Origin: Zychaea mexicana | Taxonomy: Eukaryota; Mucoromycota; Mucoromycetes; Mucorales; Lichtheimiaceae | Assembly: GCF_025766255.1 (NCBI RefSeq) | Contig: NW_026516742.1 | Coordinates: forward strand, 148,630-212,629 | DNA length: 64,000 nt | Direction of reading: 5' to 3' | Shown here: piece by piece, positions 1 through 64,000 of the stretch | How the letters are laid out: each line of letters begins with the position of its first letter | Numbering within the stretch: position 1 is the first letter of the stretch | Notes under the pieces: generated by a model | The model's database searches: none | What the model saw: the letters and a program-made list of their open reading frames with translations, nothing else | What the model was told of the DNA's origin: nothing | Position numbers and translations under genes: made by a program

Positions 1-741
1 TGAAGCCTTTGCTAGAGGAGAGCATGGGTACTAGGTAGGAAAAATAATCTGGATTTTGGGCGTCTCTTGCTTTATGTCGGGTTACTAACAGATCAATGTG
101 CTTGTCGTCACCATAGCAATTTTATGGGTGCATGGCCTGGGCGTTGCCAAGATATCACAACTGAAGATCACCCACATATTGTGGATTCCATGGTTTCTGT
201 TCCCGAGGTCGATTGTGGTGACGGCGTGTTCTGGTAATTTTTAAAGTCGAGAAACTGGCGGTGAAGAAAGAGGTGGAGCAATTGAGTCTGGTTTCTTATT
301 GAATGGGTGCTGCGATCGTTTCTTCATATATAGGCATTGCGATCAAATCCACGCAGTCGAGCCTAAGCAGACCATGAAGACCGATTCTTCCGTCTTGTAT
401 ATTCCCTCAACCCCAATGTGTCCTCGTAGCTCTGATTATTTGCGACGCCAGCGTGCTGCCTTTGAACAGGGGCTGTAAGTATAGCTTTTGTATTTGTTAA
501 AGGAAGTGTTGTCGCTAGCCAAGAAACTAAATGGAGCTTTGCATAATTGTTTTATTCCAGTACGCCACCAGATTTCCCTGCAAATGATTGTGAAGAACAC
601 TTTGATGACAGAGCCACGCCTGCCATGTTGACCGAGGAGCAAAAGTTGGGTATGGGCTTTGCACCCTTTTCTGAAACGGATGGTATGAGCGAAGGCCAAC
701 TCCAAGCTATCCGGGATCACAACCGTAGCATTTCCCAATAA
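1..741 (+). CDS. DUF1479 family protein (YbiU-like putative dioxygenase), 3' part
   Basis: This is the C-terminal part of a spliced gene that begins before the window. Exons read as 1-34, 117-233, 334-474 and 561-741, and every junction is GT-AG and keeps frame. The first intron has a TACTAAC branch site near 83-89. The joined product carries family landmarks: an FMGAWPGR stretch, HPHIVDSMVSVPEVDCGDGVFW, then WHCDQIHAVE, an SSVLYIP strand and a final RQRAAFEQG-TPPDFP block. From my memory of the family, these are the terminal motifs of DUF1479 proteins, a cupin/2-oxoglutarate-oxygenase-like group; the WHCD...H segment would hold a metal-binding His. Substrate and pathway are unknown. The frame ends at TAA 739-741. 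I am fairly sure of the family and less sure of any enzymatic role. Confidence 0.72.
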
Positions 742-2164
742 ATGGTGTTAATCCATCTGTATAATAAAAACAACCTGTATTATAATTAAAAATAGTAAAC
801 AATTCGTAATTTTCTTCGTTCCTTCATGTTGATAAGAAAGCAGCCTTGTTGGATCGATGGGTTGAACTACATAAAACAAAGTTTAACTTTACACAGGACG
901 AAGTTCTCAAGATCATGGTCTTATTGACCACTGATCAAATCAATATTTCCCGGAACGTATAGGTTCAATCGAAGACAGAAAAGCTTTCATAAGTTTTAGT
1001 TAAAAGAATCGCTACCTTCTTAGGGAAAAGAGAGAAGTATGTATGTATACAAAGATTCTAAGGTATTTTCATGTTATCTCTTTCCTACGGTATAAGTATT
1101 ATCAGTAGCTACAATCCGATAGTAGCTGATAATTCCTCGTAAAATCACCACATGTAAGTTTACATGCATAGGTGTGAATTAAAAACATCCCCACTTTTTC
1201 GATTTCCTTGCTTAATGTGTTATCACACTTACCAACTAATTTAAAAGGACGCAGCGGTTCGGACACTTATATGCACTGTATCGATGCGGTCTTTTCGAAA
1301 AAATGCCCAAGCGTACCAGAGCCCTCGCCTTTCCACCTGGTAATAGTGCTTCTAAATTTCGTTTCTCCAGATGCTAATGTAGCACATAGCGAAACGGTGG
1401 GCCTCAAAACCAAGATGCGAAGGCGACAAAGGTTCGTTATACATAATTCGTAGAACAGCGTAATTCTTCAATAGCTTATGATGCATGTTGAAACAACATG
1501 TATAGCTCTTTTGTTGTAATTGTCGCTTTTAGTTAAGATCCTCTCATTAGCGTTGTTTCGATATTGTGCTCGCAACAATTCCATCTACTTTTTCTTGCAT
1601 CGGATTGATCCATCGAGTTGAACACAAAGTCCTATGTAATCGGTGAAGGCATCGAAGGAAACAGCATGACATGAAACACCTTCCAATTCCTTTATGTATG
1701 CGACGAACTCACTAAAAATGATGGATCTAATTTAATTAGTGCGTATGGGGCGTTAATCATTGATATATTTCGTAGAAGCAAATGAGAATGTAGGAAAACC
1801 GACGACTCAACGATAGAAAATAAGAGCTGGACCGTGTGATAATTGAGTATCTACACCACAACTGTGAATGGTGTGACATGCATCCTGCTGTCATCTTTTA
1901 CTGCCACCATAATAATTTAAGAATATCACATGGTGTACACAAATGAAGGCATCTGGAACGAGTAATCCCGTCCATGCTGAGAGTTGAGAACCCACAGTCA
2001 CCGGGCATTAAATCAGGTTATTCAGTTAAAAGAATCTGCATATTCTTTGTTCCAGCCATTATACTTTATTTTTGCCTTTTCGCCCCCACACACCTCACAA
2101 TCTTTTTTAAAGCGACTAACACGACATTATAATCTACTATTAAGCTGCTCATTCTGCATGAACC
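742..2164. other. Intergenic region, no supported gene
   Basis: About 1.4 kb lies between the DUF1479 gene and the GUP1-like gene. An 81-codon open frame at 1208-1453 has no recognisable domain or splice context and I treat it as chance. The last 200 bases should include the promoter of the downstream gene, but no clear TATA element stands out. Confidence 0.5.
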
Positions 2165-3969
2165 ATGACTTTGGACAGCAGCAACAAGCCACGTTCTTTA
2201 GCTCATGCCGAAGACGCTATTCACGAAAAGTCACCAATTTCCCCTTCCTCGTCATCTACATCAACTACAACTTCTCCTTCACGATGGCACACACGGGGTA
2301 AGCCCAATAACGATGGCCAGTGTCTCTATATATTCTGAAAGGGATCTATTAACGATTGAGTGAAATTGTATACAGAGTTTTATTTCTACTATGTATGTTT
2401 TACCATTGTTGTACCTTACATGTTCTACGTTACTTACAATCTCAGCAAAGGTAGGTTCTCTACAAATTATTATTGAGAAAACGTAAGGACACGCGCCAAT
2501 AAAATATTTCATTTATAGAGGATAATCCGCATTATACCGAATATGAGCACCTGTTATCCGAGGGCTGGATCCCTTACCGGAAAGTGGTAATGTTATTGTA
2601 CCTGATATGATTAAAACCTACGGAAAAATGATGTTTATATAATACTTAACATGCACACACATACACATGCATTTATAAAATCAGGATAACAGTGATGCTC
2701 AGTACGCCACCTTTCGAGATAATATACCCCGACTATTTGGAGTTGTTGTAGGCTATCTGTGCCTGAGTCATTTGTATCGGATATGGGCAACACCAAAGCA
2801 ACTTCCAGTCAAGCAACCACATCAGCCACTTCATCGCATCTATTTCTTCTTTTTTGCAGCATTAACAGTTATCACAGCATTCCATGGAACCAGCATGCTT
2901 AAAATATTGGCAATCATCACAACCAGTTATTGGATCGGCCAATCGGCCGGAGGAACCATGTGGAATCCAATCGGGTCATGGACGTTTAACTTGGGCATCT
3001 TGTTTTTGAACGAGTGGTATGATGGATATAGATTTGGGGCTCTGCTCGGACCTGGTTTTGTATGGATGGTAACTCGAAAACTTGTTTTTTTCTTTAACTG
3101 AATTGGATGTTGTGTCTCGAGCTTAATGGGGGGAAAAGGAGCGTAGTAAATCAATTACCAACCATTGTGCTATACAGGACGAATACAAAGGTTTTCAACC
3201 ACGCTGGCATATCCTGTTCAACTTTGTTATGCTTCGCCTGGTGTCATTCAATATGGATTATTACTGGCAAATCAAGAAGCCGCGGGATCAATATGAGGTA
3301 CATTTTCTCGACTAAAAAATTCCTGGGTATCTTTTACAGGCTAAAGATTCTCTAGACTGATCAATAATTTAAAGAAGGATGATCGACTGGGTGGTCCTAT
3401 ATCAGACAAGGACCGGATAACAGTACCTTGCTTTGCGTCGGATTATAATTATATCAACTTTTTGGCCTATGTTCTTTATCCGCCCCTCTACCTTTGCGGT
3501 CCCATAATCACCTTCAATGACTTTGTTTCACAGGTAAGCTTTAACATAACAAAAGTACAAAGATAAGGCGGGATTGTGTTTCTGTATGCCGTATTAAGTA
3601 TTCCCACAATCAATAGGTCCGATACCCTTCGCATAAAGTGACGCGGCGATTCGTTATAACCTATGCAGTACGACTTGCTGTAGTAATTTTGGTCATGGAG
3701 CTGACCTTACACTATCTTTACGTGGTTTCTATCAGCAAAGCCAAAGCTTGGGATGGTGATACACCGCTGGAACTGAGCATGATTGGATACTTCAACTTGG
3801 TGATTATTTGGATGAAGTTGCTGATTCCATGGAGGTTTTTCCGACTTTGGGGCCTAGCTGACGGTATCTTCACGGAAGAAAACATGGTCCGATGTATGAG
3901 CAATAATTTTTCGGCCCAACGGTTCTGGAAAAGTTGGCATCGTACTTTTAATCGCTGGACGGTTCGGTA

Positions 3970-4008
<39 letters not shown>

Positions 4009-4684
4009 GGGGGGGGGGAGGATGCCTGTGTGGTAGGGTCAAGGAATAGGCCCCGAAAAGAAAAGAAGAAAAGCTTGTTTTGTTTGTGGAACTAACATTC
4101 CTAATGGGTTAGGTACATTTTCATTCCGCTGGGTGGATCAAAGTACATGGCGTACAATATGTGGGTCGTGTTCACGTTTGTTGCACTGTGGCACGATATT
4201 GAGCTCAAGTTGCTGGCATGGGGATGGCTCATTTGTTTGTTCTTGATGCCTGAATTGATTGCTTCACGGGTGTTTTCTTTCAAGAAGGTAAGAGGGAGGA
4301 TAACACTGTGCTGTATGGACCGAAATGGAGAATAATGCATTTCTTTGAAACTAGTTTGGCAGCAAGCCATATTATCGCTTTGTATGCGGCGTTGGTGCAG
4401 TTGCCAACATCCTCATGATGATGATTGCCAACCTGGTCGGCTTCTGTGTGGGTGTCGATGGAATGGTGGACATGCTCAACCATATCTTTGGCACCGCTAA
4501 TGGTAAGCAGCCGGGTAAAATCAAGCAATGAGAGAGAGTTTTCATGCTAAAGTACTGCGTGGAATGATATATAGGCTTAGTGTTCTTGGTGACTGTAAGC
4601 GTATGCTTATTCATTGCAGTGCAGATCATGTTTGAGATACGAGAAACCGAAAAACGACGCGGCGATCCCAAATGGAAGATGTAG
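2165..4684 (+). CDS. GUP1: GUP1-type membrane-bound O-acyltransferase (MBOAT)
   Basis: Ten exons (2165-2297, 2376-2450, 2519-2586, 2685-3068, 3178-3297, 3375-3533, 3617-3966, 4113-4287, 4355-4502, 4575-4684) join in frame to 573 residues, the usual GUP1 size. The N-terminus is a Ser/Thr-rich cytosolic tail, followed by many hydrophobic helices. The MBOAT core is plain: [20 protein letters not shown], then the conserved His in [20 protein letters not shown]1 proteins act in the ER on lipid remodelling of GPI anchors and affect glycerol uptake and wall and membrane order. The start was chosen because its frame runs straight into the conserved EFYFYYV segment of exon 2. The exon 6 acceptor (AAAG at 3371-3374) is the weakest junction. 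The tail ends in [10 protein letters not shown], a basic cytosolic end. Confidence 0.9.
3972..4018 (+). repeat. (TA)n plus 11-G tract in a GUP1 intron
   Basis: The intron between exons 7 and 8 opens with about 17 TA dinucleotides running straight into eleven consecutive G residues. It starts six bases after the splice donor. It is a likely length-polymorphic site. Confidence 0.9.
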
Positions 4685-6575
4685 ATTATCACTAGTATTC
4701 CGTTATTATTATTCGCTTTTAAACAATATACGCTCTTTCCTTTCCTATAATCTGTGTGTGTGTTTTCCTGCTACCGGCACACACGAGCCGTACAACCATG
4801 ATTGAATAAAAAGTAGCATACGCCATCCAAGTATCATGGTTCAATAATTGTTCAGTTTTGATATTCTAACGAAACAAGCACAGAGCAGCTTTTGTGTGAC
4901 CGTGGGGGTATCACAGATGACAACGTACGAAAACCAAGTATCACACAGCTTTGAAAGTTAATCATGAAGCTAATATAGTAGCATACACTTTGTTATTGGG
5001 CTATGTCAAGCAAGTTCAAGCTACCCAAAATAAAACTAAATATGACTCGGATGGAACATAACAATCTAAATAAATTCTGAGCAATCGACATAGTTTATCC
5101 AAACGTCAAATGTTTCAATCTTTACCAAAATATAAACATACAAGTCACCCATTTATGATAAAAAGCACTGTATGTTGTATCAGTCTTATATTCGTTTGAT
5201 CTTTTTAGAAAGATTTGGGGATACTCCTCGGTGCATCTCTCCTTTTATTTGCAGTATTCGGTTTGCTGAGCTTCGATCGCTTGTAGTATCCCATCAATAT
5301 CAACCTTCGTGTATATCATCAACCGGCCCTCTTCGTCTTAATCTTGATAGTGTTGTTGACCATTTTTTTTAAACTTCTACTTGCAAGTCATTGAATGCTT
5401 CAGCTGTCATTGTCAAAATACTTATTTTATTGATCTCTAGGAGACAAGTGCTTTTGCATCAGCTTTTTTTATATCATCGATAATGAAGCTGGCGATAATT
5501 ATAGCCTACACAGAAATGAACAAAAAAGTGGTTAGAATGCAAAACGGGTGATGTGCATACAAATATGAAAATATAAATGTGTGTTTATAAAAAGATTATT
5601 TTATTTAGATATGGCATTTGACTTGTCGAGTTCATTGATCGATGAACGTTCTCCTGCAAGATTCAATTAACACCCTTTGACAGTGCCATGCTTTTGGATC
5701 GTAATATTGATGTACTGTATCCACTTAGCTATGGCCTTGCCTGATAACTACAGTACATCATATAACAATTATTTTGAGCATTAACGACACGTCTTGCTTT
5801 AAGTTTTTGTGTGCCAGCTACCTGATATGAGTCTTAGTGTGTATATTTTCAAAGTATTGTTTATCACAACTTGATATACATAATGGTTTAGATCATCTTC
5901 ACGTTCACTTCTTTTTCTTTCGGTTATTACTATAAGTAAGGTACTGAAGGCGCTACTGACATCATTACCTCTAGCGTAGATATCTGAGCAGCACCGTGGA
6001 TTGATTCTATAAGAATGCATGAAATCAGATATAGAGCATAATACAAGATACTAATGTGCCTGCTAACTCATGACATATCTTCCCAGTTTATACTATAGAC
6101 AAAAGTTATTGGTTATACCCATGATCATATATTATCAGTGAGACAAGAATGAAAGATAATGGCTGCTACTGCACATAATGTCGCCATATTGTATACACTA
6201 CTTTCGTCATATGTATCACAGTAAATGCAATGCTGAAGGGTTGGCGAAGTTCGTTTATATAAATTTTAACAGAGGTTGTTAGATGTGATTGTTAAGCAAA
6301 CATGATAATAAAAACTTTGGCATAATATAAGTGATTATCGGTTGTTGTGGTGTTATTCCATGTAGTCTCTCCCTTGGCTTCAAAAAATTGGTAAAAGCGA
6401 GAAAATGCCTAATGAGTCGCTTCAAACCAAGTGATTTGACACGAGCATTAAAACCAGCTTCACGCGCAGAGCCGCACAATCAAAATCCGGAACGCGCTTT
6501 CCGTGTTTTATCTCGAACGGATTGACCACACTACCACACTATCCACCCCAAAGAAAAAAAAACAGATAGCAGATC
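4685..6575. other. Intergenic region, no supported gene
   Basis: About 1.9 kb separates the GUP1-like gene from the DUF4211 gene. An AATAAA at 4805-4810 could serve GUP1 3' end formation. Open frames here are short, AT-biased and without recognisable content. Confidence 0.5.
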
Positions 6576-8705
6576 ATGGCATCACGAAGAAACGCATTAA
6601 AGCAAACATCGCTCAACTACTTTTTTAGTGCCAATTCAAATTCACCTGCTTCGTCGTCTACACGGTAAACGTTTAGACAAATTCGGTTTCGTTCCTGTAT
6701 CATTTTCTCTGTGTTTGCTCAATCCAGTCCATTTACTATACATTATACAAAAAAGGAGTAAATCACCTGTGATGAATGTCGATCGGCATTCGGAAGAGAG
6801 AAACGAGGAAGCGGAACAAATAGTACCATGGTCAAGAAAACGAAAACGAGTTGCTCGCACAGACGAAGAGCAAGACGAGGAAGAGGCAGTGCCCATCAAT
6901 ATTGAAAGCAGTAATTTGTTGAAAGCACCACAGAAGACAATCAATGATCCAAACGACAACGGCGACTATGATGATGTTGATGATGATGATGAAGAACTTC
7001 AATCAAATCCATATAAACGACGTTTGATGCAACGCAGAGTCGTGATAAGCGACGATGATGATGATGAGGACGACATGGAACGTGACAACACCGAGACGCA
7101 CTCAACGAAAAATGATAGCCTACAAGGTGACGAGGATCTAGATGACCTGGATTTCTTGGGTGACAATGGTAAGGGCTTCTTTGGGGGGTGTAACACGTGT
7201 GAGCGCGTGAATGCAAGAATTATATGGATAGAATACATTTGAAAGAGTTGTATAACTGATCCCATGATACGGTTTGTGCTTGTGCTTGTATTATATATAA
7301 ACAACCAGACATCTACCAGGAGCGCACACGGGGCAGAAAGAAGGAATCGAAATATGCGCTAGCATTGGAGCGACTAAAACGTAAGGGTTATTATAATAAG
7401 ATGCCGAAAAAAGGAAGCTTCTATGCTGACGAGAGAAAATCACTCACATTCTATATTAGACCGGAAGCGGCGATCGTTTGACGGATCGGAAGGTCCGATG
7501 GACCGATACCGTGTAGATGATTGCAGCAAAGACGACGAAGGTGATGCTGACCATGACTCTGCAGCAATTATATCTGATGATTCAGAAGGAGAAGAAGACG
7601 ATGCAGACGACTTTGTCGTGGATGATGATATCATTGATGGTGTTAAGGTCGGCTCTCCGAGTGAAAAAGTGGCGCTTCCAGGTTAGTATTTGACAGATGA
7701 TGGTCCTAGTGTTGTCTACTTTTAACGAAAAGAACAGCTGCGTTTAGCTCGGCACAGACGAAAAAGTTTTCGACAAACTTTAAAATCTACGTTGAATTCC
7801 TCGTTCACACCGTCGTTGGCGAGGCTACACAAAGTATAAAAGAAACATGGCAAAAATGGGAAGGGCACTCTGTACTAATTTGTCCATATGAAATACATAG
7901 GTCGCTATTACCAGATGGCAGTTGACGGGGTGGAACGGCGAGCCCGAGGCTATAAGGACTCGTTGATAACAAGTGATGCATGGCTTCCGCCATTCAAGGT
8001 AAACAAAAAAAATAGAAAAACAAAGTGTGTGCTTGATTATAGCATTGATGCTGTAGTTGCTACCTAGTGGGATAGCAGTAAATAGCAATGATAAGGTTGA
8101 TTGGAAGAGGGGTAAACTAACTAGAACGAGTTGCTAGGCGGCGTTGGATAGGTATCCGGTGTGGAGTCCAGTGCTGTGTAAAGGGTCAATATGCGAAGGA
8201 TGCCGGCAGAACCGGGCGGCAAGCTTCGAGGTGGTACTTGCAGCGGAACCGGAAGACACCGAGGGTGAACCGAGAGACAAAACATTTTCGCTAGGCAGTG
8301 AGTGTTACAAGCGTGCCAAAGTGTATCACAAGCTCGTCCATTTTCGGTCGCACATGCACAAACACGTTCGCAACGAAGCCGAAGCGCTAATGAGCAGCAG
8401 TGATGCTGAACAGCCGTCGTGTCTCACAAAAGACATTATGAAAGCCATGCATGCCTCTGGATTTGTCAAGACGGTAAGGACGCATTTGCCACCTAGCACA
8501 TACACACACACACACACACACACGCCATGTTACATGGACAAGCTACTTGGTAGATACTGACTTTTTGCTGCTTATTTATTAGCTCTGTCAGCAAACTCAG
8601 TCGCTCTTCGCTCAGGCGCGTCTCCAGTACATGCCTGCAAAGGAAATGCCGCCGGTATTTGAGGACGAGTCGTCGTCTTCAGAGGAGGAAGACGAGGGAG
8701 AATAG
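6576..8705 (+). CDS. DUF4211 / CCDC82-like nuclear protein with N-terminal PIP box
   Basis: Eight exons (6576-6664, 6756-7168, 7309-7380, 7460-7681, 7738-7833, 7901-7998, 8138-8473, 8583-8705) join to 482 residues. Residues 10-17 are QTSLNYFF, an exact PCNA-interacting (PIP) motif. The next 220 residues are strongly acidic and basic by turns, with an SRKRKR nuclear-localisation-like patch and long Asp runs, ending in DDFVVDDDII. The folded C-terminal half matches DUF4211 as I know it: a YYQMAVDGVERR helix, SDAWLPPF, then C..C..C and GSECYKRAKVYHKLVHF, which together look zinc-binding. The human relative is CCDC82, whose function is poorly known. The protein is probably nuclear. The exon 2 acceptor (6755) follows a run of A and is the least certain junction; exon 6 is preceded by a perfect TACTAAT branch site. 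Confidence 0.8.
8480..8524 (+). repeat. (CA)n microsatellite in last intron of the DUF4211 gene
   Basis: A run of about twelve CA dinucleotides lies inside the intron between the last two exons. Confidence 0.85.
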
Positions 8706-9157
8706 ATTGTTTGTTTTGTTATACATTGTGCTTCATTCGGGCATCCTTCCCGTAAACCTTCTTTTTCGCCCATCGCTCCCCCCGCCTTCTCTCTCTCTCT
8801 CATTCCATCCGACGTGATGAGCAAGTGCCACACTATTTTGATTTAAAAAGGCCCTTTCCCTTTGCACAATTTGTACGTTTCTCTTTTCCATAAAACCCCT
8901 CCTACCCTTTTCTTTTCTCTTCTTTTCTTTAAACCCTTCCTCCTCTCCTCCTTTCGCTCAAGAAGCAGAAGACTCTTGAATCATCCTACCTCTCTCTCTC
9001 TCTTTTATAATAGCCATCCTCCCCTTTTGTACTTTTACCTCTTCCTTGTCATCCGCTCATAAAATACCATCTGTCAATCCGCCAACAATAACAACCTCAA
9101 CGACAATCTATTTAATTCTGTACTTTTAGTTTCCTTCTTCTTTTTCTTCATAATAAT
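8706..9157 (+). promoter_or_regulatory. Pyrimidine-rich intergenic region and 5' leader of the Sel1 gene
   Basis: Long C/T runs (CTCTCTCTCT, CTTTTCTTTTC) fill most of this stretch on the + strand, followed by an A/C-rich leader just before the ATG. Such CT tracts are usual in strongly expressed fungal promoters. No other gene is seen. Confidence 0.4.
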
Positions 9158-12100
9158 ATGGGTAGCAATCAGAGCAAGCAAATCCACCATAAGCGGATCA
9201 CAACGTCTACTACTGCTACTTCGCCATCTGCGGTCGCACCACATACCAACCACGGCAGACGCTCGCGATCTCCGCATCAGCTTCATGGACAGCAGGAACA
9301 GCCGACGCCGCAAGCAGTAGTAACTACAACAGCAGGAGAAACGCCTCATGCGACTGCTATTCGTGCCAATGGAAAGCAGCTACTGCCAACGACCGAGCCA
9401 CCCAGTTCAGCCTTGTCAGGTTGTACAACCAGGCACGGGACGGCTGATCCGACGATGAGTTCAAATTATAATGACACGACAACACCACGATCTCGACGCT
9501 CATCCTCTTCGGCCCGTCAAAAATACCATCCCTGCCACAACCATCATTACAGCAGCCAGCAGCACCAGCGCACAATGGACAGTGGCTACTCTGGCAGCCG
9601 ATGGTCCAGTACACTGTTCTCACATGCGCCACAGACGACTTCATCAAGCATCACCACCGTTTCTACGCTCAGCTGGATCTGCGTGCAGGAAGAAGAAGAA
9701 CAGCAACTTCAACTGCAAGAGCAGCAGCAGCAGCAGCACTATCAGGACGCCAGGACAAACAATGCCATTGCGCTCATTACTTCTACTTCTCCCGGTAGCG
9801 CAACTGATCACCTGCTACTGCAACAGCAACTCCAATCGCCACCACCGTATTATTGTTATCCGCATCCCGAAGTTGACGAACATGACAATAGCAACAATCA
9901 GCGCAACAATGTCCATGATGAGATTGGCGTCTCGACCGAACGCGTATTACAAATGCTGGAACGATCGCCCCAGGACACGTACAGAATCCTGGATTATTCG
10001 TTCGCCAAGGCACGGTTATTGCAGGATTCGGATGACCAGGCCAAGGCATTTCACGCCGCGCTCAGGTGGAGCCAGCGAGAGCCCCTGGATGACGACGATA
10101 ACAGCAACGATGTTGCGGCGGTATGGGTTGCCCGGTGCTACATGGACGGATTCGGCACAACCAAGAATCCCGTCGCTGGATTTGCTCAGCTCAAGATATT
10201 AGTCGATCGTGGCTGTTGGCAGGCATTTTATCCACTCGCCATGTGCTATCTTGAAGGCGTGCGGAATGCGCAAGGTCAAGTTGTTCAACCTGTCGACAAG
10301 GAAATCGCCTACCAATGGTTCTCAACCGTAGCCCAGCTGGATCTCAAGAACAAGGATCCTTCGTCCTCAGCATTGCCGATCATTGCTCTTGCCCAGTTCC
10401 GTGTGGGCTCATTGTTGGTTGATGAAGATCCAAAGGCTGCTTTCCAATGGTTTTTAAAAAGCGCCACGCGTGGTAATATGTGAGTGTGCAACAATAACGT
10501 TTTTCAGGGAGATAAACAGCAGTGTAACAACCTTGCTCTGTGTAATGCTAGGCATGCACAGTATATAGTAGGCGTGCATTATGAGTTTGGCATCCAAGTG
10601 AACAAAGATCTCAGCAAGGCCAAGGAATACATGCTTGAAAGCGCCATGCAAGATTTCGCCCATGCACAGGCTGCGCTCGGTATCCTTTTGGTGAATGCAC
10701 ATGAATACGAAGAAGGCATTCTTTGGCTAGAGCGTGCTGCATCAACTGTATGCTTACACGAACTTTCTTTTTTTACAATTGGAGTGCAATCGAGCACAAG
10801 GAAAGGAAAAGGCCTATGTTATTAAAAAAATCTATGCTACGTACTACCCGGCATTACTGCTAAATATATAGGATAATCCTCGCGCGCTGTTTCGACTGGG
10901 TCTCATGTACGAAGAAGGCATTGGCGTGGAACAAAGCAACGAGACAGCCGCCTTTTATTTCAAAGCAGCTGCCAACCGTGACAATGCAGCCGCCCAGTTC
11001 CAGTTGGCAATCAAATACCATTTCGGCGGCCTTGGACTGCGACCGAATGCACAAGAAGCCGATCGGTATCTCCGCATGAGCGCAAAGGCAGGTTATTCCA
11101 GAGCACAGCGACATCTTGGATTAATGTACTTGGAACGAGGTCCGCACAACCAGCATAGACACAACAAGAACAACAAGTTGGCAGTTGAATGGTTTTTCCG
11201 AGCAGCGGCACAAGGCGATGTGATGGCATATGTTTTAGTTGGCGAATGTTTTGAACATGGACGCGGTGTCGAAGCAAACCATGCTACTGCTCTAGAGTAC
11301 TACACCAAAGCAGCATCCATCTCCAGTATACATCAAGGAAAAGCACAGTTAGCGACGGCAGAATTGATGCTCAAACACAGACAAACAGCTGATGCGTTTG
11401 GATGGTTCGTCCGTGCGTCAAAAAGCGCCGAGTGTATCCAAGAGCAACAGCAACAAGACACTGAGGTCCTGCGTTCATGTACCAAGTGTCGTGCCAAGCT
11501 GATGGTGGCGCGTTACTATTTACATGGATGGGGCAATGTACAACGCGACCAACAACGAGCGTACTTGATGCTTCACGAGCTCGCTGATGCCAACGATCGC
11601 GATTATTATGCGCATTACTGGTTGGCCACGTGTTACTTGGAGGGTATCCCCAATGTGTGTGAGGTTGATCATGCCACTGCGTACAAGCACTACCGGATGG
11701 CTGCTGAAATGGGTTACGTCGAGGCAGAGTTCCAGGTACGACTAGAACTTGTTTTCATCAAATAGTGCTGTTAGCAAAAAAAAAGCTGCTAACCAAAGAA
11801 TATGGCTGACATTTTATTTATTAATTTTTAGGTCGGTCTAATGCTATCGAACGGTACAGGCGTATCATGTGACCGTTCCGAAGCTTTTGAATGGTACAGG
11901 AAGGCCGGCGACAAAGATTACCATCCCGCATTATACAATCTCGGACTATGGCATCTCAGCATCAAGGACATGCCTAAAGCTGCAGAATATTTCGAAAAAG
12001 CAGCATATCTGGGCAATGCAGCCGCCATGGAAGGTTTAGCGTCGATTTACCTCAAAGAGTCATCTGCCCCTGTCTCGTCATTGGATCGCCATCGCATCCG

Positions 12101-15100
12101 GCTGCAGCAGCAGCGTCGTAAGCAGGCCATTCAGTGGTTCAAGAAGGCCGCGGAACTCGGCAACCGCACAGCACAACGCGAGCTCGGAAAGCTGCATGGC
12201 ACAGGCCAAGGAATCGCACGCAATTACGAACGCGCATTTGGATTGTTTGGTCAGGCAGCTGCCCAGAACGATCCCGAAGCAACATTATTGCTAGGAAGCT
12301 ATTACGAACAAGGCCGGGCGGTAGAGAAGGATGCAGAGCACGCGCTTCGCTTATACTTGAAAGCAGGTCGATTAGGTTCGCCAGTGTAAGTTTGCAAAGA
12401 GAAATGAGAAAGAAAGAGAGGAATATACTGGAACATCGTTGTTCTTAAGTTGTTATTTTTTAATAGAGCACCATTTGCAGCAGGTCAGCTGTATCATTTG
12501 CTGAACCGGCATCAAGAGGCCTATGCTCAGTATCGTATTGCCGCACAAGATACTCGCTTGAACGGAGAAATGGTTGGAAAGTCTGCTACATTAATGCTCG
12601 CTAGATACATTCTCAGCTATATTCCTGTCAATATGGAGAATGACGGCATGCTTGGAAACGTGACCAAAGAACAAGCCTTTACCATGCTCGAGCGCCTTGC
12701 CACCGTCGAAGAGTTTGTCCCTGCATTCTACTGGTTGGGTAAGAGACTGATTATATATTTTCTCAGCATTTCGTGGTGATGTTGTCCTTCATGGTAGTGA
12801 TAATGAAATACTAATCATACATTTTGATGTGAATGTCAACACTGTTGGTCATGTACATAATAATAATAACAACAACAACAGGGGACTGCTTCCAGCATGG
12901 TCGCGGTACACCTATGGACCTAACACAAGCCTTAATGTGGTTCCAGCGCTCTGTGGATGAAGCTCAAGACGTGGATGCAATTGTGCAACTTGCAGGCATG
13001 TACGACCAAGGTACGGGCGTAGCGATCAATAAACGCCGAGCATTTGATCTATATAGACAAGCTGCGGAACACAACCATGCAGAAGGCCAGTACCATCTCG
13101 GTAAGAGCTGCATTTATTTATAAATCCTTATGAGTAAAGACTATTTGTTTATCGACTATTTATTTATGTACTAACAACATGATAAATCATCAACCCAAAC
13201 AAAAACAACACTCTACAGGACTTGCGCATTGGCGTGGATTGCACGGCATGATTGTCAACCAAATTGAGGCAACACGCTGGTTTACTCTTTCAGCTGCTCA
13301 AGGATTTGGCGAAAGTCACTGGGCCATGGGCCAAATGGCGTTTGAAATTGGCGACCATCACTTGGCACGCGAACATTGGGAACACGGACGGCGACTAGAA
13401 CATCCGCTCTGTATCCGTTCTTTGGCACAGCTCTTATTGAATAACGAACAGCCATCGGCCGAACAGGCAACTGAACTTCTTACCCAAGCTGTCATGTTGG
13501 GCGACTTGGATTCCCTGGTTGCTCTTGGCCGTGTGCACCATACCAAAGCAACGGTTGCCGGACAACAGTTTGCTTCCTTGATCGCTACCTCACCTCCCGC
13601 TTCAACAGCACAAAAAGATGCCGATAATAGTAATATGAGCAGTAGCAGCAATGGCAATGACAACAGCGACGATAGCAACGACGACACATCAGCCATGTTG
13701 CTACAGCAACAGCAGGAAGCACTTGAATCTGCAACTCAGTGCTTTGAGCAGGCTGCAATGACAGGCCATGTGGAGGCTATGTTTCTTGCTGGCCAGATAT
13801 GGCATGAGCAGAAGCAGTACGCAGCTGCGCACGAATATTATGACCGCGCTGCAAACCAAGGCCATTTGTTGTCACGCGTTATGCGCGCACGTTATAGGCT
13901 CGCGGGCGGTTTAGGAGGTGTAGAAGCTGATCCCAAAGCTGGTTATCAGGTAGTTACTCGCTGATAAAAGAATTTGCCAACTGTTCAATCGTTGATTATA
14001 AAAGTGTACTTATCGTTGTCATTCTTTTATGGAAAAAGGAACTGATGGAGTGTGCACAAATGGACAATGGCGTCGATGCTTACCATTCAATCGGTCAATG
14101 TTACGAACTCGGTCTAGGTATCCAACAGGATTATCAAGAGGCATTTGAATGGTATGTCCGATCCGCAGAAGCCACTGGTGATGCAGAAGCTCTAGTATGT
14201 ATCGGACGATTGTTCGCCAACCGATCAATTCAACACTCACAACAACACGCCGACATGGAAGCCATGCAATGGTTCAAGCTTGCCTGTGTATACGACAACC
14301 ACTCAAAAGCACATTATCAGCTTGGCATGTATTATCTACAAGGCATCCGCAACGAATCCAGCAACGACAACGAAGAATACTTACTCGCTCCTAGCCGATA
14401 TGCTGCATTACAACATTTTGAACAAGCTGCACTGCAACAAGACCGGGACGCCATGTTCCAACTCGCGAACCTGTTCCTGGATCTTGACGCTTCTGATGCA
14501 GTCCAATGGATGGACCGCGCTGCCCAATTAGGGTCACCGGACGCTTTGCGGGAATTGGGCAAATTATACTATGCCGGCCGGATCGTAGACCAAGACTTTG
14601 AACGCGCATTCGATCTGTTTTTGCGCGCAGCACAGTTAGACGATGCCGACGCTGCCATGCTAGTAGGCAAGTTTTACGAGCACGGTATTACGATGGCTGC
14701 GGATCTGGATCAAGCACGGTATTGGTACGAGCTGGCGATCCAAGCGGGTCACGGCTGGGCTGCGGAACTGGCATTGGCACTATTGCTACACCGTGCAGAG
14801 GACCAAGGCGAAGCCTATCTTTTGTTCCGTGCCGCAGCTGTCCATGCGTTTACTCCCGAGCAGCGTATGACGCCGGATATCATGATTGCATTGTATCACC
14901 TTCACGGGTGGGGTAATGCGATTGTTCAAGAAGAACCGGCTGTGGCTACTCTGTTAGCCTATGCGCGCGCGGGCCATGCTCGTGTGTACTACCAAATCGC
15001 GCGTTGCTACGAAACTGGACTGGGCGTCCAGCGCGATCTGTCCGAGGCATTCCGCTGGTACAGCCAGCTCGAAGCATTTGCAAGCAACCACGAGGATACG

Positions 15101-15235
15101 GACGAAGAGCTAGATCAAGATGTCACGCATGCCTTGCTTCGACTTGCAGAATTTCATCGACATGGATGGAAAACAGTGAAAAACACCGAGAGAGCGGATC
15201 AACTTTTACAACTCGCTTCAGAACGAACATTATGA
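9158..15235 (+). CDS. Very large Sel1/TPR-like repeat protein with N-myristoylation signal
   Basis: Eight exons (9158-10479, 10552-10747, 10872-11735, 11832-12385, 12467-12738, 12882-13100, 13219-13949, 14039-15235) join in frame to 1,784 residues. The first residues, MGSNQSKQ, fit an N-myristoylation signal (Gly2, Ser6). Residues 10-270 are disordered and Ser/Thr/Gln/His-rich with CAG/CAA runs. From about residue 300 to the end the chain is an almost unbroken array of Sel1 repeats, recognised by A...Y..G..V..D...A..WF..AA..G.A.A...L. A Ser/Asn/Asp spacer interrupts it near 13620-13690. Sel1 arrays are scaffolds: ER-associated degradation (Hrd3/SEL1L) and chitin-synthase activation (Chs4/Skt5) are known fungal roles. 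No signal peptide, membrane helix or CaaX box is seen, so a soluble, membrane-tethered scaffold is my inference. Confidence 0.85.
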
Positions 15236-15964
15236 TCTCATTTATATATACTCTATACTCTATATATATATGCCCCCACATCTTTTCTTTCCTATATGCT
15301 TATCCAATTTTCTTTTTATATATTTTCTTCCACAACCTATGAATATCTTTCCATCCATATATTCTCGCCCCACACCACCGATTCCCCCCCCCTCTCTCTC
15401 TCTCTCGTATTTTTTATGTAAAAAACCACACTTTTTCCTTTCATGTTTTGCTTTCTACCTCTCTCCACTTTCTTTTGTTTGTATATAACGTTATCTATTA
15501 TTTGCCTATATGAATATACAATTTCCCTTTCTCACGCAGACTTCGTATGCTTGTTTGTTGTATGCAAGTGTCAAATCGATCCTGCCAAGCATAATTCAGG
15601 GCAGGAAGAGTCGACCTTCAGACGACAACAGTCCTTATCATTAAGCCAAGTCATAAATTGTAATCACCAAGTCCGTATATCCAGAGCTCTTCTATCTTTA
15701 GAAGGACTGCAGGTAAAAATGTTTATTTTGAATAAAAAGATTTCAACGAAAAAGACTCTGACAAAGAACAAGACAAACGTATTTACATAAAGGAAAAAGA
15801 TGAATCAAACAAGAATATCGATAAGAAAAAAGAGGAGGTGGCTGTTGTGTACGTATGAGGGATGCATGGCGCCTTTTGGATAGCGGGCTTGAAGATGTAG
15901 TAATGAGGATATGAGTTTTAGCATTGAAGGGTTGTACATGTGCGAGTAAAGGAAGAGGAAACGC
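15236..15964. other. Convergent intergenic region between Sel1 and bZIP genes
   Basis: This stretch holds the 3' ends of two converging genes. It has AT runs, C-runs followed by CTCTCTCT, and AATAAA at 15731. Open frames here read as low-complexity Phe/Leu/Ser and are rejected as genes. Confidence 0.5.
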
Positions 15965-17890
15965 TTAGTCTTTGCGGCCACCGAGCTTAATAGTTCTAAG
16001 CATGGGGAAACCAGTCCTCTTGCGAGAAGAGGAGCCAGTTGGAGATGAGGATGGTGACGGAAGACCCAAGACAGCCCTCTGCTGTGTCATGTTAATCTTT
16101 GTGAGGCTGTTGTGCTTCAAAACAGAGGCAATCAAGGGCAATCGTTCAGGATGGTGCAAGACCGTGTTGCTAACGGACAGAAAAGCGGACAGTGTTGAGG
16201 CTTGACGCTGCAAGCTGTTCTTGCTGGTCTTCTTTTCGAACTTTTGAGCACAAGAATGATGAGAACGGTAGCAACCCAAGAACCGTTGATACACTTGTTC
16301 GTGTGATAAGCCGCACATGCGCCAGAACGTATAATGGATGTAGTGTTGTCGCATAAATGCCTCGACCTTACCGCGCTCCTCTTCTTCAGTCAACTCTGCC
16401 CCTTCTTCTTGTCCGCCATCAATCTTGATGGTCTTGAGCGAAATCTTGTCGCTTTCACCTTCACTGTCGCTACCACGGCGACGGTTGCCCGAGGCAGTGA
16501 TCACAGCCGATGCTGAAGCTGCCGTGAACGCCTGCATCCATTCCTGCTGACCGAGCAGATCGAGCATCTTGTTGGCACCACCACCAACAGGAACCGGCAA
16601 GTCCAAGATGCTGTTGAAGTATGCGGCATAGTGAAGCGTGAATGTGTGGCGAACAATCATGGACATCAGCGCAGGCACAAACAACGGATAAACCTTAATC
16701 AACTCCGAAGGTTTCAGAACAATGTTGCCTTCACCGTCCCGCTCGTGGTCTTCTGGCACATCGCCACTGCCATCTTCAATCAACTTCTTGTCTTGCAAGA
16801 TCTGTGTAAAGTCAAAGTCTGGAATGGCAGCGTGAGCCAGATGGGTATTGCCACTGAAATCGAACAAGCTAAACTGTTCCAGGTCCAGGATGGGAAACAC
16901 TTCGGGCGACGAGGTCGCATTGTCTGAGGTGCTGTTGTTCGATGATGAAGTGGTGCCCGGAGGTGTGGGGATCATCGTGCGCCAGTATTGCAATTCTTGG
17001 AACAGTTCTTGATTGGCTTTCTCCAGTTTGCTATTGGTGGTTCGTAGCTCTAAAAGTTCCTTGTCTTGACGCTCAACCTGCGCCTCCAGTTGCTCAATGT
17101 ATTCTAGTTATACCGAAAGAAGATGCGAGACATTAAGTCAGTCTCCGCTTTGCTGACAGTTTTCATTCGCTCGCATATGAAACAACTGCAAACCTTTTCG
17201 GCGAACACGGAAGTTGCGTGCAGAGATCTTGTTACGCATCTGTCGACGCTGCTTGGATGTGAGTTTCTTGAGCTGTGCTGCGTCTTCATCCGAGTCGTCA
17301 TCGTCAGACGACGCTGACCGAGATTTCTTTTTCTTGTATGCGTTCTGTGGTGCTTCCGTAACAAAGATTGGCTCTCGCATGCGGTTGGCCTGCCTTCGTT
17401 GTGCGGCTGTGGTTCTGGATCCACTGCTGCCGCTGGAAGCGGAGCTTGGCGTCGATAATGCTGTTGGTACCATTGAAATATGGTTTTCGTTGGCTTGGAA
17501 AACGGATATCGTCGAGTTTATTGGCATGGTTTGCTGATCCTTGTTGTTGCTCTCTATTGGAATCGGCACAGGTGGAGCTGCACTAAAGTGCCGTATTTCA
17601 AACGCGGACATTGGTGGTGTTGACATGGTCTGCGTGGTAGCGGTATTCTGTACTGTTCCGCCTGCTCTTGTGCCTGGTGCATTCTCGTTCAACAGGAACG
17701 CTTCGGCCTCCATCAGAAACCTGGCAATATCGTCATCAGAATGGCTGTTGCTGGCAGCAGTGGTTGGCAACATGATATTAGGGTCGTTGTTGGTTGCTCC
17801 CATACTGTTATTGTCATTACCACCATTCAACATTGCATTCTCATCGAGATTGGCTTGAATAGAAGCCTGAAAAATGTTTGAAAAATCCAT
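15965..17890 (-). CDS. bZIP transcription factor
   Basis: Two exons on the minus strand (17194-17890 and 15965-17103) are separated by a 90-base GT-AG intron; the product is 611 residues. The intron cuts the basic region of the zipper: exon 1 ends in KQRRQMRNKISARNFRVRRK and exon 2 resumes with EYIEQLEAQVERQDKELLEL. This gives the N-x7-R signature followed by four or five heptads. Before it lie an Asn/Ser/Thr-rich, acidic activation-like segment and a KKKKSRSASS-acidic patch. After it comes a 310-residue tail including helical blocks and an HHSCAQKFEKK segment. It should bind DNA as a dimer in the nucleus; targets cannot be inferred. The NKISARNFR core is a form common in fungal bZIPs. Confidence 0.88.
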
Positions 17891-18254
17891 TTAATCTTGG
17901 TATGTGCTTTTGACGTGTGTATGAATGAAAAGAGATAGTCGTTAAGAGGAAAAAGAAGGAGGAGTATGAAGGGGAGGAAGGGAAGAGGAGGAGTTTCGGG
18001 TATGCATTTGCTCCGTCTACTTTAATGCTAGTCGGTAAGAGGCTGGCGAATATTCCAAATATGGTAACGGCTTGCGTATTGCTACGTTACGAATTAGGAA
18101 GCTGCATTCCTCACCCGATCGACCTTGGAGTATTGGCTTGCGATTACATAACAGCTCGGTGAGTAAAAACAAATAGAGACCCACTATAAAAGCGCATCCT
18201 TCTTTCCCGAATCCACCACTTGGAACCACTTGGTTCCACCTGATAAGAAGTAAC

Positions 18255-21200
18255 TCACTTGTCATCTTTGTGAACATGGTTAAAGTACTCGGCAACATTG
18301 GAACGACGCAGCTGCTCGACAAACTCAGTATCGTGGGTGATGATGATGAGCTGGAAGTGTGTATGGCTTGCTCGCCGAGTCTCGACCAGTCTATCCGCAA
18401 CGACAGCAGAATGAGATTTTTTTTGGTGGACAAATTAGGGTCGATGGTTTACGTGGGACACTACCCTTTTTTTTTGTCCACCCCAATATTCCTTGTATCT
18501 ACTTGAGGCACACATCACTCTGTGACACTACCTTGATAAGTTGCTTGCCAAGCTTTCGATGTTTTCCCGGTCCAAGTTCGTCGTTGGTTCATCCAGAGTC
18601 AATATTCCGCAGTTGACACAGAATGCTTCCGCCAATGCCAGTCGTACAATGATCGATGTGAGCACCTTTTGTCCTGCACTGCACCGGCCACGCATATTGA
18701 CTTCTTTTTCGTTTTTGATCATGACGACCTAATAACCCGTTTCTCGTTAGCACATATAACGATTGAGGACATTCTCTCCTTACAACAGGGAAGCATACCC
18801 GGTAGTTATAGGATCGGTTGGCAGCTGAACCTTCATTATCCGAGCGAATCTCAATGTAGTCGATGTCTATTGTTGTTGTTGATTATGACACACAACAACC
18901 CGGGCGATAGATAAGTCAATTTAGGTGTTACTTGAAGCTGCCTATCAATCGCAAGCATTCACCCCATATGAAAAAATGCCTTCCATTACCTCCGCCTCGG
19001 TAGGTGCTTATCCACATTTCCCGAATCAGCTTGTTCAGGTCTTCCATTTTTATTGTATGATACCGCATGATTGCCCTGTCGTACACACAGTCCATTTTTA
19101 GTATTTTGACGAAATACAAGAGTTACGCAATCCTTGCCGGAATAGCATCACTAGGCAGCACTTACTGTTCAAGCGCTTTTGTGTACTTTTCAAGATCGGT
19201 CAGAGCAAACTCGTTCATCTTTAAATTAAACATTTCCGCGTGGACAAGGTATCCACGTCATTCTATCCCGTTAGTTACTTATTCAAAGCTTTCTTTTATC
19301 ACTTCCAATCACTTTTTCTCGGTCCCAATATAGGGAGATCTGTCAAACCTTGAGCTGCACAAATTGATCGTGGTACCGTGTTTCAACATCCTCATAGTCG
19401 ACGTTCAAGTCGCTTTGATACCGCTCGACTTGAACCTCCATCTGTCGTATTTCACCGTGGATACCACCCCGCTGTAGGATAAGAACAAAGATAATGATAT
19501 TTTTAACGGTGTTGTCAGCAAACTATAATGGTGGCACAGAAATACTTGGCTTGTACCTCGTCGATCAATTCCTCTTGTCTGGCCTTGTGAGTTTCCATCT
19601 GTCGCTCATATGAGGATTGTTCAAACCGTGATCGTTGTCCTCTTAAATCATTCAGCTTTTGCGTGCATTCTGCTAGCTGCTTTTTTAACGTTCGGTGGCG
19701 GATATGATCGCTAAGCTCTCTTTCAGTGCCTTTTCGATCCAATATCTGCTTTTCAATGATGCGCATCTTTTTATCAGTGTTGCTTCGTTTCCGTTGCAAG
19801 TCTTCGACCTTGAGTTCAAGCTGTCGCTTTTCCTCAAACAGACGATCGAGATTTTGTGATCCTGCACCCTTCGTATACCTAAAACAAATTACACACACAT
19901 AATACATCTTTGGTGAGTTTTTCTGTTTTAATCAATAGTTAGAGAAAGACTCACTCTTCGATCTGTCGGTTTAAAGACTCCAATCGCTCTAAACTATGTC
20001 GCGCCTGATTAGCCGAAGCTTGTGCCTCATCCTGTTTAGAAGACCATGAGCTTTGTGCCCTCAAAAGTTGAGAAGATGCGCGCTCAATGTCTGCCTCAAG
20101 CGGTGCTACCCGGTTTTCAGCGTCCTACCAACATGCATCGTTAGAGATTTTCCACTTTCTTGTGCAACAAAACGGATCATTTGCTGCGGGTGATCAGGAC
20201 CTAGAAAGGAACGTTTTTTGTTCCTACCTGAAACTGCTTTGTATAGTCTTTAAGCTCTACTTGGACTTGATCAATTTGACGTTCGATACGGTCGCGGGTT
20301 TCAAGTTTATGCGTGATGTCACGAACAACTTCACGAGCATCTCGTACAGCACTATCAGCGACTTGGACTTCACGCATAGCAACCGCACGATCATCATGGA
20401 GACGCTTGATGTCACGGCGAACAGATTTACTGAACAAACATTGGTTAGGCATGTATCATATTTAGAAAAACCAGCTCTCTCTCTTTCCAGCACATAATTA
20501 GATGGATTTTTACCTTTTGTCCGATAAATCTTCGAGTTCGCGTTGGCAATCGGTCACGGTACGAGTAGATCCCGTGCGCCCAAGCTCGCTTTCCAAACGA
20601 GCAACTTCTTGCTCTAATTGCTTGGCTTCGGTACTGTGACGTGAGATTTCTTCACCTCGCTTGCATAGCCACTCCAGTCGTTGCTTTTCTTCTTCCATAT
20701 CCATAATGTACATGTTTTCCTACATTCATAGTTTTGCAAGTCAGTGAGCGAATCCCGGACCTTTGACTAAATAAAGAAGAGTGAATATTTACCGTATCGA
20801 CCTGCGACACAAACTCGTCCCGTTGAGACGTATATTCGCCAACCGTCTTTTCCAATTCTGCAATTTCCTTTTCACGCAGTGTCTGAAGCTGGTTCCAGGT
20901 TTTTTCTAGACTCTTGAGCTTTTGCCGCCGACTCTCATTTGCATGAATGTTACGTCTAAAGCTCTCCTCTTTCTTCGGAATGGTTTTCACAGCTTCCTCA
21001 ATCTAAGAACAGAACGTGTCAGCACAGAAAAACACTAAATAAGGTTTGCATAATTATGTGAGATCCTACCAAGTTGACAAACTTTTTGAAATCTTCTTCT
21101 TCGTCGGAGCCATAGCTTCTTTTGCATAATGCACAGCAGTGAAACTCTACCGACCGCTTCCGGAAACGAGAATACATCGCCTTTGCGCCGTCAAGAGATC

Positions 21201-24200
21201 CTAATTGCCTGTACATAGCATAGAAATTCCCCAGTAGGTTAGTAAGAATTTACTGTGAGATAGTAGGTGATCGGAATTAAAGCGTACTCTCGAGTCTGCC
21301 GAAGGGATTTGTCGATTGCTTCAATTTCATCCGGCAAGTTCTTGTCACCACACTCTTCTCGTATCTGTTGCTCGTACTCTATAGTAGATATAAGCAGCCA
21401 AGTTATAGATTACTAAAAGGCAAAATAGAGCAATTTTACAGGTTAGACGATTTATACCAGAAGCCAGCTGTTTTTTCTTTGAGAGGGATTCTTTTGCAAT
21501 GGATAGCTTAGCATCGACAGCAGACAGTTCACGGTTGGCATGCTCCTTCGATTCTCGCAATTTTTGAAGTTGTGATGCTTTCTCGCTAAAAAAATAAATA
21601 AGGCAACAGCCAAGCGTTAGCTTTCTCTATCACCATCTCGCTATCTTCACCATATCTATAATTTTCTTTCACCTTAGCAGTTCTACAAGATCCTTTTCCA
21701 ACGAATCGATTACTGGATCGCGTCCGAGCCGAGTACGAAGTTCAGTGCTGTTTTCATTGAAACTATAAACAATACACAAGGCATGATGTGTTAGTAAAAA
21801 CATTTAAAAATTGAGGATCAGCAATAATAAGCGATCGAAGACACATACAGGGATCGAGCAGCACCAAGTTTCGCTTCTAGATCTGTGCGTTTCAATGACA
21901 GCTTTGTTCTGCTATCTCCCTGTCGACTTAGTCGAGACATTTCTTCGTTTACGATTGCAATTTGATCGTCCACGTCGCGTAATTCCTTTTCCTTGTCTGC
22001 TAATTGAGTAGCCACGCTACCACTATCCAGCATCTTTTGTACATGTTCCAAAGCTTTTTCCTACAATTAAATATACAGAATAGCACATTGTGCGTAAGAG
22101 TACACTTTCTTTATCCTTCAGACCATGTTTACTACCTCTCGTGCCAGTTTTTCGTTTGCCAGCTCCAAATCAGCTTGGGTCGTGCGAACATCTGATAATT
22201 GATCGTTTAATTCTCGTCCACTACTTCTTGCTTGTAGCTGATTTATGGGAAACAATTGTCAGAGATGGCTCACAGGCAAATGTAAACAAAGGGACGCTAT
22301 ACATACTACTTGGCGCTTGAGGTTCTTTTTCAATTCCTCAAGTCCAGCACGTTCAGATCTCAAAGTTTGAAGGCTAGAGGAAAGATTGGATTGGCTTGTA
22401 CGGGCATCGTCCTATAATCATTAGCGAAGAAGATAAAAGAGGTCAGTGTCCAGTTGTGCGTTAATGACAACGATCTTGCTATGATGTTACTGGAACCAGA
22501 ACGAAAGAACATAATCGCTTTTCCGCTTTTTCTTGTACTACGTTACCTTAATTTTTTGCAAGTTGGCTTCACGTGCACGGACCAAGTCTTTGATAGCTTG
22601 GATAGCGCGACTAGGATCATCTTCATTGGCAGAAGCAGATGAGATGCCCAATTCCTGATTCGCCTGTTGCAAAAGCGTGACTCGTTCTCGTTCCAACTTT
22701 TCGTTCGCTTCTGCTGCCGCTTCTAATCGTCCCATCGTTGTCAATTTGGACGCAATTCCCTCACGCGCCGTGTTCAAAATTCGGTCCATTCGCTTAGCTT
22801 CAAACTCCAAGTCCTGCTTCGCTTCTTCATCCGAACGCGCTTGTACACTGATGGTAGCCAGCATTTCACGCAACTCTTCATCCGACTCGGTTCGCTCTGC
22901 CAGTTCTTTGCTGACTTCGGCAATGTTTTCACGGGTCACTTTTTCTTCGTGTGCTAGTTGTCGGATCTGGTTCTCGATGGCTTCGGCTTCACGATATTTT
23001 TCAAGGAGCGTGTTGATTTGGTGCGTGGTGTCGTCTAATTCTTGATCAATGCGATTTGCTTCTTGTCGTTTCGCAATAACGCGTGTCTTTAGGTCAGATA
23101 ATGAGCGTGCAATTTTGCGTGCTTTTTCCGTGTCGCTTTTGAGTGCTGATAGTGCTACTGTTTCGACCTTGTTTTCCTGAATCAATTCCTTGCGATTATC
23201 TTTAATCGTGGCAAGTGCTTTGGTATATCTACAAAAAAGATTATAAATATTCCAGATACATAAACTTTAACTGTTGTATCGATTTGAAGTTCTTACCTTG
23301 TAGAAGCAAAGATTTCATCCAGCTTTTTCTTCAGAGTAGCTGGCTCACTCAGAGGCCTATTAAGCATTAATATCCATAGTGATGAGTCAATCAGACCCAC
23401 ATTTGTCATTACGCATTCCCAATCTAAGCTAACAGATCATCCACGTACCAGTTACTTTCTTCTTGATGGCAGAACACAACATTGTCGAGTATAGCCTTTG
23501 ACACGCCCAGATGTTGTGGCAATTGTGCATCCATGTCAGAGCACCGAGTGCTAACACTGGTAACCTACATAATACCCAGTAATTCAAGTGTTAACCTCAA
23601 GTTATAATAGTAAAAAGAGGGAAGAAGAAAGAGGTTACCTCGCCAGTATCGGAATCAATCAGCTTAAGCGACGTATCGAGCGTTTTTTGACTGACAGTAG
23701 TCTTTTTCTGTGTCAGTGATAAGGTTCGCGTACATATCACTTTCATTTTGTTGCAACTGTAGAACTGCAGACGGATTTGTGCCCTGACTTCTGACACGCC
23801 TGCAACCTATGGTTGTTTATCATAATTTTACATATAAAAAAGGTTTATTTATACGATAATATGCGAATGACAAAGTAGCAGTAGATTTCGTACCTTGACA
23901 TCGTGAATAAAGGCACCTTGTTTACTGTTTGGAGGTAGGTCGCCAGTGCATGCATATTTGAGAGCCTCAATAATGGTCTAGAGTATTACATTAGAACGTG
24001 GATCGCGATCATTTCCACCGTACGCAGTCTTCGTTTTTGACATCACGCTCAATAAAAGTTATGCAACCTCAAAGAGAGTTTCAATAAAACAAAGAGGACG
24101 ACGTACTGTTTTACCCGTGCCATTAGGTCCATAAATCACTGTACACGGTGAACTGAACTGAATGTAGACAGGATCATCGGGGCTGAACGATCGAATGCCG

Positions 24201-24229
24201 AGAATGCCTAATTTATCGATCCAGGACAT
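18255..24229 (-). CDS. RAD50: DNA double-strand break repair protein RAD50
   Basis: A gene of many short exons (roughly sixteen or more) runs down the minus strand, of the usual RAD50 length (about 1,300 residues). Exon 1 gives [15 protein letters not shown] and the Walker A GPNGTGKT; exon 2 continues [16 protein letters not shown]. Exon 4 contains the Q-loop region [12 protein letters not shown] long coiled coil follows, broken near 21137 by the zinc-hook CALC motif. The C-terminal lobe has the ABC signature [11 protein letters not shown], Walker B/D-loop [12 protein letters not shown] and the H-loop LIIITHD, ending [11 protein letters not shown] at TGA 18255-18257. RAD50 works with MRE11 and NBS1/XRS2 in end tethering, resection and ATM/Tel1 signalling. 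All key motifs are present, so the gene looks intact, although I have not fixed every junction. The start is the Met directly before the conserved SWIDKL. Confidence 0.93.
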
Positions 24230-24588
24230 TGTGTTGTCGTGGTTCAAAGCGCGAGTTGGGTTAAAGTAAAGCTGCGGCGGTAAATCTGGTCAGCGAAAAC
24301 TCGCCTTGCCTTTCATTGTTTCAAATGCAGTGTGCTGCATATCTGGCAAACTGCCTCATGAATTAAAGCGGACACACATATGACAGATACATAAATTGCG
24401 TATAAGTATTGTTGGACAAATCCAACTTCAATGATGTGTGGTGCATGAGCTATGAGATATGTTACAAGCAGGAAAAGATACTACAGAGTATATTTAACAG
24501 CAGGTATGTGATACAAGTGGATGCCTAAGGATAATGCTGTGGGGTAATCATCATGAAGAAAGAAAAAAGTGATATAGAAGCAGCACAG

Positions 24589-26383
24589 TTATACTGTTGT
24601 TATATACCATGATGAATATGATAACAGGCCACAATCTTGTATATCCAATTTCACCTTTGGTTTCGCAACTTTGAGATCCGAGATACCTTCATCCGTTATG
24701 TGATCCAAATGAAACAATTCTAGTTTGGACAAGTGCTCGATCGCAATAAGGGAGGATAGCACTTGATCTGTTACCGACTCAAGTCGCTTGAGTTCAATGG
24801 TTGAAATGGATGGATGGTGCTGTAACTTGTCGCAAAAGTGGGCCATGTTTGCTTCCGTAATTAAGGCACAATTGCGTATCCGATCTCTTGCACGCTCTCC
24901 ACATCGGCCAACGACTGCAAAACATCGTAGGTATCAATGAAGTCATGGCACATGTCAAATGTCACTGATTTCAATGGGCCATCGACGCCTCGTTGTGAGA
25001 AAGTAAGAAACATATCCGCTAGACTGTCTTCTTCGGCTCCAATCACGCCGTCAATGCTCAGCGATTTTAGGTTGTCGAGTTGTGCCAATGCGTTGAATAC
25101 GTGCAATCCAATATATTCGCATTCTTCCAGATGCACTTCTTCCAATAAGGGCAAGTGAGTGATCAAATCCGCAACAAATCCATTATTGTCAACTTCTCCA
25201 TAACTCAAAGTTAAGCATCGTAAGTTCGGTAGACCCCATGTCAGTAGTGGATCCCACGTAGGAACAGCTATGGGCCGTAGGTTGATGTAGAGTTCAGTAA
25301 GAGTCTCGGTGCTTCGCGCCAGATAAGGGATCATGATATCTGCACATCCTCGAGTTCTCAGGATGGTCACACTATGGAGATTAAGAGACGACGGCGGATC
25401 TGGGTCGCTTTGGGCACAATCACCGCTAGTAATAGTACTGGGTCGAGCTTGATAATTTAAGATATCATGTAACCTGAGGTATTCTAGCTGTTTGCAATGT
25501 TGTTGGATGGCTGGCAGCACTTCGTCTCCATCGTTACAGGTGAGCGTCAGTCGTTGAAGATGAGTGCAGTGTTGTAGAAGCGTAGCCATGGTTGAATCTA
25601 TATGTTCTTCTGGATAGTATATGCTAAAGTTGAAGTCGGTCAATTGCAGTGTATGTGTAGGCATCTGTCCGAATGCGAGAGATGTTTCGGTTTCGGCATC
25701 ATGTGTATAGATGAAATGCTTGAGTTTGTGGCATATTGAAAGCACGGTACATAATGGTATGAACACAGCATTGGGGTTGTGTTCTGTAGTCAGGAGTAGC
25801 TCTTTTAGAGTATTGGCCACTTCACCCAAGGCTAGCATTAATGTATCCGTGTTTTGTAAATGTAAGGCTGTGGTAGAGAAAAGGAGTATAGATTATGCAT
25901 AAAATGGAAATGTATCAATTCCTTTGCATCATACAAGCATCCAGTATAGCTGTGCAACTGCGGTTTCTTGCTTACCATTTAATTGAAGGACTTCCAGGCG
26001 AGGAAATAATCCTTGAGCTATTCGTGTGAGTGGCGTGTTATACCAGTTGGATAATGAAGGTAGCTGTAGTCTTAGCTGCTGCACGTGTGGACTGATAGGC
26101 CGATCAAAAAGCAATTTTGGCGATTTCAAGTTTGCATTGACATGGTCCAACGAGAGCACTACATATTTCCACACCTCAGAACAATCTACGACACGTCTAC
26201 GCCATGATTTGCATACGTAAAGTCCACCAGGTCCTCCGTGGTCAGGCTGCTCAAAATCGTAATCAAGACGTCGTATGGTAATTCGTTGACGAAGTTTACA
26301 GATCGATCGTCGTTGAGTCGTTCCATTTCGGTAATGCTAGAATTCACAGTGATTTGTGCAATTTCGGTTTGGGCTGATGCCAA
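24589..26383 (-). CDS. F-box / leucine-rich-repeat protein, with two apparent frameshifts
   Basis: The N-terminus carries an F-box: NELPYDVLITILSSLTTEDL, then the expected WRRRVVDCSEVWKY. About fifteen leucine-rich repeats follow, with one clear GT-AG intron after LEVLQLNG (about 25871-25975). F-box/LRR proteins are substrate receptors of SCF ubiquitin ligases. Two breaks are visible. Between TYAN and WRRR near 26195 the frame slips by one base with no intron that could explain it. Near 24861-24875 the main frame stops just after EIGYAIVP, while an LRR-coding frame (MAHFCDKLQHHPSISTIEL onward) continues to 24589 in another phase. Either the sequence has two indel errors or the locus is a recent pseudogene. 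The LRR body is otherwise well kept, which makes errors or very young decay more likely. Confidence 0.7.
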
Positions 26384-28229
26384 CGAAATTTCGTTGGAGA
26401 AGGGAAGGTGTCGAAGAGTTTATGGGCTGCGGCAGGTGGAATAATTTGCAGCACTTATTTCTATTGGCAAGCACGTTCTACGCTTATTCCACACTTCAAG
26501 TATCATTAAGTTACCAGACAATAATCCGACGCGTCGTATCGCCTATTCTTTCCGTTCATAAACTCTATACTTTTTTCGGTACATATCTATCAGCTGCCTT
26601 CTTATTTACAAGAATCTTTATTTGATACGCCTGCAGACGATAATGTCGACGAGAAGGATTTAAAAATTCACAAACTTACCGATTATCATAGCAATCCGCT
26701 CCTTTGTCTAAGACTTTTTACTCACATATAAGTACAACTACAGTTGGACGATCTTTGAGTTTCTAACAGAGTAGAGAGTACGTTGAATAACTGGAGAAAG
26801 GAGAGAGACTCTGTGTATGTGTGTACTCATGTGCTGTACATACGGCAACAGATGATTTACTACTGTAGCTACCGTCGTTGTAGCTGTGAGACGCAGAACG
26901 AGCAGGAAAGCATCACCACCATCCACAGCTCAGTGGTGAATCTTCGTTGGTTTATTATTCGCTATAAATTTTAAATCTTCTAATCACTATTTATATGATA
27001 TGTCTTGTTCACTATCAATATCAAGTATGCCTATAGAAGACTATAGTCTGTCCAGTCGTATCTTTTCTTATGTACTTGATAAGAGCCAGCGGCAGAGGAT
27101 ACTTTAGACTAAATATATAAGAACCCGCGCCCCTTGCTATTCCTTCCCTCTAAACTTTTATCCTATTTGAGCGACATCACATTATCTGTTTTTACCTTCT
27201 TTATCATAATAGCGTGCAGCAAAAGAAGTGACTATTGTCCCAATGGCGCATGTCACCTAGTCTTCCAATAAATACTTTGTTGCTACGCGTGCGCGCTTAG
27301 ATTTATACATCGATCCAGCGATCTTTTGACGAGTATGTACAATACTCAGCCTTTATAAAAACACCCCGTAAGCAGCTAACAAAATGGGGGTTTTCTTTGT
27401 GCCAGATTTACCTGAAAACATCAAAGCACCAATCATTGGTAACACGGCTCAGCGCATCATAAACAGTGCTTTGTTTTCAATACAAAAGCTAAAGGTCAGT
27501 ATTGTTTTATCTTATGGCGAAAATATACTGCGTTGCTAAGCAATCGAATGCTATGGTTTTATGTTCTGCAGCCTCAACATCTTATGGTAACTTTAATAAG
27601 CTACATAGCAGATCCCCGTCCTTCCTATAATTCTCTTTCCGTTATTTTTTTTAATTTGCTCGGTTACTACCAATAGACGTGTAACAAAAAGGTGTCAGGG
27701 ATTTTATTTTAAATGTATTGATTCAAGGTGGTTATTTGGTCCTCCACGATCCTACGATGGGTGACTTTCAATCAAACAAGCAGCAACTACCTACATGCAA
27801 GGAATTCAGTAGACACGAATGTTTGAAAAACCTTGTTATATACATGTAGTATTATCAATAAGATCTGCAGAAAGAGGAGCAAAACATAATTGATATCATA
27901 CGATTCGTCGTCGCATATCTATAAGACATGCATATTCAGTACGTACGTAGATCAATCGTAGCATGCTATTATGCACTGCTACAGTAATAATTCATCCGCT
28001 CTTATTGAAGCGATCATCCGAATAAGTATGTAGCTCTTTTTTGCCTAGTCAAGTATTGATAGTTCCTTTTATTGCTCTTTTGTTTGATTTTTTTTTCGGT
28101 CGAAGGATTCTCTGAACTGCGCTTGTTGGTTTTAGAAATGAACTTTTTACTAGGCAAATGCTTGGGTTTCTCTAGAGGACAACCATCATTTAAGCTTCAT
28201 TTTTGCTGTTTTGCGTGATGAACTGCAGG
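26384..28229. other. Gene-poor region
   Basis: No supported gene lies here apart from one candidate first exon at 27384-27494. There is a TATATAA at 27114-27120 and a pyrimidine-rich stretch after it, which could be a promoter for that candidate. Confidence 0.4.
27384..27494 (+). CDS. Candidate first exon of an unidentified or lost gene
   Basis: An ATG opens 37 codons of protein-like sequence (starting MGVFFVPDLPENIKAP) that runs into a possible donor, AAG|GTCAGT. A TATATAA and a CT-rich stretch lie 260 bases upstream. No convincing following exon is seen; a short piece after TTCTGCAG near 27571 is possible. I do not recognise the product; it may be a remnant. Confidence 0.25.
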
Positions 28230-30003
28230 TAGATTCAAAATGTGATTTAAGCCGGACGATCACCAAAGGTCAGTTCAACGCACCCTTTCCTAAAATGAAA
28301 CTTACGACGACAGGGAGATCTTATAACGTAGGTTCTTGCCAGCGCTTCGTTGCGCGAGTAGTTAACGGTTGTGGTAACGTGGAAAAAACTGGTTCGGATT
28401 GCTGGACAAAGCGAAAAGTGCTGCGATAGAAGTATTCTACGCCCTTTGTCGTTCTTGTAGCATTTCATACAAATTCTTCATGTTTCGTCGTCTTGGATCG
28501 GAAAATCGGACTCCCAACGCTGGGACGTAGCCACCATTTATCCAATTCGTTCCGTAGTGGTTTCGTACATGACTCTGGTATATGCCAAGAGTACATCTCA
28601 ACGTTCCATCGAAATAGCTTCACCCTGGAGACGTTCAATCAATTGTTTCCAATGATGAAAGTAGCAACCCTATATATATATATGTATATGCCTCGCCACT
28701 TTTGACACCAGGAGAAAGTGTTGTTAGAAGCGATAGAAAAAATCCAGCTCTCTGGGTCTGCGGAAAGTCCATCATTATTCTACACATGGATGATTCACCA
28801 GCGTCAATCTTCTTAGTATCCAGCACCTTGAGCATTGTATTAAAGTACAAACACAATGTTCTGCACTCAAAGCACCAAAAATTGCTAGGAAAACTGGGGC
28901 ATATCTTTGCAATTTTTCGTGGGAAATGACAGAATTGCACAGGTAGTAACCGTCACCAAAACAAGAGTATGTGACACCTGTAAAAGTTGGTTCTTAGGGT
29001 GCATTTGATATGCTGTTGGATGAAAGGAGAAGCAAAAGGAATGCAGAACGTATCGGAATGGATATCCAGCGGTGACCGTACAAAACCGGGAAAATCGATA
29101 TTAAGCTGTCGAATTGGAGCAGCTGCCGTTTCAATGTTGGGTGCGCCTTAGCGTTGGACCCGTTCAAAGCAAGTATGTTACGACGGCGATACGCCATTTT
29201 ACGAGCGTGCTGTAAATCGACGTCGATCTCGCGCACAGGTTGTTGTGGTGGGTTCATTGCTCTCTGAGAGCTGCTACCGACAACAAGGGCCACCCTTTCG
29301 GTAAGTTTGGCGACTGATTGCTTGCTTATATGAGCTGCTTCAGATTGACCATGTGATTGCGTGTCATAATGCCGGGCAGTGCCCACCCAACGGATGAACT
29401 TGAAGTTGTCCTGGACGTCGCAGGCAATGTGTTGCATATTTCCTTTGCATTTAACACACTTTTGCTTTTAAAGGAGTAACTTAGTGCTAGCAGGTTTGAC
29501 CTGATGGTCTTTTGCTTACAACAATCCTTTACGCAATGTATAGCACCAAGGGAGATCTTGGTATCATAATGCTGACTCCACCGTCAACTTTCTTCTGATT
29601 CTGTTGGTAAAGTTGCCAGCCAATGTCGGTGGGCCGTTCTCATGTTCCGTCTGCTTTGGAAAGCAGGGCAATCGTGTGCTTTTTGTCGCCGTCGATCCAT
29701 CTCGTAAATCCGTCCTTCATGTTGGAGAACACGTTAAAAGCTAATCGGTGAGTTTGGTACCTTACAATCAGTTTGTTCTAGTTGAGTGCGTAGAGTAGCG
29801 AGGAACGCAATAAAAAGACACTGGTTTTCGTGCCCTGCTTTTACTGCAACCGCCGAATCTTTCCCAATGATGAAATGGACGTTGGATTGTTTATTTTTTG
29901 CAACTTGTTGTCGTTTGATTACGAGTCGACAACGGTGAGTCTCTGTATTTTGGTGTCTGCTTATTACCATCGCTACACTGCTTGAGTGTATAGCAGTTAC
30001 CAT
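28230..30003 (-). pseudogene. Decayed coding relic, unidentified (perhaps an old transposon)
   Basis: Several minus-strand frames read as protein-like but are cut by stops: 29734-30003, 28994-29437 (147 codons, containing KMAYRRRNILALNGSNAK), 28635-28940, and a piece around 28247-28560 with RICMKCYKNDKGRR. Their order and single orientation suggest one degraded gene or element rather than chance. No family is recognised. Confidence 0.3.
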
Positions 30004-30431
30004 GCCTTTTCAATCAAGTACAGGATTGGTACCTGAGATCCGGACTCGGGGTTCCCATATAAGAAGCGGAGATGGTGCACAAGGTGAAACACGGATCGAC
30101 ACTATATACTACAGCGGCATGACAGCGACCGTGTGTGTTTCCATAGTGTCAATCCAACGATACTTCTTTTACTTTTGCTTTGGCACAGCAAAAACAAAGG
30201 AGAAGCAGAAGGGCTTTGCAAAGCCAATCACGTGATGGGGCGACTGCGCTTGAAAACCAGTCTTGACCTGCTGATCCACTAGCGTGTGACTTTTTTTGGT
30301 TTTTGAAAAAGTATAAATACAGGTCTATTTTTCAGAGCAAGGATTTCTTTATGCAGTAGCACCAACAGATGTTTGGGGGCATCGGTGTATACTTTTCCCT
30401 ACGGGGCCCCATAGGAAAATGACAAAAAGCA

Positions 30432-30596
30432 CATTGGTGTGCACCACCAAAAGACAAAATCAATAACACAAAAAGTGTTGTTGAAGTCTAAACTATCTGA
30501 TTGTGCGTGTCTCCTTGATAATAAGGTGCACCACTACAAAAATAAATAAGAAAATGATAAAAATAAATAAACACAAAAAGTGTTGTTGAAGTTGCA
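30432..30596 (+). repeat. Two-copy direct repeat containing the palindrome AACACAAAAAGTGTT
   Basis: Two related units start with GGTGCACCAC or GTGCACCACC and end with ACACAAAAAGTGTTGTTGAAGT. The second is about 105 bases downstream of the first. Each contains a perfect 5-bp-arm palindrome. Confidence 0.6.
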
Positions 30597-33500
30597 AAGA
30601 TATGTTTGGTTATGGTTCCATGACTACGTATAATTTTGAAAGAGAGATTCGTAGGCTACAGTAATGGCAGCACCTTCAAGGCTGCCGTCTGACTATCAAA
30701 GCCGTTACCCTTGTCGTTGGACTTTGTCTTCCTGAATGTCAGCTCCACTGTATATAAAAAAAAGGGAGTCCTCCGTGAAGCACAGATCGTTTCGCACTGA
30801 AACATACACTCGCTTGTCATTTTAGCAGCGTTGACTACAATGACACTGCAGTTGTTTCAATAGGCATTTCAATCGAGTTACACAATTACGAACATTGATT
30901 GTTCTTGCAAAAGCGTGTACATAGTACGCACGAGATGTATTTGCAAGCATAGATCTTAGATAAACGCTGCTTCTGCAGTTAATGAGATTGTTACATTCTG
31001 CGAAAGTATCTATATCTACGGTTTCCTGACTTTGCACATGGTGCTTTACAAGTGCTCCTCATTACAAAGTAAATGAATTCGAGTAGATCTTTACCAAATA
31101 AATCATGAAGCTCTACCGTGTATTTTATTATACACGCTCTCTTGCTCAAGAGCTTTCCGATGAAGCTGGACAACCATTTTGGTGATAACATGTTCATGAA
31201 AGCCCTTCAGCAAGGCCTTAAAAGGCTTGTTGGGTGCATAGTGTACCTGCAAGCCTCCCCGTTATTTAATCGGATGTTAACTTAACTTGTGCCTTTCTGT
31301 TGGATACTATATAATGACATGGCAACTATGTAGGTATTTCAAACATGCAGACCACAAAGCCCAAGAACAGTATTAAATCAAAATGTTAATTTAGGTGGTT
31401 CAGATTATGCATTATATCATGCACCACGATTGTTTTTGTCGTCGTAAGGTTAGAGATGTACGCACAAACTGCCAGGATACACACGCCAAAGCGGTCGTTC
31501 TGTATATATCATCTAACATTAAAGGTTCAACTCCATACTTTTTAAACATATTACCAAAAGCACCGTCTGTAGACACTAGCACCCAAATTGCTACCCTGAG
31601 AGCTACACGCATCCACAATCGTCACTCGTTAATCTCGCAGATCTTCATTCCAGTATGATACTCAAACCTCCGACAGTATCCCTCCTTATGTGGCATAAAC
31701 TTATACGGAGGCATTGGTTTTGGGCTATGCCGGGTGCTTTCAATTGTGTCTTAAGTCAATGACGTTATCGCGAGACCATATTCAAATTTAGGTTGTCTAA
31801 ATTTGAGCGTACAGGTGGCTTGATAAAAGGCGTGATATTCCCGAGGGGTTGATACCATGAAATGCTATGTATAAAAAGAAGTTATTATATATTCTACGAG
31901 AATGGCTATATGCAACAATCCCTTGTCTCGACCAATTTCCTCTAGCAAAAGTAAGCGTTATTCTGAACTGATAAGAAAGATATGTTTATTCTACCAAATG
32001 TTAATAAGTTTACGTCCGTGGTAATGATAGCCCCTTATTCTTTTGCTTCTAGTCTAAGTTTCTGCTTTAATGCCAAGGCTGTGCTGCAGTTGCTGTTGCA
32101 CTGACTCGTTGTACTTTATGATTATCCTTCGTAATTTTTTTGCTTTTGTATAACGGTATTGTTGTTGTATCACTCATCAGCTACATCCGTTGTATGATGA
32201 TCTCGTTATCTCTTCTTGTGGATCACGGACGTCATTTTTGATTAGAGGTATGGATAAGTTGTTTGCGATTACAAAACTCGAGAATCTTGATTTCGTTACT
32301 GTTGTTTGAAATATTGAAAACATAACGTGGATTTTGTGACGTTAGCTACCGATGAAATTGATGGCGAAATATTAGCATGTGTTTTGATTATTGTTTGTAC
32401 TTACTATTAATTTTCCTTTTCAAGCTTAATCCACTCGTATATGTGATGCTGATCCTTATTTTTTTGAATTCAATTGTTTGTCTTCAGCCCGGAATTGATA
32501 CAAGTGCGTTCGTATCTTACGAAACGTATTGACCTTGTATCATAATTCTCCATAAGCTTGCTCTAAGTGCTGCTTTTTGTCGTGCCTCGAGTTGTCTTTT
32601 CTTGCACCATTTGCCTTGTATCTTATGTCTTGTACAGTATATAACTTTTTTTTCTTTTTCCCTTTCTGTTTCTTTTCTGATTTTTTTGTGTTTCTTTTTC
32701 TTTTCTTTTTTCTTTTCCTTATTTACGGGGTCTATCATTACCTGGAAATTAACTTACCAAACATCTGTAGTGGGAATATATTCGTGAGAGATCTCGTTGA
32801 CTGGTATATAGGAACATGCAGGGCTCTACGACAAAGCAATGTGAGCACAATTGCGTAACATTAAAAGGTGGATCAATTGCTTTTTGCCACTAATTCTTAC
32901 CGTGATGCTTTTCTAAATGCCTATTGCCCCTGGTATATCTTGCTGTCTGTAGCTGATTTTCTTGAAGCATGTGTCTGCATCTCTTGAGGATGCATTAAAT
33001 AGCAATATCGTTCGGCCGCCACTTTTGCTAAAGGATGGTTTGAAGTTTTGATGAATATATGTGGTATGTCCCAATGACGTTTGTTGTAATCCTTTTAGAG
33101 CACTGCACATTTACCCTTTTTCGTTTTATCCACAAATGATCTTATTGTCGTCGCATGATAATTGAGCGAGCAATATGGATGCTGGTCGACAATCACGTGC
33201 GTTTCATTGATGTGCCTTGAGTGTGTATGTGCATATGTATCTTCCATCTTGACTTTGAAAGATGTATTGACTGCTTCCGCTTGCCACCGATCAGGTTTGT
33301 AGGATCGTCTCTATCACCAATGTATCGTAGACTGTATACTGATGGTAGGCTCTTCTTGATTTCCGCTTTGTTGGTATACAGTGCCGTCGTGTGGATCTGA
33401 ATATGATGGGCCACTTGATGATGACGCCTTCAAAGCCAATGTCGTGTTTGATGCGCCTTATGAGCGAGACCTTGTATTGTTTGAAATAGCTGTGTCCTGT

Positions 33501-34613
33501 GTTTGATTTGCGGTTACTACAGCTGCGTTTTCATTCACCACGCGTTAACTGCCTCACAACCATAGCAAGAATGAAACCGCCACATATGATGTGATGCTAG
33601 TTTGTTCACTTACTTGTTCGCATTGGTGTCCTTGACCTTTCCTGTCGTCCAAACCCGTGATGCTTAGTTGTATGGAGGTCATCGCCAAGATTTTGAATCG
33701 CCTTTACGATTCCTAAGAAGAGATAATAGATATGAGCATACCATTGTTTTTGACTTGATATCGGTGTCATCAGATAATCATGCGCACTTACTTTCAATTC
33801 ATAAAGTAGCAAGTAAAATGACTAATTGTGCTGCCTACGTCGTTTCTTGTCGCTCTTGTTGCCTCTGATGTGTGGTTGTCATTACGCTGCATACTATAGT
33901 ATCGCCAGATTATGTAGGTTTGACAAAAAAGCGTTCCCATGGCTTCTTGTTCTCTTCAACGATAAACAATCAGAAACGGACGAAACTTGTCATGTAATTG
34001 AAATGTTGCCGCTTGATTGTTCGATAAGTGCCAGATTCCAGGGTTTAGTTGCCACCTTCCTGCCTTGGTTGATGTTGTCGTCCGGAGCTCTTGATCTGCT
34101 GTTGTGCCATGATGAAGATCCGCTCGAAAGCTTGTTCTGTTCCCGCTGTTGTCAATTGTTACCGGAAATGCTGTTTGCCTGAGTTGTTGCCACCAAGTTG
34201 GATGTCATCAACGCCGATGACGACTATTTTGTTGCGTCGATGTTGTCGCATGAATAAATCTTGCTGTTTGTTGTCATAAGCAGAGGTGACTCATCATCTC
34301 GATCCGACCTTTAGCAATTGTCATTTGCAATGTTGTCAATTCGTTCCGCTCTTGTGCTTTTCGGTTTTATGTCTACAACGTGCTAATACCGCTCTCTTTT
34401 ATGTGTTGCTCCTTATATGTCCTTGGCGCCTTAATGTAACTTGTTGAGATACTCGAGTTGAACCGTCAGCCATGCTGATGCCTCTTCGTTGCTACAACTT
34501 CTTGCTTGTTATCCGTATCACTGAGTTGCGCTACTTCTTGATGTGATGATAAAATTGCTGCGCTGAAACATGTGATTCACCGTTGCACGCTTTTTCGTGA
34601 TGGGCATGCATTT
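30597..34613. other. Gene-poor region with short decayed open frames
   Basis: No intact gene is supported. Minus-strand frames at 30822-31197 and 31412-31618, and overlapping minus frames around 33100-33500, look mildly protein-like but are broken by stops and lack domains. A Phe-rich frame at 32577-32858 is a translated T-rich tract (32640-32730). The region is best read as transposon graveyard or intergenic DNA. Confidence 0.4.
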
Positions 34614-34862
34614 TGACAAGAGAAAATCAAGCCAAAGACGGGATTCTCCGAATCCTCGATTCGACACAAGGGTGCTTTTGTACTCGGCTAGCCTGAAATT
34701 TGGCGCCACCCCACCATGACGGCATGTCAGGCACATGCATACTAACCACACGCAACGACGATGTAATCAAGCCAAAGACGGGATTCTGCTAATCCACGAT
34801 CAGCGCCAAGTTTTTTTTTACTCGGCTAGCCTGGAAAGCTGGCGCTCTCCCAACATGGCAGC
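34614..34862 (+). repeat. Two imperfect ~95-bp direct repeats
   Basis: Copies at about 34622-34712 and 34766-34860 share AATCAAGCCAAAGACGGGAT at one end and ACTCGGCTAGCCTG plus TGGCGC near the other. They differ by small indels in the middle. They sit at the edge of a GC-richer island and may be a duplicated fragment of a repeat family. Confidence 0.65.
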
Positions 34863-36060
34863 GTACTACCACCGCACCGCTCTCGCCAGGACAACCCCAG
34901 CTTCAGGCACCCGAAGCAGAGGGCAAGGGTTATGAGACAGAAGGATACTCACTTCCATAGCAGAGGGACAGCTAACTGCTACCCAGGCCCCCTGAGGGAT
35001 CAGACGCGGTTTAGGCGTAAACACATTCCAGAGGACGACCGAGAACCGTGCTGTGGGGTCGGTGAGGTGGTAATGCTTGTGGAACAATGCTTTGTGGTAT
35101 TGTCGACGCAGGAGTACCACGGGGTGTCTTTTGAGCCAGTGTGAACCAATGGAGCAACCACGACTAAGAAAATGCTACAATGCAAAGACGGTCTCCAGGT
35201 CCTACATAGAGCTGCTCCCCTCCCTTGTATTAGCAATCGTCAAAACGATTGACTGCTACAAGAAAGGGGGATGGACGACTAGCAAAAATACTTTAAATTA
35301 GTTAGTAAATCATACTCACTTTGTTTTTCTTTATTACGTAAAAGTAAAGATGATCAATACGTGCCTGCAAACAGAGCCATGGTCTACCGGGCCGCTCCAT
35401 TGTACATTCCTGCTATGCAAGGTGTCACCCACGTCCTCCAAAACCGACAAACGACAATGCAATGTTCCTAGCACCACCATACAGCACACCGGTGGTGCCA
35501 CAGCCATCTAGTCCAAAGTCATCGTGAAACATGCGCAGAGGCCCCCTATATCTCCCTATACAGGCGATAGCACAGTGCCTTGCCACAGCCTTCCATCTCA
35601 GCCCTTACCTTACTCCGGGTACCCTCCACTGCACCCCATCGCCTGACGAAGGCGGAAGCCGCCAGACAAAACACCAGAAGCATCGCAGCCGAACCGACCA
35701 CGCAAAGACCTAAAGAACATGGATCCAATCAGTAAATATATTCCTTGAATATGAGACAGCCTTCTTTAAACTACATACCAAAACAGCCCACGCAAATAAG
35801 CCGACCAAAGAGGGCCCAAACGAACCACCCCAAGAAGCCATGCCGAGAAGGCACCACCGAGGAACCGACACATCACCACGACGCCGACGCCGACGCGCCA
35901 ACACAAACCAACGCCAACAAGCGGGAAGAAGAGGATAAAGCAGGAGCAGGTAAAGAAGAACGGAAGCAGGAAAAGGAGGGCCTATTAAATCGACCAGCCA
36001 GCAATGTTAGTTCTCATTTTTATCAGGCAGCAATGTGTTTGAAGCAGGCTTAGTAAAACG
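34863..36060. other. GC-richer island of unknown nature
   Basis: Base composition changes visibly compared with the AT-richer DNA on both sides: many CC, CCC and GCC runs on the + strand. Open frames are present on both strands but none has a recognisable domain; 35745-36053 reads as Lys/Glu/Asn-rich low complexity. No tRNA or 5S signature was found. It could be a non-autonomous element or a remnant of a retrotransposon. Confidence 0.35.
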
Positions 36061-36382
36061 AGGATTAACTTGTTACCAATAGTTATACGGAATACTGAAT
36101 ACTGAATGCGGAATACTGAATGTTTTTTTGAGGGTTTTGACTTTTGAATTTTTTTTAAGTGCTATAAAAATTTGTACGAAAAAGAAGAAGGCGGTATCAA
36201 AGATCGCGTCTATGATAGCAAAGAAGCAGAAGCACAAGACCAGCAGAAACATTACTTACCTTTTGTGGTGTTTTTTGCTTTTTTTGTTGGGATCTATCAT
36301 AACAGAAAGAATAGACGTGTCCAAGTCAGTGAACGTGCTCAATAAAAAGGTCAATGTGGAGTAGCTTACTTTATAGGTTTTT

Positions 36383-37066
36383 TCAGTACCACCAGGGGTA
36401 CGAGGGCGGTACCCAGTCAACGTGCATCAGATTGCTCTGATCGTCGTCAATATCCATGTCATCGCTGTCAATGTCCATGAGATCACCAGCATATGGGATC
36501 TCTTCGTCCTCTTCTGGCACAGGCGCCTCCTCAGCCTCTTCGTCATCGGCAACCTCAACCATCGGAGGAGCGAGAGCGGGGAAGAGGACAGGGAAAGCGG
36601 GAGCAGGCGCCTCCTCAGCCTCTTCGTCATCGGCAACCTCAACCATCGGAGGAGCGAGAGCGGGGAAGAGGACAGGGGAAGCGGGAGCAGAATGGTGAGG
36701 AAGAGGGGACGGCGGCAAGACGGGAGAACGCAAAGGACTGAACTGCGGTGATGGCGGTGGGGACGAACCCGCACGCGACAGAGCACTGGACGCATCATCA
36801 TTGTTGCCGAGGTCAATGATGAGGGAGGAGTCGGAAGAGAAGACGGTGACGAAGGAGTGGTGTGAGGCCGTGCTGGCGTTATCGAAGCTGAAGGTGGGTG
36901 TAAGGACGGGCGAGAATTGGGGTGGCGCGGAGGAGATGGTGGAACGGGAATGGTATGAAAGTTGTGATGCCGCGTCAGGGTCGTAGGGGATGGTGGACGC
37001 ATCGTCGTGGTCGAAGTTGTAGTAGCCTGTGGCTGGGTCGTAGGTGTTTTCAGCGTGAGTGCTCAT
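36383..37066 (-). CDS. Hypothetical disordered acidic/proline-rich protein
   Basis: A single-exon frame of 227 residues starts MSTHAENTYDPATGYYNFDHDD. The chain is Ser/Pro-rich (SSPPPSPQFSPLRSP), then has two 28-residue copies of a LFPALAPPMVEVADDEEAEEAP block. It ends in a DIDSDDMDIDDD acidic run and a WVPPSYPWWY tail. No domain is recognised. Uninterrupted length, a biased but non-repetitive start and codon structure argue for a real gene; frames on the other strand are shadows of its repeat. Function unknown. Confidence 0.5.
   Translation of the reverse strand: MSTHAENTYDPATGYYNFDHDDASTIPYDPDAASQLSYHSRSTISSAPPQFSPVLTPTFSFDNASTASHHSFVTVFSSDSSLIIDLGNNDDASSALSRAGSSPPPSPQFSPLRSPVLPPSPLPHHSAPASPVLFPALAPPMVEVADDEEAEEAPAPAFPVLFPALAPPMVEVADDEEAEEAPVPEEDEEIPYAGDLMDIDSDDMDIDDDQSNLMHVDWVPPSYPWWY
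36520..36687 (-). repeat. 84-bp tandem duplication inside the hypothetical gene
   Basis: Units at 36520-36603 and 36604-36687 are almost identical (a few substitutions). Being 84 bp, the duplication keeps the frame and adds 28 residues. Confidence 0.9.
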
Positions 37067-38865
37067 CGTAAAAGTACGGAAGAATAGAAAAACTGGTAAA
37101 GAAGAAAAAAAAAGGAAAACGCGTTTTTTTGTATCCTGCTTCCTTATCTATACTTGCTCTGATATGATTTAATTTGATATGCACAAAGAATTTCCTTTTT
37201 TGGGTTGCCTTGCCCCCATGATCTCTTACCACTCACATTAAAGATCCTTCTTTATGACTTATGAGACCTTTGAAGCAGACAACTGGAAGCTTGTTTTCGA
37301 TGAGCTATACTGCAGGAAAAGACCTTTTTGTTGCCATGGCATTCAGGGGTTGTGACATTTCTTGTTCCTGAAAGCTGCTTGTTGCCATGTCAAGCATGTC
37401 AAAAATTAATTTTATTGTGTTCGTCGCGTCACCCGTTTTGGCCAATTCCGAGCGGAATGGCGGCTGTTCTCGCGAAGAGATTCGCAAAGCTTTTTCACAC
37501 AATTGCAACCAGCACAATGTAAAGACTCCTGGCAACACGTACATACCAGGCCCTTGTCTTTCTGCGGCTCTGTGGCTAAGTTACGATGCTTTTCGTGCAG
37601 GGTCTCCATTGTACTTTGCTATCATACTCGGCCTCCATATGCACAGACCGTTCGTGCTGGCCGTGAAAAATAAATTGGGGGTGTAGGGAGTGGGTGGAGG
37701 GAGGACATCGGAGGGGATCCCGAGCTTGGGGACATCACTGGTACACGACGCTGCTGAATACGCTTGATAGAGTTTTCCATATCCTGGGAGGTTGACTACT
37801 AGTCTATTTTAGCCTCGCAACGAACTCGGTGGTCAGCTGATTGGCGATAATCGTAATCTGGCGAGCATGGTCGATGAAGAGAAATGGGATCCTTCTCAAG
37901 TAAACAAAAACCTTCCCCCAATCCTTGCGGTGGATCCGCTTTTATGATGACGCTGCTCACATAATCAGTCGTTATCTCTGTAATTGTAACATATAATATA
38001 ATATACTCTACTCCTCCTACTTAATAATATGTATTACGATCCCTGGGAACATGCGTACAGTAGATCCTCGAGAAGTGCAGCTAAGAAGCTCAGCGCAAAG
38101 CAAAGTCAACGGAGGAAACCAGCTTGAAAACACTGGCGTGGCCATGTACGTTACCTACTAGAAGTGGATGCGAAAGTAAGAATCAGTCACTGAGGTGTTA
38201 TGTCGCCATTTTAGCAAGCAATTGGATCTGTCAACCCAAACATTCCATACAAACAGCGCCCTCTGCAAGGATATCCACACACACACAAACAGAGAAAGGA
38301 AGAGAGAGACAGAGGTTTAATAACAGTGACCGAAATTCTATGCCATTTTTCGCGCATGTACAGTATGCAGTCGCCGTTGTAGAGCAACCCATTCATCTAA
38401 CTGCTGTTTAATCTAATGAAAACACTACAGCATTATTGACATTATTTTTTTCCTTCCATCTATATTACTGTACCTTGCATATGCACTCCGTTAAAGTAGT
38501 CTACGCCATCCACACTTAGAGCACTATGATATTCTACGCTAGCATGTAATATTCCGCTACACGGGTTCTTTTAGCTGTTGCATTCCAATCTCATATACAA
38601 ATATCTCTTTAACACAACTGTATCTCGAACAAGTGACCGCATGCTCATAGGCATCGGTCCAATTATCCTCTATATTGAGACATAAAACTTTAAACCTAAA
38701 CTGATGAAAAATACTTACCTAATTTTGGCTCTATCGGCATAGTTTTTTCTGACAAGCTGATCTCAAACAATGATGTCAAAAAAATAAACAAATTGATATT
38801 TATATTTCTTGATGAGTTGCTACTACAACAATGGAAGAAATTTGACAACAATGGCATACCGTATG
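37067..38865. other. Intergenic region, no supported gene
   Basis: A 99-codon + frame at 37387-37686 and a 79-codon minus frame over the same bases both lack domains, and I leave them uncalled. A short CA-rich tract lies near 38275. The last bases form the left flank of the DNA transposon. Confidence 0.4.
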
Positions 38866-41454
38866 GTGTATTTCATCTATAACCGCCAAAATTTTCCCCA
38901 AAATTGAAAGCTATCAGCACCCCCAAAAACAAGTTTACCACAAAAGCAACCAAATAAATTGTTTCTTAAGCATCTTTAGTCTATTTCTATTTGGCTAACT
39001 TCTTAAAAAATGTTTTGGGAAGGAGAGGATAGTCGTCAAAGTCTGCCGGTTTAGGAAAATTTTGCAGGCGAAGGGGAAAATTGAAACGCACTCATGCATA
39101 TTGGGTAAATAATACTCACGTGAAAGTTCCTAATTTGGTTAGTATCTAATGCCTTACACTGTTATTCGCAAGAGCTGAGATGTGGCCACACCCTGTTCCT
39201 TCTACCAGATGCCACCACTTAGGAAGCGCCAGAAGAGCGCTAGAGAGAACGCAAAGAGAAAACAACACGATGAATATGGAAGATTCATAGCTTCGGAAAG
39301 TCCAGCGACTATTACACATGTCGATGCAGGATCTGAACTAAGTGACAACAACGACGACGATAATATCAACGATTGGGAACTCCTTGACCTGACGCACAAT
39401 ATATTACAACAGGCTGCAAAACTATCGCTGGCTTGGAAAGACGATGCAGATAAATCCATGCGTGTAGTATATAACAAAGACTCCCGTACGACCAACTGGC
39501 GAAGACGAACAGAAGCAAGAGCTGCTGCAGAAGGTTGCAAAAAGGTCGATAGTTATTTCACGAAGGTGACGCAAACGCCGTGTATACATTCAGAGAACTC
39601 TTCTAAAGCTCTCCACAAAAACCACAGCGTCGCCAATATTGATGGTGAGAGCAACTCTCACAGCTTTTAGCATCTTTAAAAGCACTTATAAAGCCGGTAG
39701 CGAACAAAGGAAGCACGCTCAATACTATGGGTGCTTTTCAAATGGCAAAAACACAAGCTGTATACCGGTACTATCACTATCGGTCACAGGGATTGATAGT
39801 TCTCAAAGAGCTGCTGTCGATATCTGGCCACCCCATCAAAAGAGTACAGGGCAAAGGCCATCCGCTACTGGGCGCGCGAATTCCGTGATTCTGGTTCCAT
39901 CTCAACACATCAACAAGGGAAGCATGTAAAAAGAGAATCACTCCTCAGTGACGAGTCCGTGGAAGAACGAATCCGTCTATTGATAGGCGGTCAAAAAATC
40001 GAACTGCGTAACCTCCCTGCTTTTGTTAAAGTTATCAATGAAAGTATCATCCCTGAGATACTTGGTGTTCCAGGCTCAGTATCACAGACGACATTATGGC
40101 GATATATGTCTGAGTGGGGTTATCGATACCGCAAAAACAGCAAGGATATATATTACGACGGGCACGAACGAGATGACGTGGTAGCATACCGATTAAAATG
40201 GGCTAAACGAATGGTGGAGTACAAGAAGCGGATGGACTCGTACGAAGGACAACGTGCAGAAATCATCATTGAGCCATCTTTAGCGCCTGATCAAAAGAAA
40301 ATTGTTATGGTTACCCATGATGAGTCAACCTTCTATGCAAACGACGGTAAACAAAAGCTATGGCTGGCAGACGGCGAGAGTATCCTACGCAACAAAAGCC
40401 CTGGACAATCCATTATGATATCCGAGTTCCAATGCGCGTGTCATGGCACAATGCGATCTGGAATATGGACCTCGCGTACATACTTCTATGCAGGGGCTAA
40501 CCGAGAACAGTATTGGACCAGCAAAGACATGGTTAAGCAGTTAGAAGAAGATGCGATCCCACTATTTGACCTTTTGCACCCTGGTTGTCAAGCATTATTT
40601 ATATTCGATCAAAGTAGTAATCATAACGCTTACCCAAGTGATGCATTACTGGCGAGAACTATGTGCAAGGATCCAAAGCGGTGTGGAGTGGATAACGCAG
40701 AGCATGACTGCAGCATGCACGTGTATCGGGACAGCTACTTTATCGATGAAGCAACCAAAGAAAAGAAAACACAAAGGATGTACATGAATATCGAAGAAAA
40801 CATTAAGAAACGCAAGCGAGGTGTCACGATAGTCACGGCCGACAAACAGCAAGTATGCCATTTCAAGGGGATAAAAATCATTTTGAATGAGCGTGGACTT
40901 TGGTTTGAGGAAGACCTGTATAGACCTGGAAAAGTTTGGCGAATGGATTGCAAAAAAGAAGAAGCGGACGATAGCAAGTGTTGTGCTAGACATTTTCTTG
41001 GTGCTCAGCCCGACTTTCGAGATCAAAAGACAGCCCTTTGTGAAGCTGTGGAGAACGCGGGTCACATTTTTGAGCTATATCCAAAATTCCATTACGAGTG
41101 CAATTGGATCGAACGATATTGGGGCCAAGCAAAGTACCATGCACGAATCAATTGTGATTACAGTTTTAAAGCTTTGAAAGAAAACTTACCAAAGTTCCTA
41201 GATACTGTTTCGCCCCCAGACGAAGTACCTACACTAATTAGACGATTTTATGGAAGGGTGTGGCGTTTTATAGACGCTTATTCCCAAGAACTACCAACTC
41301 CTGAAGCTATCACTCTTGTGGAAAGATATACTTCCCAAACTTACAGCTCACACCGTCGTGACGATTTCCCTACTATTATTTGAATATTACCAAATAAAGA
41401 AGCGGCATTTGAAATCTCAAAATTAAAACATTGGCGGTTATAGATGAAATACAC
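38866..41454 (+). mobile_element. Complete DDE DNA transposon with 23-bp terminal inverted repeats
   Basis: The ends at 38866-38888 (starting GTGTATTTCATCTATAACCG) and 41432-41454 are perfect inverted copies of each other, 2,589 bp apart, and enclose one transposase gene. TA dinucleotides lie just outside both ends, compatible with the TA target of IS630/Tc1/mariner-type elements, but flanking bases beyond TA do not match. The right end abuts the Rep-encoding AT-rich element exactly at 41455. Confidence 0.88.
39209..41383 (+). CDS. Transposase, IS630/Tc1-mariner-like DDE family of fungi
   Basis: Two exons, 39209-39644 and 39843-41383, join with a 198-base intron to 658 residues. The N-terminal 140 residues are basic then acidic. 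After the intron comes a helix-turn-helix-like region (AIRYWAREFRDSGSIST...QGKHVKRESLLSDESV) and SQTTLWRYMSEWGYRY. The catalytic triad is visible: Asp in THDESTFYANDG, Asp in FIFDQSSNH, Glu in NWIERYWGQAK. Acceptor AAAG|AG at 39842 was chosen because it joins the two conserved halves in frame. No internal stop is present, so the gene may be active. A valine codon extends the frame 27 bases upstream, but the first ATG is 39209. Confidence 0.85.
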
Positions 41455-43300
41455 TATATATCTTCTGGTAGGTTTTCCCAATCAGTAGTATCATTTATAA
41501 CATCATCACATTTTATATCATTAAACACATCTTCCCAATGCCTACAATCTGCTGATGGTAGTACCTTTACAGTTGACCATCCTCTGTTTGTTTGTTGAGG
41601 TGGTTCATCTTGATTGTTATTTTGTATATTATTATTATTATATTTTTCCTCTTGTGTTTTCATATATTTATCTGAATCAGCCAATTCTTATAAATCTTCT
41701 ACTGTTTTATCCATAGGTTTATACTTTTTAACACCATCTTGGCCACTATTAATTGCATATCGGATAAATGTATGCTGGTCTTGGTATTCATTTCTATACT
41801 CATTTTTATATAAGTCCTCATATATATCCATATTTTCATAATACATGAACTTATCTTCATAATCTTTAACATTCATTGTATATGGATTCCATATGATATG
41901 ACCTTTGCGATTCTTATCAACATAGATTATATATAAACGGCTAAGTGTTGGCTTTAACTCATATACTGATTTATTTTTATAAAGCATATGGGGCATATAA
42001 TTACTATTTAATAGTATTGGTATATTCTTTTTTTTTATGATTGATTTGGTAAATTTGCCATTAAGTTTTAGTCGTGTTCCTTCTAACATTTGGTTTAAAA
42101 ATGTTAGTTTGAAATCAGAACCAGTTTCCTCATTATACATAAAGTCATAATCATCATCTTTATAATCTGACCAATCATTGTCTTTACTCATTAGATATGC
42201 CCTGTGTCCACCTTGTTCTAACATATCAATGTTATATGTTTTTCCAACATTTGATGGACCAATAATCCAGTATTGTGGTATTTTGTTTTTACCGCTAAAC
42301 ATAGTTTCAATACCAAACATAGACCACATATACAAATCATTTCTAGGAGTATTTTCCATGTCAGCATCATGAAAATAGCTATTAAGATTAGACTTTACTG
42401 TATCATATTTCCATAGTAATTCTGGATATATTTCTGTTGCCTTTCTTATAGTAAGCTGCTTGTTAATTAATTGATAGCTAAGTAATTGTTGATGCATTTT
42501 TTTAGTTTTGATTTCGTAGTTTGGGTCCATATTATAAGCAATATAATTATTTCCTTTAATGCAGTAACTGATAGATTTTTGTGGATTACCGCCTGGTTTA
42601 ATATTTGGAGTGATACCATCAATAGTGAAAAACTTACGTGCAGTTTTAGTATCAAATCGTTCATCTAATTATATCTATATATGCACATGTTTTTTGCCTG
42701 TTTCAGGTGCAATTTTATCACATGCAATTGCCTTTTAAATTTTATAACCAATACAGTTATGTTTAGTAAACCATTCTAATATCTGTTCCTTTGTTAAATG
42801 GAAATTTTTACAAATATATGTGAATAAGCCCTTAGTGTTTTGAAAGCAGAATTCTTTCTCACCCTGTGAGGTAGCTGCACTGGAAGTGTTATCATTTAAC
42901 ATTGCATCGGAAAATTGAGGATTTGAGGATTTGAGGAATCTCACATATGCCCTAATTCTACCAATGATCTTTGATCGGCTTTGGTCCTTTGTTTTTTATC
43001 AATTTTTGTATTTTTTAAGTCTTTTTCTAGTTCATCCTTTAGTTGGTCAATGATAATGTTTAACATTATTAATATGTTGGTGATGTTCAGTAAGATGTTT
43101 AGCTCTTTTAATCAGGAGCATCAAGGTTATTCCTAAAATAGGAATGAATTCAGTCATTATAGCAAGAAATGTTAGTAAGTTAATCTGATCTATGTTGTGT
43201 TGATTGTTGTGAAAGTGTTGTAAATATAGCAGATAAATTTCGCTTAGTATTTTGAGGTGTTATTTTATATAATAAAAAAAAATTCAATTTTTATTTTTTT
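41455..43300 (-). mobile_element. AT-rich Rep element, truncated and mutated copy (copy 1)
   Basis: This block is nearly identical by eye to 47970-49782 and in the same orientation. It holds the Rep gene and the start of the downstream basic ORF, cut off at 41455 by the DNA transposon. The Rep gene is broken. The start codon position 43191-43193 reads ATA instead of ATG. One-base indels occur near 43000 and 43060. Stops fall before and directly after the HUH motif (two within four codons after HVHI). The helicase half, 41688-42530, remains open for 280 codons. The right end keeps the presumed terminal motif (AATTCAATTTTTATTTTTTT) that copy 2 has lost to the retrotransposon. Confidence 0.85.
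43284..43291 (-). promoter_or_regulatory. AAAATTGA motif upstream of Rep copy 1
   Basis: The minus strand reads AAAATTGA followed by a T run, 90 bases before the (mutated) Rep start codon. It matches the motif upstream of the other AT-rich-element ORFs and the octamer of Mimivirus early promoters. Role inferred. Confidence 0.45.
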
Positions 43301-43381
43301 CAAAAATTTAAATGTATGCATGCTAAGACATTCGTGCATGAATTATTTCAATAAAAATTAATTTGGCTATCCTGATATATC

Positions 43382-44011
43382 TTAGCTAATAAGCCAGCTA
43401 GGGCTACTAGATTGCATTAAAATCATCATAACCATAGCTGGTCCCTGGTAGGCACCAAGTATAAGCTTGACAGAGACATTCTTTCCTTCCGTTTGGTGCA
43501 GCGTGCCTATCGCGAAATCGTTGCAGTCTATCGACGGGACTAATGTTGATAAGTGGGTGGAGTCGACAGTGCTTCGTTGCTCAGCGTGGCTTTCAATTTC
43601 AGGATCGCGGCCATACACCTCCAATGACAGAATGAGGAGACCACGATGGTTTTCAGAGTCCAGCATGACTGATCTACTGAGTGCTCTTGCAACCATGTAA
43701 CACTGGTTGGGCTTGATTTCCCAGTCTTGATTCAGTGTTTCAGTAATTTCTTTATTCAATTCGATATAGTGACGCTTTGACAGGTAATTCGAGATTGCAC
43801 CCTTTTCACCAAGGCTGTGAACAGTATCACGTGTAGGAAACATATTGACCGGGGACAGCTCTTGAGTTGGACGCGTCAAGGTTATCTGTTGTGGTCTTGC
43901 AAGCATAGTTTGTAGTTGTTCGATGTGGCTTGGTGACAAGATCAAATCCACTTCGCTACCATCCTCATCGGTTAAAGCAACAGGTACAACGTCATAGAAG
44001 TCTGCAAACAT
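43382..44011 (-). CDS. Hypothetical protein, probably spliced at its 5' side
   Basis: A minus frame of 209 codons begins at MFADFYDVVPVALTDEDGS; no domain is recognised. The upstream sequence suggests that the true exon starts after TTTGCAG at 44004, and that a GTGAGT donor at 44093-44098 links it to an upstream hydrophobic exon. That would put the Met inside an intron border rather than at the start. Base composition is host-like, unlike the AT-rich Rep elements on either side. Function unknown. Confidence 0.45.
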   Translation of the reverse strand: MFADFYDVVPVALTDEDGSEVDLILSPSHIEQLQTMLARPQQITLTRPTQELSPVNMFPTRDTVHSLGEKGAISNYLSKRHYIELNKEITETLNQDWEIKPNQCYMVARALSRSVMLDSENHRGLLILSLEVYGRDPEIESHAEQRSTVDSTHLSTLVPSIDCNDFAIGTLHQTEGKNVSVKLILGAYQGPAMVMMILMQSSSPSWLIS

Positions 44012-44281
44012 CGACGCGCGTTTTTTGGAGCGATCACTCGCAGTTGTTTCGCCATGGTTGATAGGAAAGCAGACATGAAATAAAAAAGTGGAAACTCACC
44101 CACAAGAAAGAAAGCAGTAAGGCACGTTGCAAATATGCCGTTTGTAAAACGTATGGCACCTGTTCATTGGCCGAGACCATCTCGGCGGATGTTCAAATAT
44201 GGATTCGTTTGCATGAAAGGCTTCTCATATTCCATGGCTCTCTCAAAAAACGCGTGGGGCCACTTCTAGTGGTGACTTTAA

Positions 44282-44560
44282 CAAATCCATAGAAAATCCA
44301 CCCAAGCCATTCAAAACCAGATATATGCTCAAGCAGTAACCCAACCATGTCCGGAAATTAAACGAGGCCGACTGATTACCCAACTTAGCAAACACGTCTC
44401 TGAAGATTCAAGAATGACACTTGGCAGCATGGCAGCTGACGGTCAACCGATATCATCCCGCTTACTTCGACGAGGCACGGAAGAAAACATTATACTCTTT
44501 GATATGTCAAAACGTTCAGTCAAACAGGATGAGTTTTTTGAGCAGCTCGAGAAGCGTTAA
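44282..44560 (+). pseudogene. Fragment of an unidentified, possibly retroelement, ORF
   Basis: A 93-codon frame without a start Met contains EIKRGRLITQLSKHVSEDSR, then DGQPISSRLLRRG and a final ILFDMSKRSV...FFEQLEKR before TAA. It is directly preceded by a stop. The FD.SK...FF..LE ending reminds me of the N-terminal part of gag/ORF1-like proteins repeated in Mucoromycota genomes, but this is recollection only. Confidence 0.35.
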
Positions 44561-44583
44561 AAAACTGGGATGAGGCCATAATT

Positions 44584-44730
44584 CACAACGGGGCTTAATT
44601 TCTTTACAACGGCACAGTGCTTAATCCACAATGGGACTTGAGTTTTTCACAACGGCACAGTGCTTAGTTCATAACGGGCTTTACTCCGTGCAACGGCACA
44701 GTGCTTAATCCACAACGGGCTTTATTCTCT
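44584..44730 (+). repeat. Short tandem repeat, ~41-43-bp unit
   Basis: CAACGGCACAGTGCTTA recurs at 44607, 44650 and 44691, each followed by a CACAA(C/T)GGG-type segment. A partial unit lies at the left edge. Confidence 0.75.
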
Positions 44731-45229
44731 ACCAGCGTCTCTACACAGTTTCAATTACTGGCAGGGTCACCGCACAAACTCAATCAACTCTTCTCTACAT
44801 TGCCATCCTACAAGCAATATGGTCTGCCCACTGGGCCTTCATATCGATTCATAGCCCCTTTATACCTATAGCCATCGCTGCCGAAGCTTTATTGTAGCTA
44901 TTTTTGCTTGTTGTATTTCTTCTCCATTTATCCCCTTTGTATCGTATCAAAACCGGCATTTAGTCACTTCTTTTGAACACTTTGTCAGACAAATACAGGT
45001 AACCTATAGGCCATAAAAGCATGTGTATTCCAATCAGATAGTCCACTAATATACAGTTCACAGATGTGGTTATATACTAAGTTCTTTCTCATTTTGTAAG
45101 CTTATACGAGTTGTTTGTCACCAGAAAGTATATAATGTGTATTTATAATGGATAGAAAATGGAGGTGGAAAAAGAAGGGGATGGAATTGATATACATGGA
45201 AAAAAATAATGGATATAGTTGTTTTGGTT
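44731..45229. other. Intergenic region, no supported gene
   Basis: Nothing recognisable; it forms the 3' flank of the minus-strand ORF that ends at 45230. Confidence 0.45.
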
Positions 45230-45934
45230 TTATACTGTGCTTAGAGATTTGAAGTGTGACGATTGGTAGGATTTTAGATGGTCGGTTAGGGAAGGGATGA
45301 CATATTTTTTGTTTGCAGTAGAGATATACGGCGACAACGAGTTGGCCAACTCCTCGGCAAAAGAATTCAGCACTGAGTTTCCGATGATAGGAATGGAGGC
45401 ATCAGTTTCGAACAAGCTGAGTATACGTAGAAAAACGTCCTTGGTCTTGGTATCCTTGGTGAATAGGGCTGTAAGCTTTTCCACGTCGTTCTTGCTCAAA
45501 TGGGCATTTTCACCTTCCCTCATGACCGCGGTTGACAAGGCAGCCAATAACTTCGATGCCAAGACTCCGGAATTGAGCGATGTGGTCGTTTTGCCGTATG
45601 TGAACACCGTGATCGGCTGCTGAAGGTGTCCATGGAATAGTAAAGATCGTGATAAATAGTACGTTTGTATATCATGAAATTTTGTTTTGAGCTGTCGCAG
45701 CTGCATGTGCCGGGAGTGGGTATAAATGGAATTTGAATTGTCATTATTGTCAAGTGCCAAAGAATCGGACCATGATTGCGAGTCCAGGTATAATTTATAT
45801 GTTGACCGTGGAGGTACCACAAAGTTTACTGTGTTTAGCCCGCACTCCAGATGATGCGTAACGCTGTCAATTCGCTTGCTTGCGGTGATAAGGGCGTTGA
45901 AGGGGTGGCGTCCTGCTATTAGTTGTCTAACCAA
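45230..45934 (-). CDS. Hypothetical protein, single exon
   Basis: An uninterrupted 234-codon minus frame begins MVRQLIAGRHPFNALITASK. It has mixed, globular-looking composition, with a helical C-terminal part (NDVEKLTALFTKDTKTKDVF, FAEELANSLSPY). No family is recognised. It ends about 90 bp from the AT-rich element that starts near 46021, which may have inserted in its upstream region. It is probably a host gene or the surviving part of one. Confidence 0.5.
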   Translation of the reverse strand: MVRQLIAGRHPFNALITASKRIDSVTHHLECGLNTVNFVVPPRSTYKLYLDSQSWSDSLALDNNDNSNSIYTHSRHMQLRQLKTKFHDIQTYYLSRSLLFHGHLQQPITVFTYGKTTTSLNSGVLASKLLAALSTAVMREGENAHLSKNDVEKLTALFTKDTKTKDVFLRILSLFETDASIPIIGNSVLNSFAEELANSLSPYISTANKKYVIPSLTDHLKSYQSSHFKSLSTV

Positions 45935-46030
45935 TTATAACCTACTAGCTGTAATATAGATAATAAAATTGCTATAGTCGGTATAACCATCAGTGGCCGA
46001 AATAATTATTGATTTACAATAAAAATAATA

Positions 46031-46038
46031 AAAATTGA
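46031..46038 (+). promoter_or_regulatory. AAAATTGA motif upstream of the DDE transposase
   Basis: AAAATTGA followed by a T run lies 75 bases before the ATG at 46114. It is part of the presumed terminal repeat and matches the motif before the other AT-element ORFs. Confidence 0.45.
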
Positions 46039-46113
46039 ATTTTTTTATTTATATTGGTAGCCTCCCACGAGAAAAAAAAAGCGATTGTTTAAAGTACATA
46101 ACAATAAATAAAA

Positions 46114-47594
46114 ATGAACACAACACAACACACTGAACAACTCGATATTGAAATTAAAAATTTAATTGATTATAAATGGACTTTTCTTGATAAATCTTGG
46201 CCTGAAATGCAACATAGATTTAATCATAGAACAGCTATTAAAGATATGAAGAATAATACAATAAATGATATAAAGATGTATTACTTAATAGATTTGGATT
46301 TATACCTGTATTTTATTTTCTTACATTTTATATGGAAATATTGAATATCCAGGGCCATACCGCGAGATTGAAAAAGGACTTGCATTATTATATCATATGG
46401 TATCAGGTGTATCAGGAAAGGATATGCATACTGTTATGCCATATGCAACATTTATGATTTATATAAGCGGTTCTGGATTACTAACTATAATGAATTGAAT
46501 AAAAAGGTAAAACAAGATCTAGATGGTATGTTCTCATCACCACGTATTCGCATTCTATCAGCAATAATAAACAATCCAGATGGTTTTAAGAATGTTACAC
46601 TATTTATTGATGGACATGATAGTAAAATAAAGTATTATAAACCAAATGAGTCACATTCACAGTTATATTCATATAAATTAAAAGGGCCAGCTGTACGTAC
46701 ATAAGTTATACAGGATATGAATGAAATAATTACACATGTTTCAGTATCTGAAAAATGTGCTATCGGAAATGATGGTACTATGTTTATTAATATGAAACTA
46801 TATAAAAAAATAAGTGAGGCAGATTGTTTAGGAATGGATGGTGGATATAACTTATTTATCAAAAGTTTAAAGATAATGCGACAGATGCTGGATATAGGTT
46901 TTATGATCGTAATTTTTTACAACCTATAAGAAAAGAACCAGGACAAAAGTTAACAATCAATGAGACATACTTTAATAACAAGTTTGGATCATTTCGTTCA
47001 GCAATAGAAGCACAGTTCTCTATGTTAGGCTCTAAATTTGAACGATTTAATAATAATCGTGCAGCATTGCAAATAACCGATATAAGATATTATAATATTC
47101 AGTTTCGTGTTGCTTGTATTCTTACTAATATATGGCGATTTGTAAATAAGTATAATATAGAGGTACAACCACATCATAAATTATGGTATGGGAAAGATTT
47201 TGAATTCCCAAGTAAGAAAAACAAACTTGACTTAGTATTTTCAAATGAGCAAAAAGTAAATACTGAATATAACGAAATGGTTGACATGCAGCAGAAATTT
47301 CTACAGCTTGACATTAATCAATCAATAGATATGGCTATAGATAGTGAGGACGAAACTGAAAATAATACATCTAAACGTAAGAGAAAAAATCAAAGAGAAC
47401 AGAGAAATATAGAACATAGTAATTCATATGAAATTGAGAAGATTGTAGGACATGTGTATACTAATAATAAGTACATATTTGAGGTTAAGTGGGTTGGATA
47501 TAGTGTAAAGGATAATAGTTGGTTAACAGTTGATAAGTTTAATTCCCGGGAAATGCTACATGAATATATGGCCACACATGGTATTCAGCTCTAA
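46114..47594 (+). pseudogene. Harbinger/IS5-like (DDE_Tnp_4) transposase with C-terminal chromodomain, broken
   Basis: Four frame segments (46114-46344, an open piece to about 46497, 46495-46929 with an in-frame TAA at 46702-46704, and 47022-47594) line up as one transposase of about 490 residues. Catalytic landmarks are FIDGHDSKI (first Asp), SYKLKGPAVRTQVIQDMN with ITHVS, LGMDGGYNLF (second Asp), and NNKFGSFRSAIEAQFSMLG with the final Glu, the layout of HARBI1-type enzymes. The last 60 residues form a chromodomain: EIEKIVGHVYTNNKYIFEVK then WVGYSVKDNSWL. Chromodomains read methylated histones and could steer insertion. Two frameshifts and one stop make this copy inactive. Its stop codon overlaps that of the facing minus ORF. 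Confidence 0.75.
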
Positions 47595-48175
47595 ATTAAT
47601 TTCTTACTTATTTGCTTATTAAAAAATCTCATATTGAAACTGGCTGTATCAACCTTTCGTTTACTTGCCCAATTATATTTATGTTTTATGCATTCATTAG
47701 TTATACTTGTACTTATATTAGTATCTGTTGATTTATTTTTGACGTCAGTTTCTTTTGTTATATTTATATCATCTATTATAGCCTGTTTTATATCCTTATG
47801 CTTTTTAAAATATTCTTTTGGCTGTATTTCTTCTACTATTTGCTTGTTTCTCCGTTTATTTTTATTGTGTCTTTTTTTCTTTTTACGTTTTGGTATATTA
47901 TTTGGTATGTTGCAGTCACTGCTTTTCTCTGATTCAGATGTACTTACATCTATGTATTTATGTTTCTCTATATCTTCTGGTGGGTTTTCCCAATCAGTAG
48001 TATCATTTATAACATCATCACATTTTATATCATTAAACACATCTTCCCAATGCCTACAATCTGCTGATGGTAGTACCTTTACAGTTGACCATCCTCTGTT
48101 TGTTTGTTGAGGTGGTTCATATTGATTGTTATTTTGTATATTATTATTATTATATTTTTCCTCTTGTGTTTTCAT
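47591..48175 (-). CDS. Basic Asn/Lys-rich protein downstream of, and in frame with, Rep
   Basis: The open frame continues directly after the Rep stop: DL-TAA-EL. The only Met near the start is at 48173-48175; the longer frame from 48196 would need TTG or readthrough. Visible content: an N-rich segment, GWSTVKVLPSADCRHWEDVF, an acidic Ser/Glu block, a strong nuclear-localisation-like run (PKRKKKKRHNKNKRRNK), then a Lys/Asn-rich tail. Copy 1 keeps the same stop and the first part of the frame. It could be a separate protein, or a C-terminal extension reached by stop readthrough. The basic tract suggests nucleic-acid binding; a capsid-like role is possible but unsupported. Confidence 0.6.
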   Translation of the reverse strand: MKTQEEKYNNNNIQNNNQYEPPQQTNRGWSTVKVLPSADCRHWEDVFNDIKCDDVINDTTDWENPPEDIEKHKYIDVSTSESEKSSDCNIPNNIPKRKKKKRHNKNKRRNKQIVEEIQPKEYFKKHKDIKQAIIDDINITKETDVKNKSTDTNISTSITNECIKHKYNWASKRKVDTASFNMRFFNKQISKKLI

Positions 48176-48199
48176 ATATTTATCTGAATCAGCCAATTC

Positions 48200-49705
48200 T
48201 TATAAATCTTCTACTGTTTTATCCATAGGTTTATACTTTTTAACACCATCTTGGCCACTATTAATTGCATATCGGATAAATGTATGCTGGTCTTGGTATT
48301 CATTTCTATACTCATTTTTATATAAGTCCTCATATATATCCATATTTTCATAATACATGAACTTATCTTCATAATCTTTAACATTCATTGTATATGGATT
48401 CCATATGATATGACCTTTGCGATTCTTATCAACATAGATTATATATAAACGGCTAAGTGTTGGCTTTAACTCATATACTGATTTATTTTTATAAAGCATA
48501 TGGGGCATATAATTACTATTTAATAGTATTGGTATATTCTTTTTTTTTATGATTGATTTGGTAAATTTGCCATTAAGTTTTAGTCGTGTTCCTTCTAACA
48601 TTTGGTTTAAAAATGTTAGTTTGAAATCAGAACCAGTTTCCTCATTATACATAAAGTCATAATCATCATCTTTATAATCTGACCAATCATTGTCTTTACT
48701 CATTAGATATGCCCTGTGTCCACCTTGTTCTAACATATCAATGTTATATGTTTTTCCAACATTTGATGGACCAATAATCCAGTATTGTGGTATTTTGTTT
48801 TTACCGCTAAACATAGTTTCAATACCAAACATAGACCACATATACAAATCATTTCTAGGAGTATTTTCCATGTCAGCATCATGAAAATAGCTATTAAGAT
48901 TAGACTTTACTGTATCATATTTCCATAGTAATTCTGGATATATTTCTGTTGCCTTTCTCATAGTAAGCTGCTTGTTAATTAATTGATAGCTAAGTAATTG
49001 TTGATGCATTTTTTTAGTTTTGATTTCGTAGTTTGGGTCCATATTATAAGCAATATAATTATTTCCTTTAATGCAGTAACTGATAGATTTTTGTGGATTA
49101 CCGCCTGGTTTAATATTTGGAGTGATACCATCAATAGTGAAAAACGTACGTGCGGTTTTAGTATCAAATCGTTCATCTAATTGTATCCATATATGCACAT
49201 GTTTTTTGCCTGTTTCAGGTGCAATTTCATCACATGCAATTGCCTTTTCAATTTTATAACCAATACGGTCATGTTTAGTAAACCATTCTAATATCTGTTC
49301 CTTTGTTAAATGGAAATTTTTACAAATATATGTGAATAAGCCCTTAGTGTTTTGAAAGCAGAATTCTTTCTCACCCTGTGAGGTAGCCGCACTGGAAGTG
49401 TTATCATTTAACATTGCATCGGAAAATTGAGGATTTGAGGATTTGAGGAATCTCACATATGCCCTAATTCTACCAATGATCTTTGATCGGCTTTGGTCCT
49501 TTGTTTTTTTGTCAATTTTTGTATTTTTTAAGTCTTTTTCTAGTTCATCCTTTAGTTGGTCAATGATAATGTTAACATCATTAATATATTGGTGATGTTC
49601 AGTAAGATGTTTAGCTCTTTTAATCAGGAGCATCAAGGTTATTCCTAAAATAGGAATAAATTCAGTCATTATAGCAAGAAATGTTAGTAAGTTAATCTGA
49701 TCCAT
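48200..49705 (-). CDS. rep: Replication-associated protein (HUH endonuclease + SF3 helicase), CRESS-DNA-virus type
   Basis: An intact 501-residue frame. Rolling-circle motifs: I, LFTYI at 123-127; II, HVHIW with His169 and His171; III, YCIK with catalytic Tyr210 and Lys213. Helicase motifs: Walker A GPSNVGKT at 312-319, Walker B region DYDFMYNEE at about 348-355, motif C ILLNSN at 393-398. This order is that of Rep proteins of circular ssDNA viruses and related plasmids, which nick an origin and drive rolling-circle replication. Unusually, residues 6-28 form a hydrophobic, membrane-like segment, followed by a charged coiled-coil-like stretch before motif I. A later start would remove both. 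The LTR of the retrotransposon begins 77 bases upstream and has displaced the presumed promoter. Confidence 0.85.
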   Translation of the reverse strand: MDQINLLTFLAIMTEFIPILGITLMLLIKRAKHLTEHHQYINDVNIIIDQLKDELEKDLKNTKIDKKTKDQSRSKIIGRIRAYVRFLKSSNPQFSDAMLNDNTSSAATSQGEKEFCFQNTKGLFTYICKNFHLTKEQILEWFTKHDRIGYKIEKAIACDEIAPETGKKHVHIWIQLDERFDTKTARTFFTIDGITPNIKPGGNPQKSISYCIKGNNYIAYNMDPNYEIKTKKMHQQLLSYQLINKQLTMRKATEIYPELLWKYDTVKSNLNSYFHDADMENTPRNDLYMWSMFGIETMFSGKNKIPQYWIIGPSNVGKTYNIDMLEQGGHRAYLMSKDNDWSDYKDDDYDFMYNEETGSDFKLTFLNQMLEGTRLKLNGKFTKSIIKKKNIPILLNSNYMPHMLYKNKSVYELKPTLSRLYIIYVDKNRKGHIIWNPYTMNVKDYEDKFMYYENMDIYEDLYKNEYRNEYQDQHTFIRYAINSGQDGVKKYKPMDKTVEDL

Positions 49706-49782
49706 GTTGTGTTGATTGTTGTGAAAGTGTTGTAAATATAGCAGATAAATTTCGCTTGGTATTTTGAGGTGTTATTTTATAT

Positions 49783-50285
49783 TGTAGTGACAATTCCCCG
49801 CTTACAATAAAGATTTCTTTCTTGCCACCATACTCGATTTCGTCCACATAAATTCGCGCACTCTTATTGGTTCCTTGCTAATGTCAACTTGGTATTTGCT
49901 TTTATCACATTAGCATTAGCTCTTATCACATTAGCATTAGCTTTTATCACATTAGCATTAGCTTTTGTCGCATTAGCATTAGCAAACCACGAATCACATA
50001 GCTAGAAACCGACACATCAATTAGTATAAATGGCCCCTTTCTTTCCATTCGATTTCAGTTCAGTTCATCTCTTATCTCTTTTTCTTAACTCTTCTTCTTA
50101 ATAAAGAATCTCTTAAGTGGCTTTCGGACGTAAACATCCCCGAATCTTGAACTCCCACTTCTTCTTTCTACTTCTCATCAGATCAGCTTTGATAGCTCAT
50201 TTAAGGCCCATAAATTGCCTTTTTCCTTTATTCTCACTTCATTTCCATTGTATCCAGAGTATAGCCGACGCTCTGCGATACTACA
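49783..50285 (+). repeat. 5' LTR
   Basis: It begins TGTAGTGACAATTCC and ends GCGATACTACA. It holds a four-copy 21-bp repeat (49901-49984), a TATAAA-like GTATAAATGG near 50024-50033, and AATAAAGAATC at about 50101, plausible U3 promoter and R/U5 signals. The following bases TTTGGTGCTCAC should contain the primer-binding site; I could not assign the tRNA. Confidence 0.93.
49901..49984 (+). repeat. 21-bp tandem repeat in the LTR (four units)
   Basis: Four units of the type TTTATCACATTAGCATTAGC lie head to tail in U3, with the last carrying GTCGCATT. The 3' LTR has the same array. Repeated U3 blocks often act as enhancers in LTR elements. Confidence 0.9.
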
Positions 50286-50477
50286 TTTGGTGCTCACTAG
50301 AGGGATCGTTTAACAAGAAACGGCCCATATAACAACTCAATAAATCACAAAACAAACATTTATTAACCCTTCAAACATACTCTCCACAAAATAACAATAA
50401 TAAGAAAACCACACATATACAACCCATAAACATTACCTTAAATCCAACCAACAATAAGAAACCAAGCAAACAGCAAA

Positions 50478-53400
50478 ATGAGCAGTCAATCCAAGTACGC
50501 ACCTCGAACCTCTCGCGAAACCGACGACTATGTTGGATCCTCATCCGACATACCTCTGTTGGCACATGGCACCGATACATTGAGCTACAAGCCGAGACTC
50601 GTCGACTTTTGCGGCTATGAGGGCGAAGATTTCCGCTATTTCAGGGAGACCCTTGAGTCGTACTTTGCGATTGCAAACATTACCGATACCAAACGACAAG
50701 CCAGCATCTTGAATGCACAAGTCAAAAAATATGCACGCATTTTCCTGCAAGGATTGATCCGTGCTGACAATAAACTTGGAAGCGACTATCACGAATTGAT
50801 CAAGCAGTTGGAACGAGAATATGTAACGCCAGACGTTATCGAATATTACAAGGACGCATTTGACCAAATCACGCAAGGAGAGGATGAACCCCCACGAATG
50901 TTCCTGGGTCGCATTCAGCAAGCTGCGGATCTGGCTGCCTTGTCTTCTGGTGAAGCTGATGCATTGATAGCGGCAAAATTTAAGTCAGGATTGTTGCCTC
51001 GTGTTAAGCAGCATTGCTACATGATGGGAGCAAACACCTTCGAACAATATAAGAAATTCGCATACGGTTATTGGCGAGGTCGACATGGAACCACCCTGTA
51101 TCCTCAGGATAACCCTTTCCTGCCACAAGCAGAGGAGGACAGAATCCCTACCTCATGGATAAGCAGAAATCAAACCCCTAAAGAAACCATAAAGAAGGCC
51201 CGTACCAAAGCCTTCCGCCCACCTAATCTGAATAACGCCAGCGGTAGCACGACTCCTGCGATCGACGCACTCACCAAACAAATGCAAAACCTGGAATTAT
51301 TCCAACATGAGTCGGCCGATGTCGATAACACCGCTCCGCAAAGCTTGGAAGGCATGCTGCGCCGCCTAATCCAGGAAGAAACGAAGAGAGTAGCTGAAAG
51401 TACCTTTAGAAACAACGATTATCGCTCGCGATATAACCGAAACCAAAACCGCAGTGATAATTACCAGCATAACGGTAACGGGAGGAACAACTCGTACCGC
51501 TCCAATGACTATAACCGTCGTGATAGCTACCAACGGCCCTACAACTCGAACAGACGGGAAAACGAAACGCGTTACTCCCCACGAGAAGACGGAAATAGGG
51601 ACCGTAACCACCAACGCAACGATAGCAATAGGGAGCCACCCGCTCGACCTAACTCGCCTTCAGGAACGTTCGCCTTTATGGAGGAATATGACTATACACC
51701 GGTGGAAAGAGACCTGTATGAAGACGACGGGTATTTCGAAGATTGTGGGTCAGAGTACGAAACGGACTATGAGGACGACGAAGAACTGCATGTTCAAGAT
51801 GACGAGCTGTACGCGGCCCAACAACCAGCAGTAAGATCGACCACACGACAATTACGCCCTCGCAACGAAGCAGGTAAGGTACAAAAGAACAATTCGCAAA
51901 AGAGAGTAGAATTTCGAGACCCTCCTGTTCGACGACGAAAGAAACAAGCCACGACCGGTCCCACGGTACCTCGTGATGAGCCCCTAACGAGACAGGTCCC
52001 CATGACAACGCCCATTAGCAACCAAGTCAACACACAAACCAGACCAACACAGCCAACCCTTGCCGCACCTACCACAGGTCTACAATCAGCCTTCGGACAG
52101 ACGGCCCTGTCCAAGAACAACACGATGCCGGCCGCGAAACAATGGACTCAGCTCAGAACCCCTACAGATAACATGGACATTGACTCACCATCGGAGGGAG
52201 CTGAGGTCAAAACGAAACAAAATACCTCGCCATTCGCACCTACACCACCTACCCCAGCAAAAAACAGAAGTGTAGCGGGAAGAGCCGCGCAAGAAAAATC
52301 GACCCCTCAGAAAAATAAAAATACACCCAAGAGAACCCAAAAATCGCCAACCCAAAATAGAAACAGAAAACCCGTAAACACAACCCAGACCAACATCAAA
52401 CGTACCCCATACGATGTCTCTGCAGACTTGCTAAGCAGAACAGCCGATATCAGTTTCGGTCAACTACTAGGCGTCGCTCCATCTCTACGACGACAAGTTA
52501 CTAAAGCGTGTCGAGACACACGTACCTTGGCCGTATTAGATGAAGAGTCTGTACCGTCGCCCGCGACAACAGCGCTTTACACGACCTTCTTATTGTACGA
52601 CACGCCCGTAAAGACCTTGGTAGATTCAGGCGCCAGCCGCACCTGTATGTCCCAACGTCTAGCACAAAAACTCGGTCTTGAGATCGATGAACCATCGACA
52701 GCTGTCTTCAAACTAGGCAATGGAGCCCGCCACGCTTCGTTGGGCATCATAAACAACGTAGAGTTGCAACCACACGGGACGGATTCTGTCCCTGCTGCAG
52801 TAGAAGTACTACCCTCCTGTCCTAACGACCTTATTATCGGAAATAACTGGCTCAAGCAAGCCCAAGCTACGATCGACTATAAGACCAAGCTCTTATGGAT
52901 ACATCACGGCGAAACTCGGTCAATTCCCGTCACTTATGAACGACCAAAGTTGAGTCTAGAACAACCATGGGAAGAAGAACCCACTACAGATGACGACGAA
53001 GCGGCATCCGCCACGACAGAAGATTCGACCGCATCGACTACTGGAAACGAATCGTCAGACCAAGAGTCCTCGTCCCTAGCTGATGAGATGCTGACCAACG
53101 AATATTGGCTTGAGGATGAGTTGTTCGCCATTGTCGAAACCGCTCAGCCACTAGAATTGATAAAAGAACACGACACGCTGCATCTGATAACCAACGATTC
53201 TATCGACATCGAAGCTGCATCCTACCAGACATATGAGATAGATATCCCAACAATATTGAAATCTTCCAACACCTATATCTTCGATACCACGCAAGCTTTA
53301 CCTGATCACATTGGAATCCACTGCGGAATCCTCTACCCAACCGATAAAACTTTCAGAATTTCAATCATCAACATGTCAGACACGCAGAGCTTTACCTTCG

Positions 53401-54986
53401 GAGCTGATGAAATACTTGGGGAATTATACGCTGTCACCACCCATGACCAAGGCTACGAGCTGGTCATTGAGCCTAAGACGCCGCGACAAATAATCTCCAT
53501 GCCTACCGAACTTAAACCACTTACTACGGCACAACGAGAACTCTTCAATCTAGGAGAACTAGATCCAGAGCTACGAGCAGAATTCTACCATTTGATTACT
53601 CAATTCCAAGACATATTTGACTGGGACGGAGAGACTATTGGGAGAACAGATTTTATCAAACACGACATCATCACTGAAAAAGACACGGCTCCCATCCGTC
53701 ACCGACCATACCGCATGAGCCCTTTGGAACTCAAACATCTCAAAATTGAGCTCGACAAGTATTGTAAAATGGGTATCATCCGGCCATCCAACAGCCCTTG
53801 GGCCGCACCCATTATCATGATTCGCAAGAAAAGTCTACCAGGCGACACCGAGCCACGGTATCGTCTCGTTGTTGACTATAGGAAATTGAACGCAGTAACA
53901 CGCTTTGATGCCTATGCAGGCGTGCCACGAATTGACGAGCTCCTGCACAACCTCACCGTTACCTCATCCACCGCCTTTAGCAGCCTTGACCTTTCTAAGG
54001 GATTCTATAACGTGCCACTCAGCGAAGACGCTATCCCTAAGACTGCGTTCACCACCCGCTTTGGCCTGTATGAGTACTTACGCATGCCTATGGGCCTTGC
54101 TAACTCGGTACAGACGCTCGGTCGCGTAATGAGTAGTTGCTTACGCGCCCTACTTAACCGCACTTGTCTTATTTACTGCGATGACTTGATTTGCTACGAA
54201 AAAGATCAGCGATCACATATCCGTAACCTGCATCACGTATTCTCCTGTTTACGCCGCGCTGGCTTGATCCTCAACCCTCAAAAGTGCAGTTTTTTCCAGA
54301 AAGAACTCAAATTCCTCGGCTACATTGTATCAGCAGAAGGAATCCAAACTGACCCTGCCAAAGTCGAAAAAATCGCTAACTTCGAACGGCCTCAAACCGT
54401 CAAAATGCTTAAAAGTTTCATCGGTTGCGCCTCCTATTACCGGTCATTCGTAAAAGGCTTTGCCAAAATTGCACGACCATTACACGAGATGACAAAAGAT
54501 GGCACCATCAAGCTCCAGTGGACCCCGGACGCGGTTACCGCGTTCGAAGCGCTGAAGGAAGCACTCTGTACAAGCCCCATACTTGCCTATCCGGACTATA
54601 ACAAACGATTCGTCCTATGCTGTGACGGAAGCTCCCACGGATATGGTTGTGTCCTTAGCCAATACGGCGACGACGGCAAGGAACATGTCATTCTGTACCT
54701 CCGCAAAGGCCTGCAGCCAAATGAACGCTCATGGTCCGCCAGCAAACTCGAATGCGGCAGTGTCATTTTCGCCGTAACACGTCTAAGACCTTACCTTCTT
54801 GGCTCCAAAGAGAAATTTCTCATCCTGACCGATCACGCCAGTCTAAAGGGACTACTAAACGCAACAAACCTAACCGGCATTTTAGCCCGATGGGTGCTCA
54901 CACTCTCCGAGTACTCCTTTGAAGTCAAATATCGACCTGGCAAAGAGAACAAGAATGCCGACTTTCTCAGTCGCTTAGGATATTAA
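50478..54986 (+). CDS. Gag-Pol polyprotein (gag, protease, reverse transcriptase, RNase H)
   Basis: A single 1,502-codon frame. Residues about 40-230 form a retrotransposon Gag domain. No CCHC zinc knuckle follows; instead an Arg/Asn-rich region (about 315-390) could bind RNA. The aspartic protease shows LVDSGASRT near residue 717. Reverse transcriptase shows LVVDYRKLNAVT, FSSLDLSKGFYNVPL, the YEYLRMPMGL strand and the catalytic YCDDL near 1233. RNase H shows CCDGSSHGYG near 1381, ending RPGKENKNADFLSRL. The integrase is not in this frame: a stop at 54984-54986 ends it. YCDD in place of the usual Y(I/V/L)DD is unusual but keeps both Asp. Confidence 0.93.
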   Translation: MSSQSKYAPRTSRETDDYVGSSSDIPLLAHGTDTLSYKPRLVDFCGYEGEDFRYFRETLESYFAIANITDTKRQASILNAQVKKYARIFLQGLIRADNKLGSDYHELIKQLEREYVTPDVIEYYKDAFDQITQGEDEPPRMFLGRIQQAADLAALSSGEADALIAAKFKSGLLPRVKQHCYMMGANTFEQYKKFAYGYWRGRHGTTLYPQDNPFLPQAEEDRIPTSWISRNQTPKETIKKARTKAFRPPNLNNASGSTTPAIDALTKQMQNLELFQHESADVDNTAPQSLEGMLRRLIQEETKRVAESTFRNNDYRSRYNRNQNRSDNYQHNGNGRNNSYRSNDYNRRDSYQRPYNSNRRENETRYSPREDGNRDRNHQRNDSNREPPARPNSPSGTFAFMEEYDYTPVERDLYEDDGYFEDCGSEYETDYEDDEELHVQDDELYAAQQPAVRSTTRQLRPRNEAGKVQKNNSQKRVEFRDPPVRRRKKQATTGPTVPRDEPLTRQVPMTTPISNQVNTQTRPTQPTLAAPTTGLQSAFGQTALSKNNTMPAAKQWTQLRTPTDNMDIDSPSEGAEVKTKQNTSPFAPTPPTPAKNRSVAGRAAQEKSTPQKNKNTPKRTQKSPTQNRNRKPVNTTQTNIKRTPYDVSADLLSRTADISFGQLLGVAPSLRRQVTKACRDTRTLAVLDEESVPSPATTALYTTFLLYDTPVKTLVDSGASRTCMSQRLAQKLGLEIDEPSTAVFKLGNGARHASLGIINNVELQPHGTDSVPAAVEVLPSCPNDLIIGNNWLKQAQATIDYKTKLLWIHHGETRSIPVTYERPKLSLEQPWEEEPTTDDDEAASATTEDSTASTTGNESSDQESSSLADEMLTNEYWLEDELFAIVETAQPLELIKEHDTLHLITNDSIDIEAASYQTYEIDIPTILKSSNTYIFDTTQALPDHIGIHCGILYPTDKTFRISIINMSDTQSFTFGADEILGELYAVTTHDQGYELVIEPKTPRQIISMPTELKPLTTAQRELFNLGELDPELRAEFYHLITQFQDIFDWDGETIGRTDFIKHDIITEKDTAPIRHRPYRMSPLELKHLKIELDKYCKMGIIRPSNSPWAAPIIMIRKKSLPGDTEPRYRLVVDYRKLNAVTRFDAYAGVPRIDELLHNLTVTSSTAFSSLDLSKGFYNVPLSEDAIPKTAFTTRFGLYEYLRMPMGLANSVQTLGRVMSSCLRALLNRTCLIYCDDLICYEKDQRSHIRNLHHVFSCLRRAGLILNPQKCSFFQKELKFLGYIVSAEGIQTDPAKVEKIANFERPQTVKMLKSFIGCASYYRSFVKGFAKIARPLHEMTKDGTIKLQWTPDAVTAFEALKEALCTSPILAYPDYNKRFVLCCDGSSHGYGCVLSQYGDDGKEHVILYLRKGLQPNERSWSASKLECGSVIFAVTRLRPYLLGSKEKFLILTDHASLKGLLNATNLTGILARWVLTLSEYSFEVKYRPGKENKNADFLSRLGY

Positions 54987-55364
54987 CGTCATTACTATTT
55001 TCGACCAGTACCCGGGAAGTCGTTAAAAGCATGAGGACACGCTTTTCTTTTTACCGGCGCAACCCGGCACCCCCTATTTACAACTTTTTGCTACACTTAA
55101 ACAAACAAAACACAATAAACCCACACAAAACACAAGAAAACAATATAACCCCACAAAAAAAAACAACTCCTTTCTACATATCCACACTTTCGCTTATAAT
55201 CTTTTATTTTCGCTATTCACATTTTCTTACTCTTATCTACATGCATTTTCGCGCATTCAACTGCCGCGCTGATCAACACAACATTCTCATTTACCCAAAC
55301 ACAACTTACCCTTTTTAATTATAACACAAACCACACCATCATCTGACAACTGACAACTTCACAA
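54987..55364 (+). other. A/C-rich spacer between Pol and Integrase ORFs
   Basis: About 380 bases without a plausible gene (a 95-codon frame reads as low-complexity). The middle is rich in AAACAAACAAAACACAATAA-type sequence, resembling the leaders before gag and before ORF4. It may act as a leader for separate integrase expression. Confidence 0.45.
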
Positions 55365-56672
55365 ATGCTGACAACTCTGACAATACACACAATGGACACA
55401 AAGAAATTAGCTTTATTACATCATTATCTCAACACGCTAGAATACCCTCCGGGTATCACAAAGCAACAGGAACGATACCTAGCATCACAAAGCAAAAATT
55501 ATCTCGTATACAACGACCGCGTTTACCGACGACAAGGTGCCGGTATCCGCCTTGTACTCAACAAGCAAGAAGCCGACAATGCTATCTGGACATACCACTT
55601 CTATCCTACCGGCGGTGCTCATTATGCGCTACACACAACATACCAACGCATAGCACAACGCTATTACTGGGAAGGAATGCGACGCGACATACAGCTCACA
55701 ATAGCACAATGCTCCCGATGTCAACGACATGGAAAACCCGAGAAAATCGAACTACTACACCCGATACCCGTTGAACCAGAACCATTCACGATGGTCGCAC
55801 TAGATATCAAACACCTCAGACCATCTCGTGCTGGTCACTCATACGTCATTGCAAGTATCGACTATCTGACGAACTACGTCAACGCAAAGCCGGTCCGCCT
55901 CGCAAATGCCACAGAGGTCGCTCTATTCATATATCAAAACATCATCTGCACGCACTCACACATCAAAGTACTACTCACCGACAGAGGATTGCCAGTCAAC
56001 AACAAAATCATCGACGAAATCTGTAACAACTTCAATATCGAACACTGCATGGCGAGCGCTTTCTCACCTAGCGTAAACGGAAAAATTGAACGATGGAACC
56101 GCAGCCTAGCACAAGGATTGAAGCGATTATCTAACGAAGAAAAAGCAGACTGGAGCGCGTACCTGCCCTCGCTGGTACTCAGTTACAATAGCCGCATCCA
56201 CTCGACAACGAAGGCATCACCCTTCTACTTACTATACGGCCGTCACCCTTGGACACCGTTCGACAGATCCGTACCACAAATAGAAAGCAACACAGATGTG
56301 ACAGCCTGGACACAAAAGGAATATGACACCTGGATGGACACACATCTCAGACTTCTCAGGAACATCCGGCAGAACGCAGCCGACACCATCAAAGTATCCC
56401 AGCAAAATCAAAAGAAAGCACTAGATCGGAAAATACTCGGCAAGAAAAAGCACCTGCTGCAACCACCGTTTAAAATTGGGGACGCAGTGCTAGTTTATCA
56501 TAACGCTATCGAATCGTCGTTCTCAGCAAAAATGGAAGACATGTGGAATGGTCCTTACATTGTGCACCACAGCAACGGAAAACACGGATACACTCTTAAG
56601 ACACTAGAAGGGAAAATGTTACGAGGCACGATACACGGAAACCGAATGCGTATATATACCAGCCCAACGTAG
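55365..56672 (+). CDS. Integrase, encoded as a separate ORF
   Basis: A 435-codon frame starts at the first ATG; a second ATG at 55392 is equally possible. The zinc-binding domain has His78, His86, Cys116 and Cys119. The catalytic core has Asp147 (VALDIKH), Asp206 (LLTDRGLP) and Glu242 (NGKIERWNRS), with the standard 58 and 35 residue spacings. The C-terminal GPY-type module (MWNGPYIVHHS...YTLKTLEGK) is present and there is no chromodomain. In most Ty3/gypsy elements the integrase is fused to RT-RNase H; here a stop and 378 bases separate them, so it needs its own translation start or transcript. Confidence 0.92.
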   Translation: MLTTLTIHTMDTKKLALLHHYLNTLEYPPGITKQQERYLASQSKNYLVYNDRVYRRQGAGIRLVLNKQEADNAIWTYHFYPTGGAHYALHTTYQRIAQRYYWEGMRRDIQLTIAQCSRCQRHGKPEKIELLHPIPVEPEPFTMVALDIKHLRPSRAGHSYVIASIDYLTNYVNAKPVRLANATEVALFIYQNIICTHSHIKVLLTDRGLPVNNKIIDEICNNFNIEHCMASAFSPSVNGKIERWNRSLAQGLKRLSNEEKADWSAYLPSLVLSYNSRIHSTTKASPFYLLYGRHPWTPFDRSVPQIESNTDVTAWTQKEYDTWMDTHLRLLRNIRQNAADTIKVSQQNQKKALDRKILGKKKHLLQPPFKIGDAVLVYHNAIESSFSAKMEDMWNGPYIVHHSNGKHGYTLKTLEGKMLRGTIHGNRMRIYTSPT

Positions 56673-56719
56673 CGTTTCGACCGACATACACCTCCCGATA
56701 CAAACAACCCGAAGAAACG

Positions 56720-57145
56720 ATGTCGACACCCAACCATCCTGACATCCTCGCGTCCCTGGATGAAATCGCGCCGCCTGCAGGACCCCAAAACCAAGGCTAC
56801 AGCCACGATGACATCTTGGCTATCCTCGCGCAACTCGACGAGACGAAACTCTCCCCAGCTTTGGTAGACCGGGTCAGAGACCAACTCGAGCGGGAAAGCG
56901 TGGCGCGACGAATCCACGAAACACGAGCAGAAGTAGTTAATCTCCTCGTGCAAGAAATCTTTGACAAAGACGCATTATATCAACAATGCCGCCGTCACAA
57001 CGCCCGACACGCTGGACTCACAGCAATCTTCCGGGCCGTAGGCTTGCCTACTGGCGCATTAGATCCTTCGCACCCGTTCCGCAAGGCATTGACCAAAGCC
57101 TTTTCGGCTGCCGCTAGGGCACGACGTAATATAGTGAACGCTTAA
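56720..57145 (+). CDS. Accessory ORF 3 of the retrotransposon, unknown function
   Basis: A 141-codon frame lies 48 bases after the integrase stop. The product is helical and charged (HDDILAILAQLDETKLSPAL, RDQLERESVARRIHETRAEV) with a basic Ala/Arg-rich C-terminus. No domain is recognised; no signal peptide or membrane helix, so it is not an envelope protein. An AATAAA and a 23-A run follow, suggesting that it was once an mRNA 3' end. Confidence 0.6.
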   Translation: MSTPNHPDILASLDEIAPPAGPQNQGYSHDDILAILAQLDETKLSPALVDRVRDQLERESVARRIHETRAEVVNLLVQEIFDKDALYQQCRRHNARHAGLTAIFRAVGLPTGALDPSHPFRKALTKAFSAAARARRNIVNA

Positions 57146-57184
57146 TTACATGTAATAGCTCCACCATCACCACCACAATATTGA

Positions 57185-57197
57185 AATAAAGCAATTC

Positions 57198-57220
<23 letters not shown>
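57185..57220 (+). other. AATAAA plus 23-nt poly(A) tract inside the retrotransposon
   Basis: AATAAA at 57185-57190 is followed seven bases later by 23 uninterrupted A (57198-57220), then by unrelated A/C-rich sequence. This is the footprint expected of a captured polyadenylated transcript. Confidence 0.75.
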
Positions 57221-57228
<8 letters not shown>

Positions 57229-57404
57229 AAACACAAAACAAAACACAAAAAAGAACAGTTACAAAAGCGAAACACACAAGATGTCCAAAACATATACAAC
57301 ACAATATACAGAACAAGTATCGATCACTGCTCTACTGTTACCCGCATTCGCGCGCGGCTGCATTAACATTAAACCAACCCGGATCGTCAAACTCCGCAGA
57401 GCCG

Positions 57405-57483
57405 CTCAAGGCATAAGCTGATTCTCCCTTAGCATAAGCTAATTCCACCGTAGCATAAACTAATTCCACTATAGCATAAGCTG
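57405..57483 (+). repeat. 21-bp tandem repeat upstream of ORF4
   Basis: Three units of the type ATTCCACCGTAGCATAAACT (57421-57441, 57442-57462, 57463-57483), with a partial unit before. The period equals that of the LTR repeat, and AGCAT/CTAAT words recur, but the sequences are not the same. Confidence 0.75.
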
Positions 57484-57659
57484 CGTCCGAGATAGCAAAT
57501 GCTAACGCTATACAAGCATAAACCGACACTACCATAACACGAAGCACGACACCCGCATTGTATCGAAACCGAATAATATAAATATCTGTACATCTCCAAA
57601 CCATCCGTCTTCATTAATCTAATCGTCACAATAAACCTTTTCTTCTTACGAAATCGACC

Positions 57660-58271
57660 ATGCCCTACAACAGCTACCCCTCGCCATCCTATTCCCCATC
57701 GTCCTTGTTCGACTCTCCCCCCTCAACGACAACTGCTTCATCGGCACCGACACCCGACCAAATATCGGAATGGGATAAGCCTGTCGAGTTGCCCATTCAT
57801 ACTCACCAAGATCACGCCGACGAGCCACCAAAGTACCAACCGAACCCAACCGCACCTTGCCTTGTTGACTGTAGCGGTGGCAAACTTGTTTATCGATTAT
57901 ACGACCCCGACTTTGTACCGCCGCCCTTATATCCAGAATCCAAGGACCTCCGAGTCGAAATGGGATATTTCTTTGACCTCACCCAAGAGTGCGTTGCCCA
58001 ACATATCAACCACCGCAAAGCCAAGGAAAAGCTGGCTACTGCCCGCCGTCTCCTCGCTCACCGCATCGCCGTCCGTTTGTCTGCCGTCCTCCGGCGTTAC
58101 CGGGATGAAGCTGCGCGCCAGCGCGTTATCCGTCGCTATATCCACTTGCACATACACGACACGTTTATTTCGACCGACGAATCACTTTTCTCCCTTATAA
58201 ACATCTATTATAACAAGATGCTCGGGGATGGTCTGCCCGCAGACATGGCCGCCCGGGACGTGCGGATCTAA
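57660..58271 (+). CDS. Accessory ORF 4 of the retrotransposon, unknown function
   Basis: A 203-codon frame ending 13 bases before the 3' LTR. The first 60 residues are Ser/Pro/Thr-rich; the middle has VDCSGGKLVYRLYDPDFVPP and the rest is strongly helical and basic (AKEKLATARRLLAHRIAVRL, RRYRDEAARQRVIRRYIHLH). No recognised domain, signal peptide or membrane helix. Position between integrase and the LTR is where some gypsy elements keep envelope-like or other extra genes. Confidence 0.65.
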   Translation: MPYNSYPSPSYSPSSLFDSPPSTTTASSAPTPDQISEWDKPVELPIHTHQDHADEPPKYQPNPTAPCLVDCSGGKLVYRLYDPDFVPPPLYPESKDLRVEMGYFFDLTQECVAQHINHRKAKEKLATARRLLAHRIAVRLSAVLRRYRDEAARQRVIRRYIHLHIHDTFISTDESLFSLINIYYNKMLGDGLPADMAARDVRI

Positions 58272-58284
58272 AGCCAGGGGGCTA

Positions 58285-58787
58285 TGTAGTGACAATTCCC
58301 CGCTTACAATAAAGATTTCTTTCTTGCCACCATACTCGATTTCGTCCACATAAATTCGCGCACTCTTATTGGTTCCTTGCTAATGTCAACTTGGTATTTG
58401 CTTTTATCACATTAGCATTAGCTCTTATCACATTAGCATTAGCTTTTATCACATTAGCATTAGCTTTTGTCGCATTAGCATTAGTAAACCACGAATCACA
58501 TAGCTAGAAACCGACACATCAATTAGTATAAATAGCCCCTTTCTTTCCATTCGATTTCAGTTCAGTTCATCTCTTATCTCTTTTTCTTAACTCTTCTTCT
58601 TAATAAAGAATCTCTTAAGTGGCTTTCGGACGTAAACATTCCCGAATCTTGAACTCCCACTTCTTCTTTCTACTTCTCATCAGATCAGCTTTGATAGCTC
58701 ATTTAAGGCCCATAAATTGCCTTTTTCCTTTATTCTCACTTCATTTCCATTGTATCCAGAGTATAGCCGATGCTCTGCGATACTACA
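58285..58787 (+). repeat. 3' LTR
   Basis: 503 bp, matching the 5' LTR except for four substitutions seen by eye, each C to T or G to A relative to the 5' copy. It is preceded by CCAGGGGGCTA, a short polypurine-like tract. Confidence 0.93.
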
Positions 58788-58791
58788 ATAC

Positions 58792-58833
58792 ATAAAGAAC
58801 CAATTTTACAAGGTTTTTTACATGGTTCTTTAT
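58792..58833 (+). other. Perfect 11-bp-stem hairpin next to the 3' LTR
   Basis: ATAAAGAACCA (58792-58802) is the exact reverse complement of TGGTTCTTTAT (58823-58833), with a 20-base AT-rich loop. It sits at the edge of the second AT-rich block. Confidence 0.7.
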
Positions 58834-58933
58834 TTAATGTAATTTCAGTGCAGTAAGAAGTATTTTTGGATTAAAGAAAGAATATAGAGACATTTAAAAC
58901 TCCGCTAAAGTTAATTAATAAATTTATTTCTTC

Positions 58934-58941
58934 AAAATTGA
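58934..58941 (+). promoter_or_regulatory. AAAATTGA motif upstream of the ISXO2-like transposase
   Basis: AAAATTGA followed by a T run, 39 bases before the ATG at 58981. Same octamer and same T-run context as the Rep/DDE element ends. Confidence 0.45.
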
Positions 58942-58980
58942 ATTTTTTTTAATTATAAAAATAAACATCATAATATTGTT

Positions 58981-60038
58981 ATGCATAAAATAATAAATGA
59001 AAAAAATAAAGAAGAAAAAAAAGAAGATAATAAAAACTACTTTTATGAACAAGAGGTAAATAAAAAATTATATACTACAATAAAATTGCCATCATTATAT
59101 GAATTATATCCTTATTTTTTAGATGAAGAAGAAGCAATTAATTATCTATTAAAAATGAATATATTAAGAAAATATGAAAAATGTCCAAAGTGTAGTAATA
59201 AAGTACATTATGAAAATAAACAGAAAAGATATCATTGTTCATGGTATCAATGTAAGAAATCATTATCAATTTTTCAAGATACAATATTTTATAATGCAAA
59301 GTTACCAATTAATAAAATTTTATTTCTATTATATGAATTTTTAAAAAAAACATCACGAGATAGTGCTGCTGTTACTGTTGGTATTACACATATTACAACA
59401 ACTTATTATTATAAAAAATTTAGAGAACAACTTTCAATCTATGCAGTTGATAATATAAAAAATAACTTACTAGGTGGTAAAAATGAAACTGTTGAGATAG
59501 ATGAATCGTATTTTTGTAAAAGAAAGTATAATAAAGGTCATCATGTAAGTGGAATATGGGTTCTTAGTGGTATTCAGAGAGGTACAAAAAAAATATTTAC
59601 TATTCCTGTTAAAAACGTAATAAAGAGACATTATTATATCAAATAAAAATATATGTTAAACCAGAAACAAGAATTATAACAGATTTTTAGAAAGGGTATA
59701 TTGATTTAAAAGATAATAATTATATTCATGATAAAGTTAATCATAAAAAAAATTTTAAAATAAAAGGTACTGATAATCATACTAATACAATAGAAGGTAT
59801 CTGGAATGGCTTAAAGATGAACATAATACCACAACATAGGACTAGAAAATATTTATTTGAACATTTATTAGAGCAACAGTGGAGAATGAATAATAAGCAT
59901 AAAAACTTATGGATAGAGTATTTTAAATATATTAAGTTTTCTAATAAAGTACTAAAAAAATATAAAGTAATAAAGCTTGATAATATTTTAAAGAATAATA
60001 AAATAGCTATTGCTAGGTCAGTTGAAATTAAAATTTGA
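58981..60038 (+). pseudogene. ISXO2/IS1595-like (Merlin-type) transposase, broken
   Basis: The first frame (221 codons) has an N-terminal zinc ribbon (CPKCSNKVHY...CSWYQCKKSLS) followed by IFQDTIFYNAKLP, typical of the ISXO2-like family. The first catalytic Asp is in ETVEIDESYF. Near 59635 the frame shifts; the continuation holds the second Asp in RIITDF, directly followed by a stop (TAG at 59688-59690) where a Trp is usual. It then has GYIDLKDNN and the final Glu in HTNTIEGIWNGLK, running to 60038. One frameshift and one nonsense codon inactivate it. Eukaryotic Merlin transposons and bacterial IS1595 elements share this fold. Confidence 0.8.
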
Positions 60039-60086
60039 AATATATATTGTAATGAATAATAAATTACATTTTTAAATGATTATTAT

Positions 60087-60094
60087 AAAATTGA
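60087..60094 (+). promoter_or_regulatory. AAAATTGA motif upstream of the 93-codon ORF
   Basis: Exact octamer ending 20 bases before the ATG at 60115. Confidence 0.4.
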
Positions 60095-60114
60095 ATTCTC
60101 TATTATAAAATAAA

Positions 60115-60396
60115 ATGAATATATTATATCTTCATGAGATAGATGAAAAGTTAATGCAAAATATAAAAAGAAGCTGTATTATTAAGGATATGAAAAAGAA
60201 TAATATATATGAATATAAAATTATTAAAGAAGATAACAACTTTTTTATATATAGAAGAAAAGAAAATATATTGTCAAATCAAAAGTTAGTTTATAAATTT
60301 AAATCATATAATAAAAATATAGTTCTTAATAAAAAAAGAAAAGAAATAGATACTGATATTATTGAAAGAAAAATAAAAAAAATAAAATTAGATTAA
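60115..60396 (+). CDS. Small Lys/Asn/Ile-rich hypothetical protein
   Basis: 93 codons starting MNILYLHEIDEKLMQNIKRS. Composition is dominated by Lys, Asn and Ile, as expected from the AT content. No domain is recognised. Its exact AAAATTGA upstream and position between two better-supported ORFs are the main arguments that it is real. Confidence 0.4.
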   Translation: MNILYLHEIDEKLMQNIKRSCIIKDMKKNNIYEYKIIKEDNNFFIYRRKENILSNQKLVYKFKSYNKNIVLNKKRKEIDTDIIERKIKKIKLD

Positions 60397-60466
60397 TATT
60401 TATATCTGTATTCTTAAAAAATTTAAAAAAATTATAAAATTTCTACTATATCTCTAAATAATATAT

Positions 60467-60808
60467 TCAATCCGTATTTTTTTCTATTTTCTTAGAAATT
60501 GGTTTATGTTCTTTACTATGTTTAGAACATAAAAAATCTTTTTTTCCATTTAATAAATTTGTTCTAATTTTTTTGGCACAGAATTCACCATCTCTTTTTC
60601 CTTTTTTAATTTTATGGACACAGTATACCTCGTCCATATGAAGATAAAGAAAATGATCATTTAAAAATATTTCCTTTATCCTTTTTTCTACTTTTTTTAT
60701 TATATTTTTTTCTATATCATTGTCTATTAATAATATCTGTAAATTTTCTATCAAACTATTTCTAAGTTTGATAAAATCAAGAGGCAGGGAATCATTGAGA
60801 GCAACCAT
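60467..60808 (-). CDS. Small protein with giant-virus-type zinc ribbon
   Basis: 113 codons. After a helical N-terminal half (DFIKLRNSLIENLQILLIDN) comes a Cys/His module: EVYCVHKIKKGKRDGEFC, then after seventeen residues FLCSKHSKEH. Cys...G.R.G..C...C..H modules of this kind are frequent in small ORFs of nucleocytoplasmic large DNA viruses and in some phages, to my knowledge. The function is unknown; zinc binding is likely. It faces the ISXO2-like unit and ends about 70 bases from the 93-codon ORF. Confidence 0.55.
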   Translation of the reverse strand: MVALNDSLPLDFIKLRNSLIENLQILLIDNDIEKNIIKKVEKRIKEIFLNDHFLYLHMDEVYCVHKIKKGKRDGEFCAKKIRTNLLNGKKDFLCSKHSKEHKPISKKIEKNTD

Positions 60809-60829
60809 TTTCTTTTTCCTTTTGAATGA

Positions 60830-61508
60830 TTTATTTTTATATAAAAATAAAATTCAATTTGTAACTATTTTAAATTTTTGTTACCCCCAAAAATTTTGTT
60901 AATAATAGTTTTTATATGAAAACAGTTGGTAATGCATATACCCCACTCTAGGTAATATTCAATATATTCTTTTTCATTAAATATCTTTTTAATTATATTC
61001 ATAAATAAAATTGGATCCACTATTTAAAATAAACTCTTATAATGATTAAATTTAATTCGCTTATATGCAATAAATATAGGATCATATATAATATTTCTAA
61101 TTTTTAACTTGTAAATTTTAATATGCTTCTTTACAATATAATGCTTACCATGGCGCATATGCATTGAGAAACATTCCATATTATATAACTTTAAATTTAT
61201 CCTTTAATTTTTCTATTTTTAAAGTTTTTTGACAATTTTAAATACTAAAATATATTTATTTTTTATTAATCTTTTAATTATTATTATTGTTTTAAAGCTG
61301 TTATTATCTTAAAATCTCATTTTATCTTTTAAACTTAAATTATATTTAATAAGTTTAAACCCCGCAACTACTTTGAAATACCCAATGTCTGTACTATGTT
61401 TCTCATTACCAACTGTTTTTATATAAAAACTATTGGCAACAAATTTTTTGTTGGTAACAAAAATTTAAAATGGTTGTTAATTAATTTTAATTTTTATATA
61501 AATCTTTT
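60830..61508. repeat. Imperfect ~105-bp inverted repeat around a 469-bp spacer
   Basis: The left arm (60830-60934) and right arm (61404-61508) are reverse complements with scattered mismatches; the inner 67 bases match best. Shared landmarks are TAGTTTTTATAT.AAAACAG, TTGGTAATG and ATTTTAAATTTTTGTTAC. The spacer has no coding frame. The structure resembles a MITE or the ends of a small non-autonomous element. Confidence 0.75.
60854..60860 (-). promoter_or_regulatory. AAATTGA (one mismatch to AAAATTGA) upstream of the zinc-ribbon ORF
   Basis: On the minus strand CAAATTGAATT lies 45 bases before the ATG of the 60808 ORF. It matches seven of the eight motif bases. Confidence 0.3.
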
Positions 61509-62204
61509 GAGAATATTACAGAATAATATTATTTTGTTTTTTTCCTTTAAAGACCTTTGGGTCTGAGTAAAATATGTTTAGAGTATTAAAGAAAATATTT
61601 TAATAAGAAAAAGAAAAAAAGAAATTGGATATTTATTGTTGAAATAATTTAGAAATGATATTCATCATTTTTAAATCTATTGCATCATAACAATATTTTA
61701 AATTTCAAAAACCTCTAAATATTATTGTAAATAAAATTTTTATTATAAATTATTTAATTATTTATTTTTCAATTATTTCCATAAAAAGAAATATTTCCTT
61801 TTATAGTAATTACCATATATATTTTATAAAACTTAAGATCCTCGATCTTTCAAACAATTAATCTAACATAACAACCAATGTCAAAATAAAAACAAATATT
61901 TTTATTTTTCCTACCAGTTAATATATATTGACAAATAAAAATAAAATAAATGATCATATGATCATTTTATTTTACCAATGAAATTTTTAATTTCAGTTTT
62001 TTTATTAGTCAAATATTAATAAATATATTTTAAGAATAATTTTATTTATTTCTACTAGTTGGATATATTCATTAGAATACTCAATTAAAAATATATAGTT
62101 GATTCGTAATTATTCCATTGATTTATATTTATTTAAAAAACATTATGATGTTTATACAGGATTTTTCATCTCCTAGCGGACGTTTGAACTTTTATTTAGG
62201 CAGA
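61509..62204. other. AT-rich DNA without genes
   Basis: Very AT-rich and without a frame of useful length. A palindrome AAATGATCATATGATCATTT lies at about 61948-61967. Confidence 0.5.
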
Positions 62205-62700
62205 GTGGACATGAATGTTAATCTGAGTAGACATGAATGAAAATCGAACTGGATATGAATGAAAATTGATCTGGACATGAATAAAAATCGAGCTGGACAT
62301 GAATGAAAATCGAACTAGACATGAATGAAAATCGAGCTGGACATGAATGAAAATCGAGCTGGACATGAATGAAAATCGAGCTGGACATGAATGAAAATCG
62401 AGCTGGACATGAATAAAGATTGATCTGGACATGAATATAGATTGATCTGGACATGAATAAAGATTGATCTGGACATGAATAAAGATTGATCTGGACATGA
62501 ATAAAGATCGATCTGGACATAATAAAGATTGATCTGGACATGAATAAGGATCGACCTAGATATGAATTAAAATCAATCTGGACATGAGTAAAATCAATCT
62601 GGACAAGATAATAATCAATCTGTACATTAATGAAAATCAATCTGGACAAGAATAATAATCAATCCAAACACAAATGATAGACAACCTGGACATAATAACA
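62205..62700. repeat. 22-bp minisatellite, about 22 units
   Basis: The unit is of the type CTGGACATGAATGAAAATCG plus AG (22 bp), with best-kept units at 62270-62420 and drifting ones towards 62700. Two minus-strand frames stay open through the array as 22-residue repeats (three 22-bp units per protein repeat), but no start signal or domain supports a gene. Confidence 0.92.
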
Positions 62701-63818
62701 GTCAGCCTGGACATAGTTTTAGTCAACTAAGACTTCAAAAAAGTTGAAGAAGTAGATAATATATTAAGTGTAGCAGAGCAGATCAGCAGAATTTGTAAGT
62801 ACTTAAGATTTTAAATTCAAGTCAAGACATAATAAAAGTTAAGTAGTACAAAGCCAAAGTCAAGTAAGATATAGTATGGCTGTTTCACTCGTGATAGGAA
62901 GCTTTCAGGCTAACGTACAGGAAATGGCAAGAGTGCGTTAGAGACTCACTGTGTGCACAAGCCTACTATTTTACTGTGGGAACAGCGTCTGAACGTTAAA
63001 TTGGAGGGTGGTGGCTGAGGTAGGTGGAAAGTGTGGGGTTTGTTAGCGGAAGCAGGGAGGAAAAAACAACAACAACCAAAGATCCGTTTTTTTTTTCTCA
63101 TTACCATTCGCCTTGCAAATCAACAGCTGCGACGCACACTTGTAAATGGCTCCTACTCTCTTCACGATGAATAGAAACAAAACGGCACAATCCACAGATT
63201 TCTTGAAAAACGAAATGAAGGTAATTGTTTTCTTAAAAAAAGCACGTGCTCAAGATTTGTAAGGAGTAGACCGCCGTTACTGCTCAAAAAACGCCGGGTA
63301 AGTGAACAAGGGAAGGAAAAGGTTATCGGTTGTGCTTGGGGTATAGCTTTAGTGGACATATGCTCATTCAGAATTACTGTTTCTTTCTCTTTTTCTCTGT
63401 ATATACTTGATGCACCATCTTGCACCATTCCAACTTAAAACTTACGTGCGTAATACAACATCGTCTTCGACTCGCATAATCGATTCGTACTCACAACAAC
63501 AACGACGCAACAATCTTTTTCTCCATTACTCAAACACAATTATATACAACATGACGCTGATCCGCCATTGGCTTGCAAAACATACAACCTGACGCGATTA
63601 CTTTGCTCCTTTTGCATATACCAACATTAACATCGCCGGTCTTGATGGATAAATGAGCTGTAGATAGCTGGAAGGATAACTGACGGGTTTCTTTCCTTTT
63701 GTGTTGATGTGGATTGGATGAAAATAAAGTATGATGACCGTTATATAAGAAAGATAACAAAGAAGGTTTTACAAGAGTTATACAAGTGCGAAGGATGTTG
63801 TTTCGTGGATACGGATGG
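62701..63818. other. Intergenic region, no supported gene
   Basis: Composition returns to host-like. Frames at 63162-63428 (-) and 63407-63592 (+) lack domains and overlap each other; I do not call them. This stretch is the 3' flank of the gene entering from the right edge. Confidence 0.45.
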
Positions 63819-64000
63819 TTATTGTAATTTTTGACATTGCGTGGCAGAGCGTCTGGTGCCATTCACAGTCTCGCGTTTGTGAGCCCATTTGTATCCACAC
63901 AATTCCGAGATGCGATCCTTGAAGATCTGCCATTGAGCAGCAGGAACGCACACGATTTCATCAGGAATGAGTGCAAGAACGCCAGGTACAGTCGAGTGAG
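63819..64000 (-). CDS. C-terminal end of an unidentified gene (runs off the window)
   Basis: A minus frame open from the window edge for 59 codons to TAA at 63819-63821 reads PGVLALIPDEIVCVPAAQWQ, then FKDRISELCGYKWAHKRETV and a tail ending ATQCQKLQ. The composition is host-like and protein-like, with spaced Cys, Trp and basic residues. No start is visible within the window. The frame in the other phase that spans this position is a shadow. Family not recognised. Confidence 0.4.
   Translation of the reverse strand, partial: HSTVPGVLALIPDEIVCVPAAQWQIFKDRISELCGYKWAHKRETVNGTRRSATQCQKLQ

Follow-up and report, generated by a model that had tools for sequence, protein, structure and literature searches.

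The described system closest to the locus studied here is a geminivirus-like transposon with transposase ORFs in the truffle Tuber melanosporum (Liu et al., 2011; PMC3198968), for which 42 Rep genes or remnants, 37-bp terminal inverted repeats (TIRs), copies more than 95% identical and no obvious target site duplications (TSDs) are reported; the parts of that account considered here give no transposase family, chromodomain or selection test. A literature search for fungal elements combining a Rep with a transposase, conducted mostly by listing, found only this case (PMC3198968). PIF/Harbinger (PHIS) lineages without a Myb/SANT-like partner are also described in the consulted part of a further source (PMC12730594).

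The window, a 64,000-nucleotide stretch of the Zychaea mexicana genome (contig NW_026516742.1), holds one of dozens of genomic copies of an element in which a transposase (Tnp) gene and a Rep gene converge (Table 1). Both genes are broken in this copy. A previous sequence-only reading had noted that the convergent frames overlap at their stops and that the block is AT-rich; the stops indeed lie at 47591-47594, and GC is 26–34% against mostly 38–50% in the surroundings. The extent it gave, 46021 to 49782, had to be rejected: the left end lies at 45907, and the copy is truncated at 49783, where an LTR retrotransposon (LTRs 99.2% alike) starts, so that the right end is missing. The end motif it had seen at 49782 straddles the LTR junction, and what the two ends really share is an AT-rich palindrome, inverted, close to each of them. 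In other copies the right-end region continues for a further ~172–180 bp and terminates in ...GGTCCCC. The second, shorter Rep copy in the window is 98.8% identical to window positions 47966-49782.

Table 1. Features of the window copy and its neighbours (positions in the window).
Feature	Position	Strand	Remarks
Second copy: Rep part and right end	41454..43446	-	right end at 43446; no Tnp match there
Left end (LE)	45907..46113	+	starts GGCGTCCTGCTATTAG; sharp boundary against unique flanks in other copies
Subterminal AT palindrome inside LE	46021-46054
Transposase (Tnp) gene, DDE_Tnp_4 with C-terminal chromodomain	46114..47594	+	frame broken in window copy
Chromodomain of transposase	47427..47540	+	Pfam PF00385, residues 193-230 of 247-aa piece
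C-terminal Rep piece	47591..48199	-	in frame past a stop codon in window copy
Rep	48200..49705	-	N-terminal domain; HUH endonuclease ~49052-49354; SF3 helicase motifs ~48506-48790
Beginning of right-end (RE) region	49706..49783	-	rest lost in window copy
LTR retrotransposon, outside the element	49784..58787	+	gag-pol-like ORF from 50478; LTRs 49784-50285 and 58286-58787

The pairing of Rep and Tnp is real. To count it in the window's own genome, 88 Rep matches were merged into 68 loci and set against 76 of the 154 transposase matches, among those listed (72 at ≥61% identity plus four at 50–55%; the remainder, at ~40–56%, represent other families). A convergent Tnp adjoined 42 of the 68 Rep loci, with a gap of 602–642 bp in 31 of the 42, and both genes were present in all 20 tabulated 3.7–4.6 kb units having both ends. 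Segmental duplicates occur among the loci (C46, C120, C273, C79 and C294 pairs), and independent insertions are fewer than these counts. No Tnp adjoined the other 26 Rep loci, some of them fragmentary or situated at the end of a contig. TSDs also flank units with only one of the two genes, either Tnp without Rep (C112, Tnp+X, where X is an orphan gene described below) or Rep without Tnp (C68, C140); therefore neither gene is needed in cis.

At least 40 copies each of LE and RE were found in the genome. Exact 3-bp TSDs flanked 18 of 32 usable end pairs (9/13 in a first set, 9/19 in a second), leaving 14 of 32 without an exact TSD; mismatched flank pairs gave a chance rate of 2.6%. In the first set, 6 of 18 rows touching an internal junction were omitted, 8 of the other 12 were exact, and the C115 tandem, which has the same three bases (TGA) outside both outer ends, was scored by those ends. 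If the two end bases that fail to match in the C198 row were tolerated, the second set would stand at 10/19. The two ends pair at 9 of 13 terminal bases and at 12 of 26 overall, a level of ≥9/13 being reached at 0.00085 of random places. Both the ends and the 3-bp TSDs are of the DDE-transposon kind, and the length of the duplications fits PIF/Harbinger.

The plus-strand DDE_Tnp_4-like transposase ending in a chromodomain, as first read from the letters, was recovered by Pfam in the piece at 46851-47594 (Chromo, 1.1e-6; DDE_Tnp_4, 1.9e-5). Although spread over several frames in the window copy, Tnp is a stop-free frame of 494 aa in other copies (L037–L040), and PF13359 matched a 494-aa copy at 7.5e-12. 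In an alignment of 15 transposases D167 and E300 are invariant and D243 nearly so; we take D167/D243/E300 to be the DDE residues, the choice of the catalytic D included. A PDB search with the transposase gave no result.

The window Rep contains every motif string of the HUH (motif I FTYICK, HUH HVHIW, YxxK in SYCIKG) and SF3 (Walker A GPSNVGKT, Walker B YDFMYNEE, motif C LLNSN) sets, in agreement with the complete HUH and SF3 motifs reported earlier for this minus-strand Rep. It is interrupted by one in-frame stop near 48.2 kb, which leaves a piece of 501 aa and a remainder that continues in frame to 47591; open frames in other copies are longer, e.g. 710, 714 and 721 aa. Among nine Rep copies stop-free within the 501-aa region, four, the window copy included, keep every motif string, and five (L007, L008, L009, L012, L026) lack one or more of the motifs as an exact string. 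Rep matched solved Rep endonucleases (9pqf, E 8.7e-7; the profile also matches 1l2m/1l5i). Gemini_AL1 was matched by 8 of 11 aligned Reps at E ≤ 0.1, the window Rep falling below the curated cut-off. Helitrons encode a RepHel protein (HUH plus SF1 helicase) and have no TIR and no TSD; a Helitron was rejected here on the SF3-type motifs and the TSDs. A second Rep query (P0008) gave 65 matches in the genome, among which inspection by eye revealed no additional Rep family. The Rep profile gave 147 pattern matches in viral contigs, of which none was confirmed, and no relative was found there. PHROGs searches with Rep, three relatives and X returned weak matches only (0.0059 to 0.1), that of X to a Cox-like excisionase family being at 0.042, and no Myb match was seen in Rep, X or the scanned small proteins of relatives.

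Between subfamilies Rep evolved under strong purifying selection. Comparison of the window copy with the eight other copies stop-free in the 501-aa region gave dN/dS of 0.08–0.10 at dS of 0.76–1.20; Rep is therefore no passenger. The median over Rep pairs with dS > 0.02 was 0.15. Among L012, L017 and L026, the three youngest Rep pairs that differ at any synonymous site gave 0.5–1.1, and the Tnp pairs gave 0.24–1.57 (15 pairs of 6 copies); recent inserts thus show no visible selection. Outside the genome, the longest contig measures 4459 bp both for a Rep relative (P0004) and for a Tnp relative (P0032), and because of this shared length another organism probably has the pair. The contig that seems to hold both is from a metagenome, and contigs of Rhizopus stolonifer/R. 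arrhizus also bear a Rep.

The orphan gene X lies in units with the same two ends as Tnp+Rep units, the unit types being Tnp+Rep, X, Tnp+X and Rep only. None of 1495 candidates from the protein database matched X at E ≤ 0.001, and Pfam gave no match at E ≤ 0.01; X is an orphan by these searches, and no capsid gene was recognised in the element. Seven head-to-tail RE-spacer-LE junctions contain one 15-bp AT-rich spacer, nearly constant among them, and a reversed-pattern control gave none. The spacer joined to LE occurs in the genome only at these seven places, and single insertions are without it. X precedes Tnp+Rep at C53 and C303 and follows it at C51 and C79; these two orders are what one would expect of a circle opened at one or the other junction. 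No circle itself was observed, and seven junctions, next to at least 40 ends of each kind, are a small number that a single ancient tandem event could explain. When folded as DNA, two ends and six of the seven junctions did no better than shuffles (z –1.4 to +1.8), and no CRESS-type origin hairpin appeared there. In two cases, C140/C174 and the C79 pair, two loci have one left flank in common, with a single copy beside it at one locus and a tandem at the other. A search of the genome and of a stretch of the C79 tandem for the right flank of the single C79 copy returned no place but its own.

We consider it somewhat likely, on sequence evidence, that these copies form one PIF/Harbinger-type transposon family with a CRESS-type Rep as partner gene and, as the RE-spacer-LE junctions indirectly suggest, a Rep-dependent circular phase. 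The transposase would cut the element at LE and RE and insert it, the chromodomain steering it to marked chromatin. Rep would nick and replicate a circle closed by the spacer between RE and LE, yielding head-to-tail multimers and mixing the unit types, and the transposase would then insert single units minus the spacer, or sometimes a whole multimer. A purely linear cut-and-paste transposon, in which Rep is an end-binding or nicking helper replacing the Myb/SANT-like protein and tandems arose in one old event and later moved as composites, we regard as unlikely. In its favour, the partner slot looks exchangeable, as at three (L072–L074) of four examined loci whose chromodomain-DDE genes are more distant a different, small Cys-rich protein and no Rep lies beside the transposase; the C115 tandem looks as if moved in one piece; the folded junctions show no origin hairpin; and single and tandem copies on one left flank are obtainable by recombination within a tandem. 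Two unit orders with one spacer sequence, however, call for either a circle or three or more units in one array, and conservation of the helicase-motif region of Rep across species, under purifying selection, exceeds the needs of a DNA-binding role.

The sequence-only reading had offered a transposon replicating through a Rep, a circular plasmid with a gained transposase, or a fusion of two elements; the first two are still candidates. A circular plasmid or virus as the primary lineage, with X possibly a second component and the chromosomal copies dead-end integrations via a captured transposase, seems to us quite improbable. The nearly constant spacer confined to the junctions, the far greater divergence of Rep cassettes than of Tnp within the same copies, and the X units with both common ends, like components with a common region, speak for it; against it are the lack of a recognised capsid gene, of a viral contig with a Rep relative and of any match that would place X, and the TSD-flanked derivatives, which act like ordinary non-autonomous transposons. 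A chance fusion or nesting of two unrelated elements at the window locus would suit its two broken genes and a Rep half diverging from other copies far more than the Tnp half, but gene order, gap and ends are the same in many insertions on different contigs, with both genes between common ends, rather than in separate blocks each with its own ends; we give it almost no credence and reject it. More tentatively than the transposon family with a circular phase, we entertain a modular, possibly two-component fungal circular replicon, in which a CRESS-type Rep would replicate via the palindromic 15-bp junction, a chromatin-reading DDE transposase would serve as integrase, opening the circle at the abutted ends, discarding the spacer and leaving a 3-bp duplication, and X would be the second component. 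If true, a circular replicon with a DDE integrase would be a eukaryotic counterpart of integrative plasmids. Under selection and in many copies, the pairing of a rolling-circle initiator with a cut-and-paste transposase shows a lasting connection of ssDNA replicons to DNA transposons that goes further than isolated viral fossils. It also makes it possible to test whether eukaryotic DDE transposons can amplify through Rep-driven circles rather than depend on host replication, and it supplies concrete junction sequences to look for.

Among known systems, the Z. mexicana element shares with PIF/Harbinger the DDE_Tnp_4 transposase, 3-bp TSDs and a second gene adjoining the transposase, and differs in its chromodomain and in having a CRESS-type Rep (or X) as second gene instead of a Myb/SANT-like protein. 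With CRESS-DNA viruses and Rep plasmids (Gemini_AL1-type) it has in common HUH and SF3 motifs and two genes converging at their 3' ends; in contrast to them, no capsid was recognised, the scanned junctions and ends have no origin hairpin, Rep has long N- and C-terminal extensions, and movement is by a DDE transposase. Teratorn likewise joins virus-type replication genes with a cut-and-paste transposase, although, as its account in part describes, it is a 180-kb herpesvirus-piggyBac element of fish (PMC10175614). The nearest likeness is to the Tuber element, also a repeated fungal element with geminivirus-like Rep and transposase ORFs, in the truffle case between TIRs (PMC3198968); on the consulted part of that account, the Z. 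mexicana element is a further variant of this kind. The claim that no family with this gene set had been described is therefore right only in part, neither a chromodomain nor a transposase family being given there. Compared by description only, the truffle element has 37-bp TIRs, no obvious TSDs and copies >95% identical, whereas that of Z. mexicana has imperfect short candidate TIRs, 3-bp TSDs and old, selected Rep lineages, and adds to the truffle account a chromodomain DDE_Tnp_4 transposase, X units and spacer junctions.

When the genome (50.3 Mb, 305 contigs) was searched for the CRESS-type replication protein (Rep) and the chromodomain-bearing DDE_Tnp_4 transposase (Tnp), at least 88 Rep matches and at least 154 Tnp matches were obtained. 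The 88 Rep matches listed merged into 68 loci. A convergent Tnp lay less than 2.5 kb away in 42 of these, with a Rep-Tnp gap of 602-642 bp in 31 of the 42; the other 26 loci lacked a convergent Tnp within 2.5 kb. Two tabulations of units bounded by the left (LE) and right (RE) element ends yielded 20 units of 3.7-4.6 kb (8 + 12), all of them among the paired loci; the remaining units were shorter derivatives or exceeded that size, as expected from nested insertions. This recurrent convergence, and the pairing in every unit of that size, reject a chance association of the two genes. We conclude that Rep and Tnp form one family. Four loci (L003, L006, L008, L027) represent a Rep-only derivative family, in which most of Tnp (approximately window 46078-47377) is gone, the deletions having near-identical places.

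The sequence-only reading had described a forward-strand Tnp facing a reverse-strand Rep in an AT-rich block, and the domains, motifs, overlapping stop codons and base composition bear this out; its left boundary, 46021, is to be replaced by 45907. On motif inspection the HUH and SF3 motifs were all present in the window Rep, whose structure-database matches were solved Rep endonucleases. Both genes of the window copy are broken, and its RE was lost at 49783, at the start of the LTR retrotransposon. A second Rep copy (41454-43446, seven stops on read-through) is 98.8% identical to 47966-49782; C-to-T or G-to-A changes on the coding strand, the pattern expected of cytosine deamination, account for 12 of the 21 differences, and 2 of the 21 are indels.

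Features of the element copy and its surroundings in the window
Feature	Position	Strand	Remarks
Element copy	45907-49783		one AT-rich copy, 26-34% GC
Tnp gene		+	stop overlaps Rep stop at 47591-47594
Rep gene		-	convergent with Tnp; stop overlap 47591-47594
Tnp piece	46851-47594	+	DDE_Tnp_4 and Chromo domains
LTR retrotransposon	49784-58787		adjoins truncated right side of element copy
IS1595/Merlin-like transposase pieces, AT-rich	58942-60035; 60470-60853	+; -	PF12760 (1.3e-3), PF12762 (9.2e-6), both below curated cut-off

LE begins GGCGTCC and RE finishes GGTCCCC, both sharply delimited against unique flanks. As inverted repeats the two ends are weak, with 9 of 13 bases pairing, and an inverted AT palindrome lies inward of both. 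Exact 3-bp duplications, varying in sequence among insertions, flanked 9 of 13 and 9 of 19 usable end pairs in two sets (chance, 2.6%). These ends and duplications, the DDE_Tnp_4 domain and the conserved D, D, E of Tnp jointly make the element a PIF/Harbinger-type transposon by mechanism. Nested insertions sit inside the right-end region in L005, L013 and L028; that in L028 starts GGAGAGTAAC, seemingly has TTA on both flanks, and is perhaps another element with 3-bp target site duplications (TSDs).

The nearest named proteins were from Circinella minor for Tnp (78%) and Rhizopus stolonifer for Rep (54%), which points to a mucoralean fungus. Ten relatives of Rep, with aligned identities of 38-63%, came from lgn and jgi contigs, R. 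stolonifer and R. arrhizus. For a Rep relative (P0004) and a Tnp relative (P0032) outside this genome the longest contig was 4459 bp in each case, most simply one shared contig. Four further loci inspected in this genome, L072-L075, carry a more distant Tnp, and none of them is among the Rep matches listed; small Cys-rich proteins adjoin Tnp in L072-L074, and none was recognised in L075. The Merlin-like pieces in the window adjoin a small Cys-rich protein resembling, by eye, the partner in L072-L074; one accessory protein seems common to two transposon superfamilies.

Nine Rep copies without stops in a 501-aa region, the window copy included, were compared. The window copy gave dN/dS of 0.08-0.10 against the eight others (dS 0.76-1.20); pairs exceeding a dS of 0.02 had a median of 0.15, and the three most recent copies gave 0.5-1.1. 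By this measure selection maintains Rep. Five of the nine lacked at least one motif in its exact string. Six Tnp copies were much closer to one another than the Reps (dS 0.004-0.071) with dN/dS of 0.24-1.57, so no clear constraint is visible in recent inserts. When the window copy was compared bin by bin with 12 others, identity was 94-99% over its first 2 kb, apart from 77% in a single bin against one copy, and 70-96% over the Rep half, so Rep cassettes have been exchanged between elements.

In some units an orphan gene, termed X, takes the place of Rep. Its product is 287 aa long in L067, with no homolog in the protein database and no Pfam match at E ≤ 0.01. The right-end region is common to X and Rep, as is a short linker peptide. 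An X query (188 aa) matched 101 places in the genome; the first 31 rows (E ≤ 7e-25) were X-type, and many of the rest matched the C-terminus common with Rep. Units were of four types: Tnp+Rep, Tnp+X (C112, C115), X alone, and Rep alone (C68, C140, C57, C115). Just upstream of the Merlin-like gene, window 58934-58977 matches the X-unit right-end region and carries the AT palindrome of the Rep-element ends, which suggests a shared promoter or replication signal.

RE, a 15-bp spacer (TGWATTTTTAAAATT, with point changes) and LE occurred in head-to-tail order at seven loci; the reversed pattern, as control, occurred at none. A spacer+LE search returned the same seven and no others, and an RE+spacer search four of them. 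At these junctions X precedes Tnp+Rep (C53, and C303 with additional internal sequence) or follows it (C51; C79, with X shortened), and Rep is followed by X (C194), Tnp+X (C115) or Tnp+Rep (C174). The C140 and C174 copies have left flank and element in common (96% over 3.3 kb) and diverge exactly at RE, into target DNA with the TSD in one and spacer plus a new unit in the other. No hairpin origin was found by folding six of the seven junctions. The main rival explanation is one old tandem, moving as a composite. A fixed spacer that is absent from single insertions, and units standing in both orders, would be expected if the element also had a circular (or multimeric) form joined through RE-spacer-LE. 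Rep would then replicate this circle, and the transposase would insert units from it, omitting the spacer.

The sequence-only reading knew of no described family with this gene set. That does not hold for the union of Rep and transposase, since Liu et al., 2011 (PMC3198968) described a geminivirus-like transposon of Tuber melanosporum carrying a Rep ORF and two ORFs for transposase between terminal inverted repeats of 37 bp; literature searches returned no further Rep-transposase element. The two elements have Rep and transposase ORFs in common, but that paper reports no obvious TSDs for the Tuber element, in contrast to the 3-bp TSDs in Zychaea. Apparently new in this element are a Harbinger-type transposase that carries a chromodomain, TSDs of 3 bp, evidence that selection has acted on Rep over the long term, the X component and the junctions with the spacer.
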